64,000 bases of DNA from Antedon mediterranea (Eukaryota > Echinodermata > Crinoidea > Comatulida > Antedonidae): assembly GCF_964355755.1 (NCBI RefSeq), contig NC_092676.1:7608288-7672287 (forward strand), read 5' to 3'. The position numbers were made by a program, and so were the translations under genes. Position 1 is the stretch's first letter, and every line of letters starts with the position of its first letter. Of this stretch, positions 1 to 64,000 are shown piece by piece. Below the pieces are notes generated by a model. The model ran no database searches, was not told the origin of the DNA, and saw only the letters and a list, made by a program, of their open reading frames with translations.

Positions 1-980
1 ATACAATGTTCTTAATAATATTCGGATATTTTTTTGTTTTGATTGTCGTCGTTAGCAACTATAGCCCTATATCTTTGTCGTTGAAATTGACACACATCGT
101 TACGCAATCAATTGTTTACCATGTGTAAATAAGTAGCATGGTACATTTTGAATCTTGCATCGATTTTAATTGTTCTTTAATTCAAGGGTTTGGTTATGCA
201 TTTAAAATGCGATGTTGATGGATATGCTACAATGAAACATTTATAATCGATTTACGGTTAATAGAATTAAATAACGACTAGATGTTTAAATGAATAGTGC
301 AATACTTGTAAAAATGTGCATGCCTTTATAAAATAAATTCATCTTGCATATTCATCTTTATATAATGAATTTAAAAAAACAAACGAATTATTGCGGGCTC
401 CATTCTACTTGGGAAGACTTTGATAATGGTTCCATTGTATATAAACACCATTTGTTCCTTGACGATTTTTGACCATCATTGTAAACAATATCCGACTACT
501 TCTTGGGTCTCACGAACAGGTTTTACAAAATAGTGTGACCAAATTATCTGACACCTAGTTTTGTTTTATTTGTATTTTTACTCATTTTTTCTTGTGCATA
601 ATAATTTTATCATTTGTACCCTTTATTCCGTTTACTTGATGTGCACATACTGTTTTGCTTAGTTTATTATGTACATGGAGCTACCCTCCATGGTTTATAG
701 TAGTACTGTATAGCTTTATATATTTTTGGGGGTTTTTTTTCGTTGGTTTTGTTTTGTTTTCTTTCATTACTTTGCTCATTTGTTTTATTTTGGTTGTACC
801 ACCACTAACGACAGTGTGTGCCACTGATAAAAAAAAAAAGTGATTACCAATAAATAAATAAATAAATCAAAATCAACATTTATTTCCAAAATGGTGGCGT
901 CACCAAAAAAGCAAAAGCTTGTGACAGGGACGCCAAAACAAAACATTCAAAAGCAAACAAAACATAATGTATAAAATTCC
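1..980. other. intergenic, no gene seen
   Basis: AT-rich sequence with short T-runs and no ORF or exon I can support. It ends in a run of 'aata' words just before the LINE fragment that follows. Confidence 0.6.
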
Positions 981-982
981 AA

Positions 983-1915
983 CTGTCTTATGTTCGCTGA
1001 CGACCTCAAGATTTACAAAATTATTACCACTACTGAGGACTCCGTTGCACTTCAGGCAGATCTGGAAAGACTCGGTACGTGGGTTTCCGACTGGAAAATG
1101 TCCCTGAAGTCCGAGAAATGCAAAGTCCTGTCTTGCTCTCTTAAGAAAAAACCTATTATTTTCGCTTACTCAGTTCAAGAAGAAGTCCTTGAAAGTGTAA
1201 ACTCTTACCGGGACCTCGGCATTTTCATCGACCGTAAACTGACATTTATTTCACACGTTGATCATGTTGTCAGAAAGGCCAATAGGCTGCTTGGGCTGAT
1301 GTGGCGCAATTGCAAACATTTTTCTCCATACACCAAACGTGCGCTTTATCTTTCCCTCGTCCAACCATCTTTTAATTTCTGTTCAATTATTTAAAATTCA
1401 CTCTCTGCTTCTCAAGCCTCCAGAATTGATCGGACCCATAACAAGTTCTTGCGCTTTGTCGGCCCAGCAGCCAACCTGCCTCCTATTGTTTCCCCGACAT
1501 CTAGGAGAGCAAGACAGGACTTGCACTTCCTGTATAAATGTCTTACTTCTAAGTTTGATTGTGATCTTGTTTCGTTGTTTTATTTTAATGTTCCTGTTCG
1601 TAATCTTCGTAGTAAACCCTTTCTTCATGTTAAATTTTCTCGTGTCAATGTTTGTAAAAATGGTATTTTCTGTAGACTCTCGTCATTGTACAATTCTTGT
1701 ATTTTAAAAAATAATTCTTTAGATATTTTTAACTGTAATTTTTTTCAATTTAAATGTATTAATAATGAAATTATTTAAATTTTCTTTTTCATTTGTATAT
1801 ATTTATATTGGCTCATATTTTATAGTTTAGCTTTTATTTTCAACCTGTTATTGGTGTTTTACACTGTTGGTTTGATTTAAAGAATAAAGAATAAATAAAT
1901 GAATAAATAAACAAG
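983..1915 (+). pseudogene. 5'-truncated non-LTR retrotransposon (reverse transcriptase C-terminal part)
   Basis: The reading frame opens at the RT catalytic motif (FADDLKIY) and runs through thumb and C-terminal sequence typical of jockey/CR1-type elements (YRDLGIFIDRKLTF, then RTHNKFLRFVG) to about 1778. It is broken by one in-frame TAA at 1392-1394, and the frame is the same on both sides, so this is a nonsense change and not a frameshift. Everything upstream of the FADD box is missing, as expected for 5' truncation. An A-rich tail of 'aataaataaatg' words lies near 1880-1910. The copy is dead. Confidence 0.85.
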
Positions 1916-2000
1916 ACTTACGATTTGTGTCTCCAGACGTTTTAATGACGGTAGAGTATTATCCATTGCCGTTGAAATATTTGCTATTTTATATGTCAGA

Positions 2001-2291
2001 TTAATATTTTTTCTTTTCGAGATCACTTACTGATTCTACAGTATAAGCTACATATTTGTCCATATCTTTTTGAATAGATTCCATCTTATCCATCCTTCGT
2101 AATAATGTATCTTGATTTTTAAGTAGTACGTCAAGCCTACCTCGCATTTCTCCTGCGAGCTTTTGAATTTCCCGCCGAAGGTCAGTTAAGCCCTCACCTG
2201 GCTCGACAGTGGATGCAGTAGGAGGGCTTTCAGAAACGGCTTGGTCAGATGTTAAACGTAAGTTAGATTTACGAGTTGATCGGGCTGCCAT
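2001..2291 (-). CDS. small coiled-coil ORF, possibly the start of a LINE ORF1
   Basis: This is a 96-codon ORF with a proper ATG (starts MAARSTRKSNLRL), a charged N-terminus, and a predicted coiled coil over about residues 35-92 (heptad-like LRREIQKLAGEM, LLKNQDTLLRRMDKM). It resembles the N-terminal coiled coil of LINE ORF1-type proteins, but no RNA-binding domain follows. I see no splice partner. It could be an isolated retroelement fragment or a short hypothetical gene. Confidence 0.3.
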   Translation of the reverse strand: MAARSTRKSNLRLTSDQAVSESPPTASTVEPGEGLTDLRREIQKLAGEMRGRLDVLLKNQDTLLRRMDKMESIQKDMDKYVAYTVESVSDLEKKKY

Positions 2292-2299
2292 TTCCTATA

Positions 2300-3590
2300 G
2301 GCCTACTTTTGTAATATGTTGAATCTTAAGTCGATGTTTATTAGTATATCACGGAGATCGGATGACGATGGTTCAGGAATAGTGATTTTGAGTCAGTTTT
2401 GGCGGAGCTAACTTACGTACGTTCTACATGACCTACATGACCTTTTCGACCTACATGACCTTTTCCTATACAAATAGTATATTTATAACTAATTTAAACT
2501 CGTGTAAATTGGTGTTTTATATATATATATATATATTAAATATAATAAATATATAGATACCATATTGCAATATTTTTTCAGATAAACAAATGTGCTTGGT
2601 TACATTTATAATATAGTATGGGTTCCAGACGGTTTTTTGACTTAATACTACAAGAATTCTTGGTGCATACGATTATCCGGTTGACTAGTTGTAGCCACAT
2701 GCGATTGGCTACTCACTCGTACACAGTTTTAATATTCATATGTCCGAATTTTGACAAATCTGGGAATATAAGTTGCGCTCTGTTACGTTGAACACGACGG
2801 TGTGGTGTGTTTTGTGTGCAACTACTGGGCTTACTGTGTGTTTGTGGTGGGGTGGGGAACGATGGCAACTTTTGCCTCTTGTTATTTTATAGTTTTACAA
2901 ACAATTACAATTCTCTGTTCTCCGTGTCGATGTCGTCGGAGGAGATGCACAGTGCGGCCTACTAGACACCCTAAACTCAGCTCTGTTTCTAGGCTTCTTT
3001 TTGTATTTGAATAAGACACAGGGGCTGTTCTTTTTTAAACGGTTACCTGCTTTACAAAGCGAGCAAAGGTATTTTTAACTTGCCCTTTTAGTTTCACAAT
3101 ATTTCTATGTATGGTTTTTATTTTCATGTCGCATAATCGACAACACGATATTTCGCTAATTTTACTTTGGGTGAGAGACGTACATTGTTGAGGGCTAAGG
3201 ATGATAACTAATTGCTTGTAAACGTCTGATTGAGTTGCCCCATGAAATAGCAATAACCTCCTTGATTTAAGAGTTACTTCCCCACAAACTGAGCATACGC
3301 ACTGAAGTTTGTGTGGGGACAGTACTTCTCGCGTATGTTGTTTTTAATGGGTTTTCTTCTTGACCTCGACATCCAAGTTTTAAGTAAGACTGTCCCATCC
3401 TCTAGTAGCCGGCCGATACTGTACCGACGTAAACTCGCTCGCGAAACTTTCGTCTTCATATTACATGAGGTAACTAGAACGCCAATATCTGGTCCGTTAA
3501 TTGGTTGATTCTACAACCATATATTTACATAAACCCGCTCATTAGCTAAATACGGTATGATAATCTACGTCATCCTTATCGATGTTTGCG
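2300..3590. other. intergenic with (TA)n and a dispersed repeat
   Basis: A (TA)n run sits near 2519-2537. The stretch from about 2619 ('gggttccagacgg' then 'gacttaata') recurs at about 32353 inside the receptor gene, so it marks a dispersed repeat. I see no gene here. Confidence 0.5.
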
Positions 3591-3596
3591 GTCTGC

Positions 3597-3858
3597 AAAT
3601 CGATTTGTATAGGCGTCTTACAAGTCTGTGTTTCAGGACAAAAATCAACACGCCGACGCCGACTAACATAAAAAAAGACAAAAATTTGGCAAATCGATTT
3701 GTATAGGCGTCTTACAAGTCTGTGTTTCAGAACAAAAATCAACACGCCGATTAACATAAAAAAGACAACAATTAAATCGATTTGTATAGGCGTCCTACAA
3801 GTCTGTGTTTCACGACAAAAATCAACACGCCGACTAACATAAAAAAAAGACAGCAATA
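3597..3858. repeat. three-copy tandem repeat, ~85-93 bp unit
   Basis: Three successive copies begin 'aaatcgatttgtataggcg' at about 3597, 3691 and 3774 and end 'gactaacataaaaaagac'. The 125-codon minus-strand ORF across them is a by-product. A related single copy ('ggactaacataaaaaagaaa') lies near 32503. Confidence 0.85.
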
Positions 3859-4337
3859 CAGACTTGGGGCAAGTTAATGCCACTAATATAGACTTGTGTT
3901 TCGTATAATTATTCTTCAAACAAGGTATCTAAAATAATAATACAATATACCTAATAATACAAGTAAAATATATTTTGTCATAACATTAACGTTTTACATC
4001 ATCGTATATTAACATCTATTATATTTTATTATAAGTATTTCTTAATATAATGTATGGCATGCTATATTTATCAGAGACAGTGTGTACGTTAAATTGCACA
4101 CAGGATCGGCATTACCTTATCACTACATTACGTCTAGCAAAACTCCGTTTTATTTGCTGCAGGTTTCAGTGTGTGTTCAGTTCTGCTAAACGATACGAAA
4201 AAGATAACTTATGAACAGTTTCTATTGAAATATTACATAAATTGTATTTAATATTTCAATGGAAACCGTCATCCTCATCCGCTTTAACTTATTGATGATT
4301 TATCTAATATATCTCCAGTAACACTTTAATTACAATG

Positions 4338-4343
4338 TTTATT
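4338..4343 (-). promoter_or_regulatory. candidate polyadenylation signal of the receptor gene
   Basis: AATAAA on the minus strand, about 165 nt past the predicted TAG stop at 4505-4507. It is the nearest canonical hexamer I see downstream of the stop. Confidence 0.4.
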
Positions 4344-4504
4344 TCTATGAGATTTCATGATCGACAAGAACGGTACAGACACTATAATCTCCCTGCTGTC
4401 CAAACAGCCGGTTACAGTAGGTATTTCAATATTTCACAGAACAAGCTAAAAATAAATTATATATTATATATAGTCTGTAAAATATTGATATTAAATAGCA
4501 ATGT

Positions 4505-4606
4505 CTATTCATCGTCTTCATCTTCTGAAGAATCATTCGATTTTTCATTTATTTCGGTTTCACTTTCGCTTTCTGATGAATCAGAGCTCGATTCATTTTT
4601 GGATTC
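4505..4606 (-). CDS. receptor exon 47: acidic C-terminus and stop
   Basis: This last coding exon has 33 residues plus TAG, phase 0, acceptor 'cattttttag'. It is almost entirely Ser, Asp and Glu (SSSDSSESESETE, then SSEDEDDE), giving many potential CK2-type acidic phosphorylation sites. It has no PDZ-binding end. Confidence 0.85.
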   Translation of the reverse strand, partial: ESKNESSSDSSESESETEINEKSNDSSEDEDDE

Positions 4607-7600
4607 CTAAAAAATGAAAGTTTTTTTTTAAAACCTAATTTCATTATAACGTTTAATAACAACATAAATGTGGTATTCCATTACATACCGATCCACTAGA
4701 TCACACTCCATAAATGATATATGACGAAACAAAAAAAAGGTGATTTTCGATTTCAGAATACCGAGACGCCAACCTGTAGGAGGTGGAGTTAGGGACATTC
4801 TGTGTAAAACTGTGAATACTATTATTATACGCACAGGTAACCAATCATAATCTTACCTCATCTTCGTCACTTGAATCGCTTTCTTCTTCATCTTTGTTTT
4901 GACTTGTCGCTGATTTTGCTGATTTTCCATCCGAAGATTCTGAAGCTGGTTCCTGCAAACAAACGCGTAATTGTGTATGTTATATTTAACTATAGAGCAA
5001 GCATTCTACTCCCTATATTCTCTGACTAACTAATCAACTGCAATATTTTGAAATTGGTTACCGTACCCTTTGAACGCGTTATCAACCATTATTGAAACGC
5101 GTTACAAATCAACCAAAAACAACAAACATGACCTCTGAACCCGTCACTGGAGTTTGGATTTATAATTCATACCTTTTCAATACTGTCCGATTCTACAAGC
5201 TCTGTGCTTTCTTCTTCAACTATGTCATCGGGAACATCAACAGCACCAGGTAGAGTTAGAATAGAGTCTTCTCGTGGTAATTTGTTATCCTAATAATGAA
5301 TAAAACTAACACACTGTATTACGGTTTATTTTGAGAGAACATGACTTGTCAGCTTGAAAAGAAAATTAACAAATTGAAATTTAAAATGAAAGCACTCAGG
5401 AGTGAAGTACTTGGCAAAATATTGCCACAGAGGGCGCATGTTGATATTTCAGTCCATGTTAAAAGAATACAATTTTTGTTTTATTTGTGAAGTTATTTAA
5501 TGAACCGATTTTCTTGAATTTCAATAGGCATGTTCAGTAAGTAATACCTATTAACACCGACAAATTTAGAATGACAACTTTATAACATGTAGACAGAAAA
5601 ACAAACAAAACGTATTATACTTTGCCAAGTTAAAAAAAAAAATTGTCTGTGACGTATAATATAAAGCCAAAGACTTTCAAAAGTTTGGTGTTTCAAGTAG
5701 CAACTTACCGTCGTGGGTGATACCTTGTTGGATAATTTTAAACTAAGACTTGACATGCTATTTTGGCGGGATTCTGACAACAAAAGAGCTCTACTGTGGA
5801 TACTTGGACTCTAAAATAAAAATAATTTTAATCAGATTCAACATAGGCCTAATTATGATTTAAATTCATTCATCGTTAATTAAACAACACACGTACTGAA
5901 TAAAATAATCAACGTATTCTTTTATTTGATGTACAGAGTAGTCACAGTTGTGCGATATTTTATTCGTGCAGCGTTCGAGTAGTCACAGTTGTGCGATATT
6001 TTATTCGTGCAGCGTTCGAGTAGTCACAGTTGTGCAATATTTATTCGTGCAGCGTTCGAGTAGTCACAGTTGTGCGATATTGTATTCGTGCAGCGTTCGA
6101 GTAGTCACAGTTGTGTGATATTTTATTCGTGCAGTGTTCGAGTAGTTACAGTTGTACGATATTTTATTCGTGCAGTGTTCGAGTAGTCACAGTTGTGCGA
6201 TATTTATCATTCTCGCAAATTTATTTTCCTCGCCTTTCAAATTTATGTATTTAATGATTTATAACAATGAGAAATTATCATAAAATCAAGTGGTACATAC
6301 CAGCGTTAGTTGGTTTTCAATCGCCCTATCAATTTCGTCATATCCGTCTTCTGTTGTTACACTGGCGGATATCTGTAGTAATGAAATAAGTTTATAACGT
6401 TTACTTTAAATCAAATTCTTTAAATTTGCATCATTATTGACAAATAAACAATTACTAAAATAGAAGCCTAGCTGTAGTAATTAAGACATCAGGCGATAAT
6501 ACAATATGTGTAGGTCTTAGGTCGGGAGTTACTGCTTTGTCGGTAAAAGTGAGTAAGCCATTAAACTAACCATAATAGCTTCATTATCCGCAGCGTTAAC
6601 ATTATCATTGGCATCTTCTTTATGATCATCTTCTACCATATGAACATTCATTGATGACATCCTCGCTTTCTCAACCTGCAAATTCAATCAGATAGCCCTA
6701 TAAATTACTCTATGTAAAGTAAATATAGTGTAAACACTAAAATTAGACTCTTAATTAAGCGTTAAAACACCATGTTTAAGCAAAATATAAATGTATAAAC
6801 AAATATGTTAAAAAACACTATTTATCGCTTTATGCTGATTAGCCAATACTAAAATGTATATAGGAGGAAGTGTCGCTTCTTTCTCACTTGTATTTAATTT
6901 ATGTTGTGTTTTATTGTTTTATGTTTTTATGTAAACGGGTCCTGCGAAAACAGAATTTTAACTTCTGTATGCAGGATTCTTGCCATCGATTATACACTGA
7001 AATTGTAATCATAAACGATGACTAATTTAAATAAATGTGAATTAATTAAAAAATTGAAATTGAATTTTCCACTCAATCGTACGTAGTAGGAGGAACATAA
7101 ATCATTAATACACCCAATTCAATTATGAATTCACGTGATTATTTTAAATAAAAGAGAGGAACTCACGCATTACCATGCGATGGTAAATTCTTTTTGTTTA
7201 TAATGAAATGAATATACTTATTCCCAATAATCAATACAGAAAACATAACGAGTATATTGACAAACGTAGGTTAAACCTGCAACATACTTATATGTTATGT
7301 TGATTCATCATGGTTAGCTGGGTTAATTGATAAAACTCGGACCAATAAACCTGTTTGCCACTAGAGACGCAACACAATGACGTAGTCGCAACGCAAGCGA
7401 ATTGACCAATGATAAGTTAGTGTTCGAATAATACATCGCTTGTGATTGGTCAAATCACTTACGTTGCGTTACGCCTTTGTGTTGCATCTCTAGTGGGAAC
7501 CAAGTGTCATGTAAACGAACATAAAATGTGGTGTCCAAACGGCAGTCCATACTTACGTATCTGAAGTTGTAATAAACATAACCAGAAATAAAGGCACCGT

Positions 7601-10600
7601 GTAAACCGAATCCACCGAAGAACAGCATTTGATAAATATCGCCCTCTGACACTTGTACTGATATTGCCCATATTGTCAGAAACAACGGTAAAAATAAAGA
7701 TATGCATATCATAATTCCTCTGTAAAAACAAATCGTTAACAATTGTATACTTAATTAATAATACAAAGGTCATTTGGACTCCAATGACCTCCAATCCAGA
7801 TGGCAACAGTTGAATTGAAGATGGACATTTTTTTCTTTTGATTTACACGTAAAATAGCCCAAGAAGCAATTATTGCTGTATTGAATTGTTTCTTAACAAC
7901 AATAGAACACATTATGGCTTTATAGAGATTGAAGAACAGTTGTGACGAAAATAAGACGGGTTACTACAAAGGATGATGATGACGACAATGATGATGATGA
8001 CTATGCCGATGACGATAATTGATACTTAGGCCTACCTGCATTGCATTACGCAATTTTCTTTTCGTTTCCCACGAAGTTTAGTTTTACAAGTTAGACACAC
8101 TAATGTCAAGATTGTTGACGTCTGCAGATAATTAATAGAAACAAATAAAAATAAATAAAATTCTCAAAAATGTCTGATTCATATCATCAATAAAGCGGTA
8201 AAATTATATTCCTAAACGGTCTTTGGTAAATGAAAATGTGTTTTATTGGAAACGAATTTTTATATTTCGTTTATTTACTATAATAAGACAGCTGATGGAC
8301 ATTCCTTTTTAGGAATTTTTCGTTTGCCAGCGATCTAGGAATAGTTACGCCATTTTGATATTTGTGCAAATTAATATTTTAGGACATTTTAGGTTGGTTT
8401 TGTGGAAGCTGCTATTAGGGAGGTTTCGCAACCTTACGAATACGATAATGAAAACGGATACGTCACGCATTTGTGAAACTTTTGAGCTGATCCCCATTTC
8501 ATATTCGTAAAGCGTATTCGTGTTGACGAATATCACCAGTCATATTCGTAACTACAAAACGAGTATAGTTTTTGATCTATTTTGCACATTTTGCATTTGA
8601 ATCAGGAATGATTCATGATTATAATATAATTATAGATTTATTGAAAGTAATTTACTAAAGTAATTTACTAAAATGCCAGGTCAATTTTGATAAATAGCAG
8701 TTTTTAAAGTCCTCACTCGCATTGATGTTACGCTAGGCCTAGGCAGCCAAGCACCAAGCAACACGTACCTGCGCTTCGCTCAAATTTACCGCAGTCATAT
8801 TTTGGACGGCGCCCTCAATATTTCATTGCCATGCGAAACAGATTTTTACTGGCTTACGAAAACAAATACGTGCGCGTGACGTATCCGTTTTCGTTATCGT
8901 ATTCGTAAGATTGCGAAACCTCTCTATTGTTAATTTCCTGGTGATTTTTGTTCTCTTTTTGTTTTGTATGATTATAATATGGAAGCACTATCCAAAATAA
9001 AGGAAATGAAATGAATGAATATTGATTGAAACTTTTGGCGGATTTTAAATACAAATCAAAAACTTCTCAACTTACAAGTAAGATAAGAAGAGTGGGCGTT
9101 GCAAATGCTGCAATGACACCCATTTCCATGTCTGTCCAGCACCTTGAAAACAAAAACGAGTTAAAACAGTTAGGCCTACTTCAACATGATAGTAACATCA
9201 TCTATTTTAATCATATATTTCACAAAAGCACCAAAGAGAATAAACTATCATCGTGATCTTATTATCTTTTTAGAGTAATCTTGTTTTTAGCCGCGTGGAC
9301 GCGACTCTATAGTTCACTATGTCGGTCGGTCGGTCGGTCTGTCGGTCTGTCTGTCGGTCCGGTATCACTATGCGTTTTAGCACGCGACTTATGGCTGTTG
9401 GCCTTGTTAATCATAAATTCCACAAAATGCATTAAAATTAATAGTGATTTTGAAATTGACATACAGTATTGTCGTCATTAGGGAGCTTTCGATTTCCGAC
9501 AACTCATGACCTAACTACGTCATGTTAATTCATTGTGCGCATGCGGGGGTAATTGTGACGTAATTTCTCACTACCCCACATTGACAGTTTCAATGGTTTC
9601 TAGGTTCAGGCGACGACCGACGACACATCGATTGACCTGACGTACAGTAGGTAGATGGTCGTAAATCGATAGTTCTCTAATATCATATTCGTGACGATGC
9701 TGTTCTGATATGGATCACAATTATTATTATTATTATTTGTTGCATTTTGTTTTGTTTTTAGGAGCATATTTTTAACAAGCTGTGATTTATCTTAGGTTCC
9801 TCCAATCTCATTTTGTTGAAGTAACGTCAAATGAAATCGAAAGTTTCCAAAACGATAAGGATCAACGACTCACCCTTCTGAATCTTCGTATCCGCGGTAC
9901 GTTCCAAAGAACAAAAATGTGAAGAAGCCTGACACGCCCCATGCTAGAGCAAAATGATACTTTGCTGCGTTTTTACCCTTCATATTATACAGTTTAGTGA
10001 ACAAGTTAAACACATCGACAAATATCCACATCACCATTGCTATGTACAAATACTGCAATATTACTCCTACTACAATACAGGTAATCTGAAACGTCAAATA
10101 ATATTTTAAAATGTTTTAAAATGTGTTTAATCTAATATGAACATATTCAATCATTGATGATTAATTTGAATTGTCTTTGCTTATACAGTACTGTATCAAT
10201 TTAAATTTATCGTGCCCAAATATGGTAGTGATATGACCAAATATGGTAGTGATATGACCAAATATGTTAGTGATATGTCCATAATGGGCACATAAAATGT
10301 TTTGTCACATAAAGTTTGATAGTGTAGACAAAGCTTTAGACAAATGTTACTGGCGCATACGCAACTACCCTCGAACGCTAGAAAGAAGTCATCTTTGTTT
10401 TATGAAAGATATATTTGCTACTGCAAATTTGCTTATTTAGCATGGAACAAACTGTATCATTAATTAGTGTACAATATAAACAAAAACACACGTTTTTTTA
10501 AAGTTAAGTCCAGTTTCCTCTCTCATAAAATCATGATTTTTGTCTTTAAAAAATACTTACATTGTCATCACTTAACTCCAGAGTGCATACGTACAAAAGC

Positions 10601-13600
10601 ATCATCAACAGCGCGCTAATGATAAGATTTGCCATCACGAAAACTCGCTCCGCGTCGAATGGAAGTTTATGTTTTTGTCTGTTAAGTTAAAAATATACAT
10701 TATAACAGTTATTGCAAGAGATAATCAAGCAATCGTCTACGCATTTTATATCAAGGATTACTATATTATATTTCAAAGCTGGAAATGAAGCTTTGAACAG
10801 GCAGCGCTTGTTCAATTTGGATTGTGAATCTTGTACACCTAGGCCTAAGTCACCTCATAATTAATCATCCACGTTTGATATGTACGTCGTTATAAACAGC
10901 CTGCTTGTAATAGTTAGGCCGAGCGAGCAAAATAGTCTAAGTCCTAGCCCTAGTATGTGAGAAATGTGTATTATTATATGTGTTGTGTTTGGAGATGGTA
11001 TGGTCGGGGTGACATAGTTATACTTACAGCCGCAACATTATGATTGCAACCACAATCAGCGACACGATTGATGCAATTCCCGTACAATAGGTTACTACAC
11101 GTACCATGATTGCGAATAACTCATTATCCTGTAAAAGTGATTAGATAACAAGAATGACGTCACAACTAAAATAACTAACATATTAAAGATATAAAAAAAA
11201 CATGAAAAATAAAGATTAATAAAATCATACTTTGAATAGTTTTGTAATTTAGAAAAAAATAATCACTTCCGTTGGAAAAAAACGGAAACAAAATAATGTT
11301 TTCACTTATAAAATGACAAAATAAGTGGTTAAATTCAACCAAAAACCCATTATTTGGCAGTAAAATTTTTTGCTTTAAATTACAGTTTGTTAGGTAAATA
11401 ATTTGTTTTCGGTCCAATGTTTGGTCAAAGTGGATAACTGTTAGGTGACATTAAAATGGCATATTAAAAAAATGTAAGTATTATTTTTTCAGGGGGACAA
11501 TGCATCTTCAACAAGTAAAATAATTAATCCAATTGATATAACTCTCACTCACTATTGAACGCCATGAGTACAGTAACAAAAAGGACAGTTCTTGATTTAA
11601 CCTATCTTATTAAGTTCGTCAAAATTATAAAAACAAAACTACAGAGTTTCCTTTACTTACATCTTCTAGTTCAGTAGGTAAAAGAATACCAAATATACTG
11701 GTGTGCGAACAGTGACATTCGACGAGTTCTGAAAGCCCGCTAGAAACAAGTCGACAACCGTCTTCACTCCATCTTCTGTGTAACATAAATTATCGTTTCT
11801 CAATACGCACAATGCAATTCATATATACAACATGTTTACTTAGTAAGTACATGCATTATCATAATACGTATCTGTTTATTATACTATAGATTTAATGAGT
11901 ACAACCATACATTTCCAATTCTCAGCTGCATTGTGTCTGTTTTATGTTTGGTCTTTTCGTATTGATTTCTTTGCTAATTCTATAGACTTTCTACGTTTAT
12001 TTCAGTTGGTTATATTATCAGCAAAAACGTATTATTAATCTCATCTTAATTTCAGTAGCGATCGATATGATATTCTTGATTGGCGAGATCGTGGGAGACG
12101 TCTCATGTTTAAAAAAAACCCTATATATCCTAACGCGCGCATTAAATATGATGAAATCGACAGCATATGAAATTAACTTCATTAACAAACAAACAAGGCC
12201 AACAGCCATTAAGTCGCGTGCTACAATGCATAGTGATACCGGACCGACATACAGACCGATAGACCGACAGACAGACCGACAGACAGACCGACAGACCGAC
12301 AGACCGACAGACCGACAGACAGACAGACCGACCGACATAGTGAACTATACTGACCGAAATTACTGAACATGTTTAAAAATGTTGAAATGTTTAAAAACAT
12401 TTATATTTTTTTAATTTACACGTGCGTAGCCTGTCACTTTCGACGTGCTCGTATAACGTAATTTCGAGTTGAAAAGTAAGTCAAGAAAACAGAAATCGGG
12501 CAAAAAGAGTGCGTAATAACATTTAACGCGCAGTGCGCGCGCAAAAATATGCGCACTCATGGCAATTTTGTAAACGCTTAAAATTGCCTGAAATGTACTC
12601 TTATTTCATCGAAAATAAATTTTGAAAATTTTAAGCGCGCGTACGCATGCGTTACATGCGCTACGCACGTAATTGTATTGCCATATGATGATTTATGCCC
12701 TGAAATTTATGAGTACCAAATTTTATTTAATTGTGATTCATGGTTGTGAAGATATGATTACAAACGTGATTTCGTTAAATCGTGCGTAGACCGCGTAATT
12801 TTTTATTGCGCACCGTGAAAACATAACCACATTGATTCCTGACCATAAGGAATATACTGTGAAAAATTGACCTAGCTAGATTAAACTGATATCAAGATAA
12901 GGTCAGAAAGCGATAAAACGCATAGTGATACCGGACCGACAGACAGACCGACAGACAGACCGACCGACCGACATAGTGAACTATAGAGTCGCTTCCACGC
13001 GACTAAAAACGGGCTTTATAATAACAAGTATCGTGATGATCTAAATACAATAGAATTCCCGTCATTTCCTCTTTTACCAGTTTTATCGAGTCGAGTGGCC
13101 AAGCGGTATAAAGACAGGGGTGCCGCAAACCATGTAGCTATACAATCAGCAATCATACAATCAAGCCACTCCTTGACCATTGTTCTGATGGTCATCTCGG
13201 ACTTACAACTTGAGGTCCAGTGTACACATTTGGCTTGTTCATCTTTCGGAATAGGGGGTTATATGGACAGACGAACGGGCGCCGTTTGGTGCACAGCAAA
13301 ATTTGAAATTCTAAGCAAGAAAAAAAAATCTTGTTTTAAGAAAAAATTCTTAAAATAAGTATTTTTTTTCTTGTCAAGATTTAAAATTACTTAAAACAAG
13401 AAATAATTTTCTAGAAAAGACACATTTTCTTAAATTAAGTTTTGCAATATTCTTGAAAATGCTTATTACAAGAAATATTTTACTTAAAATAAGAAGTCAA
13501 TATCATTCTCTTCTTATTAAGAATAGTTTTGCTTAAAACAAGATTTGAAAATACTTAATTTGAAAAGTATTTTACTTAAAATAAGAAATCTATATTATAT

Positions 13601-16600
13601 TTATCCCTATCAAGAATAATTTTTCTTAAATCAAGATTGATGAATTATATAAATTACTTAAAACAATCAATATTTTTCTAGGTAAGACAAAGTTTCTTAA
13701 ATTAGGTTTCGCAATAGTCTTGAAAATACTTGTTTTGAGAAATATTTTACTTAAAATAAGAAGTCAATTTCACACTACCCTTATCAAGATTATTTTTACT
13801 TGAATCAAGATTCGCAATATTCTTGAAAATGCTTATTACAAGAAATATTTTACTTAAAATAAGAAGTCAATATCATTCTCTTCTTATTAAGAATAGTTTT
13901 GCTTAAAACAAGATTTGAAAATACTTAATTTGAAAAGTATTTTACTTAAAATAAGAAATCAATATTATATTTATCCCTATCAAGAATAATTTTTCTTAAA
14001 TCAAGATTGATGAATTCTAAAAATTACTTAAAACAATAAATATTTTTCTAGGTAAGACAAAGTTTCTTAAATTAGGTTTCGCAATATTCTTAAAAATACT
14101 TATTTTGAGAAATGTTTTACTTAAAATAAGAAGTCAATATCATACTATCTTATCAAGACTATTTTTGCTTAAATTGAGATTCGCAATATTTTTAAAAATA
14201 CTTATTTTGAGAAATGTTTTACTTAAAATAAGAAGTCAATATCATACTATCTTATCAAGACTATTTTTACTTGAATCAAGATTCGCAATATTCTTAAAAA
14301 TACTTATTTCGAGAAATGTTTTACTTAAAATAAGAAGTCAATATCATACTATCTTATCAAGACTATTTTTGCTTAAATTGAGATTCGCAATATTTAAAAA
14401 AATACTTATTTTGAAAAATGTTTTACTTAAAATAAGAAGTCAATATCATACTATCCTATCAAGACTATTTTTGCTTGAATTCAGATTCGCAATATTCTGA
14501 TTTTGAGAAATGTTTTACTTAAAATAAGAAGTCAATATCATACTATCTTATCAAGACTATTTTTACTTGAATCAAGATTCGCAATATTCTTTAAAATACT
14601 TATTTTGAGAAATGTTTTACTTAAAATAAGAAGTCAATATCATACTATCTTATCAAGACTATTTTTACTTGAATCAAGATTCGCAATATTCTTAAAAATA
14701 CTTATTTCGAGAAATGTTTTACTTAAAATAAGAAGTCAATATCATACTATCTTATCAAGACTATTTTTGCTTAAATTGAGATTCGCAATATTTAAAAAAA
14801 TACTTATTTTGAAAAATGTTTTACTTAAAATAAGAAGTCAATATCATACTATCCTATCAAGACTATTTTTGCTTGAATTCAGATTCGCAATATTCTGATT
14901 TTGAGAAATGTTTTACTTAAAATAAGAAGTCAATATCATACTATCTTATCAAGACTATTTTTACTTGAATCAAGATTCGCAATATTCTTTAAAATACTTA
15001 TTTTGAGAAATGTTTTACTTAAAATAAGAAGTCAATATCATACTATCTTATCAAGACTATTTCTGCTTAAATTGAGATTCGCAATAATTTAAAAAATACT
15101 TTTTTTGAGAAATGTTTTACTTAAGATAAGAAGTCAATATCATACTATATCCTATCAAGACTATTTTTGCTTGAATTGAAGTCAATTCTATTTTAATATT
15201 CTGAAAAATACTTATTTTGAGAAATATTTTACTTAAAATAGATTGTCATCCTTATATTCACACAACGGTAGAGCAGTTAGCACTTCAGTTTCAACTGATG
15301 AAAGAATCTGGGTAATCAAACTGTTTGTGCTTTGAATAATCGATTGCACTGCAACCTAAAGAAAATAATATTGATTTAATATTTTTTATATTCAAGTTTT
15401 AATATGTTTAAAAACTAAGTTGTGCTTTAGTTGGGGAGCTATGCAGCCTAACAAAAAAAATGTTATTTGTAACAATGAAATTGGTCACAAAAAAATGCAA
15501 CATAAACTTAGAGTGTATAATGCCTAGGCCTAGGCCTAGTACCCAAGTCCTATAGTTACTATAGCTAATAGTCCTGTATAATAACAGTACCAGCAAGGCC
15601 TAGGAAATAGACGTATTTCTCTAATAAAAAATAGTTTAAAATGCATAATTGTTGTAATTTTAAAGCAAAATGGCTTACCTGTGGAATCTTGTTTCTCTCC
15701 TTTAATTTTAGTAGAAAGAAATCAGCATTTTTTATACTATTATCTGCTTGTTCATCCTCTAGTTAGTAGGCCTTCTTGCTGAGCATCAACAAGATAATTA
15801 ATATTAAACAATCATTAACAACAGTATAACAATACTAGAATTATCACTACTACTATCGTCAGTTGATAAATCATCCCCGTTATAATAGTTTTTTTCTTCA
15901 TTAACTTCGTCAGTCTCCTAGTCTAGGCCTAGTTCTACTTCATCCTCAATTGGCATCCTCGTTTTCTCCAGGCATACTTATATACTGATGTTTCCATCAT
16001 CAACTGCAGGAGGTTGCCGATTGTTATACTCGTCCTTAAAATGGCGTTTTATGACATGCTTGTAAAACGAATTGTAAATTCCAAAGCTTGCCGAGCAGCG
16101 AACCACCAATTCCACATGTTACTCGAAAATTCGGAGTATTTCCATGAATTGAATTATAATGCCTTAGCAAATAGGGTAGCAAATACTGTACCTACTTCAG
16201 TTTACTGGCACCAACTTATCGCTTTTTTTCGGACTGCAACAAACATGTGTCATTATTATTGTCTGTCGTATTACTGTTGGTCCAGACGTTTTATAGATTT
16301 GCTTTAACCACCATGGAGGTTTATACCTCCATGCTTTAACGTTGAGCAGTATAATGACCTTATACATTCTGGGTAAAAGGCCAGCGATAAATTTTTGGTT
16401 ATAGTTGAAAAACAACACTGTGTGTGGTCGATGACCTAGCTCCCGGCGGGATCATGGCCAACGGTTTTTTAAAGTAATCATTCAAAATCTAGAGTTTGTA
16501 AGTAAAAGACACCTTTCATCGCAATTTATATATTAAATGCTTCAATAGGCCTAGTAAGATTAGTCTAATATAATGTCGAAGGAAGACGCTTTGTTGAAGA

Positions 16601-19600
16601 TCCGAGAAATAGATGAAGAGTGGCCAACATTTTAACAGGTTCGTAGGCCTAATAATTATATTTTAATCTGCCAGCAGTCTAGGCCTAGCCTAGGCTCCTT
16701 CCTAGTTAGTAATACTGTAGGCCTGGAACTAGTAGGTCTAGGCTAGCCTACTATGCCTGTACTGACGGACAGGTGTATAGGTTTAGCTTAGCATTTTAGT
16801 TCAGACATTGACAGAGGGGACAAATATTGTCGGACCTATTTCAGCTAGGTATAAGGAAGGCCTAATATAGATAATACAATTATAATGTAACAGTTATTTT
16901 GCAATGTAGCCATGAAATATCTACGAAGGATTATATTATATACACATATTCCAATGAGAAATATAATGACATTTAAAAACACTTCTTTATATTTAATTAA
17001 TTGTACACACTAAGTAATCCCCGAAGTGATCACATCGATATTGAAACTTAATGTTTTTAACTCTAAATTTTTAAAAAAACATACTAAAAAAACAAACAAA
17101 AAACATACGTACTGTACTGCATAACTAAAATTGTTATATTAAATTTCTTTTTTTATCTTAAATTATTTGTTAGGTAATTGAAGAAGTTCGAAGGATACTA
17201 ATTATTACTAGGCAAAGAGGAATGAAATACAAAAGAAAGCTTTTTAAAAAAGTGCTTAGCAAATTTTTCCAAAGAAGAGAATAATATAGTTTATTTTGGT
17301 ATTTTAAAGAGAAACACCAGTCCTCCATCTGGTAAGTACAGTGTATGTTTTTGTACTTTTATCTATTCATAAATATTTTTATAATGGACCAATGGTAGTG
17401 AGGAAAATACGTGTACATATTGTGTACGTATTTTTAACAGCTTGGTTCGACTCAAGCTAGTGTCATGCACTCCTCCCTTTGACAACTAAAATTAAATAAA
17501 TGACTTATGAATATGAATTTTTGACATATTAATGCTCTCCTGGCCAGCCCACCCTTTCCCCTTCCTTTTACATTGACCACCTACAAAACTGTAGGCTACA
17601 TTATTAAAAATTTGAGCTACAGTATATCAAGTTTATGTCCATACATTATTCCACTCATTTAAATAAATTTATATAATACAGTATAATGTTTTCAATTTGT
17701 TATTTTTGGTTAGGTTCAAAGATAACCCATATGTTGTCAAATCTGTCAAACATATTTGTTGGGAAAAACTCATCAAAAAAAGTCTGCCGACCTTGAAGGT
17801 ATTTAGTGTTTTTTAAAATTTAAAATACAAGTAACATTATGTACATTAAAAAAAAATATCTTAAAGTGTTTTTTTAAAATCAAATTTATCTTAGCTTAAA
17901 ATTCGAGGTATATACTATGTTTACAATAATTTATTAAAATCAAACAATTAAACAAAATTTACATTTAATTGTATGATTGTTATTATAAACATTGATACAG
18001 AATAAAAACATCAATCAGGATTGAGCACCGTTTTGCGTATTGTCTTCCTAAATAGTAATATTAAAAATAAATTTAGACCCTAATAATTTAACTAAAAATA
18101 ATAGATACAGCCAGGCCTGTCTTTGGGATCGGTATAAACAGGGCAAAGTTTGTGATTAAAAAGTTCAAATGCATAATCCACCCACCCTTATGTCTTATAA
18201 TGTAAAATTATTCTTACCACCGTTCTAATATTGCGTCATGTTTTTGTGTTTACCGCCCCAGATATAGGACTCTAAAACCACACCGTTATGATGTTACACA
18301 TATTTTAAATACAGTAATAACTAAAACTATATTAATCTCTTTTCATTTTTAGGAACATGAATAAAGATCCAGAATCCTGGTCTTCACGCCGATCAGGTAA
18401 TATGCCGGTATTGCTTTTGGACACAGAAATGGCCTACATTAAAGTTTAGCAAACAATTCTAACTACAAAGAAAGCAAAATTAGATGAGGCTCTAGTTACT
18501 CTCCTCTCCACTTTTTACCTTCTGGATTTCGATTATCCAAAATGAAAAGAAGTAGGCCTCACTATCCTTTAACAGTTAGTGATTTGTGATGAAAACACAC
18601 CTGTACACTTGACAAAGGCTGTTGAATCATCATTAGTATACATTAATAAATTTAAAGACACCTAATAGTTTAAAGCCCAGGTGCGGGGGAAGAATTTTAC
18701 GAAATTTGTATTTTACCATTTTAATGTTTTTAAGTTTTCTTTTGATGGCATTTTATTATTAATAAAAACAAGTTTGTTTTAAAGAAGTTGTATATATTAT
18801 TGTACCTAATGTCATGTAAATTGTAGTTCTTAATGAAAATAACAGTATTGTTAATATTATGTTTTATAACATTCTTGAATTTATTTGTTTAAGTAAAATA
18901 TTACTTAAAATGAGTATTCATTTATTGTTCTTAAAATAAATTTTTAGTGATTTATATTTTATAGAATTCTTGTTTCAAGCAATTTTTTTCCCAATATAAG
19001 TAAGAATTTACGAATTTTAATTTGATAGAATTCTTGTTTCAAGCAATACTTTTCTTAAAATAAGTAAACATTTACTGGTTTTTATTTGATAGACTTCTTG
19101 TTTACTTATTTTAAAAAAAGTTTTGCTTGAAACAAGAATTCTACAAATAAAAATCGGAATATTCTTACTTATTTTACGAAATATATTGCTTGAAACAAGA
19201 AAACTAAAAATATAAATCGGAATATTCTTACTTAGGCTATTTTAAGAAAAATATTGCTTAAAACAAGAATTCTAAAAAATACAAACCGGAATATTCTTAC
19301 TTATTTTAAGAAAAATATTGCTTGAAACAAGAATTCTACAAATAAAAATCGGAATATTCTTACTTATTTTAAGAAATATATTGCTTGAAACAAGAATTCG
19401 AAAAATACAAATCGGAATATTCTTACTTATTTTAAGAAAAATATTGCTTGAAACAAGAATTCAAAAAATACAAATCGGAATATTCTTACTTATTTTAAGA
19501 AAAATATTGCTTGAAACAAGAATTCAAAAAATACAAATCGGATTATTCTTACTTATTTTAAGAAATATATTGCTTGAAACAAGAATATTAAAATTAAAAA

Positions 19601-22600
19601 TCGGAATATTCTTACTTATTTTAAGAAAAATATTGCTTAAAACAAGAATTCTAAAAAATACAAATCGGAATATTCTTACTTATTTTAAGAAAAATATTGC
19701 TTGAAACAAGAATTCTACAAATAAAAATCGGAATATTCTTACTTATTTTAAGAAATATTTTGCTTGAAACAAGAATTCAAAAAATACAAATCGGAATATT
19801 CTTACTTATTTTAAGAAAAAAATTGCTTGAAACAAGAATTCAAAAAATACAAATCGGAATATTCTTACTTATTTTAAGAAAAATATTGCTTGAAACAAGA
19901 ATTCAAAAAATACAAATCGGAATATTCTTACTTATTTTAAGAAAAATATTGCTTGAAACAAGAATTCAAAAAATAAAAATCGGAATATTCTTACTTATTT
20001 TAAGAAATATCTTGCTTGAAACAAGAATTCAAAAAAATACAAATCGGAATATTCTTACTTATTTTAAGAAATATATTGCTTGAAACAAGAATTCTATAAA
20101 ATACAAATCGGAATATTCTTACTTATTTTAAGAAATATCTTGCTTGAAACAAGAATTCAAAAAAATACAAATCGGAATATTCTTACTTATTTTAAGAAAT
20201 ATATTGCTTGAAACAAGAATTCTATAAAATACAAATCGGAATATTCTTACTTATTTTAAGAAATATATTGCTTGAAACAAGAATTCAAAAAAATACAAAT
20301 CGGAATATTCTTACTTATTTTAAGAAAAATATTGCTTGAAACAAGAATTCTATTTTAAAAAATCGATAAATTGTTACTTATTTTAAGGCAGATACTGCTT
20401 AAAACAAGAATGAAAAAAGCAATTAAATTCTTGGTAAGAATATTGTTCTTAAAGTATTATTTCTTGGTAAGAATAATTTTCTTGATAAGAATTTGTGTGA
20501 TTCTTGTTAAGAATTTTACGATTCTTGGTAAGCCAAAAAGTATTGAAATACGGACAAGTCAAAATTTACTTGTTTCAAGAAATATTTTGCTTGAAACAAG
20601 TTTTTTTTTTCTTAAAACAAGAATCAGAATTTTGCTGTGTGGCAGTACTCGACACGAAGGAACCCTTATGGGAAAAAAGTTATTGCATTTGCCCACACGT
20701 GTCCGCACTTCAGCCCAGTTAGGCTGTAAGCAGGTTATTTAATTATGGTTATGGTTATTCGCCATTTATTTGCATTTACAATATTAGGTCTATGTGATAT
20801 GTCGGAGAAACGAAATTACGTTTTATTGATAATATGTTGATCTGTCATTGATGAAGTAATGTCGCAAATAAGTTCAAGCTCCTATCACGTGTAGTGTAAT
20901 TAAGTTTATTGATTAAATAAATATAACCTACTCTGTTTTTTCGTTCCAGGATACACAAATAGCTCTTTCCACCAGTTTAATCAATTCATCCTAACAAACA
21001 ATGGTATAAAAATAGACTAATAATATTATATATAATATAATAATTATTTTTCAAATAAATAAAAGGTGTAATTCAAAATTTGGTTCCCGCAAGGACGTAC
21101 GTACGCAACGCAAGCGCGCGAGTCGACAGATGACAAACGCCAGTTCGAATAATCCATCACTTGTGATTGGTCAAATCACTTAAGTTGCGCTTAAGTCCTT
21201 GTGTCACGTCTCTAGTGGGAACCAATTCTATAGCAAGCAATACGTTTGTAATAATACCCACCATTACATCTACTACCATAGCGAACTCTACTTCCGTTGA
21301 GTATCTTTTCGTATTACCCATCAGCTTACACACCAACACTCCACTTTGTAATTGATATTCTGTCGTGTCGCCGCTAAAAAACATTTTTTTTTAATGTCAC
21401 TATATGCTTAATAAATAATTATGATCTTATGGGGCTTAAGGATGATATTAAGGAACAATCTTCTTATATATTGTGACAGGTCTAATATTCGTTATTGTAA
21501 AGATTGGTATTAATTTCTTGAAATACATTGTAGATTTTATTATCAAAAGGCACTTTCAATGCTACTGATACTGATAAGTCTAACTAGTACTTCCAGTAAA
21601 CGTTAAAAAACATAAAACATCCCACCATATATTCGCGTATCTCTTCCTATCAATATATATGCCTTGATCATATTATTCTAATTACACACTTGTATAATAA
21701 ATATTAATTACCTTTTCGGCTGTATATAATTAACTATTTCATCACTACTACTCGATTTAAACACAGACCGATCGAAATATGACATCATTAAACCAATAGA
21801 CTCTACAAAGAAAAAACTATATTATTTAATTTATTTTATATTTTACCGTATATAATATTGCATTTGTTTCTGTATATTTTTTTTTAAATAGTTAATTAAA
21901 AAGTGTTCTCACAGCGGGTGCCCTACCGTAGGTGCTGACCGGTCATGGGCGACCCATGTTGTTTTTTATTTTAATTTTTCTTTTGGACATCATTTTATTT
22001 TTTATGAATGTTGTCTAGCCTGGTATGTATGTACTGTACATTTTAATGGTTACACAACTTCTTGTGGTATTGGGAATAAACGTGATTCAATAGTCACATT
22101 CTTCTTAAAAGACTTTTTTCGAATCCTTACCGTCTTCTCCAATTCCATCAGACTTTAATCGAAGAAACGCTTTACCATTGTCTGCAATTCGTTTCGAATC
22201 ACTATCCTTACTTTGCACTTTACTATCTTCTTTGTAGAAATGAAACCATCGTTGATCACCATGTTCTAGAGTATGCATACTAACGGCTGAAAAGTAAGGT
22301 ATAATATGATAGTAATTTAAGTTAACCAATCAACAATGTTCCTCCTAATAGATTCAGAAGTAAAACAACTTTTTTTTAATGTTATTATGAGGATGGTCAA
22401 TGCTTGCCGAAATGGTTTATTATGTTGGTTACGAAGGCCTAGTTTACATAACACATTTTTAGTAAAACACAATGATCGTTACATTTTAAATTTTACTTTC
22501 AGTGCAAATTCTTAGTTTACTCTGATTTATCTTAATTATCAACCCTCCTCCTTAGTGAAATATTTTGCTGTTGTTTTTTAAAATAAAGACATAAAATACC

Positions 22601-25600
22601 GTTTGCGATAGTTTATCAAAAAAGGACACGGTACTGCAAACAGTTAATGTTAATCTCTCAAGAGATTCAAACAAAACACTATATAGAACTTGAAAGGCAA
22701 ACAAAATCTGTACTAAACCAGCCTGGTTATGGTAAAATAATATTTCCATAACAGGCCTATAGCTCTAAAAGAAGTGTGATGTGTACACATGGTAGTATGA
22801 CGTCATCGTGTCCATATATGGGCACATAACGTTTGATAGTGTAGAAGGAGTTTAAGAATAAAGTAGTTTTTGTTTTCCATTTAAAGATGTATTGTCCCTC
22901 TAAAAAAATAATTTTTCACAATTTTTTTGTTGAATATGCCATTTTAATATAACATAATAGTTAACCACTTTTACCAAAAATTAGATCGAAAACAAATTTA
23001 TTTACCTGAAAAAACTACCAGCCAATGGATTTTTGGTTGAATTTAATCATTTATTTTGTCATTTTATAAGTTAAAACAATTTTTTCCCCGTTTTTTTTCT
23101 ATGGAAGTAATTAACTTGATTAAAACTACAAAATAACCTATTCAAAGTCTGAATTCATCAATCTTAATTTTTTTTTGGGGGGGGGGGGGAGGGGGGACAA
23201 TAAATCTTTAAGTAAGGCAAAAGTTTAAGTCTTAGTGCAATCCGTCTCAGATACGTAAGTCAGTTTGAATACACAATGTACCAATACAGTAACCCTAAGG
23301 CTATGTCTACACTATCAAACTATTTTTGTTTAAAGTGTGATGTGCACAAATATGGTAGTGATATGGCGTCATCATGTCTAAATATGGCCACATCACATTT
23401 ATTTTCACAAAGTTTCATAGTGTAGACAGAGCTTAAGCATCATCAACATATACAATCTACTCACCGACGTCAGCAGATTCATACGTAAATGAGGCGTTAA
23501 CTATAACATCTGGTGTTCTATCGAGAAAGATTTCCTCAACATTGGAAATAATTTCAAGCTGTGCTGCCAGAGCCTTAAAAAGGTAAAATATTGTATGTTA
23601 ATTAATATGGAAGCTACACTTTTGGAACAGTGGCACACTTTTGAAACAGTGGCACACTTTTGAAACAGTGGCACACTTTTGAAACAGTGACACACTTTCG
23701 GAACAGTGGCACAATTTTGGAAAAGTGGCACACTTTTGAAACAGTGACACACTTTTGGAACAGTGACACACTTTTGGAACAGTGGCACAATTTTGGAAAA
23801 GTGACACACTTTTGGAAAAGTGACACACTTTTGAAACAGTGACACACTTTTGGAACAGTGGCACAATTTTGGAAAAGTGACACACTTTTGAAACAGTGGC
23901 ATACTTTTGAAACAGTGGCACACTTTTGAAACAGTGGCACACTTTTGAAACAGTGGCACACTTTTGAAACAGTAGCACACTTTTGGAAAAGTGACACACT
24001 TTTGGAAAAGTGACACACTTTTGAAACAGTGACACACTTTTGGAACAGTGACACACTTTTGGAACAGTGGCACAATTTTGGAAAAGTGACACACTTTTGG
24101 AAAAGTGACACACTTTTGGAACAGTGACACACTTTTGGAACAGTGACACACTTTTGGAACAGTGGCACAATTTTGGAACAGTGGCACAATTTTGGAAAAG
24201 TAACACACTTTTGGAACAGTGACACACTTTTGGAACAGTGACACACTTTTGGAACAGTGACACACTTTTGGAAAAGTGACACACTTTTGGAACAGTGACA
24301 CACTTTTGGAACAGTGACACACTTTTGGAACAGTGGCACAATTTTGGAACAGTGACACACTTTTGGAACAGTGGCACAATTTTGGAACAGTGACACACTT
24401 TTGGAACAGTGACACACTTTTGGAACAGTGGCACAATTTTGGAACAGTGACACACTTTTGGAACAGTGGCACAATTTTGGAACAGTGGCACACTTTTGGA
24501 AAAGTGACACACTTTTGGAACAGTGACACACTTTTGGAACATTGGCACTTTTGTAACAGTGGCACAGTTTTGGAACAGTGGCACACTTTTTGAACAGTGG
24601 GACACTTTCAGAACAGTGTCACACTGTGGAACAGTGGCACACAGTGGAACAGTGGCACAGTTTGGTTCAACAAATTATATTTTTAATTATAAAAAAACAA
24701 ATTATTATTCTGAAAGGTTATGGTTAAACCAATCAATTTCGACAACATACAATAAAGGTTTTTCGCTTTATTTTAGGCTACGATTTTCACAAAGAGTACA
24801 CAAATTATTCCGACCTTTTTCTGTATCGGTTGAATGAGAGCTTCTGATATCAAAGTGGCGCCCTGTAAGTAATAAAAGCAAATCGTAATTTAGTAAATCC
24901 GGTAGGTGGTCACAAAAGAGAACTAGCTGAAACCGGGCTTAGCTTAGTCCAGATTTAGCTTAATTTAGGCTTAGCTTAGTCCAGGTCTAGCTTAGTCCAT
25001 CAAAAATGTATACCTACATGGAAAATGTCAATATATTTGAGGACACTTGAGGAAAAGTCAGAAACATAAACAAATATTTCATTCCATAAGTTAAAAAATG
25101 AAGCAGTATGATAGCAGACACCACATCGCGAAGATGTGCATTGGTATTTGTTGCAGCCAGATATAAGATCAAAGGACTGTTCGAGTTCCTTCTATCTCGG
25201 CAAGGCGAGCTCAGCGTGCTGCTGTTAGATTGCCTTGATTTAAGTTTATTGAGTTTTGGCGAGTTTTGTGACAACCTTAAGCTACCTTTGGAAACTTACA
25301 ACAACTTGGCTCTGTGACGATTCCTGATCAGGTGTTGCTGAATTATCTTCCAAAAGAACATCTAAAGTTAAAAGTAAAGTTGTTTCTTCCTCTTCGCCCA
25401 GTTTTCGTCCATCTAGATTCTCTACGGCTATAATGCTTATTTCGACAATAAGATCCACTTCATCACCAGTTATATTTTCAAAATTCTTAAAAATAACAGA
25501 GATAGTATTTAAATAAGTGTTGCGGTACGTCGTATTTCAAAAAAGAAAATAAAGTAAAGTTGGAAATGTCTCAGCGTTTCTAGATTAACAGATATAATTA

Positions 25601-28193
25601 TTGAATGCAATAATATGATCACATGTTATATAAAACAACATCTTTTTAGTTAATTTTACTTCATAATATAATATATAATACCTTACGTAAATGTATACTA
25701 TTTGTTTTAATTGATTTTCTTCATTGGTTTTCTAGAAACTTCTGAATAAAGACTAAAGCTAAATATACTGCATTGTGCCATTGTTTCAATTATACTTACT
25801 AAAGTTAGAAGGTAGTTGAACGTGTGTAAAAGCGTAATATAAAACTGACATGTCCCAACGTTGTAGTCGTCATCAATTGATGTGTAATTAACTAGAGTTG
25901 TGTTGACGGGAAACTCGTCATAAGGCTGATGTGACGCAGTAACCAATGGACGAACTCCTGAGTTGTCTGTCGTATTGGGTACAAGCCAACTAGGGTTGCC
26001 GTAATCCGCCGTGTCATCAACAAAGTATATAAAGTCCACTGGACAATCGATGAAATACGGAGGTTCCTCATCTGGAATATGATAAATATTTCAGTAATAA
26101 TGGAATTAATAACGACAAAGGTTGTTTGCCATGTTTGAGACGATGTTGAGATATAACTTGTTCTAACCTTAATCTGGTACTTACCAATAACTACAACTGT
26201 GAAATTACATTCTGCCTTATTTTGAAAATTATCTGTAGCCATGTATGATACGCCAGTGAGGCCTAAAAGTAGAATGTCTCCTGGTTTGTAGTTTGATACT
26301 ACAGTTGGGCTATATCCAGAGTCATCAATTGCTGTAGGTACATGCCATGAAATATTTACATCTGGTCTCCGATAGTCAGTAGTTACAATGACGTCATCGG
26401 AACAATTGTGCCATACAGGAGGTGCTATATCTACACGAAAAGAAGTAACTTTATAGTTTATACATTGGTTTAAAAAAGGCAAGATGCCGAGCTTAGTTAG
26501 ATCAAAGGTTTTATGTGTGGTTGCGACAAGTTCAATTTCATGCCTCTCTGCTTTCTCAATGTTTGGTTATCAAAAACCAGAGAATAATGTACAGAATGTG
26601 TTACAAATCAAATGACAAGGTCCTATTTTGGCAAGGCCACCTCAGAAACCTGTTGCTGTATTGCCATGGGGTGATGTTTTTGAAATGTTTAGTTATACGG
26701 TAATTCTAATCGTACATAAAACTATCTTGGTATTTCTACTTTCTATTTGAAAGTGGTAACTTTTTACAGTTCAGAAAACAAACAAAAACGTTACAGTAAG
26801 CCTACCTATTACTATTACACTAAATGAGCAATTTTCAAAGTTCTTTGCCCTATCAAATGCTTGATAGATGACCCAGGTCATCCCAATCGGAAAAACGTCA
26901 AAGGAGTTGTAGTTCGATGTTATGAGTTCAACCGTATGCGAGTTATCCTCCGCGGTTGGTTCAGACCAATTGGCTACAGCCGATGGACGGAAGAACATGG
27001 GGTTGAGCAGGATGTTCGACGGGCAAAATGTAAACACCGGCGATTCATTATCTAAGAAAAATTAGAACAACATATTACATTTTGTCATTACCAATGTCAT
27101 CGTTCTCAGTATCATCTTTTGTTACCATATCATCCTCACCATCAACGAATACTTACCAAACACGTGGAGATGGAAACTGCATAATACTTTGTTACCAGTC
27201 AAATCTTCAGACCAATAGTTTATTTCGTATACTCCAATTAAAAATGTATCACCCGGATCGTAATTGGAAGTTACATTCGGATCATGACCCGAGTTGTCTT
27301 CGGAAACTAGCGCCGACCACGTGACGACAGCAGACGGTAATCGATAATCAGTAGGATGACTAAAGTTTCCCGGACAATTTTGAAATGTTGGTTTTTCAGT
27401 ATCTGCATAAAACACAAAGGCAGTGTTAGTTTTGTAGATAGGGCTATAATATATATTTGTATTTGGTTAAAAGGTGCTACTCGAATATGCATATAATTAT
27501 TGAAGTATTAACAAAATATTCTACTTTATATTTTCCTCTAAATGAACTTACCATTTACGGTAACATTAAATGAGCAAGACGCAGTATTGTTGTGGTTATC
27601 AATAGCCATGTATTCAACAGTCGTTAGCCCTAATGTAAAATAATGTCCAGATACAAATGATGACGTCACAACCAAGTCGGTTAACGAGTTGTCCCAGACG
27701 ATAGGCTCTGTCCACTCGACAACTGCACCGTCCCGCCGGAACTCATTGGCAATGATTACCTCAGGTGCACACGTGATGAATTGTGGATTTTCATTATCTG
27801 TAAAAATATATAATAATATATATAATAATAATTGCTGCTGACTGAAATCCATCATGTGCCGTTTGAAACCCTTTGGGCCCACATGAACAGTGCATTATAC
27901 TATGAATTACCCTTTTAATCAGAGTCATTTAGTAATAACTTACCAAACACATATATTTTAAACGAACACGTGTTATTGTTCAAGAAACTGTCTGTAGCTG
28001 TGTATGTAACGGTGGAAATACCAATACCAAACAGTTCTCCAGGTTGGTTTGTACCTCTGACAATCGGTGCAATACCCGAATTATCAATGGCTGTAGACAC
28101 GTTCCACACTGCTATTTCGTCAAATTCATTTTCTCTTGTGCTCAAGTAAATATCACCTGGGCAATATGTAAATTGAGGTAGTTCATCATCTAA

Positions 28194-28228
<35 letters not shown>

Positions 28229-31200
28229 TAAAGAAAGTAAAAACAGTGTAATAAATAAAGTAGTTTTGAGTATGAGTTGGTCAAAGTGCACTCATGTGAT
28301 TCATATACAATCTAGTCTAGTGTCTAGCCGTATAAAAAGCATTGAATTAGTTGTGCAGTTAGGTTAGAGAGAAATTAAAAACAAAATTAGAGTAGACATA
28401 CCGTATATAGAAATATAGAACTCGCAGATGGCTTCATTTCTAGACTCATCTCTTGCTGTTAAAAATACCCGCGTTGATCCAACATCAAAAGCTGATCCGT
28501 TGTCACGATTCCACCAAGAGTCTATGTTTCCGAGACTGTTATCAAATAACACAACGTCGTTCCAAGTCGTATTTCGAGTTGGCTTTTGATAGTTCATTGG
28601 TAGTGATATGTCAGAAGGACAATTTGAAATTAATGGCGGTTCGGTATCTAAATTAGATAATAAATGGAATTAAAATGAAATGTTTATAAAGTTTGTGTCT
28701 AAAACTGATACAGTATACTTGGTTTAACTAAAAGGCAATTATAAGATGTTTATTTTCAAACTTACAGAAAGAACTGGAAAGATAATAATAACAAAAGAAA
28801 ATGAAAGAAAGGGAATGAAAAGAAACAAATAAAAAAAACAGAAAAATAAAAAAAAATGAAAGAAAAAAAGAAAAGAAAGAAAGAAAGAAAGAAAGAAAGA
28901 AAAAGAAAGGAAAGAAAGAAAGAAAAAGAAAGGAAAGGAAGAAAACAAAACGAAAGAAAAGGAAAGAAAGAAGGTAATGAAAGAAAAGAAACAAGTTCTA
29001 GAAAAGAAACAAGTTCTAAAACAGATTTTGGAAAGATAAGATATTCAAAACTTACCGATAATTTCAACTTCAAACGAGCACGTATCATTCGGGTTATTGT
29101 CGTTGTCAGTTGCCTTGTATACTACCACTGTTACTCCAAGACTAAATATATCACCAGGATTATAGTTGGACACAACATGGGGCTGGTTACCGCTGTTGTC
29201 TTGAGCTATTGGGTTTGGCCAGACGACAGAATGTGTTTGTAATCGTAGATCTGTACTGTTTGTGATGTTTCTAGGGCAGTACGTAAAATATGGAGATTCA
29301 GTGTCTACATTAAAAAAGTAAAACATTTTGTTTTTAAGGAATGATTGATTTTTACATACTGTACGTATAGGTTACTGTAAGATTTTAAAAATTAAGACAA
29401 AAAATGATAACTTGCCTAATACTGTTACAACAAAGGAGCAGTTTCCAATGTTGCCAAATGGATCAGTTCCATTGTAGTGAATCACGGTATCTCCAATATG
29501 GAACGCCGAGCCCGTCGTAATTGAGGCTGTTAAATTTACGTACAGTCCACTGTTGTCGGTTACTACTGGATCTGGAAATTCTACAATACCAGACGGTAAC
29601 CTGTATGTGTTTTCAACAGACGATACTTGTGGACAGGTAAGGACCGGTAACTCATCGTCTGTAAATAAAATAAAACAGAAACAATTGTTAAATAAATAAA
29701 TACTCAAGCTCTCAAAATAATAATGTGCCGCTCAGGAGAAACAGAAATAAACAGTACCATGTTGTTTAATTAATTAACACTGACAATGATTGTAACATAA
29801 AGCAATTTATACCAATTATTGAGATGTAAAATTCGCAAATAGCTTCGTTTCCCGATTCGTCTCTTGCTGTCAGGAATACGTATGTCGGACCAATAGCGAG
29901 TACAGAACCATTTTCAATGTTCCACCAAGAAGCTATATCTCCGAGACTGTTATCAAACAATACAACATCATTCCATGTCGTTTCTCTAGTTGGTAACCGA
30001 TAGTCTGTTGGCAGGGATGTGTTAGCTGGACAGTTTGAGATAACTGGAGGCTCAACATCTTCAAGTAGAAATTAAGAAAGAGAATACTGTAATAGATTCA
30101 TTCAAACAAGCTTAGAAAATACATCATCTAAACTCTGATTTAGGTCAATGATTTTGATTAAGTCAATTTTCAAAATAATTTTCAACATATTTTGTTTTTA
30201 AATTTTAGATAACGCAGCCTTCCATTCTAAAAAACAAATTGGTTTGATAAAGGATCAGTTTTTCACTTAAGTACGTTTTAACTATCTGAACTTGAGATGC
30301 CTTGCTTCAGTTATTGAATCTTTTTATTGAATGGATAAGTTAAGTAGGAATGTAACGTTATGTTGGTTAGTGGGCATCTTATCTTATAAATCCAAAAAGC
30401 ATTACATCTGAATGGCAATCATAATGTTTACAGCTATTAAAAATAATGGCAGGTCACAATCAAATTAAACCAACACACCGATAATATCAACTTCAAACGA
30501 GCACGTATCATTCGGGTTATTGTCGTTGTCAGTTGCCTTGTATACTACCACTGTGACTCCAAGACTAAATATATCACCAGGATTATAGTTGGACACAACA
30601 TGGGGCTGGTTACCGCTGTTGTCTTGAGCTATTGGGTTTGGCCAGACGACAGAATGTGTTTGTAATCGTAGATCTGTACTGTTTGTGATGTTTCCAGGGC
30701 AGTACGTAAAATATGGTGATTCCGTATCTGAAATATGTTGAATTATCATTATAAGTTTTGCTTTTATTTGTCTTTGAACTCAAACCAGCGTTACTATCTA
30801 CAAATGTGAAATTTGCATTTCATCATTGTTTATAGGCCTACCTAATAACACTGTAACATATTTAAAATTAACATTAATTAATCACCTTCAACTGTCACTA
30901 CAAAGGAGCAGTTACCGACGTTAGCAAATGGATCCGTCCCGATATACTCCACTACCGTCTGTCCAAGAGTAAAGTTTGAACCAGAAGAAATAGAGAATGT
31001 TAAGGTGACGTCAAGACCACTGTTGTCAGTCGCACCAGGATCTGCCCACGTGACGACGGCAGACGGCAAACGGTACGCATTTTGTACAGTTACTTCTGTA
31101 CAGGTTAATAAGGGAGATTCTTCATCTGTAAGAAAAAGAATGTGCGTCGGTAAATGGCGATGAAAATGCTTAATAGTTATCTAATAAATAAATAAATAAA

Positions 31201-34200
31201 TAAATGATCAGTTTAGATTCATTGTAGAATAACCAGTACTGTAAAATAGGCCTACCATAAACGTTTATGTAAAATTCGCACGCGGCGTCATTTCCCGATT
31301 CATCCCTTGCTGTTAAATTCACAACCGTTGATCCAATCTGAAACCCGAAATTTTTAGGAATGCTCCACCAAAAGTCAATTTCACCAAGACTGTTGTCATT
31401 GAGTGTCGCATCAGTCCATGTGGTTGCCCCTGTGGGCATGCGATGGTCCGTTGGAATGGTCTGGTTTCCTGGACAATTTGTTATTACTGGATTTTCATAA
31501 TCTGTAAATGAATTAGACAACTGTTTTATTAAAATTCTACCCAGTAAATGATATACAGTACCATAACAGAATTTTACTAGTAAATCTTTAGAAATAAATC
31601 AATGCTGTGTAACTTACCGATAATTTCAATTTGAAATGAGCAAGTTGTATTTGGGTTATTGTCGTTGTCTGTTGCCTTGTATGCTACCACTGTGACTCCA
31701 AGACTAAATAAATCACCAGGATTATAGTTGGACACAACATGGGGCTGGTTGCCGCTGTTGTCTTGAGCTATTGGGTTTGACCAGACGACAGAATGTGTTC
31801 GTAACCCTGGGTCGGAGCTGTTAGAAATATCTTCTGGACACAAGGTGAAATATGGTGATTCCGTATCTAAAAAGGTTTCAAATAATCTTTGCAAGTTAGT
31901 GGGTATTTCTCTTATTTGAGGCTTGAAAGAACATGTATATTATTACAATTCTTAAACTAGTTCAATAATTTGAATGACTCGCCTTCAACTGTTACAACAA
32001 AGGAGCAGTTACCAACGTTACCAAAGGGATCCGTCCCGTTATACTCCACTACCGTCTGTCCAAGATTAAAGTTTGAACCGGAAGGAATAGAGAATGCCAA
32101 TGTTACGTCAAGACCACTGTTGTCAGTCGCACCGGGATCTGCCCACGTGACGACGGCAGACGGTAAACGGAACGCATTTTGTACAGTTACATCTGGACAT
32201 GTTAATACTGGAGATTCTTCATCTGCAATAAAAAGAAAAGAATGTAGTCATATATATGTATATCATGGGGGTATACCTTCATGTGTATATCAACAATAGA
32301 GCTGAACCTCAAGGATCACTTTTAGCAAAAAAAAAGTCTTCAGGCCATATGTTAGTCTGGGTTCCAGACGGAGTTTTGACTTAATATTAGTAAAAAGATA
32401 AATATTTGGCACTTATGGCGTTTCACACGTATACTACTTGAGCTTGAAAACTCCCATTAAACTGTAAACTATTTTCAGGCAAAAGTCGAAACGTCGACCG
32501 GTGGACTAACATAAAAAAGAAAACAAATACATACTTGGGGAAAGGCTAGTTACATGTGTACTAATGTGTAAATTGCCTAAAATATACAATACAATAGTTT
32601 GTCCTTTTTTAATTACCATAAACGTTGATGTAAAAGTTGCACGTTTCTTCATTTTCCGATTCATCTCTTGCTGTTAACGTTACAGTAGTTAATCCAATCG
32701 GAAAATCGGTATTTTTTGGAATGCTCCACCAAAAGTCAATTTCACCAAGACTGTTGTCATTGAGTGTCGCATCAGTCCAAGTGGTTGCCCCTGTGGGCAT
32801 GCGATGGTCCGTTGGAATGGTCTGATTTCCCGGACAATTGATTATAATTGGAGCCTCATAATCTAGAAAGAGAGGACATTTTATACTAAACAATTTCAAT
32901 TTAATTTCTACATACACAACCTACAAGCATGTACATGGATGATGCATCCTTTAAGATTTAAGATATTTAAGCTAATAAGCATAACTTTAGACAAAATACA
33001 ACCGACACCCCACCCCAAAAAATCCGTTTGCTCATCAAGTTTGATCTTTAAATTAAATAAGATTAAACTAGAACGTATATTATTTCTGAAAACAGGATCA
33101 AAATAAAAGATAATTGACACACAAAATCTTTACAGAAAGAAATAAAGAAGAAGAATAATAAAGATTTTATACAATATCGTAACGATAGGTGATACTTTTA
33201 TTGTAGTTGATCACCTAAAAATTACATAAAATAAATTAGCAATATTTGATTACAAAACATTTCAAATCATCTATACTCAATCAAGATACATACCAATAAC
33301 TTCAATGTTAAATGAGCATGTTGTGTTTGGATTGTTGACATCATCTGTGGCCTTATACTCCACCGTCGTATTTCCAATGTTGAATACATCACCAGAATTA
33401 TAGTTGGACACAACATGAGGTTCGTTACCACTGTTGTCGCTGGCCACTGGATCTGTCCATTCAACAGCGTTATTCCATACTCCTGGATCGGCACTGTTTG
33501 AAATATCGTCCGGGCAAAATGTAAAATACGGTGACTCCGTATCTAAATAGTAATTGATTTTTTAAAGGGTATTATCAGTATAACTTTTACAGAAGTACTT
33601 GGTATTCAAATAAAGCTCTCATCAATATTAGGATCCCATCCTACTCCAAATTAATCAGTAAGCCTACAATGGCTTTGGCGCGCCTTACACCACCTGAAGT
33701 GCTCAGTTATTCGACTCACTTAAGCAAATAATAAAGAGATAAAACCCTTTTCGTTTAGACACTCAAAGAAACACTTTTCCGTAAACAAAGGAGAGGCAAT
33801 ACTGTAAGTTTTCACACTACAGTCAACCTAATTGAGAGGGTTACGTCGTTGTGTCCTGAAAGTGTCTCTTGTTCTACTGAAGTTAAACTAACCTTCCACT
33901 GTTACTGTAAATGTGCATGTTTCCATATTACCAAATGGGTCAGTTCCATTATACTCAATCAGAGTACTTCCAAGGACAAAGTTTGAACCAGATGGAATAG
34001 AGGAGGTTAACGTAACGTCAAGACCACTGTTGTCAGTCGCACCAGGGTCTGCCCATGTGACGACGGCAGACGGTAAACGAAAATCGTTTGGAGCGGTAAC
34101 ATCGGGACATGTCAGCACTGGCGGTTCATTATCTGTCGATCAAATAATAAAAACGTTTTTGAAGTTGGAAAATGTTTTATTAATGTCAAATGAATTGATT

Positions 34201-37200
34201 CTTCTTGGATTTTTAATTTTTATATTAAATGTTTAGACAGGGGTACACTAAAAGAAGTGTTGAAAATGTGGATGGGGATAATTGAATGTAAACAATTCCG
34301 AATTATAACAAACTACTGATCGTGAGATCGCGGTTCGAATCCAACTCTGTCGAATTTCTTGTATCCTGAGGCAAGACACTTTACTTACGTTTGCCTCTCC
34401 CCCTCCCAACCCTCCCCCAGGTGTATAAATGGGTGATCGGTTAGATCAAGACACAACTTAACGCTGATTACTAGCTGCATTATGGGAGTATGTTTTCATA
34501 CGTGTTTGATGCAAAAAAAAATGACCGGGGTAATAATGTTCAGGTTTCACACCATTAGGCGCTATATAAATAAAAAAGGATAGTATTATTAATATTAAAC
34601 GCTTAACAAAATAAACGTGCGGTTAACTTACTACTTACTGTGTGGATAATTATAATATTATATATTATATAAGGTATTATGTATAATATATTATATATAA
34701 GATATTATTTATATAAGTAAATAAATACCATAAACATGGATGGTAAAATCACACGATGCCTCATTATCGGATTCGTCAGTTGCTGTCAATGTAACAGTCG
34801 TCGAACCGATCACAAACGCAGAATTTTTCGCAGTACTCCACGAAACGTCAATTTGTCCGAGACTGTTATCAAAGAGTGTAGCATCACTCCAAGTCGTCGC
34901 TCCTGTAGGCATCCCAGGGTCTGTTGATATCGTTTGGTCACCAGGACAATTTGTTATAATTGGTGGCTGATCATCTGGAGAAAATAAGATAAAGGGTAGG
35001 TCTATTAGAAAATCATCAAGAAGGTATACGGTTAAAGTGTATCCAAAGTGTCATGTATTTTACTGAGAATCAGTACTTATGAGAAGAAGACCGCATACAA
35101 ACATTTTTGTTTTGCTGTTGTGATACGAATAAAACTTAACACTTGATTTATGATTTAGAATATAATTTGAAAAAGACATAAATCTGATCTCTAACTAATA
35201 CGTAATAGTTGTGTCATAAGTGGCGTAATGTAAGGCCACTGTTTAGCACTTCTAAGTGGGTGGCCCTCCAACGCTGGGGCTGATCATGCTCTGTGACCTC
35301 TTCAGCTTTGGGGCCGGGCGCTCATAGCCGTTACGCCCAATGACCACTTCAAATCTAGGCCTTCATTACATAACATTTCTTACCGATTATAACTACAGAA
35401 AATGTGCAAAACCCAACGTTGCTGTAGGTATCTGTAGCCGTGTACGTAACTAGAGTACTGCCTATATAGAATAATATTCCAGATTCTACGTCATTCTCGA
35501 TACTTGGGTTAGGATCAGTGTTGTCAATAGCAGTGGGTTCTGTCCAGCCAATATTATGCGTTGGTAGTCCATCATCCGCTAGTGCTTCCAAATCTGACGG
35601 ACAGCCTGCAAATACTGGTGCTTCTCTGTCTATATAAACATAACATAAAACACTTTCAAGAATGTTCTACTAAATGCTGTTTTAAAAATAATTTTCTGTT
35701 GTTATTTTACATAACAGATTTCTAACAGGTTTATCACTGGAGAACCTCATAATTTAGTAACAACCTTGTCTTATTTATTTATAAATAATATTATTGGAAA
35801 GAATATTTGATTAGAGCAGTCTTTTATTTGAGAGACCTGTAGCCGTATTCACCCATATTTCTCTTCAATAAAGATTTCACTTCATTGGTGTCTAGAGATT
35901 TCTTCATGTTAATGATGTTTCGTTTAGTGTTATTGTTGATTACGACCATTGCTTACTGGTCGATCTAGCTACTCTCAAAATGTATTACCTTCTACGATTA
36001 CATCAAACGTGCAGTCGTTAGAGTTTCCATAAAGGTCTGTTGCGTTAACGTCAACTGAAGTTGATCCTAAATCGAATACGCTTCCTGATGCAATCGAGGT
36101 CACGTGATCCACAGGTTGTTGACTATTATCAGTTATGCCTAGACTGTTAATATCATACGTTGCCACTCCAGTTTCTAGGCCAAGAGATGTCGGCACAGTT
36201 ACATCATCGCATACCATTATAGGCGGCTCATAATCTAAAGGATTGAAGTGAGATGATGTGTTGTGACTGTTATGACAAATCAATTTATATACTATAATAT
36301 GTTTCAACAAATATGTGAGTTATCGCAATCGTATTTACTAGTAAAAAGTATACTAACAACAACACATTAGTTAGCCCTGTGGTCGAAGGAAGTTAAGAGT
36401 TACAAAGGAAGTTAAGAGTTGCCAAAATAATATAGACTAACTTAGGCCTATAACTACATAAAACAAAGGAGGCATTTGCCATTTTGCCCTGACTGACATG
36501 TTTGTACAAAAGGTTTCGCACAACAATTTCGCAGATATTCTAAAATCTTTGGACTTAAATGAAACATAATAACGAATGGCAACGCATGTCTTTAATGTTA
36601 AATCTGAGTAAAAAAATAATAAAAAAACAATATTTATTTCAAACTATTTAGAATATTAGTATACAAAATTGCCTTAAGAATGTTTTTTGTTTAATTTTAT
36701 TTGTCAATTAGACGAAAAAAGTGTTTTTTTTTTCTCTCATTTCAATTTAATAATAACAATATATTTAATATATTTATTTACGTGGAGGACCAAACTTAAA
36801 GCCTTGGCTTAATGTGTCCTCCTCACACAATTATATTTATTAATTTATCTTCAGTATATTGTATTATGTGAAACAATAAACTTGAAACTTAAACTTACCA
36901 TACACCTTGACATAGAAATAGCATTCGTCTTGGTTACCAGACGGATCAGAAGCCGTCAGGGTTACTTGTGTCAATCCAATAAAGAACTTTTGGCCAGAGT
37001 TCCTACTCCAAGACACCGAATAATGACCACTATTGTCAAAGATAGATGGTTCGGAATAATATACTCGTTTGTTATTGCGTCCCATGTTTGTTTCTTTTGT
37101 CTGATTTGATGGGCACTCTGAGATGATTGGATCCTCCCAATCTAAAATGACATAACAAAAATTGGTATGAGTGATGACAGTTTAACATAAAAGTTGAAGC

Positions 37201-40200
37201 AGACAAGCAGACAACAGTGAAAAATGTGTAGATGTGAACAATTTAAAAATTGCTCCGAGTCTTCGAACCTGTTTGGTGGATGCAACTCGGTAAAAGAAAA
37301 ACTGAGTTAGGTCGTCTATGGTCAAGGTAAAATTTTAAAATGTAGATTGATCAATAGTATAATCAGTGGCGTAACGACGGCTATGAGCCAGGGGTCCGGA
37401 TCTTATGGGGGTCCCTGAGCAGTGTCCAGAGGAAAAAACAGGCATTAACATATGTCGAAGAGGCAAAACAACACCTAAGGCCTCTAGCGTTGGAGGGCTA
37501 CACGGGATTCCTAAGCCAGGGGCCACAGTCCTATGCGTTAAGACACGGAGTATAATTCATAGAGTGTGAAAGGAAGTGTAGGGTCAAAGGTCACACAATT
37601 CCTATGACTGGGTTTATGTTCTATTGAACATAGTAGGCCTATCTCTAGTTTGTTTTTTTTAGATTCGTAACGAATAAAATAAAACATGTATGCTTACCGT
37701 ATACAGTGATGACAACGGTCGAAGAGGCATCATCAGTGTTGCAGTCTCCATCATCAGTACTGTATTTAATTTTACTTGTACCAATATCGAATACCCCACT
37801 AAGAGCTGAGTTGGACGCACTTACTGTAAACGGCCGCTGGTCCTCGAATACAGGGGCTTGCCACGTCACCGTCGCAGTTGGTAGACCTTGTATCGTCGGT
37901 TCGGGGTCTGGGTCTATTTTTTCAATGACCTGTGTTGGGTATCGGTCTAAATAAAATGTAAATAACTGACTTTAAAATATTCGTTACTAATCACAATAAT
38001 TGCATTTACAATGAGAAGGTAAGCCTAACTCTTGCGTCATTCTCCATTCATAACGATGAATATAATGATAACCATAATACGCGATAACATCCATAAAGGT
38101 GACGACGCAAAATACGACGACGGGAACAATGATGATCAATTTATGGTAACAAATGACGGACATGACGATGAAAACAAACATGAAAATAGTAATAAAGTAA
38201 CGTATGGTGCCTATGACAAAAATGGACGACGAGAAACGTAAACAATTAAGAACATAAAACGCAATTAAAGGCGATATTGTCTACTATAACTAAGCTGACT
38301 ATGACGACAACAACAAGGAAAATGATGGTGACAACAACGGCAAGACAAATGACGATGACAAATATAGGAGTACCTTTATTATTTTCTACAGACCTAATTT
38401 AGCTTTAACCCAAATGTAATTGATGCTTCAGCTTCCGTTATACATTTATATAAAACATGACTGAATAACAATTGACATAATTACCTATACCCATACAGTA
38501 AATGTATACAGATTGTAACGGAAAGTAACATACATACCTAAAACCCCGTACAGTATGTATATAGATTGTAACGGAAAGTAACATAGATACCTAATACCCG
38601 TATAGTAAATGTACATAGATTGTAACGGAAAGTGACATAGATACCTAATACCCCGTACAGTAAATGTACATAGATTGTAACGGAAAGTGACATATAGGCC
38701 TACCTAATAATAAACCGTACAATAAATGTACATTGATTGTAACGGAAAGTAACATAGATACCTAATACCCCGTACAGTAATGTACATAGATTGAAATGGA
38801 AAGTGACATAACTACCTAATACCACGTACAGTAATGTACATAGATTGAAATGGAAAGTGACATAGATACCTAATACCCGTACAGTAAATGTACATTGATT
38901 GTAACGGAAAGTGACATAGATACCTAATACCCCGAACAGTAAACGTACATTGATTGTAACGGAAAGTGACAGATACCTAATACCCCGTACAGTAAATGTA
39001 CATTGATTGTAACGGAAAGTGACATAGATACCTAATACCCGTACAGTAAACGTATATAGATTGCAACGGAAAGTGACATAGATACCTAATACCACGTACA
39101 GTAAACGTACATTGATTGTAACGGAAAGTGACATAGATAACTAATACCCAGTACAGTAAATGTACATTGATTGTAACTGAAAGTGACATAGATACCTCAT
39201 ACCCCGTACAGTAAACGTACATTGATTGTAACGGAAAGTGACATAGATACCTAATACCCAGTACAGTAAATGTACATTGATTGTAACTGAAAGTGAAATA
39301 GATACCTAATACCCCGTACAGTTAATGTACACTAATTGTAACGGAAAGTGACATAGATACCTAATACCCCGTACAGTAAATGTACATTGATTGTAACGGA
39401 AAGTGACATAGATACCTAATACCCGTACAGTAAACGTACATTGATTGTAACGGAAAGTGACATAGATACCTAATACCCGTACAGTAAACGTACATTGATT
39501 GTAACGGAAAGTGACATAGATACCTAATACCCGTACAGTAAACGTATATAGAGTGTAACGGAAAGTGACATAGATACCTAATACCCCGTACAGTAAACGT
39601 ACATAGATTGTAACGGAAAGTGACATAACTACCTAATACCCGTACAGTAAATGTACATTGATTGTAACGGAAAGTGACATAACTACCTAATACCCCGTAC
39701 AGTAAATGTACATAGATTGAAATGGAAAGTGACATAACTACCTAATACCACGTACAGTAATGTACATAGATTGAAATGGAAAGTGACATAGATACCCAAT
39801 ACCCGTACAGTAAATGTACATTGATTGTAACGGAAAGTGACATAGATACCTAATACCCCGTACAGTAAACGTACATTGATTGTAACGGAAAGTGACATAG
39901 ATACCTAATACCCGTACAGTAAATGTATGTTTTATGTCGGTTTTATAAAAGCGCAACTATAAATTTATATGCACGTCATTACATTTATATTTATGATACT
40001 GTACAATTAATATGATGTATACAACTTTTTCTCAACTTCCATTCCACGATATAGATTATTCTGATGAATTACATGCATCACATATACCTCCAGAAATAAA
40101 TAATGCTGATTTTAATCCTCTGATAGATAACGACCTAAAATTCGACCAACAATCCAACATGTTAATAGATCATTTTAATTTAAGGTCATCCACGCTTGAT

Positions 40201-43200
40201 AATTGCAAATATCATGATATCAATATATTTAATAATTTTACTGGAAAATTACCAGATAGTAATCACCTATCTCTATTACATCTTAACATCAGAAGTGTAT
40301 CTAATAAATTTGATAAACTTAACGAACTCGTACATTCTATTAACTTAAAATTCAGCATAATTGGCCTTTCTGAAACCTGGTTGAATGAAAGCAAAATGCA
40401 TCCATTTCTTCATAATTATACTTTTTTATCTAGTGATCGCATTGGCAATAAAACAGGAGGTGGTGTTGGCTTGTTTGTTAAAAACCATATTAATTATAAT
40501 ATCAGAAATGACTTAATATTGCCAAAAGAAATATGTGACTCACTATTTATAGAAATCATTCATAAAAATAAGAAAAATTCTATTATTGGCATTATCTATA
40601 GACCACCGGATTCCAATATTGATACCTTCTCTACAATAATAAATGACCTACTAACTAAAATAAATTCTGAAAATAAATATTGTAATATAATGGGAGATTT
40701 TAATATTGACCTTATTAAATTTCATAACCATAATCATATAAATAATTATCTAAATACTATTTTATTAAATTCTTTTTTTCCTACTATTTCGAAACCAACC
40801 AGAATTACAAAAAATACTGCGACTCTTATTGATCATTTTTATACAAATCACATAAATCTTGAAATAACATCCGGAATAATAATATCAGATATCTCTGACC
40901 ATCTACCTATATTCCAAATAATTGACTATGATTTATGTTTTAAAAACACCTCAATTGATTACTCACATTATGTTGCAGACATAAATTCACTAAATTTTGA
41001 TCTATCGCAGGCTGATTGGTCAAGTGTTTATAATGCTGATTATAAATCTGCTATTGATACATTTAATGATATATTTTTTAGTATTTATCAACGACACTTG
41101 GTCACTAAAGAAATTAAAATAAATAAATATAAAAAATGCAAACAGCCTTGGATGACCCCTACTCTTCTTAAAAGCAGTCAACGAAAACACTACCTTTATA
41201 AAAAATATATTAAATCTCAGAGCCCAAACGACAAAACAACATACACAAGTTATAATAATTTGTTTATTGCTCTTTGTCGTACTGCTAAAAAACAATATTA
41301 TGAAAGAAAATTCAATCAAGTCAAAACAAATATTAAGAAAGTTTGGGGTGTGATCAATTCTGTTTTAAATCCAGCTAGAAAAAATAATAAAAATCCCTCA
41401 GTCTTGAAAATTGGGGATGAATTTATTTATGATACTAACTCTATATGTGATCACTTTAACAAATATTTTTCAGAAATCGGTTTAAAAACGCTCAACTCCA
41501 TCCCAGATAATAATATTGATCCAATGTCGAATTTACCACCCCCACCCATTAATTCATTTTTTATTAACCCAGTCACTGAAAATGAAGTGTTGAACATGAT
41601 CAACAGTCTAGACTCTAATAAAGGATCAGGACACGACTCCCTTACACCTTCTGTTCTTAAAAAAGTTACTCCTTTTATTTTAATTCCTCTTACTTATGTT
41701 ATCAATTTATCTTTTACTACAGGAATCGTACCTGATCATATAAAATTAGCTAAAGTGGTCCCAGTTTTTAAAAAGGGAAATGCAAACTTACTTAACAATT
41801 ATAGACCGATTTCCGTTCTCCCCATTCTCTCAAAAATAATAGAAAAATTAATGCATACTCGTCTTTATACATATTTAACTAAACATAACATCCTAAATAA
41901 TCATCAATATGGTTTTCGTAAAAAACACTCTACCTGTCACGCTATGCTTGAACTTATACATTCAATTAATAATGCATTTGAAAATAAAGAATTTTTGTTA
42001 AGCACTTTTCTTGATCTATCCAAAGCTTTTGATGTTGTTAATCATGATATTTTACTTTCAAAACTGTTACGTTATGGCATTAGAGGTGTTTCGTTAAAAT
42101 GGTTTATTAGTTATCTTAGTAATCGTAAACAATATGTACAGATTGGTAACTGTAAATCATCGGCAAAGAACGTTCCATGTGGTGTACCACAGGGGTCGGT
42201 CCTTGGACCCTTATTATTTCTTATTTACGTAAATGACATAACCTTTGTTAGTGATACACTGAATATTGTTTCCTTTGCCGATGATACAACTTTATTTTAT
42301 TCAAACAAAAATATTGATTTATTAGTAAATACCTTTAATTTAGAATTAAATAAGATTGAAAATTGGTTCTCTTCTAATAAATTATTGATTAATACTTCAA
42401 AAACAAATTTCATTATATTTCACTCCCATCGAAACAGGCATAAATTAAGTAACAAAAACATTCAGGTTGTTCTAAATGGTAAAAATCTGGACCGAAAAAG
42501 CGAAACTTTATTTCTTGGAATTTTAATTAATGAAAACTTAAATTGGACCGGTCATCAGAAAAATATTTCAATCAAAATGTCTAAATGCATTGGTGTTATA
42601 AACCAGATAAAATATTTTTTTCCTCAACACATTTTACTTTCTTTGTATAATTCGCTTATATTACCACATTTACTTTATTGCAATATTATATGGGCAGCTG
42701 ATTATCCATCAAATTTACATAGAATTTTCATTTTACAAAAACGTGTTGTTCGATTATTAAACTTTGAACAATCTACATCTGCATCAGAACCTTTGTTTAA
42801 AAAACTTAAAATTTTAAAAATATATGACCTTCATAAACTTCAAGTTACTTCTTTTATGTTTGAATATGTTACTGGTTTACTACCAAAGTCTGTTTCAATG
42901 TTATTTTCAAATCGTTTATTAGATCATACCTATAACATAAGAAATCCACATAAATTGTATGTTCCATTTGTTAAACTTAGAAAAAGCCAGTTTTTTATTA
43001 CTTATTTAGGACCAACGTATTGGAATAATCTAGATTCAACTGCCATCAATCATTTATATACTGTAAATTCATTTACAAAGCATATAAAAATCCTTTATTT
43101 ATCTTGTTACCAAACCTACTAAATATGTTGCGCACTGTATAATTTATTTAATTGTATGCGTTGTATTTGTATATTTATACGGTACCGTTCTTATTTTTGT

Positions 43201-46200
43201 TTGAATTATTATTATTATTATTTTAGGGGTCAATGTGAGACAAGTTCTACTTCTAATTTTGATCCCTAAGATGGTCTTATATTAATTGTTTATGATTGTT
43301 TATTGTAATATTGTTTGTTATATATTGTGACCATCTTAAATAAATGTATTATTGAATTGAATTGAATTGACATTGATTGTAACGGAAAGTGACATAACTA
43401 CCTAATACCCCGTACAGTAAATGTACATAGATTGAAATGGAAAGTGACATAACTACCTAATACCACGTACAGTAATGTACATAGATTGAAATGGAAAGTG
43501 ACATAGATACCCAATACCCGTACAGTAAATGTACATTGATTGTAACGGAAAGTGACATAGATACCTAATACCCCGTACAGTAAATGTATATAGATTGCAA
43601 CGGAAAGTGACATAGATACCTAATATCACGTACAGTAAACGTACATTGATTGTAACTGAAAGTGACATAGATACCTAATACCCAGTACAGTAAATGTACA
43701 TTGATTGTAACTGAAAGTGACATAGATACCTAATACCCCGTACAGTAAATGTACATTGATTGTAACGGAAAGTGACATAGATACCTAATACCCCGTACAG
43801 TAAACGTACATTGATTGTAACGGAAAGTGACATAGATACCTAATACCCGTACAGTAAACGTATATAGATTGTAACGGAAAGTGACATAGATACCTAATAC
43901 CCGTACAGTAAATGTACATTGATTGTAACGGAAAGTGACATAGATACCTAATACCCGTACAGTAAACGTATATAGATTGCAACGGAAAGTGACATAGATA
44001 CCTAATACCCCGTACAGTAAATGTACATTGATTGTAACGGAAAGTGACATAGATACCTAATACTCCGTACAGTAAACGTACACAGATTGTAACGGAAAGT
44101 GACATAGATACCTAATACCCAGTACAGTAAATGTACATTGATTGTAACTGAAAGTGACATAGATACCTAATACCCGTACAGTAAACGTACATTGATTGTA
44201 ACTGAAAGTGACATAGATACCTAATACCCCGTACAGTAAACGTACATTGATTGTAACGGAAAGTGACATAGATACCTAATACCCCGTACAGTAAACGTAC
44301 ATTGATTGTAACGGAAAGTGACATAGATACCTAATACCCGTACAGTAATGTACATAGATTGAAATGGAAAGTGACATAGATACCCAATACCCGTACAGTA
44401 AATGTACATTGATTGTAACGGAAAGTGACATAACTACCTAATACCCCGTACAGTAAATGTACATAGATTGAAATGGAAAGTGACATAACTACCTAATACC
44501 ACGTACAGTAATGTACATAGATTGAAATGGAAAGTGACATAGATACCTAATACCCAGTACAGTAAATGTACATTGATTGTAACTGAAAGTGACATAGATA
44601 CCTAATACCCAGTACAGTAAATGTACATTGATTGTAACTGAAAGTGACATAGATACCTAATACCCCGTACAGTAAATGTACATTGATTGTAACGGAAAGT
44701 GACATAGATACCTAATACCCCGTACAGTAAACGTACATTGATTGTAACGGAAAGTGACATAGATACCTAATACCCGTACAGTAAACGTATATAGATTGTA
44801 ACGGAAAGTGACATAGATACCTAATACCCGTACAGTAAACGTACATTGATTGTAACGGAAAGTGACATAGATACCTAATACCCGTACAGTAAACGTATAT
44901 AGATTGTAACGGAAAGTGACATAGATACCTAATACCCGTACAGTAAACGTACATTGATTGTAACGGAAAGTGACATAGATACCTAATACCCGTACAGTAA
45001 ATGTACATAGATTGCAACGGAAAGTGACATAGATACCTAATACCCCGTACAGTAAATGTACATTGATTGTAACGGAAAGTGACATAGATACCTAATACTC
45101 CGTACAGTAAACGTACACAGATTGTAACGGAAAGTGACATAGATACCTAATACCCAGTACAGTAAATGTACATTGATTGTAACTGAAAGTGACATAGATA
45201 CCTAATACCCGTACAGTAAACGTATATAGATTGCAACTGAAAGTGACATAGATACCTAATACCCCGTACAGTAAACGTACATTGATTGTAACGGAAAGTG
45301 ACATAGATACCTAATACCCGTACAGTAAACGTACCGTATATAGATTGTAACGGAAAGTGACATAGATACCTAATACCCCGTACAGTAAACGTACATTGAT
45401 TGTAACGGAAAGTGACATAGATACCTAATACCCAGTACAGTAAATGTACATTGATTGTAACGGAAAGTGACATAGATACCTAATACCCGTACAGTAAATG
45501 TACATTGATTGTAACGGAAAGTGACATAGATACCTAATACCCGTACAGTAAACGTACATTGATTGTAACGGAAAGTGACATAGATACCTAATACCCAGTA
45601 CAGTAAATGTACATTGATTGTAACGGAAAGTGACATAGATACCTAATACCCCGTACAGTAAACGTACCGTATATAGATTGTAACGGAAAGTGACATAGAT
45701 ACCTAATACCCCGTACAGTAAACGTACATTGATTGTAACGGAAAGTGACATAGATACCTAATACCCAGTACAGTAAATGTACATTGATTGTAACGGAAAG
45801 TGACATAGATACCTAATACCCGTACAGTAAATGTACATTGATTGTAACGGAAAGTGACATAGATACCTAATACCCGTACAGTAAATGTACACAAATTGTA
45901 ACGGAAAGTGACATAGATACCTAATACCCCGTACAGTAAATGTACACAGATTGTAACGGAAAGTGACATACCTAATACCCGTACAGTTAATGTACACAGA
46001 TTGTAACGGAAAGTGACATAGATACCTAATATCCGTACAGTAAACGTACATTGTAACGCAAATTGACATACTTACCTAATATCCGTACAGTAAACGTACA
46101 CAGATTGTAACGCATTATTCCACCACTGCTAACTGATGCTACGTACTCTACAATGGTTACACCCAGTGGAAACGAGTAGCCGGGTTCAATTGTTGACGAT

Positions 46201-49200
46201 ATGTCTGGTTGGGGGTGAAAAATCGAAAACTCCATATCGGTCGTTGGAGGTGTCCATGTAATAATGGCTGTCGATGATGAGTTGGTGATAAGGAATTCAA
46301 CATCATCTGGACAATCATGGATCCGTGGTTCGTCTTCAGTGACTTTTTTTTAACATAAATTAAAAAAAATAACATTAAAATTGAAAATCGTTCTAATCGT
46401 GGCCTTTATACTTTTTTTTTTTTTGCAATTTGATACCCTCCCTAAGTTTGGTTCCCACTATGTCGTAACGCAAATAAGTTGACCAATGACAAGCAACAGT
46501 TTGAATATTCTGTCGGTTGAAATGGCATATTAAAAAATAGATATATAATAAAAGGGGGACAATAAATCTTTAAACAACACACAGATATAAATTGGAATGT
46601 ATACGGTCGGGCATTTATATTATTGCGTAAGATTCAATCCCACGACCATCAAAAAAACGTGTGTTGCTAGCTGTACGCGTAACACATTTCCGCTTTCTTC
46701 GATCGTGCACACTTCCTTACGCGCGCGCTTGTGCCACGGTAACGATGTTTCCATGAGAAACTTCATGACAACTAAACAAAACATAACTTGGATGAATTTT
46801 CAAGAGTGATCACGGACTCTACAAAGCTCAGTAAGTGTCTACTTATTGTTTATTATTATACTACAATATAATGTATACTTAATTTAAATGTTAAATACTT
46901 CAATTTGTTTAGATATGAATCAGTTGAAAGCTTATAACAACTGTGACTCCTACTACTAAATAAAGAATCAAAACCCTGTCTGACTTTTTAGGCACACTTA
47001 GGAACACGTTTCACGTTTTGCTTCTCCTGGTATATTCGATTTTAAGAATCTAGCATCAACTGGAGTTTAAAACATGTTTCTGTTTTGTATTTTAGATTGA
47101 ATACTTTCTGTTAGAAGTTTTTCTACTTAAACCTTCTAGAGGTAAGCAATATTTTAAATAATATTCATTATTTATAGGGCATTTATTTGTATATGGTGCA
47201 GAGATTGTATTAACAAAGATTACACTGTTTTATTCATAAATAGAGAATTATTTTAATGCAGAAATAACTTTTTTTTCAATCAGAATAATTAAACACGGGA
47301 ATGCCTGGCCCAGCCAGTTATTTAATCCCCCTCAGTCAATACATTTAAGTCAAGACTTGACATTGTTAAGACCAGACATGGAAGCAAATAGGAACTAACC
47401 TGAACTAATTCCTTCCAAACATTAAGTGTAATTAATAGGGCATCTTTCATTTGTATATGGGGCAGCGGTCGAAGTAACACGAACTATACCAGTCTATCGT
47501 AATTTGAATGTAAGCCTACTGACATTACTGTACCATGTGTCCTTTGTGTTTCAGATATGCCTGGAAGGTCCTGGAGAAACCCCTTTAAAACTTGTAAACC
47601 CAGAAAATGCTTTAGGAACAGGTATGTGAGATACAGTCAATTTTTTTTCCAGCAGAGAAAAAAAAGTATGAAAAAGTATGACGAAGTATAATATTGATTA
47701 TTGACAAAAAAAAACTCCGAAAAATACAATAAAGATATTGTTTTGTTTAATTTTCAGCCGGTCAGCCATTTCAGGCTTTTTCAGGAAATATGTCATGTGC
47801 TGTTTTTACAATGCTAACGATGATGACAATGATCAAACATCATTTCAAACCTGGTTGAGCGTACCACCTGCCTTAAGAATTGCAATTATCCAAATCATAT
47901 ATGGAATTGCTATTCTCACCCTGCCTCAAACATCGGCCATCGGATACGATAAACAGGAATTGCCATTTGGCATTGACAATGACATAATAAGTGGATTTGG
48001 AAGAGATCTCCTTATTCTGGATGGACGCGTCTTTGGACGTAAAAACGGCGAACCTGACTCAATGGTAGCTCTTAACTGGATAAGAAAATGGTGCCTCCTG
48101 GACGTTATCAATAATGTACCGGCAATTGGATACACACCAGATGGAAGGGACAGTAACAGCTACACAACGAATGGATATTGCCCAAGTCTGTCTAGCCCAC
48201 TGACCTCATCACCAATATGTAACACTTGGAGCAAACAAGACTTCAAGACTTCTCCAACTTCGGAACACTGGATAAAACGCATGTCACTTGAAATCCGGAT
48301 AATGGACGGAAACCTTAAAAACCATGTTCAATATTTAGCATCTGATCGTCTGTATCCAGCAACGAAGGATAGTCACCAGGTAGGTTGAATTGAATTTGAA
48401 AGGTTCAACACTCCAATCAAAGCTTTTGACAGATAATTTTTAAATGTTTTTATGACATGACAGAAAGAAACATTATAAATTATTGTATACGTGTTTACTT
48501 TATAGATAGTACTTGGCACTGGTTCCTATGGCAGAGTTTTACTTAATCGCCTTGGAGATTGTAATGGCAAACTTGTGGCTGTTAAGGCTATCATCACAAC
48601 AACCAATAAGCCTAGAAAATTCAATCGGTTCGCCGACAAGCTGGCAGTTTCCCTTGAAGCTAGAATAATGAAGGAGTTATCCCAAGAAAGCGACGTGTTT
48701 CCGCGGGTGTATGGTGTTTGTGAAGCAGTTACCTCCGACACACAATGGGCCATTGTTATGGAATTTGTTGGCGACTCAACATCATTCAAATCAACATCAT
48801 TGATGAAAGCTTTAGCATCTGGTTCACCACATATTACCACGATTGATTGTTTTCGCATTATTTTTGACATCGCAAAAGGAGTTGAGATACTTCGGATGAA
48901 TGGTTTAATTCACAATGACCTGGCGACTCGGAATGTTCTTATTTACAACAAGGGTCCTCGTATCTCTGCAAAAATTGTCGATTTTGGCTCAGTTTGCACC
49001 ACAGAAGCACCGTTTGATGTCTTCCAATTGAATAATACCGACAAAGCCGATGTCTTCGACCTCATGCAAGATCACCCGGAAAATGCACCAGAGCTGTATA
49101 ACATCAACACACCACCGACCTTTGCCTCAGACATCTACAGTCTTGGTGTCATAATTGAAGGCATTGCCGCCAACAAAGCATTAATGTCGCTAATGGATAT

Positions 49201-51623
49201 CAGTGGACCTTGCCTTCATTCCAGACCAAACCAAAGACCAGCCATCAAAGTCTTAATTTATCACATTGAATTCGAATTTTTTAATTTCAAGAAGAATCTA
49301 AATTAATACTGCTTTAAAATGTATGCTATTTCAAATAATATATAATTGATCAACAAAAATAAATATGATTATCTATTTTAACTGAAGAACGTGTTATGTA
49401 TTGTTATTATATTGAATTTGATAACGATGTTAAATTAATTTAAATGATGACAAAAATTGATGATGAAGTGACGCTCGCATAACTTTAGTCGTTATTTGAT
49501 GCCGCGATATACTGTACTTATTCATCTAGCGGAATTAAACACAAAGCTGAGAAATATTTCTATTAAATACTTGAAACGTCAACTATATTAAAAGATCGAT
49601 TAGACTACTGTAAATAAAGAATGGGTAAAACTAGCAACGTACAGTATGGTTTGCGGAACGGCACGATATCAATTAAAGTTTCCCCTACTCAAATAGGGCA
49701 GTTGACTATTGTTTGCCTTTCGAGTCTCCATAACATACAGTAAAGTTTTTTTCTATATATAGAATCTAGAATCAACAACTTACAATTGGCCCAGTACAGG
49801 TTTATAATGAGGTCACATGAGCCTTCATTGCAGAAACTATCGGTTGCATAATACTTCAACTTTGTCGGGCCATACTTGAAGACATCTCCTGGTGAACGGA
49901 GCGCCGTCGGCGTCATATTAACGCTTACATCAGCGTTGTCGATTGCTGCTGGCAGCATCCAGCTAACGGCTGCCGATTGTTGCCCGTTTGGTATTTCTAT
50001 GTTGATTGTCTTGTCACAATTCACGAAAAGGGGTGGTTCTTTATCTAAAAAGTGAATGACGTCATGTAGTGTTTAATGTTTGTTGTTATTTAGAATTTAA
50101 AATAGGTCTATGCAGGGAGATGTAAAGTAATTCGAATTATTTTTCTCTCTGGCCTATGTAAAAGTTGTATTAGCCAGATGCATTTAGGGATAGTAGGCGC
50201 GCGATCGAAGAGTCTTTAAGATGCACCTCTCATCTAGTGATGATATTGACATGTGTTGGTTCCTCCGATCACTTTTAACCGTCAAAGATTCACCATCACG
50301 TTTTATTTTTAACCTAGGCCTATATAGTGAAATTCCAATTTTAAAATACCTTTAACGACCACATTAAACAGACATTCTGCCGTTTCATTCACTCCAATCG
50401 CCGTGTAATTAACCGTCCTGGTACCGATTGGAAATTCGTGACCTGACTCGTAGTTATTCTGCATTTCAACTGCGTTTTCCACTACAGGTTCGTCCCAGTG
50501 AGCGTCTATCGTTGCTTGGTTGCTCCGTATTTCTAAACTTATTTGATTTGGGCAATCAGTAAACACAACAGGGCCAGCTACAAACAAAAAATAATTTGAA
50601 TTAACTGAACAATATATTTCATTTCATAGTTTATGAAACACAATTGGAAGGTTATGGATTTTGCAAATCAAATTAGTTAGTTTACGGCAACCGTCGCAGT
50701 GGACCAAATAATTCAACTTTCATCTCCTCTAATATTACACGAAGAGACCATTTTGCAAAATAGTATTTAGACCTAAAGATGTAATGTCCCCTGGAAAATA
50801 ATTTAAACATTTTTTTTTTAATATCCCATTTTAATGTCACATAATAGTTATCCAAAATCTGGATCTAAACATAATTTATTTATCTGAAAAAATTTAATTC
50901 AAAGCAAAACAAGTCAAATTGACTGCCTACCAATGAATTTTTGGTTGAATTTAACCATTTATGCTATTTTATAAATGAAAACATTCTTTTCCCGTTTTTT
51001 TTTTCTACGGAAGTAATTAACTTTATTAACACTACACAATAACCTATTCAATGTCTGATTTAATTAATCTTTATATTTCATGTTTTTTCGGGACAGTACA
51101 TCTTTAAACAAATTATAGTACCAAACATAATATACCATGGAAAATGAAAAGAGATTAACCCCCATATTCTTAAATATAAAAACTCGTTCGTATACCTATA
51201 GCGTCCGTAGCATTAGTTGGATCTATCCTCAGAAATAAATTCATCTGTAAAATAAAATTCAAAATATAAAAATTAGGATATTAATTCATTCATTAATTTT
51301 TCTTATTTCGGATAGTACATCCATATACAAAACAAATAAAACAAGTTAACAAGCATCTTCCACAAAAACAATCTAAAAATCTATCCCAAAATATGCACCA
51401 ACGTTGATGCTGGTTGGATTGTGGCAGTACATTAAATGTTTTTAAATAAACTATTACAAAACTCATGAATTCTATTTATAAAACTATAAATGAAGTTTAT
51501 GTGATATCGAAAATATAATTTAGCAAATGGTATTGTGATATTGGTATAGGCCCAAACGGTGCACGTATTAATTTATGTTGTAAAAAACGTAATACTTACC
51601 ATTATAAAAATAATTAACTCCAT
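4505..51623 (-). CDS. giant HYR-repeat adhesion G-protein-coupled receptor (whole gene, 47 predicted exons)
   Basis: Gene-level entry; exons are listed separately. Every junction was checked for splice signals and phase. The exon lengths sum to 8,667 nt (2,889 codons with stop). Predicted order: signal peptide (residues 1 to about 15), 26 HYR domains (about 25-2168), GAIN domain with GPS (about 2169-2442, cleavage expected between Thr2429 and Ser2430), 7TM core (about 2443-2691), acidic cytoplasmic tail (about 2692-2888). HYR domains are Ig-like adhesion modules common in echinoderms. GAIN/GPS plus 7TM defines adhesion GPCRs, which self-cleave and signal from the plasma membrane. Introns carry a nested kinase gene, an intact LINE ORF, a large decayed element and several minisatellites. 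The one uncertain junction is the 3' end of the exon at about 21268-21373. The ligand is unknown and I know no standard symbol for this architecture. Confidence 0.88.
4857..4952 (-). CDS. receptor exon 46: acidic cytoplasmic tail
   Basis: 32 codons, phase 0 on both sides (acceptor 'gtttgcag', donor 'gtaaga'). It encodes EPASESSDGKSAKSA and ends EEESDSSDEDE, so the acidic Ser-rich composition continues from the next exon. Confidence 0.85.
5173..5289 (-). CDS. receptor exon 45: cytoplasmic tail
   Basis: 39 codons, phase 0-0. It begins DNKLPREDSILTLPG and ends VESDSIEK. No domain is recognised and the segment looks disordered. Confidence 0.8.
5709..5810 (-). CDS. receptor exon 44: Ser-rich cytoplasmic tail
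   Basis: 34 codons, phase 0-0 (acceptor 'ttttattttag', donor 'gtaagt'). The Ser-rich sequence includes SRQNSMSSLSLKLS, a plausible basophilic kinase site (R-x-x-S). Confidence 0.8.
5936..6203. repeat. 41-bp minisatellite, about 6.5 copies
   Basis: The unit starts 'gagtagtcacagttgtgcga' and ends 'gtgcagcgttc'. Copies vary by single bases. It lies in the intron between receptor exons 43 and 44, about 100 bp below exon 43. Confidence 0.95.
6301..6372 (-). CDS. receptor exon 43: cytoplasmic tail
   Basis: 24 codons, phase 0-0. It encodes ISASVTTEDGYDEIDRAIEN followed by QLTL. The acceptor is 'ttactacag' and the donor is 'gtatgt'. Confidence 0.8.
6571..6675 (-). CDS. receptor exon 42: start of cytoplasmic tail
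   Basis: 35 codons, phase 0-0, directly following the TM7 exon. It begins VEKARMSSMNVHMVEDD, basic at the membrane edge and then acidic. Confidence 0.8.
7354..7503. repeat. MITE-like palindromic repeat, family 1
   Basis: The ends are inverted copies of each other: 'ccactagagacgcaacac' on the left, 'gttgcatctctagtggg' on the right. The inner arms contain 'ttgaccaatga' and 'gattggtcaa'. Related copies lie near 21079, 46446 and 52215. No coding capacity. Confidence 0.85.
7557..7719 (-). CDS. receptor exon 41: TM6 and TM7
   Basis: 163 nt, phase 2 in and 0 out. It encodes two hydrophobic helices: TM6 (GIMICISLFLPLFLTIWAI) and TM7 (FGGFGLHGAFISGYVYYNFR), with a short third extracellular loop VQVSEGDIYQ between them. 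The TM7 pattern of G, FI and YYN fits family B2 receptors. Phase selects this frame over an overlapping one. Confidence 0.9.
8036..8121 (-). CDS. receptor exon 40: end of TM5 and third intracellular loop
   Basis: 86 nt, phase 0 in and 2 out, found because neighbouring phases required it. It encodes TSTILTLVCLTCKTKLRGKR then KENCVMQC: a hydrophobic helix end followed by a basic loop suited to G-protein contact. Acceptor 'tctgcag', donor 'gtaggc'. Confidence 0.75.
8414..8930. repeat. MITE-like element with ~50-bp terminal inverted repeats
   Basis: The left end 'ggaggtttcgcaaccttacg' (through 'ggatacgtcacgca') is mirrored at the right end about 510 bp away ('gcgtgacgtatccg' through 'gcgaaacctc'). 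There is no coding capacity. It lies in the intron between receptor exons 39 and 40. Confidence 0.85.
9076..9142 (-). CDS. receptor exon 39: ECL2 and TM5
   Basis: 67 nt, phase 2-0. It opens with the Cys-Trp pair (CWTDMEMG) that in adhesion GPCRs carries the ECL2 cysteine bonded to the top of TM3, then TM5 (VIAAFATPTLLILL). Confidence 0.88.
9283..9425. repeat. dispersed repeat with (CGGT/CTGT)n core, family 4
   Basis: 'gcgactctatagttcactat' leads into a (cggt)(ctgt) run and then 'ccggtatcactatgcgtttt'. Inverted copies lie at about 12190-12352 and 12915-13005. Confidence 0.8.
9874..10085 (-). CDS. receptor exon 38: TM3, ICL2 and TM4
   Basis: 212 nt, phase 0-2. TM3 (ITCIVVGVILQYLYIAMVMW) carries the conserved Cys near its top and the LQY...MW pattern of adhesion GPCRs. 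ICL2 follows (LFTKLYNMKGKNAAKYHFA), then TM4 (WGVSGFFTFLFFG). Confidence 0.92.
10207..10338. repeat. MITE-like repeat, family 2
   Basis: Contains 'aaatatggtagtgatatg' repeats and ends 'tttgatagtgtagacaaagc', matching copies near 22765, 23303, 55777 and 63482. Confidence 0.8.
10561..10678 (-). CDS. receptor exon 37: ICL1 and TM2
   Basis: 118 nt, phase 2-0. After a basic start (QKHKLPFDAERV), TM2 reads MANLIISALLMMLLYVCTLE, with the NLIIS motif typical of family B2 TM2. Confidence 0.9.
11028..11128 (-). CDS. receptor exon 36: TM1
   Basis: 101 nt, phase 0-2. One hydrophobic helix (YCTGIASIVSLIVVAIIMLR) preceded by DNELFAIMVRVVT. It follows the GPS exon directly, as expected. Confidence 0.9.
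11180..11514. repeat. MITE-like repeat, family 3 (5' end degenerate)
   Basis: Ends 'cagggggacaatgcatctt' and carries the family interior ('ggtcaaagtggataactg'). Other copies lie at 22884, 50775, 54589, 56391, 56672 and 60466, with fragments at 46519 and 52346. Confidence 0.8.
11661..11775 (-). CDS. receptor exon 35: GPS motif, second half
   Basis: 115 nt, phase 2-0. It encodes RWSEDGCRLV, then VECHCSHTSIFGILL: the Trp, paired Cys and His-Thr-Ser cleavage tripeptide of the GPCR proteolysis site, followed by the hydrophobic tethered-agonist strand. Predicted cut between Thr and Ser. Confidence 0.95.
12190..12352. repeat. dispersed repeat with (GACC/GACA)n core, family 4, inverted
   Basis: Reverse orientation of the copy at 9283: 'gcatagtgataccggacc', then about 90 bp of gacc/gaca words, then 'cgacatagtgaactat'. 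ORFs here are repeat by-products. Confidence 0.85.
12915..13005. repeat. dispersed repeat, family 4, short copy
   Basis: Contains 'cgcatagtgataccggaccg' and 'cgacatagtgaactatagag', in the same orientation as the copy at 12190. Confidence 0.85.
13310..15245. repeat. left minisatellite arm, ~100-bp units with a 398-bp higher-order period
   Basis: The unit includes 'acttaaaataagaagtcaat' and 'cttatcaagactattttt'. From about 14105 the units group in fours. Blocks starting 14105, 14503 and 14901 are near copies spaced 398 bp apart. The 131-codon ORFs here simply read through the repeat. Confidence 0.93.
15233..16310 (-). pseudogene. broken C2H2-like gene of the composite element
   Basis: Three pieces read on the minus strand. 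Around 16050-16180, degenerate zinc-finger-like sequence (RHYNSIHGNTPNFRVTCGIG, then VIKRHF in another frame). Around 15840-15960, an acidic spacer (DDLSTDDSSSDNSS) with an in-frame TAG. At 15678-15770 and 15233-15355, exons joined by good splice signals encode FFLLKLKERNKIPQ and then VAVQSIIQSTNSLITQILSS. From memory this layout resembles large families of uncharacterised C2H2-linked, transposon-associated proteins in fish and cnidarians (inference). The reading frame ends inside the minisatellite arm at 15233. Confidence 0.45.
16573..18670 (+). pseudogene. broken second gene of the composite element, divergent from the first
   Basis: Plus-strand exon-like pieces: 16573-16635 (MSKEDALLKIREIDEEWPTF, then stop), 17174-17283 (VIEEVRRILIITRQRGMKYK), 17714-17798 (FKDNPYVVKSVKHICWEKLI, good acceptor and donor), and 18353-18670 (NMPVLLLDTEMAYIKV, stop, then LDEALVTLLSTFYLLDFDYP). 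The last block recalls the C-terminal ends of SAMD3-like uncharacterised proteins, an impression from memory only. Several in-frame stops make it a pseudogene. Confidence 0.4.
18890..20625. repeat. right minisatellite arm, 63-bp unit
   Basis: The unit contains 'attgcttgaaacaagaatt' and 'cggaatattcttacttattt'. From about 19130 to 20360 it is regular with a 63-bp period. Since 63 is a multiple of 3, one frame stays open (ILLETRIQKIQIGIFLLILR per unit) without implying a protein. Confidence 0.93.
20932..20990 (-). CDS. receptor exon 34: end of GAIN domain and first half of GPS
   Basis: 59 nt, phase 0-2. It encodes DELIKLVERAICVSWNEKT and joins the next exon to give CVSWNEKTERWSEDGC, supplying the first Cys and Trp of the GPS. 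It was found because both flanking exons required this phase and motif. Acceptor 'tttgttag', donor 'gtaggt'. Confidence 0.88.
21079..21227. repeat. MITE-like palindromic repeat, family 1
   Basis: 'ttggttcccgcaaggacg' at the left is mirrored by 'gtctctagtgggaaccaa' at the right. The inner arm is 'gattggtcaaatcactt'. It lies about 40 bp past the end of receptor exon 33. Confidence 0.85.
21268..21373 (-). CDS. receptor exon 33: GAIN domain (3' end uncertain)
   Basis: The acceptor 'cattttttag' is clear and the phase in is 2. It encodes SGDTTEYQLQSGVLVCKLMG, then STEVEFAM. Four phase-0 donors are possible (ending at 21277, 21274, 21268 or 21262). I chose GAT|gtaatg. The protein changes by only a few residues between choices. 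Confidence 0.65.
21712..21802 (-). CDS. receptor exon 32: GAIN domain
   Basis: 91 nt, phase 1-2. It encodes SIGLMMSYFDRSVFKSSSSD and then EIVNYIQPK. The short hydrophobic strand followed by 'F' and a polar loop fits GAIN subdomain B. Confidence 0.8.
22131..22286 (-). CDS. receptor exon 31: GAIN domain
   Basis: 156 nt, phase 1-1 (acceptor 'cttttcag', donor 'gtaagg'). It encodes VSMHTLEHGDQRWFHFYKED and ends KSDGIGED. This is a moderately charged stretch with no other recognisable domain. Confidence 0.78.
22765..22855. repeat. MITE-like repeat, family 2, short copy
   Basis: Contains 'gtgtgatgtgtacacatgg' and ends 'cgtttgatagtgtagaag'. Confidence 0.75.
22884..23213. repeat. MITE-like palindromic repeat, family 3, near-complete
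   Basis: Begins 'aaagatgtattgtccctc' and ends 'ggggacaataaatctttaa'. The interior carries 'ccaaaaattagatcgaaaac' and its partial complement. A G-run lies near the 3' end. Confidence 0.88.
23303..23434. repeat. MITE-like palindromic repeat, family 2, near-complete
   Basis: Left 'tgtctacactatcaaact', right 'agtttcatagtgtagacaga'. About 130 bp, ending about 30 bp from receptor exon 30. Confidence 0.88.
23465..23573 (-). CDS. receptor exon 30: GAIN domain, helical subdomain
   Basis: 109 nt, phase 0-1. It encodes ALAAQLEIISNVEEIFLDRT, then VNASFTYESADV. The amphipathic 'LAAQLEIIS' helix fits GAIN subdomain A. Acceptor 'tttttaag', donor 'gtgagt'. Confidence 0.8.
23610..24668. repeat. 19-bp minisatellite, about 55 copies
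   Basis: The unit is 'cagtgacacacttttggaa' with g/a and a/c variants. Since 19 is not a multiple of 3 and has no stop in the complement, all three minus frames stay open for 300-360 codons. Those ORFs are not genes. It sits in the intron between receptor exons 29 and 30. Confidence 0.97.
25300..25485 (-). CDS. receptor exon 29: start of GAIN region
   Basis: 186 nt, phase 0-0. It encodes NFENITGDEVDLIVEISIIA then LGEEEETTLLLTLDVLLED, ending QSSQSQVV-like polar sequence. It links the last HYR exon to the GAIN domain by matching phase, which ties the HYR array and the 7TM part into one gene. Confidence 0.8.
25800..26071 (-). CDS. receptor exon 28: HYR domain 26
   Basis: 272 nt, phase 1 in but 0 out, unlike all earlier HYR exons, so it ends the exon-shuffling array. 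Motifs: EEPPYFIDCP, TDNSGVRPLV, GTCQFYITLL, then about eight extra residues. Confidence 0.85.
26185..26430 (-). CDS. receptor exon 27: HYR domain 25
   Basis: 246 nt, phase 1-1. Motifs: APPVWHNCSDDVIV, AIDDSGYSPTV, GLTGVSYMATDN, AECNFTVVVIG. Confidence 0.9.
26806..27051 (-). CDS. receptor exon 26: HYR domain 24
   Basis: 246 nt, phase 1-1. Motifs: FTFCPSNILL, SAVANWSEPTAEDNS, YNSFDVFPIGMTWVIYQAFD, CSFSVIVIG. Confidence 0.9.
27157..27402 (-). CDS. receptor exon 25: HYR domain 23
   Basis: 246 nt, phase 1-1. Motifs: NCPGNFSHPTDYRLPSAVVT, EDNSGHDPNVTSNYDPGDTF, EINYWSEDLTGNKVLCSFHL. Confidence 0.9.
27552..27797 (-). CDS. receptor exon 24: HYR domain 22
   Basis: 246 nt, phase 1-1. Motifs: ENPQFITCAPEVII, VVEWTEPIVWDNS, GLTTVEYMAIDNHNNTASCS, FNVTVNG. 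Confidence 0.9.
27944..28189 (-). CDS. receptor exon 23: HYR domain 21
   Basis: 246 nt, phase 1-1. Motifs: LPQFTYCPGDIYLS, STAIDNSGIAPIV, GIGISTVTYTATDSFLNNNT, CSFKIYVFG. Confidence 0.9.
28195..28226. repeat. (AT)n microsatellite
   Basis: About 13 'at' units a few bases beyond the acceptor of receptor exon 23, overlapping its polypyrimidine-tract position. Confidence 0.95.
28402..28647 (-). CDS. receptor exon 22: HYR domain 20 (type C)
   Basis: 246 nt, phase 1-1. Type C signature: FDNSLGNIDSWW, VFLTARDESRNEAICEFYIS. It is the last member of the C-B-A cassette array. Confidence 0.9.
28780..29012. repeat. (GAAA)n-type polypurine tract
   Basis: A nearly pure A/G tract of about 230 bp built from 'aaagaaag' words. 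The 128-codon K/E/R-rich plus ORF and the F/L/S-rich minus ORFs over it are composition artefacts. Confidence 0.95.
29056..29304 (-). CDS. receptor exon 21: HYR domain 19 (type A)
   Basis: 249 nt, phase 1-1. Motifs: TESPYFTYCPRNITNSTD, AQDNSGNQPHVVSNYNPGD, DTCSFEVEIIG. It differs from exon 18 by only two residues. Confidence 0.92.
29416..29658 (-). CDS. receptor exon 20: HYR domain 18 (type B, GC donor)
   Basis: 243 nt, phase 1-1. Motifs: LTCPQVSSVENTYRLPSGIV, TDNSGLYVNL, YNGTDPFGNIGNCSFVVTVL. The donor reads G|gcaagt, a GC-AG intron; no GT donor in phase is near. Confidence 0.88.
29813..30058 (-). CDS. receptor exon 19: HYR domain 17 (type C)
   Basis: 246 nt, phase 1-1. Motifs: SNCPANTSLPTDYRLPTRET-like start, FDNSLGDIASWWNIENGS, TARDESGNEAICEFYISIIG. 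Confidence 0.9.
30479..30727 (-). CDS. receptor exon 18: HYR domain 16 (type A)
   Basis: 249 nt, phase 1-1. Near-identical to exon 21 (Gly for Arg after FTYCP, Asp for Glu near the end). Donor 'gtgtgt'. Confidence 0.92.
30886..31125 (-). CDS. receptor exon 17: HYR domain 15 (type B)
   Basis: 240 nt, phase 1-1. Motifs: LTCTEVTVQNAYRLPSAVVT, TDNSGLDVTL, GTDPFANVGNCSFVVTVEG. Donor 'gtgatt' is weak. Confidence 0.9.
31256..31501 (-). CDS. receptor exon 16: HYR domain 14 (type C)
   Basis: 246 nt, phase 1-1. Motifs: ENPVITNCPGNQTIPTDHR, DNSLGEIDFWWSIPKN, ARDESGNDAACEFYINVYG. Confidence 0.92.
31618..31866 (-). CDS. receptor exon 15: HYR domain 13 (type A)
   Basis: 249 nt, phase 1-1. Motifs: TESPYFTLCPEDISNSSD, SNYNPGDLFSLGVTVVAYKA, TTCSFQIEIIG. 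Confidence 0.92.
31983..32222 (-). CDS. receptor exon 14: HYR domain 12 (type B, GC donor)
   Basis: 240 nt, phase 1-1. Motifs: LTCPDVTVQNAFRLPSAVVT, GTDPFGNVGNCSFVVTVEG. The donor is G|gcgagt, the second GC-AG intron, again on a type B exon. Confidence 0.88.
32617..32862 (-). CDS. receptor exon 13: HYR domain 11 (type C)
   Basis: 246 nt, phase 1-1. Motifs: APIIINCPGNQTIPTDHR, DNSLGEIDFWWSIPKN, ARDESENEETCNFYINVYG. It is very close to exon 16. Confidence 0.92.
33294..33542 (-). CDS. receptor exon 12: HYR domain 10 (type A)
   Basis: 249 nt, phase 1-1. Motifs: TESPYFTFCPDDISNSADPG, SDNSGNEPHVVSNYNSGDVF, NTTCSFNIEVIG. Confidence 0.9.
33893..34132 (-). CDS. receptor exon 11: HYR domain 9 (type B)
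   Basis: 240 nt, phase 1-1. Motifs: LTCPDVTAPNDFRLPSAVVT, TDNSGLDVTL, GTDPFGNMETCTFTVTVEG. Donor 'gttagt'. Confidence 0.9.
34290..34585 (+). repeat. tRNA-derived SINE-like repeat
   Basis: A polymerase III B-box consensus 'ggttcgaatcc' is at 34332-34342. It is followed by 'cctgaggcaagacacttta' and, about 210 bp later, the tail 'ggcgctatataaataaaaa' common to metazoan tRNA-SINEs. The A box is not evident, so the 5' end is truncated or diverged. Confidence 0.6.
34729..34974 (-). CDS. receptor exon 10: HYR domain 8 (type C)
   Basis: 246 nt, phase 1-1. Motifs: NCPGDQTISTDPGMPTGATT, FDNSLGQIDVSWSTAKN, ATDESDNEASCDFTIHVYG. It is the first member of the C-B-A cassette array. Confidence 0.9.
35219..35345. 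repeat. MITE-like repeat with 'agtggcgtaa' ends, family 5
   Basis: 'agtggcgtaatg' at the left, 'cgttacgccc' at the right. A related end 'agtggcgtaacgacggctat' occurs at about 37363-37560. No coding capacity. Confidence 0.6.
35384..35629 (-). CDS. receptor exon 9: HYR domain 7
   Basis: 246 nt, phase 1-1. Motifs: REAPVFAGCPSDLEALADDG, IGWTEPTAIDNTD, GSTLVTYTATDTYSNVGFCT, FSVVIIG. Confidence 0.9.
35989..36234 (-). CDS. receptor exon 8: HYR domain 6
   Basis: 246 nt, phase 1-1. Motifs: EPPIMVCDDVTVPTSLG, ITDNSQQPVDHV, GSTSVDVNATDLYGNSNDCT, FDVIVEG. Confidence 0.9.
36899..37141 (-). CDS. receptor exon 7: HYR domain 5
   Basis: 243 nt, phase 1-1. Motifs: EDPIISECPSNQTKETN, IFDNSGHYSVSWSRNSGQKF, TASDPSGNQDECYFYVKVYG. 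Confidence 0.9.
37698..37946 (-). CDS. receptor exon 6: HYR domain 4 (divergent)
   Basis: 249 nt, phase 1-1. It keeps GLPTATVTWQAPVFED, GVFDIGTSKIKYSTDDGDC and VVITVYG, but lacks the usual N-terminal 'CP' (reads YPTQVIEKIDPDPEPT), so the domain's disulfide is missing one partner. Confidence 0.82.
38488..39927. repeat. ~55-bp exon-derived minisatellite, left block
   Basis: Unit on the minus strand: 'acaatcaatgtacgtttact', then 'gtacgg(g)gtattag', then 'gtatctatgtcactttcc'. About 26 copies with 'gtaacggaaagtgacatag' visible on the plus strand. It is interrupted at 39927 by a LINE and continues at 43371. All ORFs in it are repeat by-products. Confidence 0.95.
39928..43370 (+). mobile_element. 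non-LTR retrotransposon (CR1/jockey-like), near full length
   Basis: A 3,443-bp insertion. The minisatellite unit reads 'aaatgta' up to 39927 and resumes 'cattgattg' at 43371, so the boundaries are exact and there is no target-site duplication. It holds one 1,036-codon ORF, a short 5' leader, an AT-rich 3' UTR and an 'attgaattgaattga' tail. The lack of duplication and the short-repeat tail fit the CR1-like group. It is antisense to the receptor gene. Confidence 0.93.
40012..43122 (+). CDS. LINE ORF2: endonuclease-reverse transcriptase, intact
   Basis: 1,036 codons without interruption. The apurinic-type endonuclease occupies about residues 85-300, with [29 protein letters not shown] and SDHLP. 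The reverse transcriptase runs from about residue 525 to 800, with [63 protein letters not shown] and the catalytic FADD box at residues 755-758. A C-terminal region with no zinc knuckle seen follows. The enzyme nicks target DNA and copies its own RNA there. No ORF1 precedes it. The intact frame suggests a young, possibly still active copy. Confidence 0.95.
   Translation: [1036 protein letters not shown]
43371..46112. repeat. ~55-bp exon-derived minisatellite, right block
   Basis: About 50 further units, continuing seamlessly after removal of the LINE. The final units (46022-46112) overlap the 3' end of receptor exon 5, and the very last one carries the true splice donor. Copies vary at a few sites (c/cc before 'gtacag', taaa/taa, cattga/catag). 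Confidence 0.95.
46076..46342 (-). CDS. receptor exon 5: HYR domain 3, founder of the minisatellite
   Basis: 267 nt, phase 1-1. Motifs: EPRIHDCPDDVEFLITNSSS, PGYSFPLGVTIVEYVAS, and the final strand YNLCTFTVRIL. Donor G|gtaagtatg. Its last 37 nt and the first intronic bases are the sequence repeated throughout 38.5-46.1 kb. Confidence 0.9.
46446..46508. repeat. MITE-like repeat, family 1, half copy
   Basis: 'ttggttcccactatgtcg' followed by 'agttgaccaatgacaagc', matching one arm of the copies at 7354 and 21079. Confidence 0.75.
46519..46575. repeat. MITE-like repeat, family 3, terminal fragment
   Basis: 'aatggcatattaaaaaa' then 'agggggacaataaatcttta'. Only one end is present. Confidence 0.75.
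46597..47141 (+). other. possible 5' untranslated exons of the nested kinase gene
   Basis: Two non-coding exon candidates: one ending at 46830 ('acaaagctca' then 'gtaagt') and one at 47096-47141 (acceptor 'tgtattttag', donor 'gtaagc'). They lie upstream of the coding start at 47557. I see no reading frame, so this is inference from splice signals. Confidence 0.35.
47557..49306 (+). CDS. tyrosine-kinase-like protein kinase, nested in a receptor intron
   Basis: Three coding exons, 47557-47621, 47758-48379 and 48506-49306, give 1,488 nt and 495 aa, all phases consistent. The 229-residue N-terminal part (starts MPGRSWRNPFKTCKPRKCFR) is unrecognised, with one hydrophobic stretch (LRIAIIQIIYGIAILTL) that could touch membrane. 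The kinase domain starts with the third exon: Gly loop GTGSYGRV, VAVK (Lys256), catalytic loop HNDLATRN (Asp367, Asn372), DFG (Asp388), APEL, DIYSLGV, RPNQRP. The HxDLATRN loop points to tyrosine kinases, with His-Asn-Asp replacing His-Arg-Asp. All catalytic residues are present, so activity is plausible. The gene runs opposite to the receptor, between its exons 4 and 5. The substrate is unknown. Confidence 0.85.
49358..49363 (+). promoter_or_regulatory. candidate polyadenylation signal of the kinase gene
   Basis: AATAAA 52 nt after the TAA stop at 49304-49306. Confidence 0.55.
49784..50044 (-). CDS. receptor exon 4: HYR domain 2
   Basis: 261 nt, phase 1-1. Motifs: EPPLFVNCDKTINIEIPNG, AVSWMLPAAIDNAD, YGPTKLKYYATDSFCNEGSC, then DLIINLYWAN. 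The donor 'gtaagt' joins to exon 5 across the 3.4-kb intron that hosts the kinase gene. Confidence 0.88.
50350..50577 (-). CDS. receptor exon 3: HYR domain 1
   Basis: 228 nt, phase 1-1, the shortest HYR exon. Motifs: GPVVFTDCPNQISLEIRSN, HWDEPVVEN, EFPIGTRTVNYTAIGVNETA, ECLFNVVVK. The 'DNSG' box is absent. Confidence 0.87.
50775..51113. repeat. MITE-like palindromic repeat, family 3
   Basis: Begins 'aaagatgtaatgtcccctg', ends 'gggacagtacatctttaaa'. It lies between receptor exons 2 and 3. Confidence 0.85.
51196..51244 (-). CDS. receptor exon 2: end of signal peptide
   Basis: 49 nt, phase 0-1. It encodes MNLFLRIDPTNATDAI. The hydrophobic MNLFL continues the signal peptide from exon 1. NAT is a possible N-glycosylation site. 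Confidence 0.75.
51600..51623 (-). CDS. receptor exon 1: start codon and signal peptide
   Basis: The ATG at 51621-51623 opens MELIIFIM, spliced in phase 0 (donor 'gtaagt') to exon 2, giving MELIIFIMMNLFLR, a short but typical signal-peptide core. I chose this start because it has a good donor, matches the phase of exon 2 and provides the secretion signal the receptor needs. A further upstream start cannot be excluded. Confidence 0.7.
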
Positions 51624-52214
51624 CCTATTTGCGAGAGCACCAGTTGGTTTCCAAGATATAAACCGTTTATTAGAATGACTGACGACTTTTCCACCAACTT
51701 AACGATTTGTTAAGAACAAGCATTCCGAAGAATTTCAATCGATCATATTTGTTTCGCTTTATGAACAAATGTATACTTTTGAAACTAAGACGCAACGGTA
51801 TTTAATGAAAGATGAAAACAAGAAGACAATAACATATCTATCACTATACAGTAGTAGTATTGTTGGAATTGAGTTTTTAAACGGAGTTTACTGTTTGAAT
51901 TGTGGAGAGAAGTTAGTTATAATATTGTTTTAAAGTGTAAAAATAGGATTCGATAAATCGATGTTCAAGTAACAAACACGTGTTTTGTTTATAGCAAGTG
52001 CAGGCCCAACCACCGTAAATGATTCGGAAATGCCGCTTTACAAACGGCGGCGTATTCGACGCTGGGGGGAATTCGAGATCGATGTGTTGTGGTTAAAAAT
52101 TAGGCCTACATAGGCCTACTTTGGAGGTGGGAGAAAATACCGCTGCAGACAAGGCGGCAGTTATGTAATTGGTAGCTTATCAAGCTTACACTGTACACGA
52201 CGATGAATACTAAT

Positions 52215-52342
52215 CACACAAAGGACGCAAGAAGTGCGCCGGAAGTAATTTGACCAATCACGCCACGATGGATCATCTGAACTGTTACTTGTGATTGGTC
52301 AACTCACTTGCGTTGTGCCTACGTCGTTGCATTGCGTCCAAG
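52215..52342. repeat. MITE-like palindromic repeat, family 1
   Basis: 'aaaggacgcaagaagtgcg' and 'ttgaccaatcacgcc' on the left, 'gattggtcaactcactt' and 'gttgcattgcgtcc' on the right. Confidence 0.8.
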
Positions 52343-52345
52343 CTT

Positions 52346-52575
52346 ACAGATATATTGTCCCCAAAAAACCATAAAAATTAAGATTAATCAAATCAGCTAT
52401 TTTTGCAGTTTTAGTAAAATTATTCACTTATGAATAGACAAAATAAACTGTTAATTTTAACACAAAAAAACTCATTGTCTGACAGACAATATAAGTATTT
52501 TTTTCTTTAAATTACTTTTTTTTTTTCAGGTAAATCATTTTTTTTTTCAATCCAGTTTTTGGTCAAAGTTAATAA
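52346..52575. repeat. MITE-like repeat, family 3, truncated
   Basis: Starts 'atattgtccccaaaaaac' and keeps the interior 'ggtcaaagttaataactatt', but lacks the second end. Confidence 0.75.
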
Positions 52576-53696
52576 CTATTATGATGATGAATGATTACGA
52601 CAATAAAAAAAAACAATTAAAAACACAAAATTCATTTACAGTATAAATTTATCACCGTCATAATATGTATTATGACTATAATGTTTATCTAAGTACATAA
52701 TTTTATTCGCCAAATTACAGAAATATTTCTATAAATTGACCAAAATATAGTCTGCGTTCATAAAAAATAATGTTACCGTTTGACAAAAACAATAAATTGT
52801 ACATCGAAACAGATAAGAATTGTAAATGATTTGGACCCACAACCTCTTGATGCTAGGGAGAGTGTCATACCATTTGGCCTCAGAGCAAAATATTAAAGAT
52901 ATCTAAAAAATCAGGGACTTTCTTTCGCACAATCATTTTAAATGTGCATGTTTAGAATATGTTGCAGCTGACAAGTAAAATAAACATTCATTGGATGAGA
53001 TGTTTAGATGTTGGTCGTAATATAAGCCATAAGATAATAAAATTTTTTTGAATATAATTTTTGTGATTATACTTTATTTATATATACTTTTCTGTGCCTT
53101 GTCATGCCTTTCGCTTGGCTAGTCCTTGCTTAAGGTAAGCAATTTTGCCCTAGGCTTTTATTTTCTTATATCAATGTGTTTGTACCGTTAGCCTTTGTTT
53201 TATTGAATAATAAAAATAATCTAAATAAAATATATAATATAAGTAGGTGATCATATTCCAATTAAATATTAATATTAGTTTTGAAGGTTAAAACATAATA
53301 TCTTTCTTAATATCTAAATTTAAAATTCAAATAAAACAAATATATTTATATATATACATACGTACATATCATTTCAAAACCTGATCTGCACTGACGAGAT
53401 CTAATAAGATTGAAACAGTACTATGTGCAGATTGGATATAAACATACATATATATTTATGCATTACAATTCTACAGTATATCAGACATACAGTGTGAACA
53501 CCTTTTGGACCTAATAAAATGTCCCCTTAATAGAGATAGAGTGGTCGATTTCACAGAAAATATCCCTTTAATAGTTAGTAAAGATAATATCGACAAAACC
53601 AACGAAATATTTTGCCACTGCTTGTATGAACTGCTGTTATGTTTTAATATTTAATAAATATATGTTTTCTTTCAATATATTATTTATAGTTAATTA

Positions 53697-54029
53697 TTAT
53701 GATTTTTTGGTACTGAATAACTTTCCTGTGACGGGACACACGGATCGGTTTCTCGCACAATGTACGTGGGTGATTGTACCGTTCGGGTAACGCACAAACG
53801 AGGCATCCACAAAAGCCTGATTGCACACTTTACATACTCGATCGTCGCCAACGAATATCGGATGTTTATTTTCGGCGCACAGGACCGATTTTAAGTTTAG
53901 GTTCTCGCCACGAGCCAGCATTCTTTGCACTTTGGTGGTCCGACAGGAATGCATGTTGTGACGCAACGTGTGGGTAAGGAATTTGGTTACTAAACCAACA
54001 GACCAACTGTCAGGAATTATCTGTAGCAC
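53697..54029 (-). CDS. TGFBRAP1: TGFBRAP1 last exon (C-terminal zinc-finger-like domain)
   Basis: 110 codons plus stop, phase 0 in (acceptor 'gtttgatag'). It encodes VLQIIPDSWSVGLVTKFL through the CxxC and HVHC metal-binding-like residues, ending GKLFSTKKS. An ATTAAA hexamer lies about 50 nt past the stop (53642-53647). Confidence 0.92.
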   Translation of the reverse strand: MLQIIPDSWSVGLVTKFLTHTLRHNMHSCRTTKVQRMLARGENLNLKSVLCAENKHPIFVGDDRVCKVCNQAFVDASFVRYPNGTITHVHCARNRSVCPVTGKLFSTKKS

Positions 54030-57000
54030 CTATCAAACATTTAAAGATTAAATTCAAAGTTAAAATACATTTAAAATTGTGAGATATTAGCTAATATTAG
54101 AACAATGAGTTAAGTAACAAATGATTGTTATATTAATTCTGTAGACTTTTTCTGTAAAATATTCTTTTATCAAACCAATATGCAAAGTATGAATTACAAG
54201 ATTAGATGGTAAATACCTTTATATCTTGACGGTTTTGCCAAGATATTTACCATCTAATCTCATAATTCGTACCATTGATTTGATAAAAAGAATATTTTAC
54301 ACATTGTTAATTACAAACCAAATGAATATTTATAAATAGAATTTTGTTTATATAGTTAAAAAATGATACAATTGCATTAGTATTGTCCTTATAAATGAAA
54401 TGTTTATAACAAATTACCCGGATGTTGTCAAAATCGGCAATGTCACTGTTCAGAAGGGTAATCGCTGGTGCTATCAATGAATCTTGCTTCCTAAACACAG
54501 AAGAAAATAATAATGAAACAAAAATAAGTTACAATAGTGTTAGTCATTGTTCATTTGTTAAGGGGACATTTTGGTCACAAATTTGTCCCTTTAAAGATGT
54601 ATTGTCTCCCAAAAACATGAAAGATTATTTAAATCAGACTTTGCACAGATTATTTTGTAGTTTTTATAAAGTTAATCCCTTCTGTAAAACAACAAAAACA
54701 AAAATGTTTTCTCATATAAAATGACAAAATAAATGGTCAAATTCAATCAAAACCTCATTGGCTGCCAGCCAATTTAACTATTTTTTGCTTTATAAAATTA
54801 CAGTTTTTTCAGGAAAATTATTTTTTTTTTCGATTCAATTTTTGTTCAAACTGGATAACTATTATGTGACATTTAAAATGGCATATTCAACAAAAACAAT
54901 TATTTTTTCAGGGGGACAATACATCTTTAATGGTGCTACTATATGTTCTACTTAAAAAAAGGGTCATTTACTATGCAGCATTGGTACGATCAATACAGTC
55001 GCATATTGTTGATGTTCAATAAACAAATGAAGTTTAATTAAATGTATTGAACGATCTAGCAATGTTATTCTAAGAATGTTTTTCTAATCATCACAGAATC
55101 TAGTGCAATGTTCACTAAATAAGGAAGAATGTCAGACATTTCGATTCACAATGATAAACATATTCATATGTATTCATCCAAGCGTGAATCTTTGTGAGCA
55201 CATTATGTTTTGTATTGATTATCGCATTCTCTTGCTATATAAATCAATAAGTTTCAACTTCCGGAGTGTTGCAAGAGTGTCAGACATTTCGATCAACTAT
55301 GATACACATAGGCTATATTTACAAATATTCACTCAGGTGTGAATCTTTGTTACCCCATAATATAATTGCAATTTTTTGCTTTCTATAAATCAATAAGTTT
55401 CAACTTCAGGTATGTTGCAAGAACTTGATTATTCCGGAAATGAATAAAAGGGGTTAACAAATTGAAACTAGATTATAATGAATTTAAATAAATTACTACT
55501 GTACATCAACCAACTCTATTAATGGGGAAAATAGAAATAGTTTGAGCTATTATAAAACATCTGGTTTTAAGTTTGGGTCCATTTTTTTTACTTTAGTATT
55601 GAAGATAGTATGGCAAAGGCTTAAAATCTTTAAAAAAAAAACACTGTAGCTAAGTACAGGTAGGAAATTTCACTGAAAATGGTGGTTAACATGTTTGCCT
55701 AAAAAATCCATAGTCCCACTGTAGGTTCAATTCTCGGCAGCTCAGTACCACTACCGGAGTCCCAAAAGAAGAAGTAAGCTCTGTCTACACTATCAAATGT
55801 GATGTGCCCATATATGGACATGATGAAATCACATCACTACCATATTTGGGCATATCTTGTCAAACTACTTTGATAGTGTAAAGAGAGATTTAGTTTAAAA
55901 AGAAGTAGCCATATTCATCAATCACACAAAAGGGAAAACTCACTAAGGATTAAAAAATTAAACTTACAATTAAAAAATGAGAAATCCGTAATCATTATTA
56001 CATAAAGTGAAATACCTAATATTAAAGGAAAAGAATTCTTGGTGAATACAGTGGCCGTATTCACCAATCACTTACGTGTTTCACTTAAATTGTATTCACT
56101 TAGATTTTTAAAATTAAGTGTTTTCCTTAGCCTAAGTGTGAATGGTAAATACCCCCACTGGTGTTTAGTTACCATGTGTACCTACCCTTCCAATGGGTCT
56201 AAGTAGACACCGAGGAGGATCTGGAAAAGTCTTCGTCTGTATGTCTTGTCACGCCCCAATGAGTTCACATGGCAGTAGTTCTCAGCAGCTCCGTAGTCCT
56301 GCAGTTTATACACCAGAATTCGTAGTGCTTTATCATGTTCTTCCAACTATAAAACAATAACATTATAACAATTTATATTTTATCGTAACCTCAAAGATGT
56401 ATTGTCCCCCAAAAATATGAAAAATGAAGATTAATAAATCAGACTTTAAATCAGGCCATTTTGCAGTTTTAATAAAGTTATTCACCTCTGTAAAAAAAAA
56501 AAATTATTTCACTTATAAAAAGACAAAAGAAAAGGTTAATTTCAACCAAAACTCATTGTCTGACAGACAAATTAAGTATTTTTTCCTTTAAATTATGTTT
56601 TTTTCAGGTAAATGTTTTTTTTTATCCAGTTTTAAAACTTATATTTTTCATGGGGACAATACATCTTTAAAGGTATATAGTCCCCCTGAAAAATATATTT
56701 TTTATAAATGTTGTTGTTGAATATAACATTTAAGAAAATACAAATGGACCGGACAAGGTAAGGCTTCCGATGGACACTTCAGCCAAATTAGCGTTGACAG
56801 AGTCCATTCGAAAAGTTAAAAGACCAGTTGGCAGACCAAAAACTACCTGGATAGGAAACATAAATAAAGAACTCAAAAAAGCAAATACATCGATCGAAAA
56901 ATTAATGACAGACCATCAGACCACCGAAAGAGTCATGGAAACGATTAGCGTACGCAATGTCTACCCAAGACGAATAGCGTAACGGATGATGATGATGACA

Positions 57001-58049
57001 TTTAAATTTCACATAATAGTTTAATATCCACTTTGACCAAAAAAATGGAATGAAAAAACAAGTCAAATTGTCTGTTAGGCAATGGGGTTTTGGTTAAAAT
57101 CAAAAGTTTATTTTGAAATCATTACTCTTGTTCATTTTTTTTAAAAACTTTATTAAAACTACAAAATGGCTTATTTAAAGTCCGATTGTATTAATCTTAA
57201 TTGTTCATGTTTTTGGGGGACAATACATATATAAGACAAATGGATTAGAGTCATGGTGTCACTACAACCAGAATTAAAACCAGACAAATAAAATTAATCA
57301 ATGGTATGGCTACTACAAAAGTATCCCTTTCACCGGACATGACAATAGCTTGTTTCCACGGTAATTATTGATCAAATTAATAAATAATTCTTAGTGTATT
57401 CTTTTCATTAAAAACTAATTTGGAATTTACAGATGAATTGATGAATTAATGGTTGTTTTTCAGTCTTATATAATGGATCAATAATCTCAATTGAATATTA
57501 ATTATCGGACTTGGTAAGATTCACTGCTAGAATAACAAGAAAAGGTTTTGTGACGATGATTGATGACGGCAGAATTGATAAAGGTGTTGCATAACACTAA
57601 AATTATGACAATTGAATTTATTGATGTGCAAAAGCAGTAAAAAGATTACTTTATTATTATAAATAATTGTAATATTTCTATAATATGAGCACAACAATAC
57701 GTCTGTACTACGAGATTAACTTTTGTTTTATATACTTCTTCGTTTATATTTGACTGCACCACAGTTCAAATAAATAACTAAATAACAAAAATAAATCATC
57801 AAACTAATAGTATTGCTGATATACTAGTTGTAATGATGAAGATAATCAGGATGATGATGAAGAAGATAATCAGAATGATGAAGATAATCAGGATGATGTT
57901 TGCTTATAATCAGTATGATGATGATGAAGATAATCAGGATGAAGAAGATAATCAGAATGATTAAGATAATCAGGATGATTAAGATAATCAGAATGATGAT
58001 GATAATCAGGATGATGATGAAGATGGTAATCAGGATGATGAAGATAATC

Positions 58050-58080
<31 letters not shown>

Positions 58081-60837
58081 AGAAGATAATCAGGATGATG
58101 ATGAAAATGAAGAAGATAATCAGGATGATGATGATGATGATGATAATGAAGAAGATAATCAGGATGATGATGAAGAAGAAAAGATAATCAGGATGAGGAT
58201 GTTAATGATATATTAGGCTCATACACATATTAGTCTAATGATTGGCAAATATATTGTTAAAAATAATATTCTGACAACAAATCTAGCATTCATTTCAACT
58301 GCAGCCCTCCCTCTATAGTACACCATACCTTGCCATAAAGAATAGCACACTCAGCATACATGTCTGTCTCCTTCACTTTTCCCAGTATAAGCTGAACTCG
58401 GTACAGGTTAGACGTCTGTAGCATGTGCCTCAACTTTGACCTTGCTAGATCCTGTTGAGTTTTTTCACTTTGGCTCTCTTTCCTTAGCTGTAGTACGGCA
58501 TCTAGGTATAAAACAGCCAAGTGTGTGTGGTACTTTTCTTTCTGAAATTCAAATTATAACTTAATTCACATCAAAAATATCTTTTAAAATGTTTTCTCAT
58601 ACATATATAATGATGAGAGAATTATTATTTAAAAATAATTTCTTTCATCGTTATATTTAGGCCTATGTTATGTTTATATCATTATAATTACATTTGTATT
58701 TGTTAAATAAGTGATGGCAACTAAAATGGAAAACATTTTTACATAGATCCAAAATATGAACCCTTGACTCAACTCAACGTGAGCATTTATTCGAATGTTC
58801 ATTGGAGATAAAAATTTCTACTGATATTGTCCTTGTATGGGGGTTAAGCCGGTTTTCCCCCCTTACTGTGACTCGGCCAGGATTTGAACATAGGAATCAA
58901 CGATTGGTAACAACCATTAACAACCACAACCCTGCTCTACTATGATTTATTGTGCAGTAGGATATATACAGATTTTTTTCTAATTACATAGAACACTCAA
59001 ACACAAAGCATTTCTTCTCCTTGGTTAAATTAAATTAAAATCCAGCCAACTAAACTAAATTCTGGTCCTCAAAGTGGTTCTTAATTAGAGGTAAACATAA
59101 TAGACCACTGTCACAGTGATGTATTATTTGTAATATCTGAAACCACAACAGCAGGCAATATTCTATATACTGTACAAGGTTGCAATACCTATAGACTGTA
59201 AAGCTGGGATTTAGCTATTATCCATTGAACAATGCCATTTCTTTATAATATTTTTCCAATCTTTCATAATAATGACTTGATAAGGATCCAATATCACGTA
59301 GATATTCTCAACATATTATATGAAATTTATGTTTCCTTGTCTTTTTATCTTATATTATATTCTAGTTGTCTGCAGTATGAAAGTACAACATAGATTTAGC
59401 AGGGTGGATGAGAGGATAAAGCAGTTAGAATTTGTTTCTCAATGGTTTTCCTAACACTGCCCAAACATACTTGGAACAGCAAAACTAAATTACAACAGGT
59501 ATGTACAGTAATTGTAAGTGAACAAATGTATTAGTTAGGTGAAGTTTATCCTGATCTTGTAATTATTACTATCTATCTATTAGTACCAGTATCAAGTAGA
59601 ATTATTCCGAATTCATTTTTTATCTATTTATTATATTTCTAAGCAGTCTCTTTATTTCAGTCTCTACTTGCACAATATATCTATGATATAATAATGGTTG
59701 TTTCAATTCAATTGTTCTTTACTTTCCACAATACAACATATTATACATGTAATTATGGAGGATGCACATTTATTTAATTCCTATGGAAGTGTTTTTTATC
59801 TACTTCAGAAAACTTCAATTACTTAATAAATACAAACATACATTTAACATACAATTCACATATATAATATGTACCTTTTCAACTTGTGTTTTTCTTCATT
59901 TTATAGGATTTTCTATTATATTGTTAAGAACATCGAGGCTTTACTGTAGCATAATAAATTATATAAGCCTAATTCTTATTAATACTTGTTCTTAATGTGT
60001 AAGCTTGGTTCAGTCAAAAAGGTCTAATACTGTACAGTACTATTGAATAAGTCTTTGTGTATAGTGTAAAGGTTAGTATTGCCCTAAAACATTATTATAA
60101 GACTCCAATTAAAAAGAAATTTCAGGCAAGTTAAACTGTAACGAGGATAACAGGTTGTGCTACCCTGATTTCAGTTAACCTGTGGGGCTAAACAAGCTGT
60201 TCTTGATGCCTTGATTTATTATACTAGCTAGCACCACCAGTTAATAAAAACTGCATGGGTTTTACTAGCCCAGGAAATTACAAATAATTAAACTTTTCCA
60301 ATGAATTACAAGGACATGTAAGTTAATTAACACCAAAAGGTCCACTAATCAAATTCAACTACTGTACTTGCACTAAGCAAAAAAATACACGCCAGTGTGT
60401 TATTATGATTCAATAATTAAATTGTACAAATATAATAGAACAAAATAAAAGAGGTTGAAACTACCAAAAAAGACATAGTATATTTTCCCCCTGAAAAAAT
60501 AATGTTTTTAAATGTTTTGTTAAATATATGGCATTTTATTCACTTTGACCAAAAATTAGATCGAAAACAAACAATTATTTACCTGAAAAAAACTGAAAGT
60601 TAACACACAAAAATAGTTTTTTTTTTTTTTTACAGAACTTAATAACTTTACTAAAACTGCAAAATGGTCTGATTTTATTAATCTTCATTTTCATGTTTTT
60701 GGGGACAAAACAAGCCAGAGTCAGATTTGTTTGTATGTGTGGTTTATTTTTTCCGCAAAGAGGACAAATTATCATCTACCTTGATTTTCACAAGTAAGGA
60801 AAAATGTTCGTTCACCATGGATACAGGCTTGTGAAGT
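53697..60837 (-). CDS. TGFBRAP1: TGFBRAP1, C-terminal part (last five exons; 5' end outside the window)
   Basis: Exons 60780-60837, 58329-58541, 56186-56346, 54418-54490 and 53697-54029 join in phase into the last 278 residues. The family is the Vps3-like subunit of the CORVET tethering complex on early endosomes; the vertebrate protein also binds TGF-beta receptors. The diagnostic C-terminus is clear: IIPDSWSVGLVTKFL, then the zinc-finger-like CKVCNQAF and FVRYPNGTITHVHC, close to the vertebrate protein as I remember it. Upstream pieces EKYHTHLAVLYLDAVL, KALRILVYKLQDYGAAENYC and RRLFQILLGVYLDPLEG fit its helical clathrin-repeat region. Vps39 is the nearest alternative, but the PNG...H.HC end favours TGFBRAP1. 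Exons upstream of 60837 are not found and must lie beyond 64000. Confidence 0.9.
54418..54490 (-). CDS. TGFBRAP1: TGFBRAP1 internal exon
   Basis: 73 nt, phase 2-0, encoding KQDSLIAPAITLLNSDIADF then DNIR. It matches the helix preceding the 'LPD.WSV' segment of the family. Confidence 0.88.
54589..54932. repeat. MITE-like palindromic repeat, family 3
   Basis: Begins 'aaagatgtattgtctccc', ends 'cagggggacaatacatctt'. Plus-strand ORFs over it are not genes. Confidence 0.88.
55777..55893. repeat. MITE-like palindromic repeat, family 2
   Basis: Left 'agctctgtctacactatcaa', right 'tttgatagtgtaaagagaga'. The interior is 'gatgtgcccatatatggaca'. Confidence 0.88.
56186..56346 (-). CDS. TGFBRAP1: TGFBRAP1 internal exon
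   Basis: 161 nt, phase 0-2. It encodes LEEHDKALRILVYKLQDYGA, AENYCHVNSLGRDKTYRR and LFQILLGVYLDPLE: helical-repeat sequence with the conserved 'AE.YC' pair. Confidence 0.92.
56391..56673. repeat. MITE-like palindromic repeat, family 3
   Basis: Begins 'aaagatgtattgtccccc', ends 'atggggacaatacatcttta'. It abuts another copy head to tail. Confidence 0.88.
56672..57233. repeat. MITE-like repeat, family 3, split by a LINE fragment
   Basis: Begins 'ggtatatagtccccctgaaa', ends 'tgggggacaatacatatat'. It is interrupted at 56734-56997 by a retroelement 3' end. Confidence 0.85.
56734..56997 (+). mobile_element. RTE-like LINE 3' fragment with 8-bp target-site duplication
   Basis: Flanked by perfect 'acatttaa' copies (56726-56733 and 56998-57005). 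It encodes a C-terminal LINE tail (SIRKVKRPVGRPKTTWIGNI) to the stop at 56980-56982, then ends in a short (GAT)n tail, as in RTE-type elements. It is 5'-truncated to 264 bp. Confidence 0.82.
57840..58200. repeat. (GAT)n-rich microsatellite, 'gataatcaggatgatgatga' words
   Basis: About 360 bp of 'gatgatgat' and 'gaagataatcag' words, starting some 130 bp from a TGFBRAP1 splice donor. The Met/Ile-rich plus-strand ORF is an artefact. Confidence 0.95.
58329..58541 (-). CDS. TGFBRAP1: TGFBRAP1 internal exon
   Basis: 213 nt, phase 0-0 (acceptor 'gaatttcag', donor 'gtatgg'). It encodes KEKYHTHLAVLYLDAVLQLR, then KLRHMLQTSNLYRVQLILGK and ETDMYAECAILYGK, helical-repeat sequence of the family. Confidence 0.92.
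60466..60708. repeat. MITE-like repeat, family 3
   Basis: Begins 'gtatattttccccctgaaaa', keeps 'ccaaaaattagatcgaaaac', ends 'atgtttttggggacaaaac'. Confidence 0.8.
60780..60837 (-). CDS. TGFBRAP1: TGFBRAP1 exon, most upstream one seen
   Basis: 58 nt, phase 2-0. It encodes LHKPVSMVNEHFSLLVKIK, joining in frame to KEKYHTHLA. Acceptor 'ttttttcacag', donor 'gtagat'. Confidence 0.8.
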
Positions 60838-60839
60838 CT

Positions 60840-63480
60840 GTGAAAAAATGTAACATAGTTCTCTAAAAAAAGACTATATAGACTATAGACTATTTGTTAT
60901 TGTAATCTCACATTATGACTAGCTTTTTTGTTTAAATCAGACATTTATTTACTTGATAAAATTAAATGTTAGCACTTTCTGTTGTTAAGGCAACAACCAT
61001 ATTTCTACATTTATAGAACACACAAATATGAAACATATATTATATATTCGTTTTTTAAAAAATAGTTGAAATATTATATATAATACAATATTTCTGTTTT
61101 AAAAGATAATCACAATTTTTTCTATTCATTATTCATTTATTCCTAATTAAAAACAATCCGACATTTAAAATCTTTTGTTCACAAACGCAATAAAAAACAC
61201 ACAAAGAAAACCAAATCAAAAGAATACGTCTTTTATATCAGCATGTGATAATTAATATTAAACTAGCCGTATCCATTTACTGTACAAGTGTATATACAAA
61301 ATTTTCAAGTTGATCTGGTTAGAAAAGTAGCAGGCACTCTTGAACGCCAGTATGGCTTGTGGATTGACGACGTATGAGGGTAGATTCAGAGAGTTTGCCT
61401 CTGGTTAAAAGTAATAAACATTCATACAACCTTGGTTGATTATTAACTTGTTGGGTTCTGCATTTACAATAAAACTGCTGAGATTTTAGGTGAAATTACA
61501 TTTCTTTGGTGAATTTCACTTAGGCAGATCAGGGGCCACAGAGAAGAATTTATTGTATGGTAAGTAAGGTTGCTTTTTAAAAAAAATATCATGTTTATTT
61601 TTATGTGATGTGAGGTACATGCAACTCTATTTACCATGAACGGCCAAAGTTTTAAATCAGAAAAATTGCATTTTATAAATTTTAATGTCCTGGATACTAA
61701 GGAAAGCAAATTTTAAAAAGTATCTGTAATCTAATCAAATTTTGGATATAAAATTGTATTAATTTTTCATTGTATTTAATTTTCTTATTTTTATATTATT
61801 GTATAATATAGAAATATAATATATAGGTTTGTATAAATGAATAGTTTTGTTAGAGTTTGATGATTCTAACAGTTCAAAATTTAAAATATCTTGTGTTTAT
61901 CATCAGCAAAATGTGTACATTTGTTAAAGGGATATACCAACACAAAGAGCTCTATCTGAATCTATGAGAAAAGTCAAGAGGCCAAGAAGATGGCCCAAAG
62001 CAACATGGATAACAATTATAGAAAGTTATATGAAAAAAAAAATAAATATATATATGCACAGTTTGGCCAATAATCTCTCAAATTAGAGTCATTATTAAGT
62101 GCGCTAGTTGCAAGATGGTCAGCGTTCGTGATGATGGTTTGGGGGAATTTCTTCATAATAGTTAATATTATGTTTTTGCTATCACAGATTTTCTCTACTT
62201 CACAATTTATGCATAGTTATCTCAGTTGCATGTTTTAAAGTTTTTCTCAAGGAAACAAAGGGGGAAAATGAGGATATTATTTTGTTCTTAATCTTAGCAA
62301 TCAGCACATGGGTGTCACAAGACATTGTCCAATATGGAGGGCAAGGAAATAACTAACAACATTTCTTGGCTTTCTTATTGGTCAATGTCTTCATGACACA
62401 AAACAACTAACACTAAACGTGTTTGATGTATTAATGTTTAACTCGGTATAGAAAGCTAACTGCAGTCATTATGCCCAAAGGGTAATGATAGGTGAAGTCA
62501 AGAATTGATAGCTACAAAATGTGAGAAGTTAGCTCACTATATGAGAACACTAGTGAGGTTGAGTTTGATATTGAGGGCTATAACAATACTGAATTAAGGG
62601 CTACTACAATACTGAATTGAGGGCTACTACAATACTAAATTGAGGGCTACTACAAAACTGAATTGAGGGCTACTACAATACAACATATGAAACAACTTAT
62701 GAGAATGCTATTGAGGTGGAGTTCTGAATTGACGGAGATAGTACTATTACTTCAATACTACAGAGAGCACAAGTGAGGTGGAGTCCAGAATTGAGGACAT
62801 GCAGTTACATATCATATCTGCTGTACTCAAAACTGGTCACCCTCTTGCTAAGTGAATACATCATAGCCAGCCAGTAAACACTAAAGATCAAATTGAGGAG
62901 CTTTACAATTCAATAGGGCCTTGAGGCATTGGATGGGTACAGTCCAATTGAGAGGATCTCCAGATTCTTTGAAATACTGGAAATCACTCGATTGGACAAT
63001 ACCGATGCCAATCATTACAACCAACTTAATACAAAAACAACCAACTTAATAACGATGGGCAACAGTCTTTAGTTTTGAGAATACTTTGTTCTGTATGTAT
63101 TGTCACACAGATACCATAAAACCAAAAAACAAACAACTAATAGCAGCATTGAGTTTTCTCAAATATTCCAAAATAAATACCCGATCATTTATAGTTTGTT
63201 ACACAGGTACATGGCCCAAAAATTTTAAAAAGTTTGCAAATGCATTCAAATCTACCAGTTTCTGAACCAAATATCTAAACCTCTTAAAAACACCGAATGT
63301 ATAATATTTTACCTATTTACCATACCATTGTAATGTTGATGTTTCATAATTAACTATCAAGCCTTTATTATCATAAATCATAAACAATAAATATTCATTA
63401 AAAAACACCGGTCAATTTTAGTCATTCTGAACAGATTGAATACATTAAACCTTTATTAAAGTTTCTAAGGACACCAATAT
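60840..63480. other. no gene seen (probably TGFBRAP1 intron)
   Basis: AT-rich sequence. It contains a second LINE-tail fragment near 61955-62050 (ESMRKVKRPRRWPKATW-like, related to the fragment at 56734), a 23-bp tandem repeat at about 62572, and no exon that fits the missing part of TGFBRAP1. Confidence 0.5.
62572..62681. repeat. 23-bp tandem repeat, about 5 copies
   Basis: The unit is 'gagggctactacaatact' plus 'gaatt', with a looser larger repeat ('gaggtggagt' words) continuing to about 62800. Confidence 0.9.
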
Positions 63481-63481
63481 A

Positions 63482-63648
63482 AAGCTCTGTCTACACTATC
63501 AAACTTGATGTGACAACAAAATGTGATGTGCCCATATATGGACATGATGATGTCATATCACTACCATATTTAGGCCTATCACTACCATAATTGGGCGCAT
63601 CACACTTTTTTTTCAAACTAGTTTGATAGTGTGTAGATAGAGCTTAAA
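63482..63648. repeat. MITE-like palindromic repeat, family 2
   Basis: Left 'agctctgtctacactatcaa', right 'tttgatagtgtgtagataga'. Its right end runs directly into the 74-bp minisatellite. Confidence 0.88.
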
Positions 63649-64000
63649 ACAAAACCTTAGTATGCCCATATTCAGGGACACTCAAATTAAGGGAAGACAT
63701 AGAGTAGTGTAGACAGAGCTTAAAACACTATGAGCATGCCGATGTTCAGGGACACTCCAATAAAGGGGAGACATACAGTAGTGTAGACAGAGCTTAAAAC
63801 ACTATGAGCATGTCCATATTCAGGGACACTCCAATAAAGGGGAGACATACAGTAGTGTAGACAGAGCTTAAAACACTATGAGCATGCCCATATTCAGGGA
63901 CACTCAAATTAAGGGAAGACATACAGTAGTGTAGACAGAGCTTAAAACACTATGAGCATGCCGATGTTCAGGGACACTCCAATAAAGGGGAGACATAGAG
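63635..64000. repeat. 74-bp minisatellite running off the window
   Basis: The unit begins 'agtgtagacagagcttaaaa' and includes 'ttcagggacactccaataaa'. Starts at 63706 and 63780 are exactly 74 bp apart. About 4.8 copies are visible. Each copy contains the family 2 MITE end. Confidence 0.95.

Follow-up and report, generated by a model that had tools for sequence, protein, structure and literature searches.

A minisatellite apparently founded by a coding exon end and its splice donor in a long intron of an HYR-domain gene

Introduction

Ordinary intronic minisatellites and VNTRs have a homogenised interior, diverged edges, and unit-length variants. In human IFI6, units of ~12 bp that are near the donor consensus lie at an exon/intron boundary. 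This minisatellite of splice donors in IFI6 (6-16, G1P3) was reportedly described by Turri et al. in 1995. Two downstream repeat units act as alternative donors in this gene (PMC4526556). Tandem duplication has also been connected with intron gain, in which AGGT-containing exonic segments are duplicated (the Rogers model; ATP2A1), and multiple 24-bp duplications have been described for AGGT intron gain in fission yeasts (PMC4974935). Apart from IFI6, no direct precedent was recognised in the literature searched, which lay mostly outside subscription journals.

Herein, we analysed a 64,000-nt stretch of Antedon mediterranea DNA (C7:7608288-7672287; the window) within one 354-Mb, 18-contig assembly. 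It contains a minisatellite whose units carry the end of a coding exon together with its splice donor.

Results

Gene context and founder exon

The minus strand of the window carries a gene with a long run of HYR-domain exons, and 26 matches of a home-made HMM reach the end of the HYR domain. ORF 9870-10115 is similar to a secretin-family transmembrane segment. Because its 7tm_2 match (20.2 bits) falls just under the Pfam cut-off of 20.6, an HYR adhesion GPCR is the likely, not proven, identity of the gene.

The exon that abuts the array (46333-46076) scored 38.7 bits against the Pfam HYR cut-off of 21.7. For its splice sites, donor and acceptor weight matrices were derived from the HYR exons predicted in this genome (301 distinct GT donors and 309 acceptors, the target included), with sites assigned by position from the HMM match rather than from transcripts. 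The top donor score, a value shared by 5/301 HYR donors, was reached by only one of the 4,053 minus-strand GT sites in the window, the exon donor itself. The acceptor of the exon was weak (3.6th percentile of the 309 predicted HYR acceptors), so the exon may itself be skipped or poorly included. The intron from this exon to the next HYR-like exon, which starts at 37946, measures 8,129 nt, and it begins and ends at the phase-1 boundaries usual for HYR exons. The median of the 24 introns of the gene with both ends assigned, the 8,129-nt one included, is 327.5 nt. The features of the locus are listed in Table 1.

Table 1. Features of the minisatellite locus, in window positions (the slash marks the exon/intron border).
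Feature	Position	Strand	Evidence
HYR-domain coding exon, founder of the repeat unit at its 3' end	46076..46333	-	258 nt, phase 1-1, Pfam HYR E 1.3e-9
Authentic splice donor TAG/GTAAGT (predicted)	46070..46075	-	Top score of the donor matrix
Exon end, donor, and first intronic copy	46029..46116	-	Unit alignment, tree
TAG stop codon in frame with the exon on read-through	46026..46028	-	Translation past the exon donor
Intronic copy with fair donor TAG/GTATGT	45966..45971	-	67th percentile
Exon-proximal part of the minisatellite	43370..46112	-	TRF, period 55, 50.3 copies
Non-LTR retrotransposon (LINE), ~3.4 kb	39940..43371 (boundaries approximate, by eye)	+	Pfam RVT_1 and Exo_endo_phos
Distal part of the minisatellite	38473..39927	-	TRF, period 55, 26.7 copies
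Intronic copy with fair donor TAG/GTATGT	38532..38537	-	67th percentile
Distal edge copy with ancestral-like intron start GTAATTATGTCAATT	38470..38484	-	Sequence inspection
Next HYR-like exon	37698..37946	-	Pfam HYR 20.4 bits, just under the cut-off of 21.7

Anatomy of the array

A regular-anchor count gave 77 copies of a 54/55-bp unit, 76 of them intronic and one the exon's own. The copies stand head to tail at a single locus, and the unit is within the 10-100 bp that define a minisatellite. A preliminary description of this DNA had reported about 75 decayed copies just inside the intron, in close agreement with the 76 counted here, and had placed the array at 38488-46112. The repeat itself was confirmed, over 38473-46112, but it is not an uninterrupted run, as a LINE of ~3.4 kb splits it. 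The unit had further been taken as 55 bp and hence not a multiple of 3. Among the 75 usable intervals between units, 37 were indeed 55 nt, whereas 29 were 54 nt and nine had other lengths; with 30/75 divisible by 3, the statement does not hold in general.

The 77 copies comprise 42 distinct sequences, and a scan for recurring blocks of identical units returned a single run of four. Among the 11 copies listed, the nearest-neighbour distance was 0-0.04 for copies 3, 4, 5, 73, and 74 and 0.11-0.23 for copies 1, 2, 72, 75, and 76; that of the exon copy, with gaps counted, was 0.27.

The LINE on the plus strand contains an open ORF of 1041 aa (39997-43122) with endonuclease and reverse transcriptase. 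A 931-bp piece of it had at least 15 other full-length matches of 98-100% identity when 40 of 132 candidates were scored, and the insertion is therefore probably young, later than the array that it splits. Inspection of the LINE junctions by eye gave no clear target-site duplication.

Origin of the repeat unit

The preliminary description had read the unit as an exon end followed by the start of its intron, and the comparison bears this out: the last ~40 nt of exon 46333-46076 and its donor match the unit. The last 41 nt of the exon scored 22.5 (ungapped) against the array consensus, well beyond chance, as the maximum was 11.5 in 2,000 letter shuffles and 15 among 284 other HYR exon ends (duplicates removed). 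The exon copy of the unit continues into the HYR reading frame, and the exon end encodes a C-x-F-x-V strand with a phase-1 G donor, common to most of the HYR exons listed. An origin of the array from the exon end and splice donor is well supported.

In a genome search in which the best candidates were scored and very common words skipped, all 21 DNA matches of the exon/array junction fell within the array. A 20-base pattern of the unit, allowing up to three mismatches, had 64 matches genome-wide; the 30 matches with 0-1 mismatch were all in the array, and the remaining 34, each with three mismatches, lay outside it, compared with 214 matches for the reversed control pattern. Under these search settings, the unit was not found above chance outside this locus in the 354-Mb assembly, and a dispersed satellite was rejected as far as the genome searches reach.

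As the preliminary description had suggested, the units were aligned and a tree was built, rooted on the exon and containing 76 of the 77 copies, with the copy cut by the LINE left out. Copy 1 stood next to the exon copy, with a support of 0.855 for the remaining 74, and copies 2-4 were grouped with copies 18, 37, and 61 after copy 1 (support 0.718); such moderate supports are expected of 55-bp units. By plain identity over the exon columns, however, copy 1 (0.86) was not the closest to the exon, because it has lost 4 nt, and several other copies reached up to 0.88. Copy 1 retains GGATATTAG and GTCAATTTGCG, and its donor is GTATCT.

Within the array, TATGTCAATT is confined to two sites, one following the exon donor and the other at the distal edge (38479), and 70 copies read TATGTCACTT instead. 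The distal edge is therefore best read as the original intron start. The uniqueness of the unit to this locus, together with the ancestral intron start kept at both edges, demonstrates at the sequence level that the array arose in place.

At C7:7340389-7342072 lies a diverged counterpart of the intron upstream and of most of exon 46333-46076 (80% and 87% identity), with a broken frame. It ends at window position 46151, inside the exon and ~40 nt before the first repeat copy, so it can neither date the array nor serve as a polarising outgroup.

Donor quality and splicing potential

The contrast drawn in the preliminary description between a consensus donor nearest the exon and mostly gtatct elsewhere was reproduced. 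The exon donor is TAG/GTAAGT, whereas 63 of the 76 intronic copies have GTATCT (59 after TAG, three after TGG, and one after GAG). The other 13 comprise eight GTAGTT, two GTATGT, one GTAATT, one GTAGGC, and one in which TT replaces GT, so that GT is kept at the donor position in 75/76. None of the 301 predicted HYR GT donors of the genome starts with GTATCT, and TAG/GTATCT scored at the 7th percentile of these donors (8.6th with a smaller donor set). A fair score was also obtained for the distal edge copy, whose donor at 38484 was at the 53rd percentile. The scores predict weak use of most copies, and the earlier suggestion of decoy donors or U1 binding is accordingly weak; the copies with fair donors are those at 45971, 38537, and 38484. 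U1 duplex energies were set aside as evidence, since the folding windows were out of register with the donor.

Read-through past the exon donor reaches the TAG at 46028 after 16 codons, the split glycine counted. Any product extended contiguously into the array would therefore be the same truncated protein, which contradicts the earlier proposal of isoforms that gain repeats through simple extension.

Survey of exon-junction duplications in HYR exons

The survey covered 362 HYR domains from 25 sources, namely the window, a leftover locus, and 23 stretches picked because they were dense in HYR matches. A donor was assigned in 347 domains and an acceptor in 353. Removal of duplicates and of sites close to the ends of the stretches left 299 donors, 299 acceptors, and 302 exon middles. 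L009, L010, and L016 (the target locus and the paralogous fragment) and four loci overlapping the fetched stretches were left out.

A score of at least 20 was obtained for 8/299 donors, seven of which were listed and classified. From these seven, an exon end repeated within the intron that follows it was assigned to 2/299 distinct donors, the target included. Matches at L021, L022, and L023 (twice) were rejected as exon-end duplications and represent the next tandem exon, because they are shifted by 383-391 nt, which is how far away the next HYR donor lies. Among the controls, no duplication was found across acceptor junctions (0/299) or in mid-exon (0/302), and the intron interior gave 4/299, with the target among them. 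Ordinary intronic repeats are hence at least as common as donor duplications, and the cases are too few to claim an enrichment of the latter.

Two introns of L020 were informative. At ~C10:11876133, a 66-bp segment running from the exon end across the donor into the intron is present in two copies, and AAAC stands at the breakpoints. Aligned over 70 bases, the copies differ at three positions, and one of these differences gives the second copy AT in place of the donor GT. This duplication likely represents an early stage of the process at the target. At ~C10:11878767 (index 3633), an intron holds three 40-bp copies of its donor and first bases, none of them with a changed donor, and the real donor is directly followed by an in-frame stop. 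As these copies keep their donor, loss of the copied donor is not a general rule.

Discussion

We consider it quite probable that a tandem duplication across the exon/donor junction gave rise to an array that was then amplified and is mostly inert after splicing. A segment reaching from the last ~40 nt of the HYR exon across the donor to ~15 nt into the intron would have been duplicated in tandem, and unequal exchange or slippage would then have multiplied a copy in which the donor was by that time GTATCT instead of GTAAGT. The donor of the exon itself, the 5'-most one, would stay strong and define the exon; the array would for this reason be excised with the intron and serve mainly as inert intron length. 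Together with the later LINE, the intron would have grown from ~0.5 kb to 8.1 kb. We infer this order of events, the removal with the intron, and the near-inertness of the copies from the sequence features, and the copies are probably for the most part harmless passengers with weakened splice signals.

The array might instead be a regulated decoy, in which competition for U1 from the edge donors (45971, 38537, and 38484) or from the many weak ones lowers the usage of the exon or leads to a truncated soluble receptor. The three edge donors do score at the 53rd-67th percentile, the stop 16 codons past the exon would confine the use of any downstream donor to a single defined truncated product, and human IFI6 offers an analogy in its two downstream repeat units employed as donors (PMC4526556). 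However, the exon donor has the highest family-matrix score and lies 5' to all of them, and the GTATCT of 63/76 copies is absent from the 301 HYR GT donors. Early stops also usually lead to mRNA decay, which counts against such a role, and we regard it as quite unlikely. Units acting as recursive-splicing points (AG/GT ratchets) or as frame-keeping 54-nt cassette exons appear highly improbable: the 72 AG/GT junctions in the array and the 30/75 intervals divisible by 3 would suit them, but all 95 AGs of the array are at or below the 10th percentile among the 309 acceptors predicted for HYR exons, and the donors are mostly weak.

The direction of the process could also be reversed, with a pre-existing minisatellite giving the exon its end. 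The likeness of exon end and unit, which by itself has no direction, is compatible with this, but the strand and phase-1 donor common to most listed HYR exons, the lack of the unit elsewhere in the assembly among the best candidates scored, and the intron start kept at both array edges all argue against it, leaving it extremely improbable. A duplication starting from the exon junction, our preferred reading, could be extended to the gene family: HYR-receptor exons of this genome would repeatedly seed minisatellites from their own donors, with donor loss as the usual gate, expansion thereafter, and fair edge donors leading to a truncated soluble receptor. The GT-to-AT two-copy case would then be an early stage and the 77-copy GTATCT case a late one. 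We advance this extension tentatively and find it, on balance, doubtful.

The locus appears to catch the birth of a minisatellite while its founder, a coding exon end with a splice donor, is still readable. It makes testable the question of whether an intronic array can expand next to a functional exon only once the duplicated donor has been inactivated, and it points to one route by which single introns may far outgrow their neighbours (8.1 kb vs. a median of ~0.33 kb).

Like ordinary intronic minisatellites and VNTRs, the array has a homogenised interior, diverged edges, and unit-length variants; unlike them, it has a still recognisable founder in the coding exon end and donor. With AGGT intron gain it shares a tandem duplication that yields repeated AG/GT sites in a coding gene. 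In that process, however, an exonic segment becomes a new intron between duplicated exonic AG/GT sites, whereas here the segment straddles a donor already present and extends its intron, within which the whole array lies. As in IFI6, the units carry donor-like sequence and the array abuts an exon. In contrast to the ~12-bp unit of IFI6, the unit here is 54/55 bp and includes the end of a coding exon, and most copies carry a putative donor of a type absent from the predicted donors of the family. By anatomy, the array thus appears to belong beside IFI6, its closest precedent, as a form with a larger unit that contains coding sequence and with mostly weakened donors.

Duplicated HYR exon ends and splice donors elsewhere in the genome

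Tandem duplication of an HYR exon end with its donor was also found at L020, a locus on C10 with HYR exons. In the 66-bp duplication at this locus, the donor of the second copy was AT, not GT. The 40-bp copies were located ~190 nt into the intron of their own exon, and the donor motif was kept unaltered in all of them. For L016, the duplicate about 300 kb from the window original, the reading frame was broken. The sequence beyond this duplicate appeared kinase-like by eye.

Other features of the HYR gene region

GC donors represented 8 of the 194 distinct donor contexts of predicted HYR exon donors. All three minus-strand frames of the 19-bp minisatellite were open. The LINE splitting the main array had a 3' tail that by eye was of the ATTGA type, and a 931-bp piece of it matched over its full length and with near identity at no fewer than 15 other places in the genome. 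The plus-strand ORFs, which include 47705-48388 and 48506-49306, are probably nested within an intron of the minus-strand HYR gene; the Pfam scan covered 48506-49306 and matched PK_Tyr_Ser-Thr there (E 1.4e-20).

Features of the window and related loci (window positions unless a contig or locus is named)
Feature	Position	Details
ORFs between HYR exons of minus-strand gene	47705-49306	+ strand
Diverged duplicate of window 47315-46151 (L016)	C7:7340389-7342072	covers intron and most of HYR exon
66-bp tandem duplication	L020 (C10:11872500-11882400), 3536-3672	two copies; spans another HYR exon's end and donor
40-bp repeat	L020 (C10:11872500-11882400), 5976-6097	three copies; HYR exon donor and first ~21 intron bases
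LINE	39940-43371	endonuclease and RT; 1041-aa open ORF
Predicted GC donor TAG|GCAAGT	29414-29415	at HYR exon
Predicted GC donor AAG|GCGAGT	31981-31982	at HYR exon
Large minisatellite	23616-24663	19-bp unit, 55 copies; same gene region as main array
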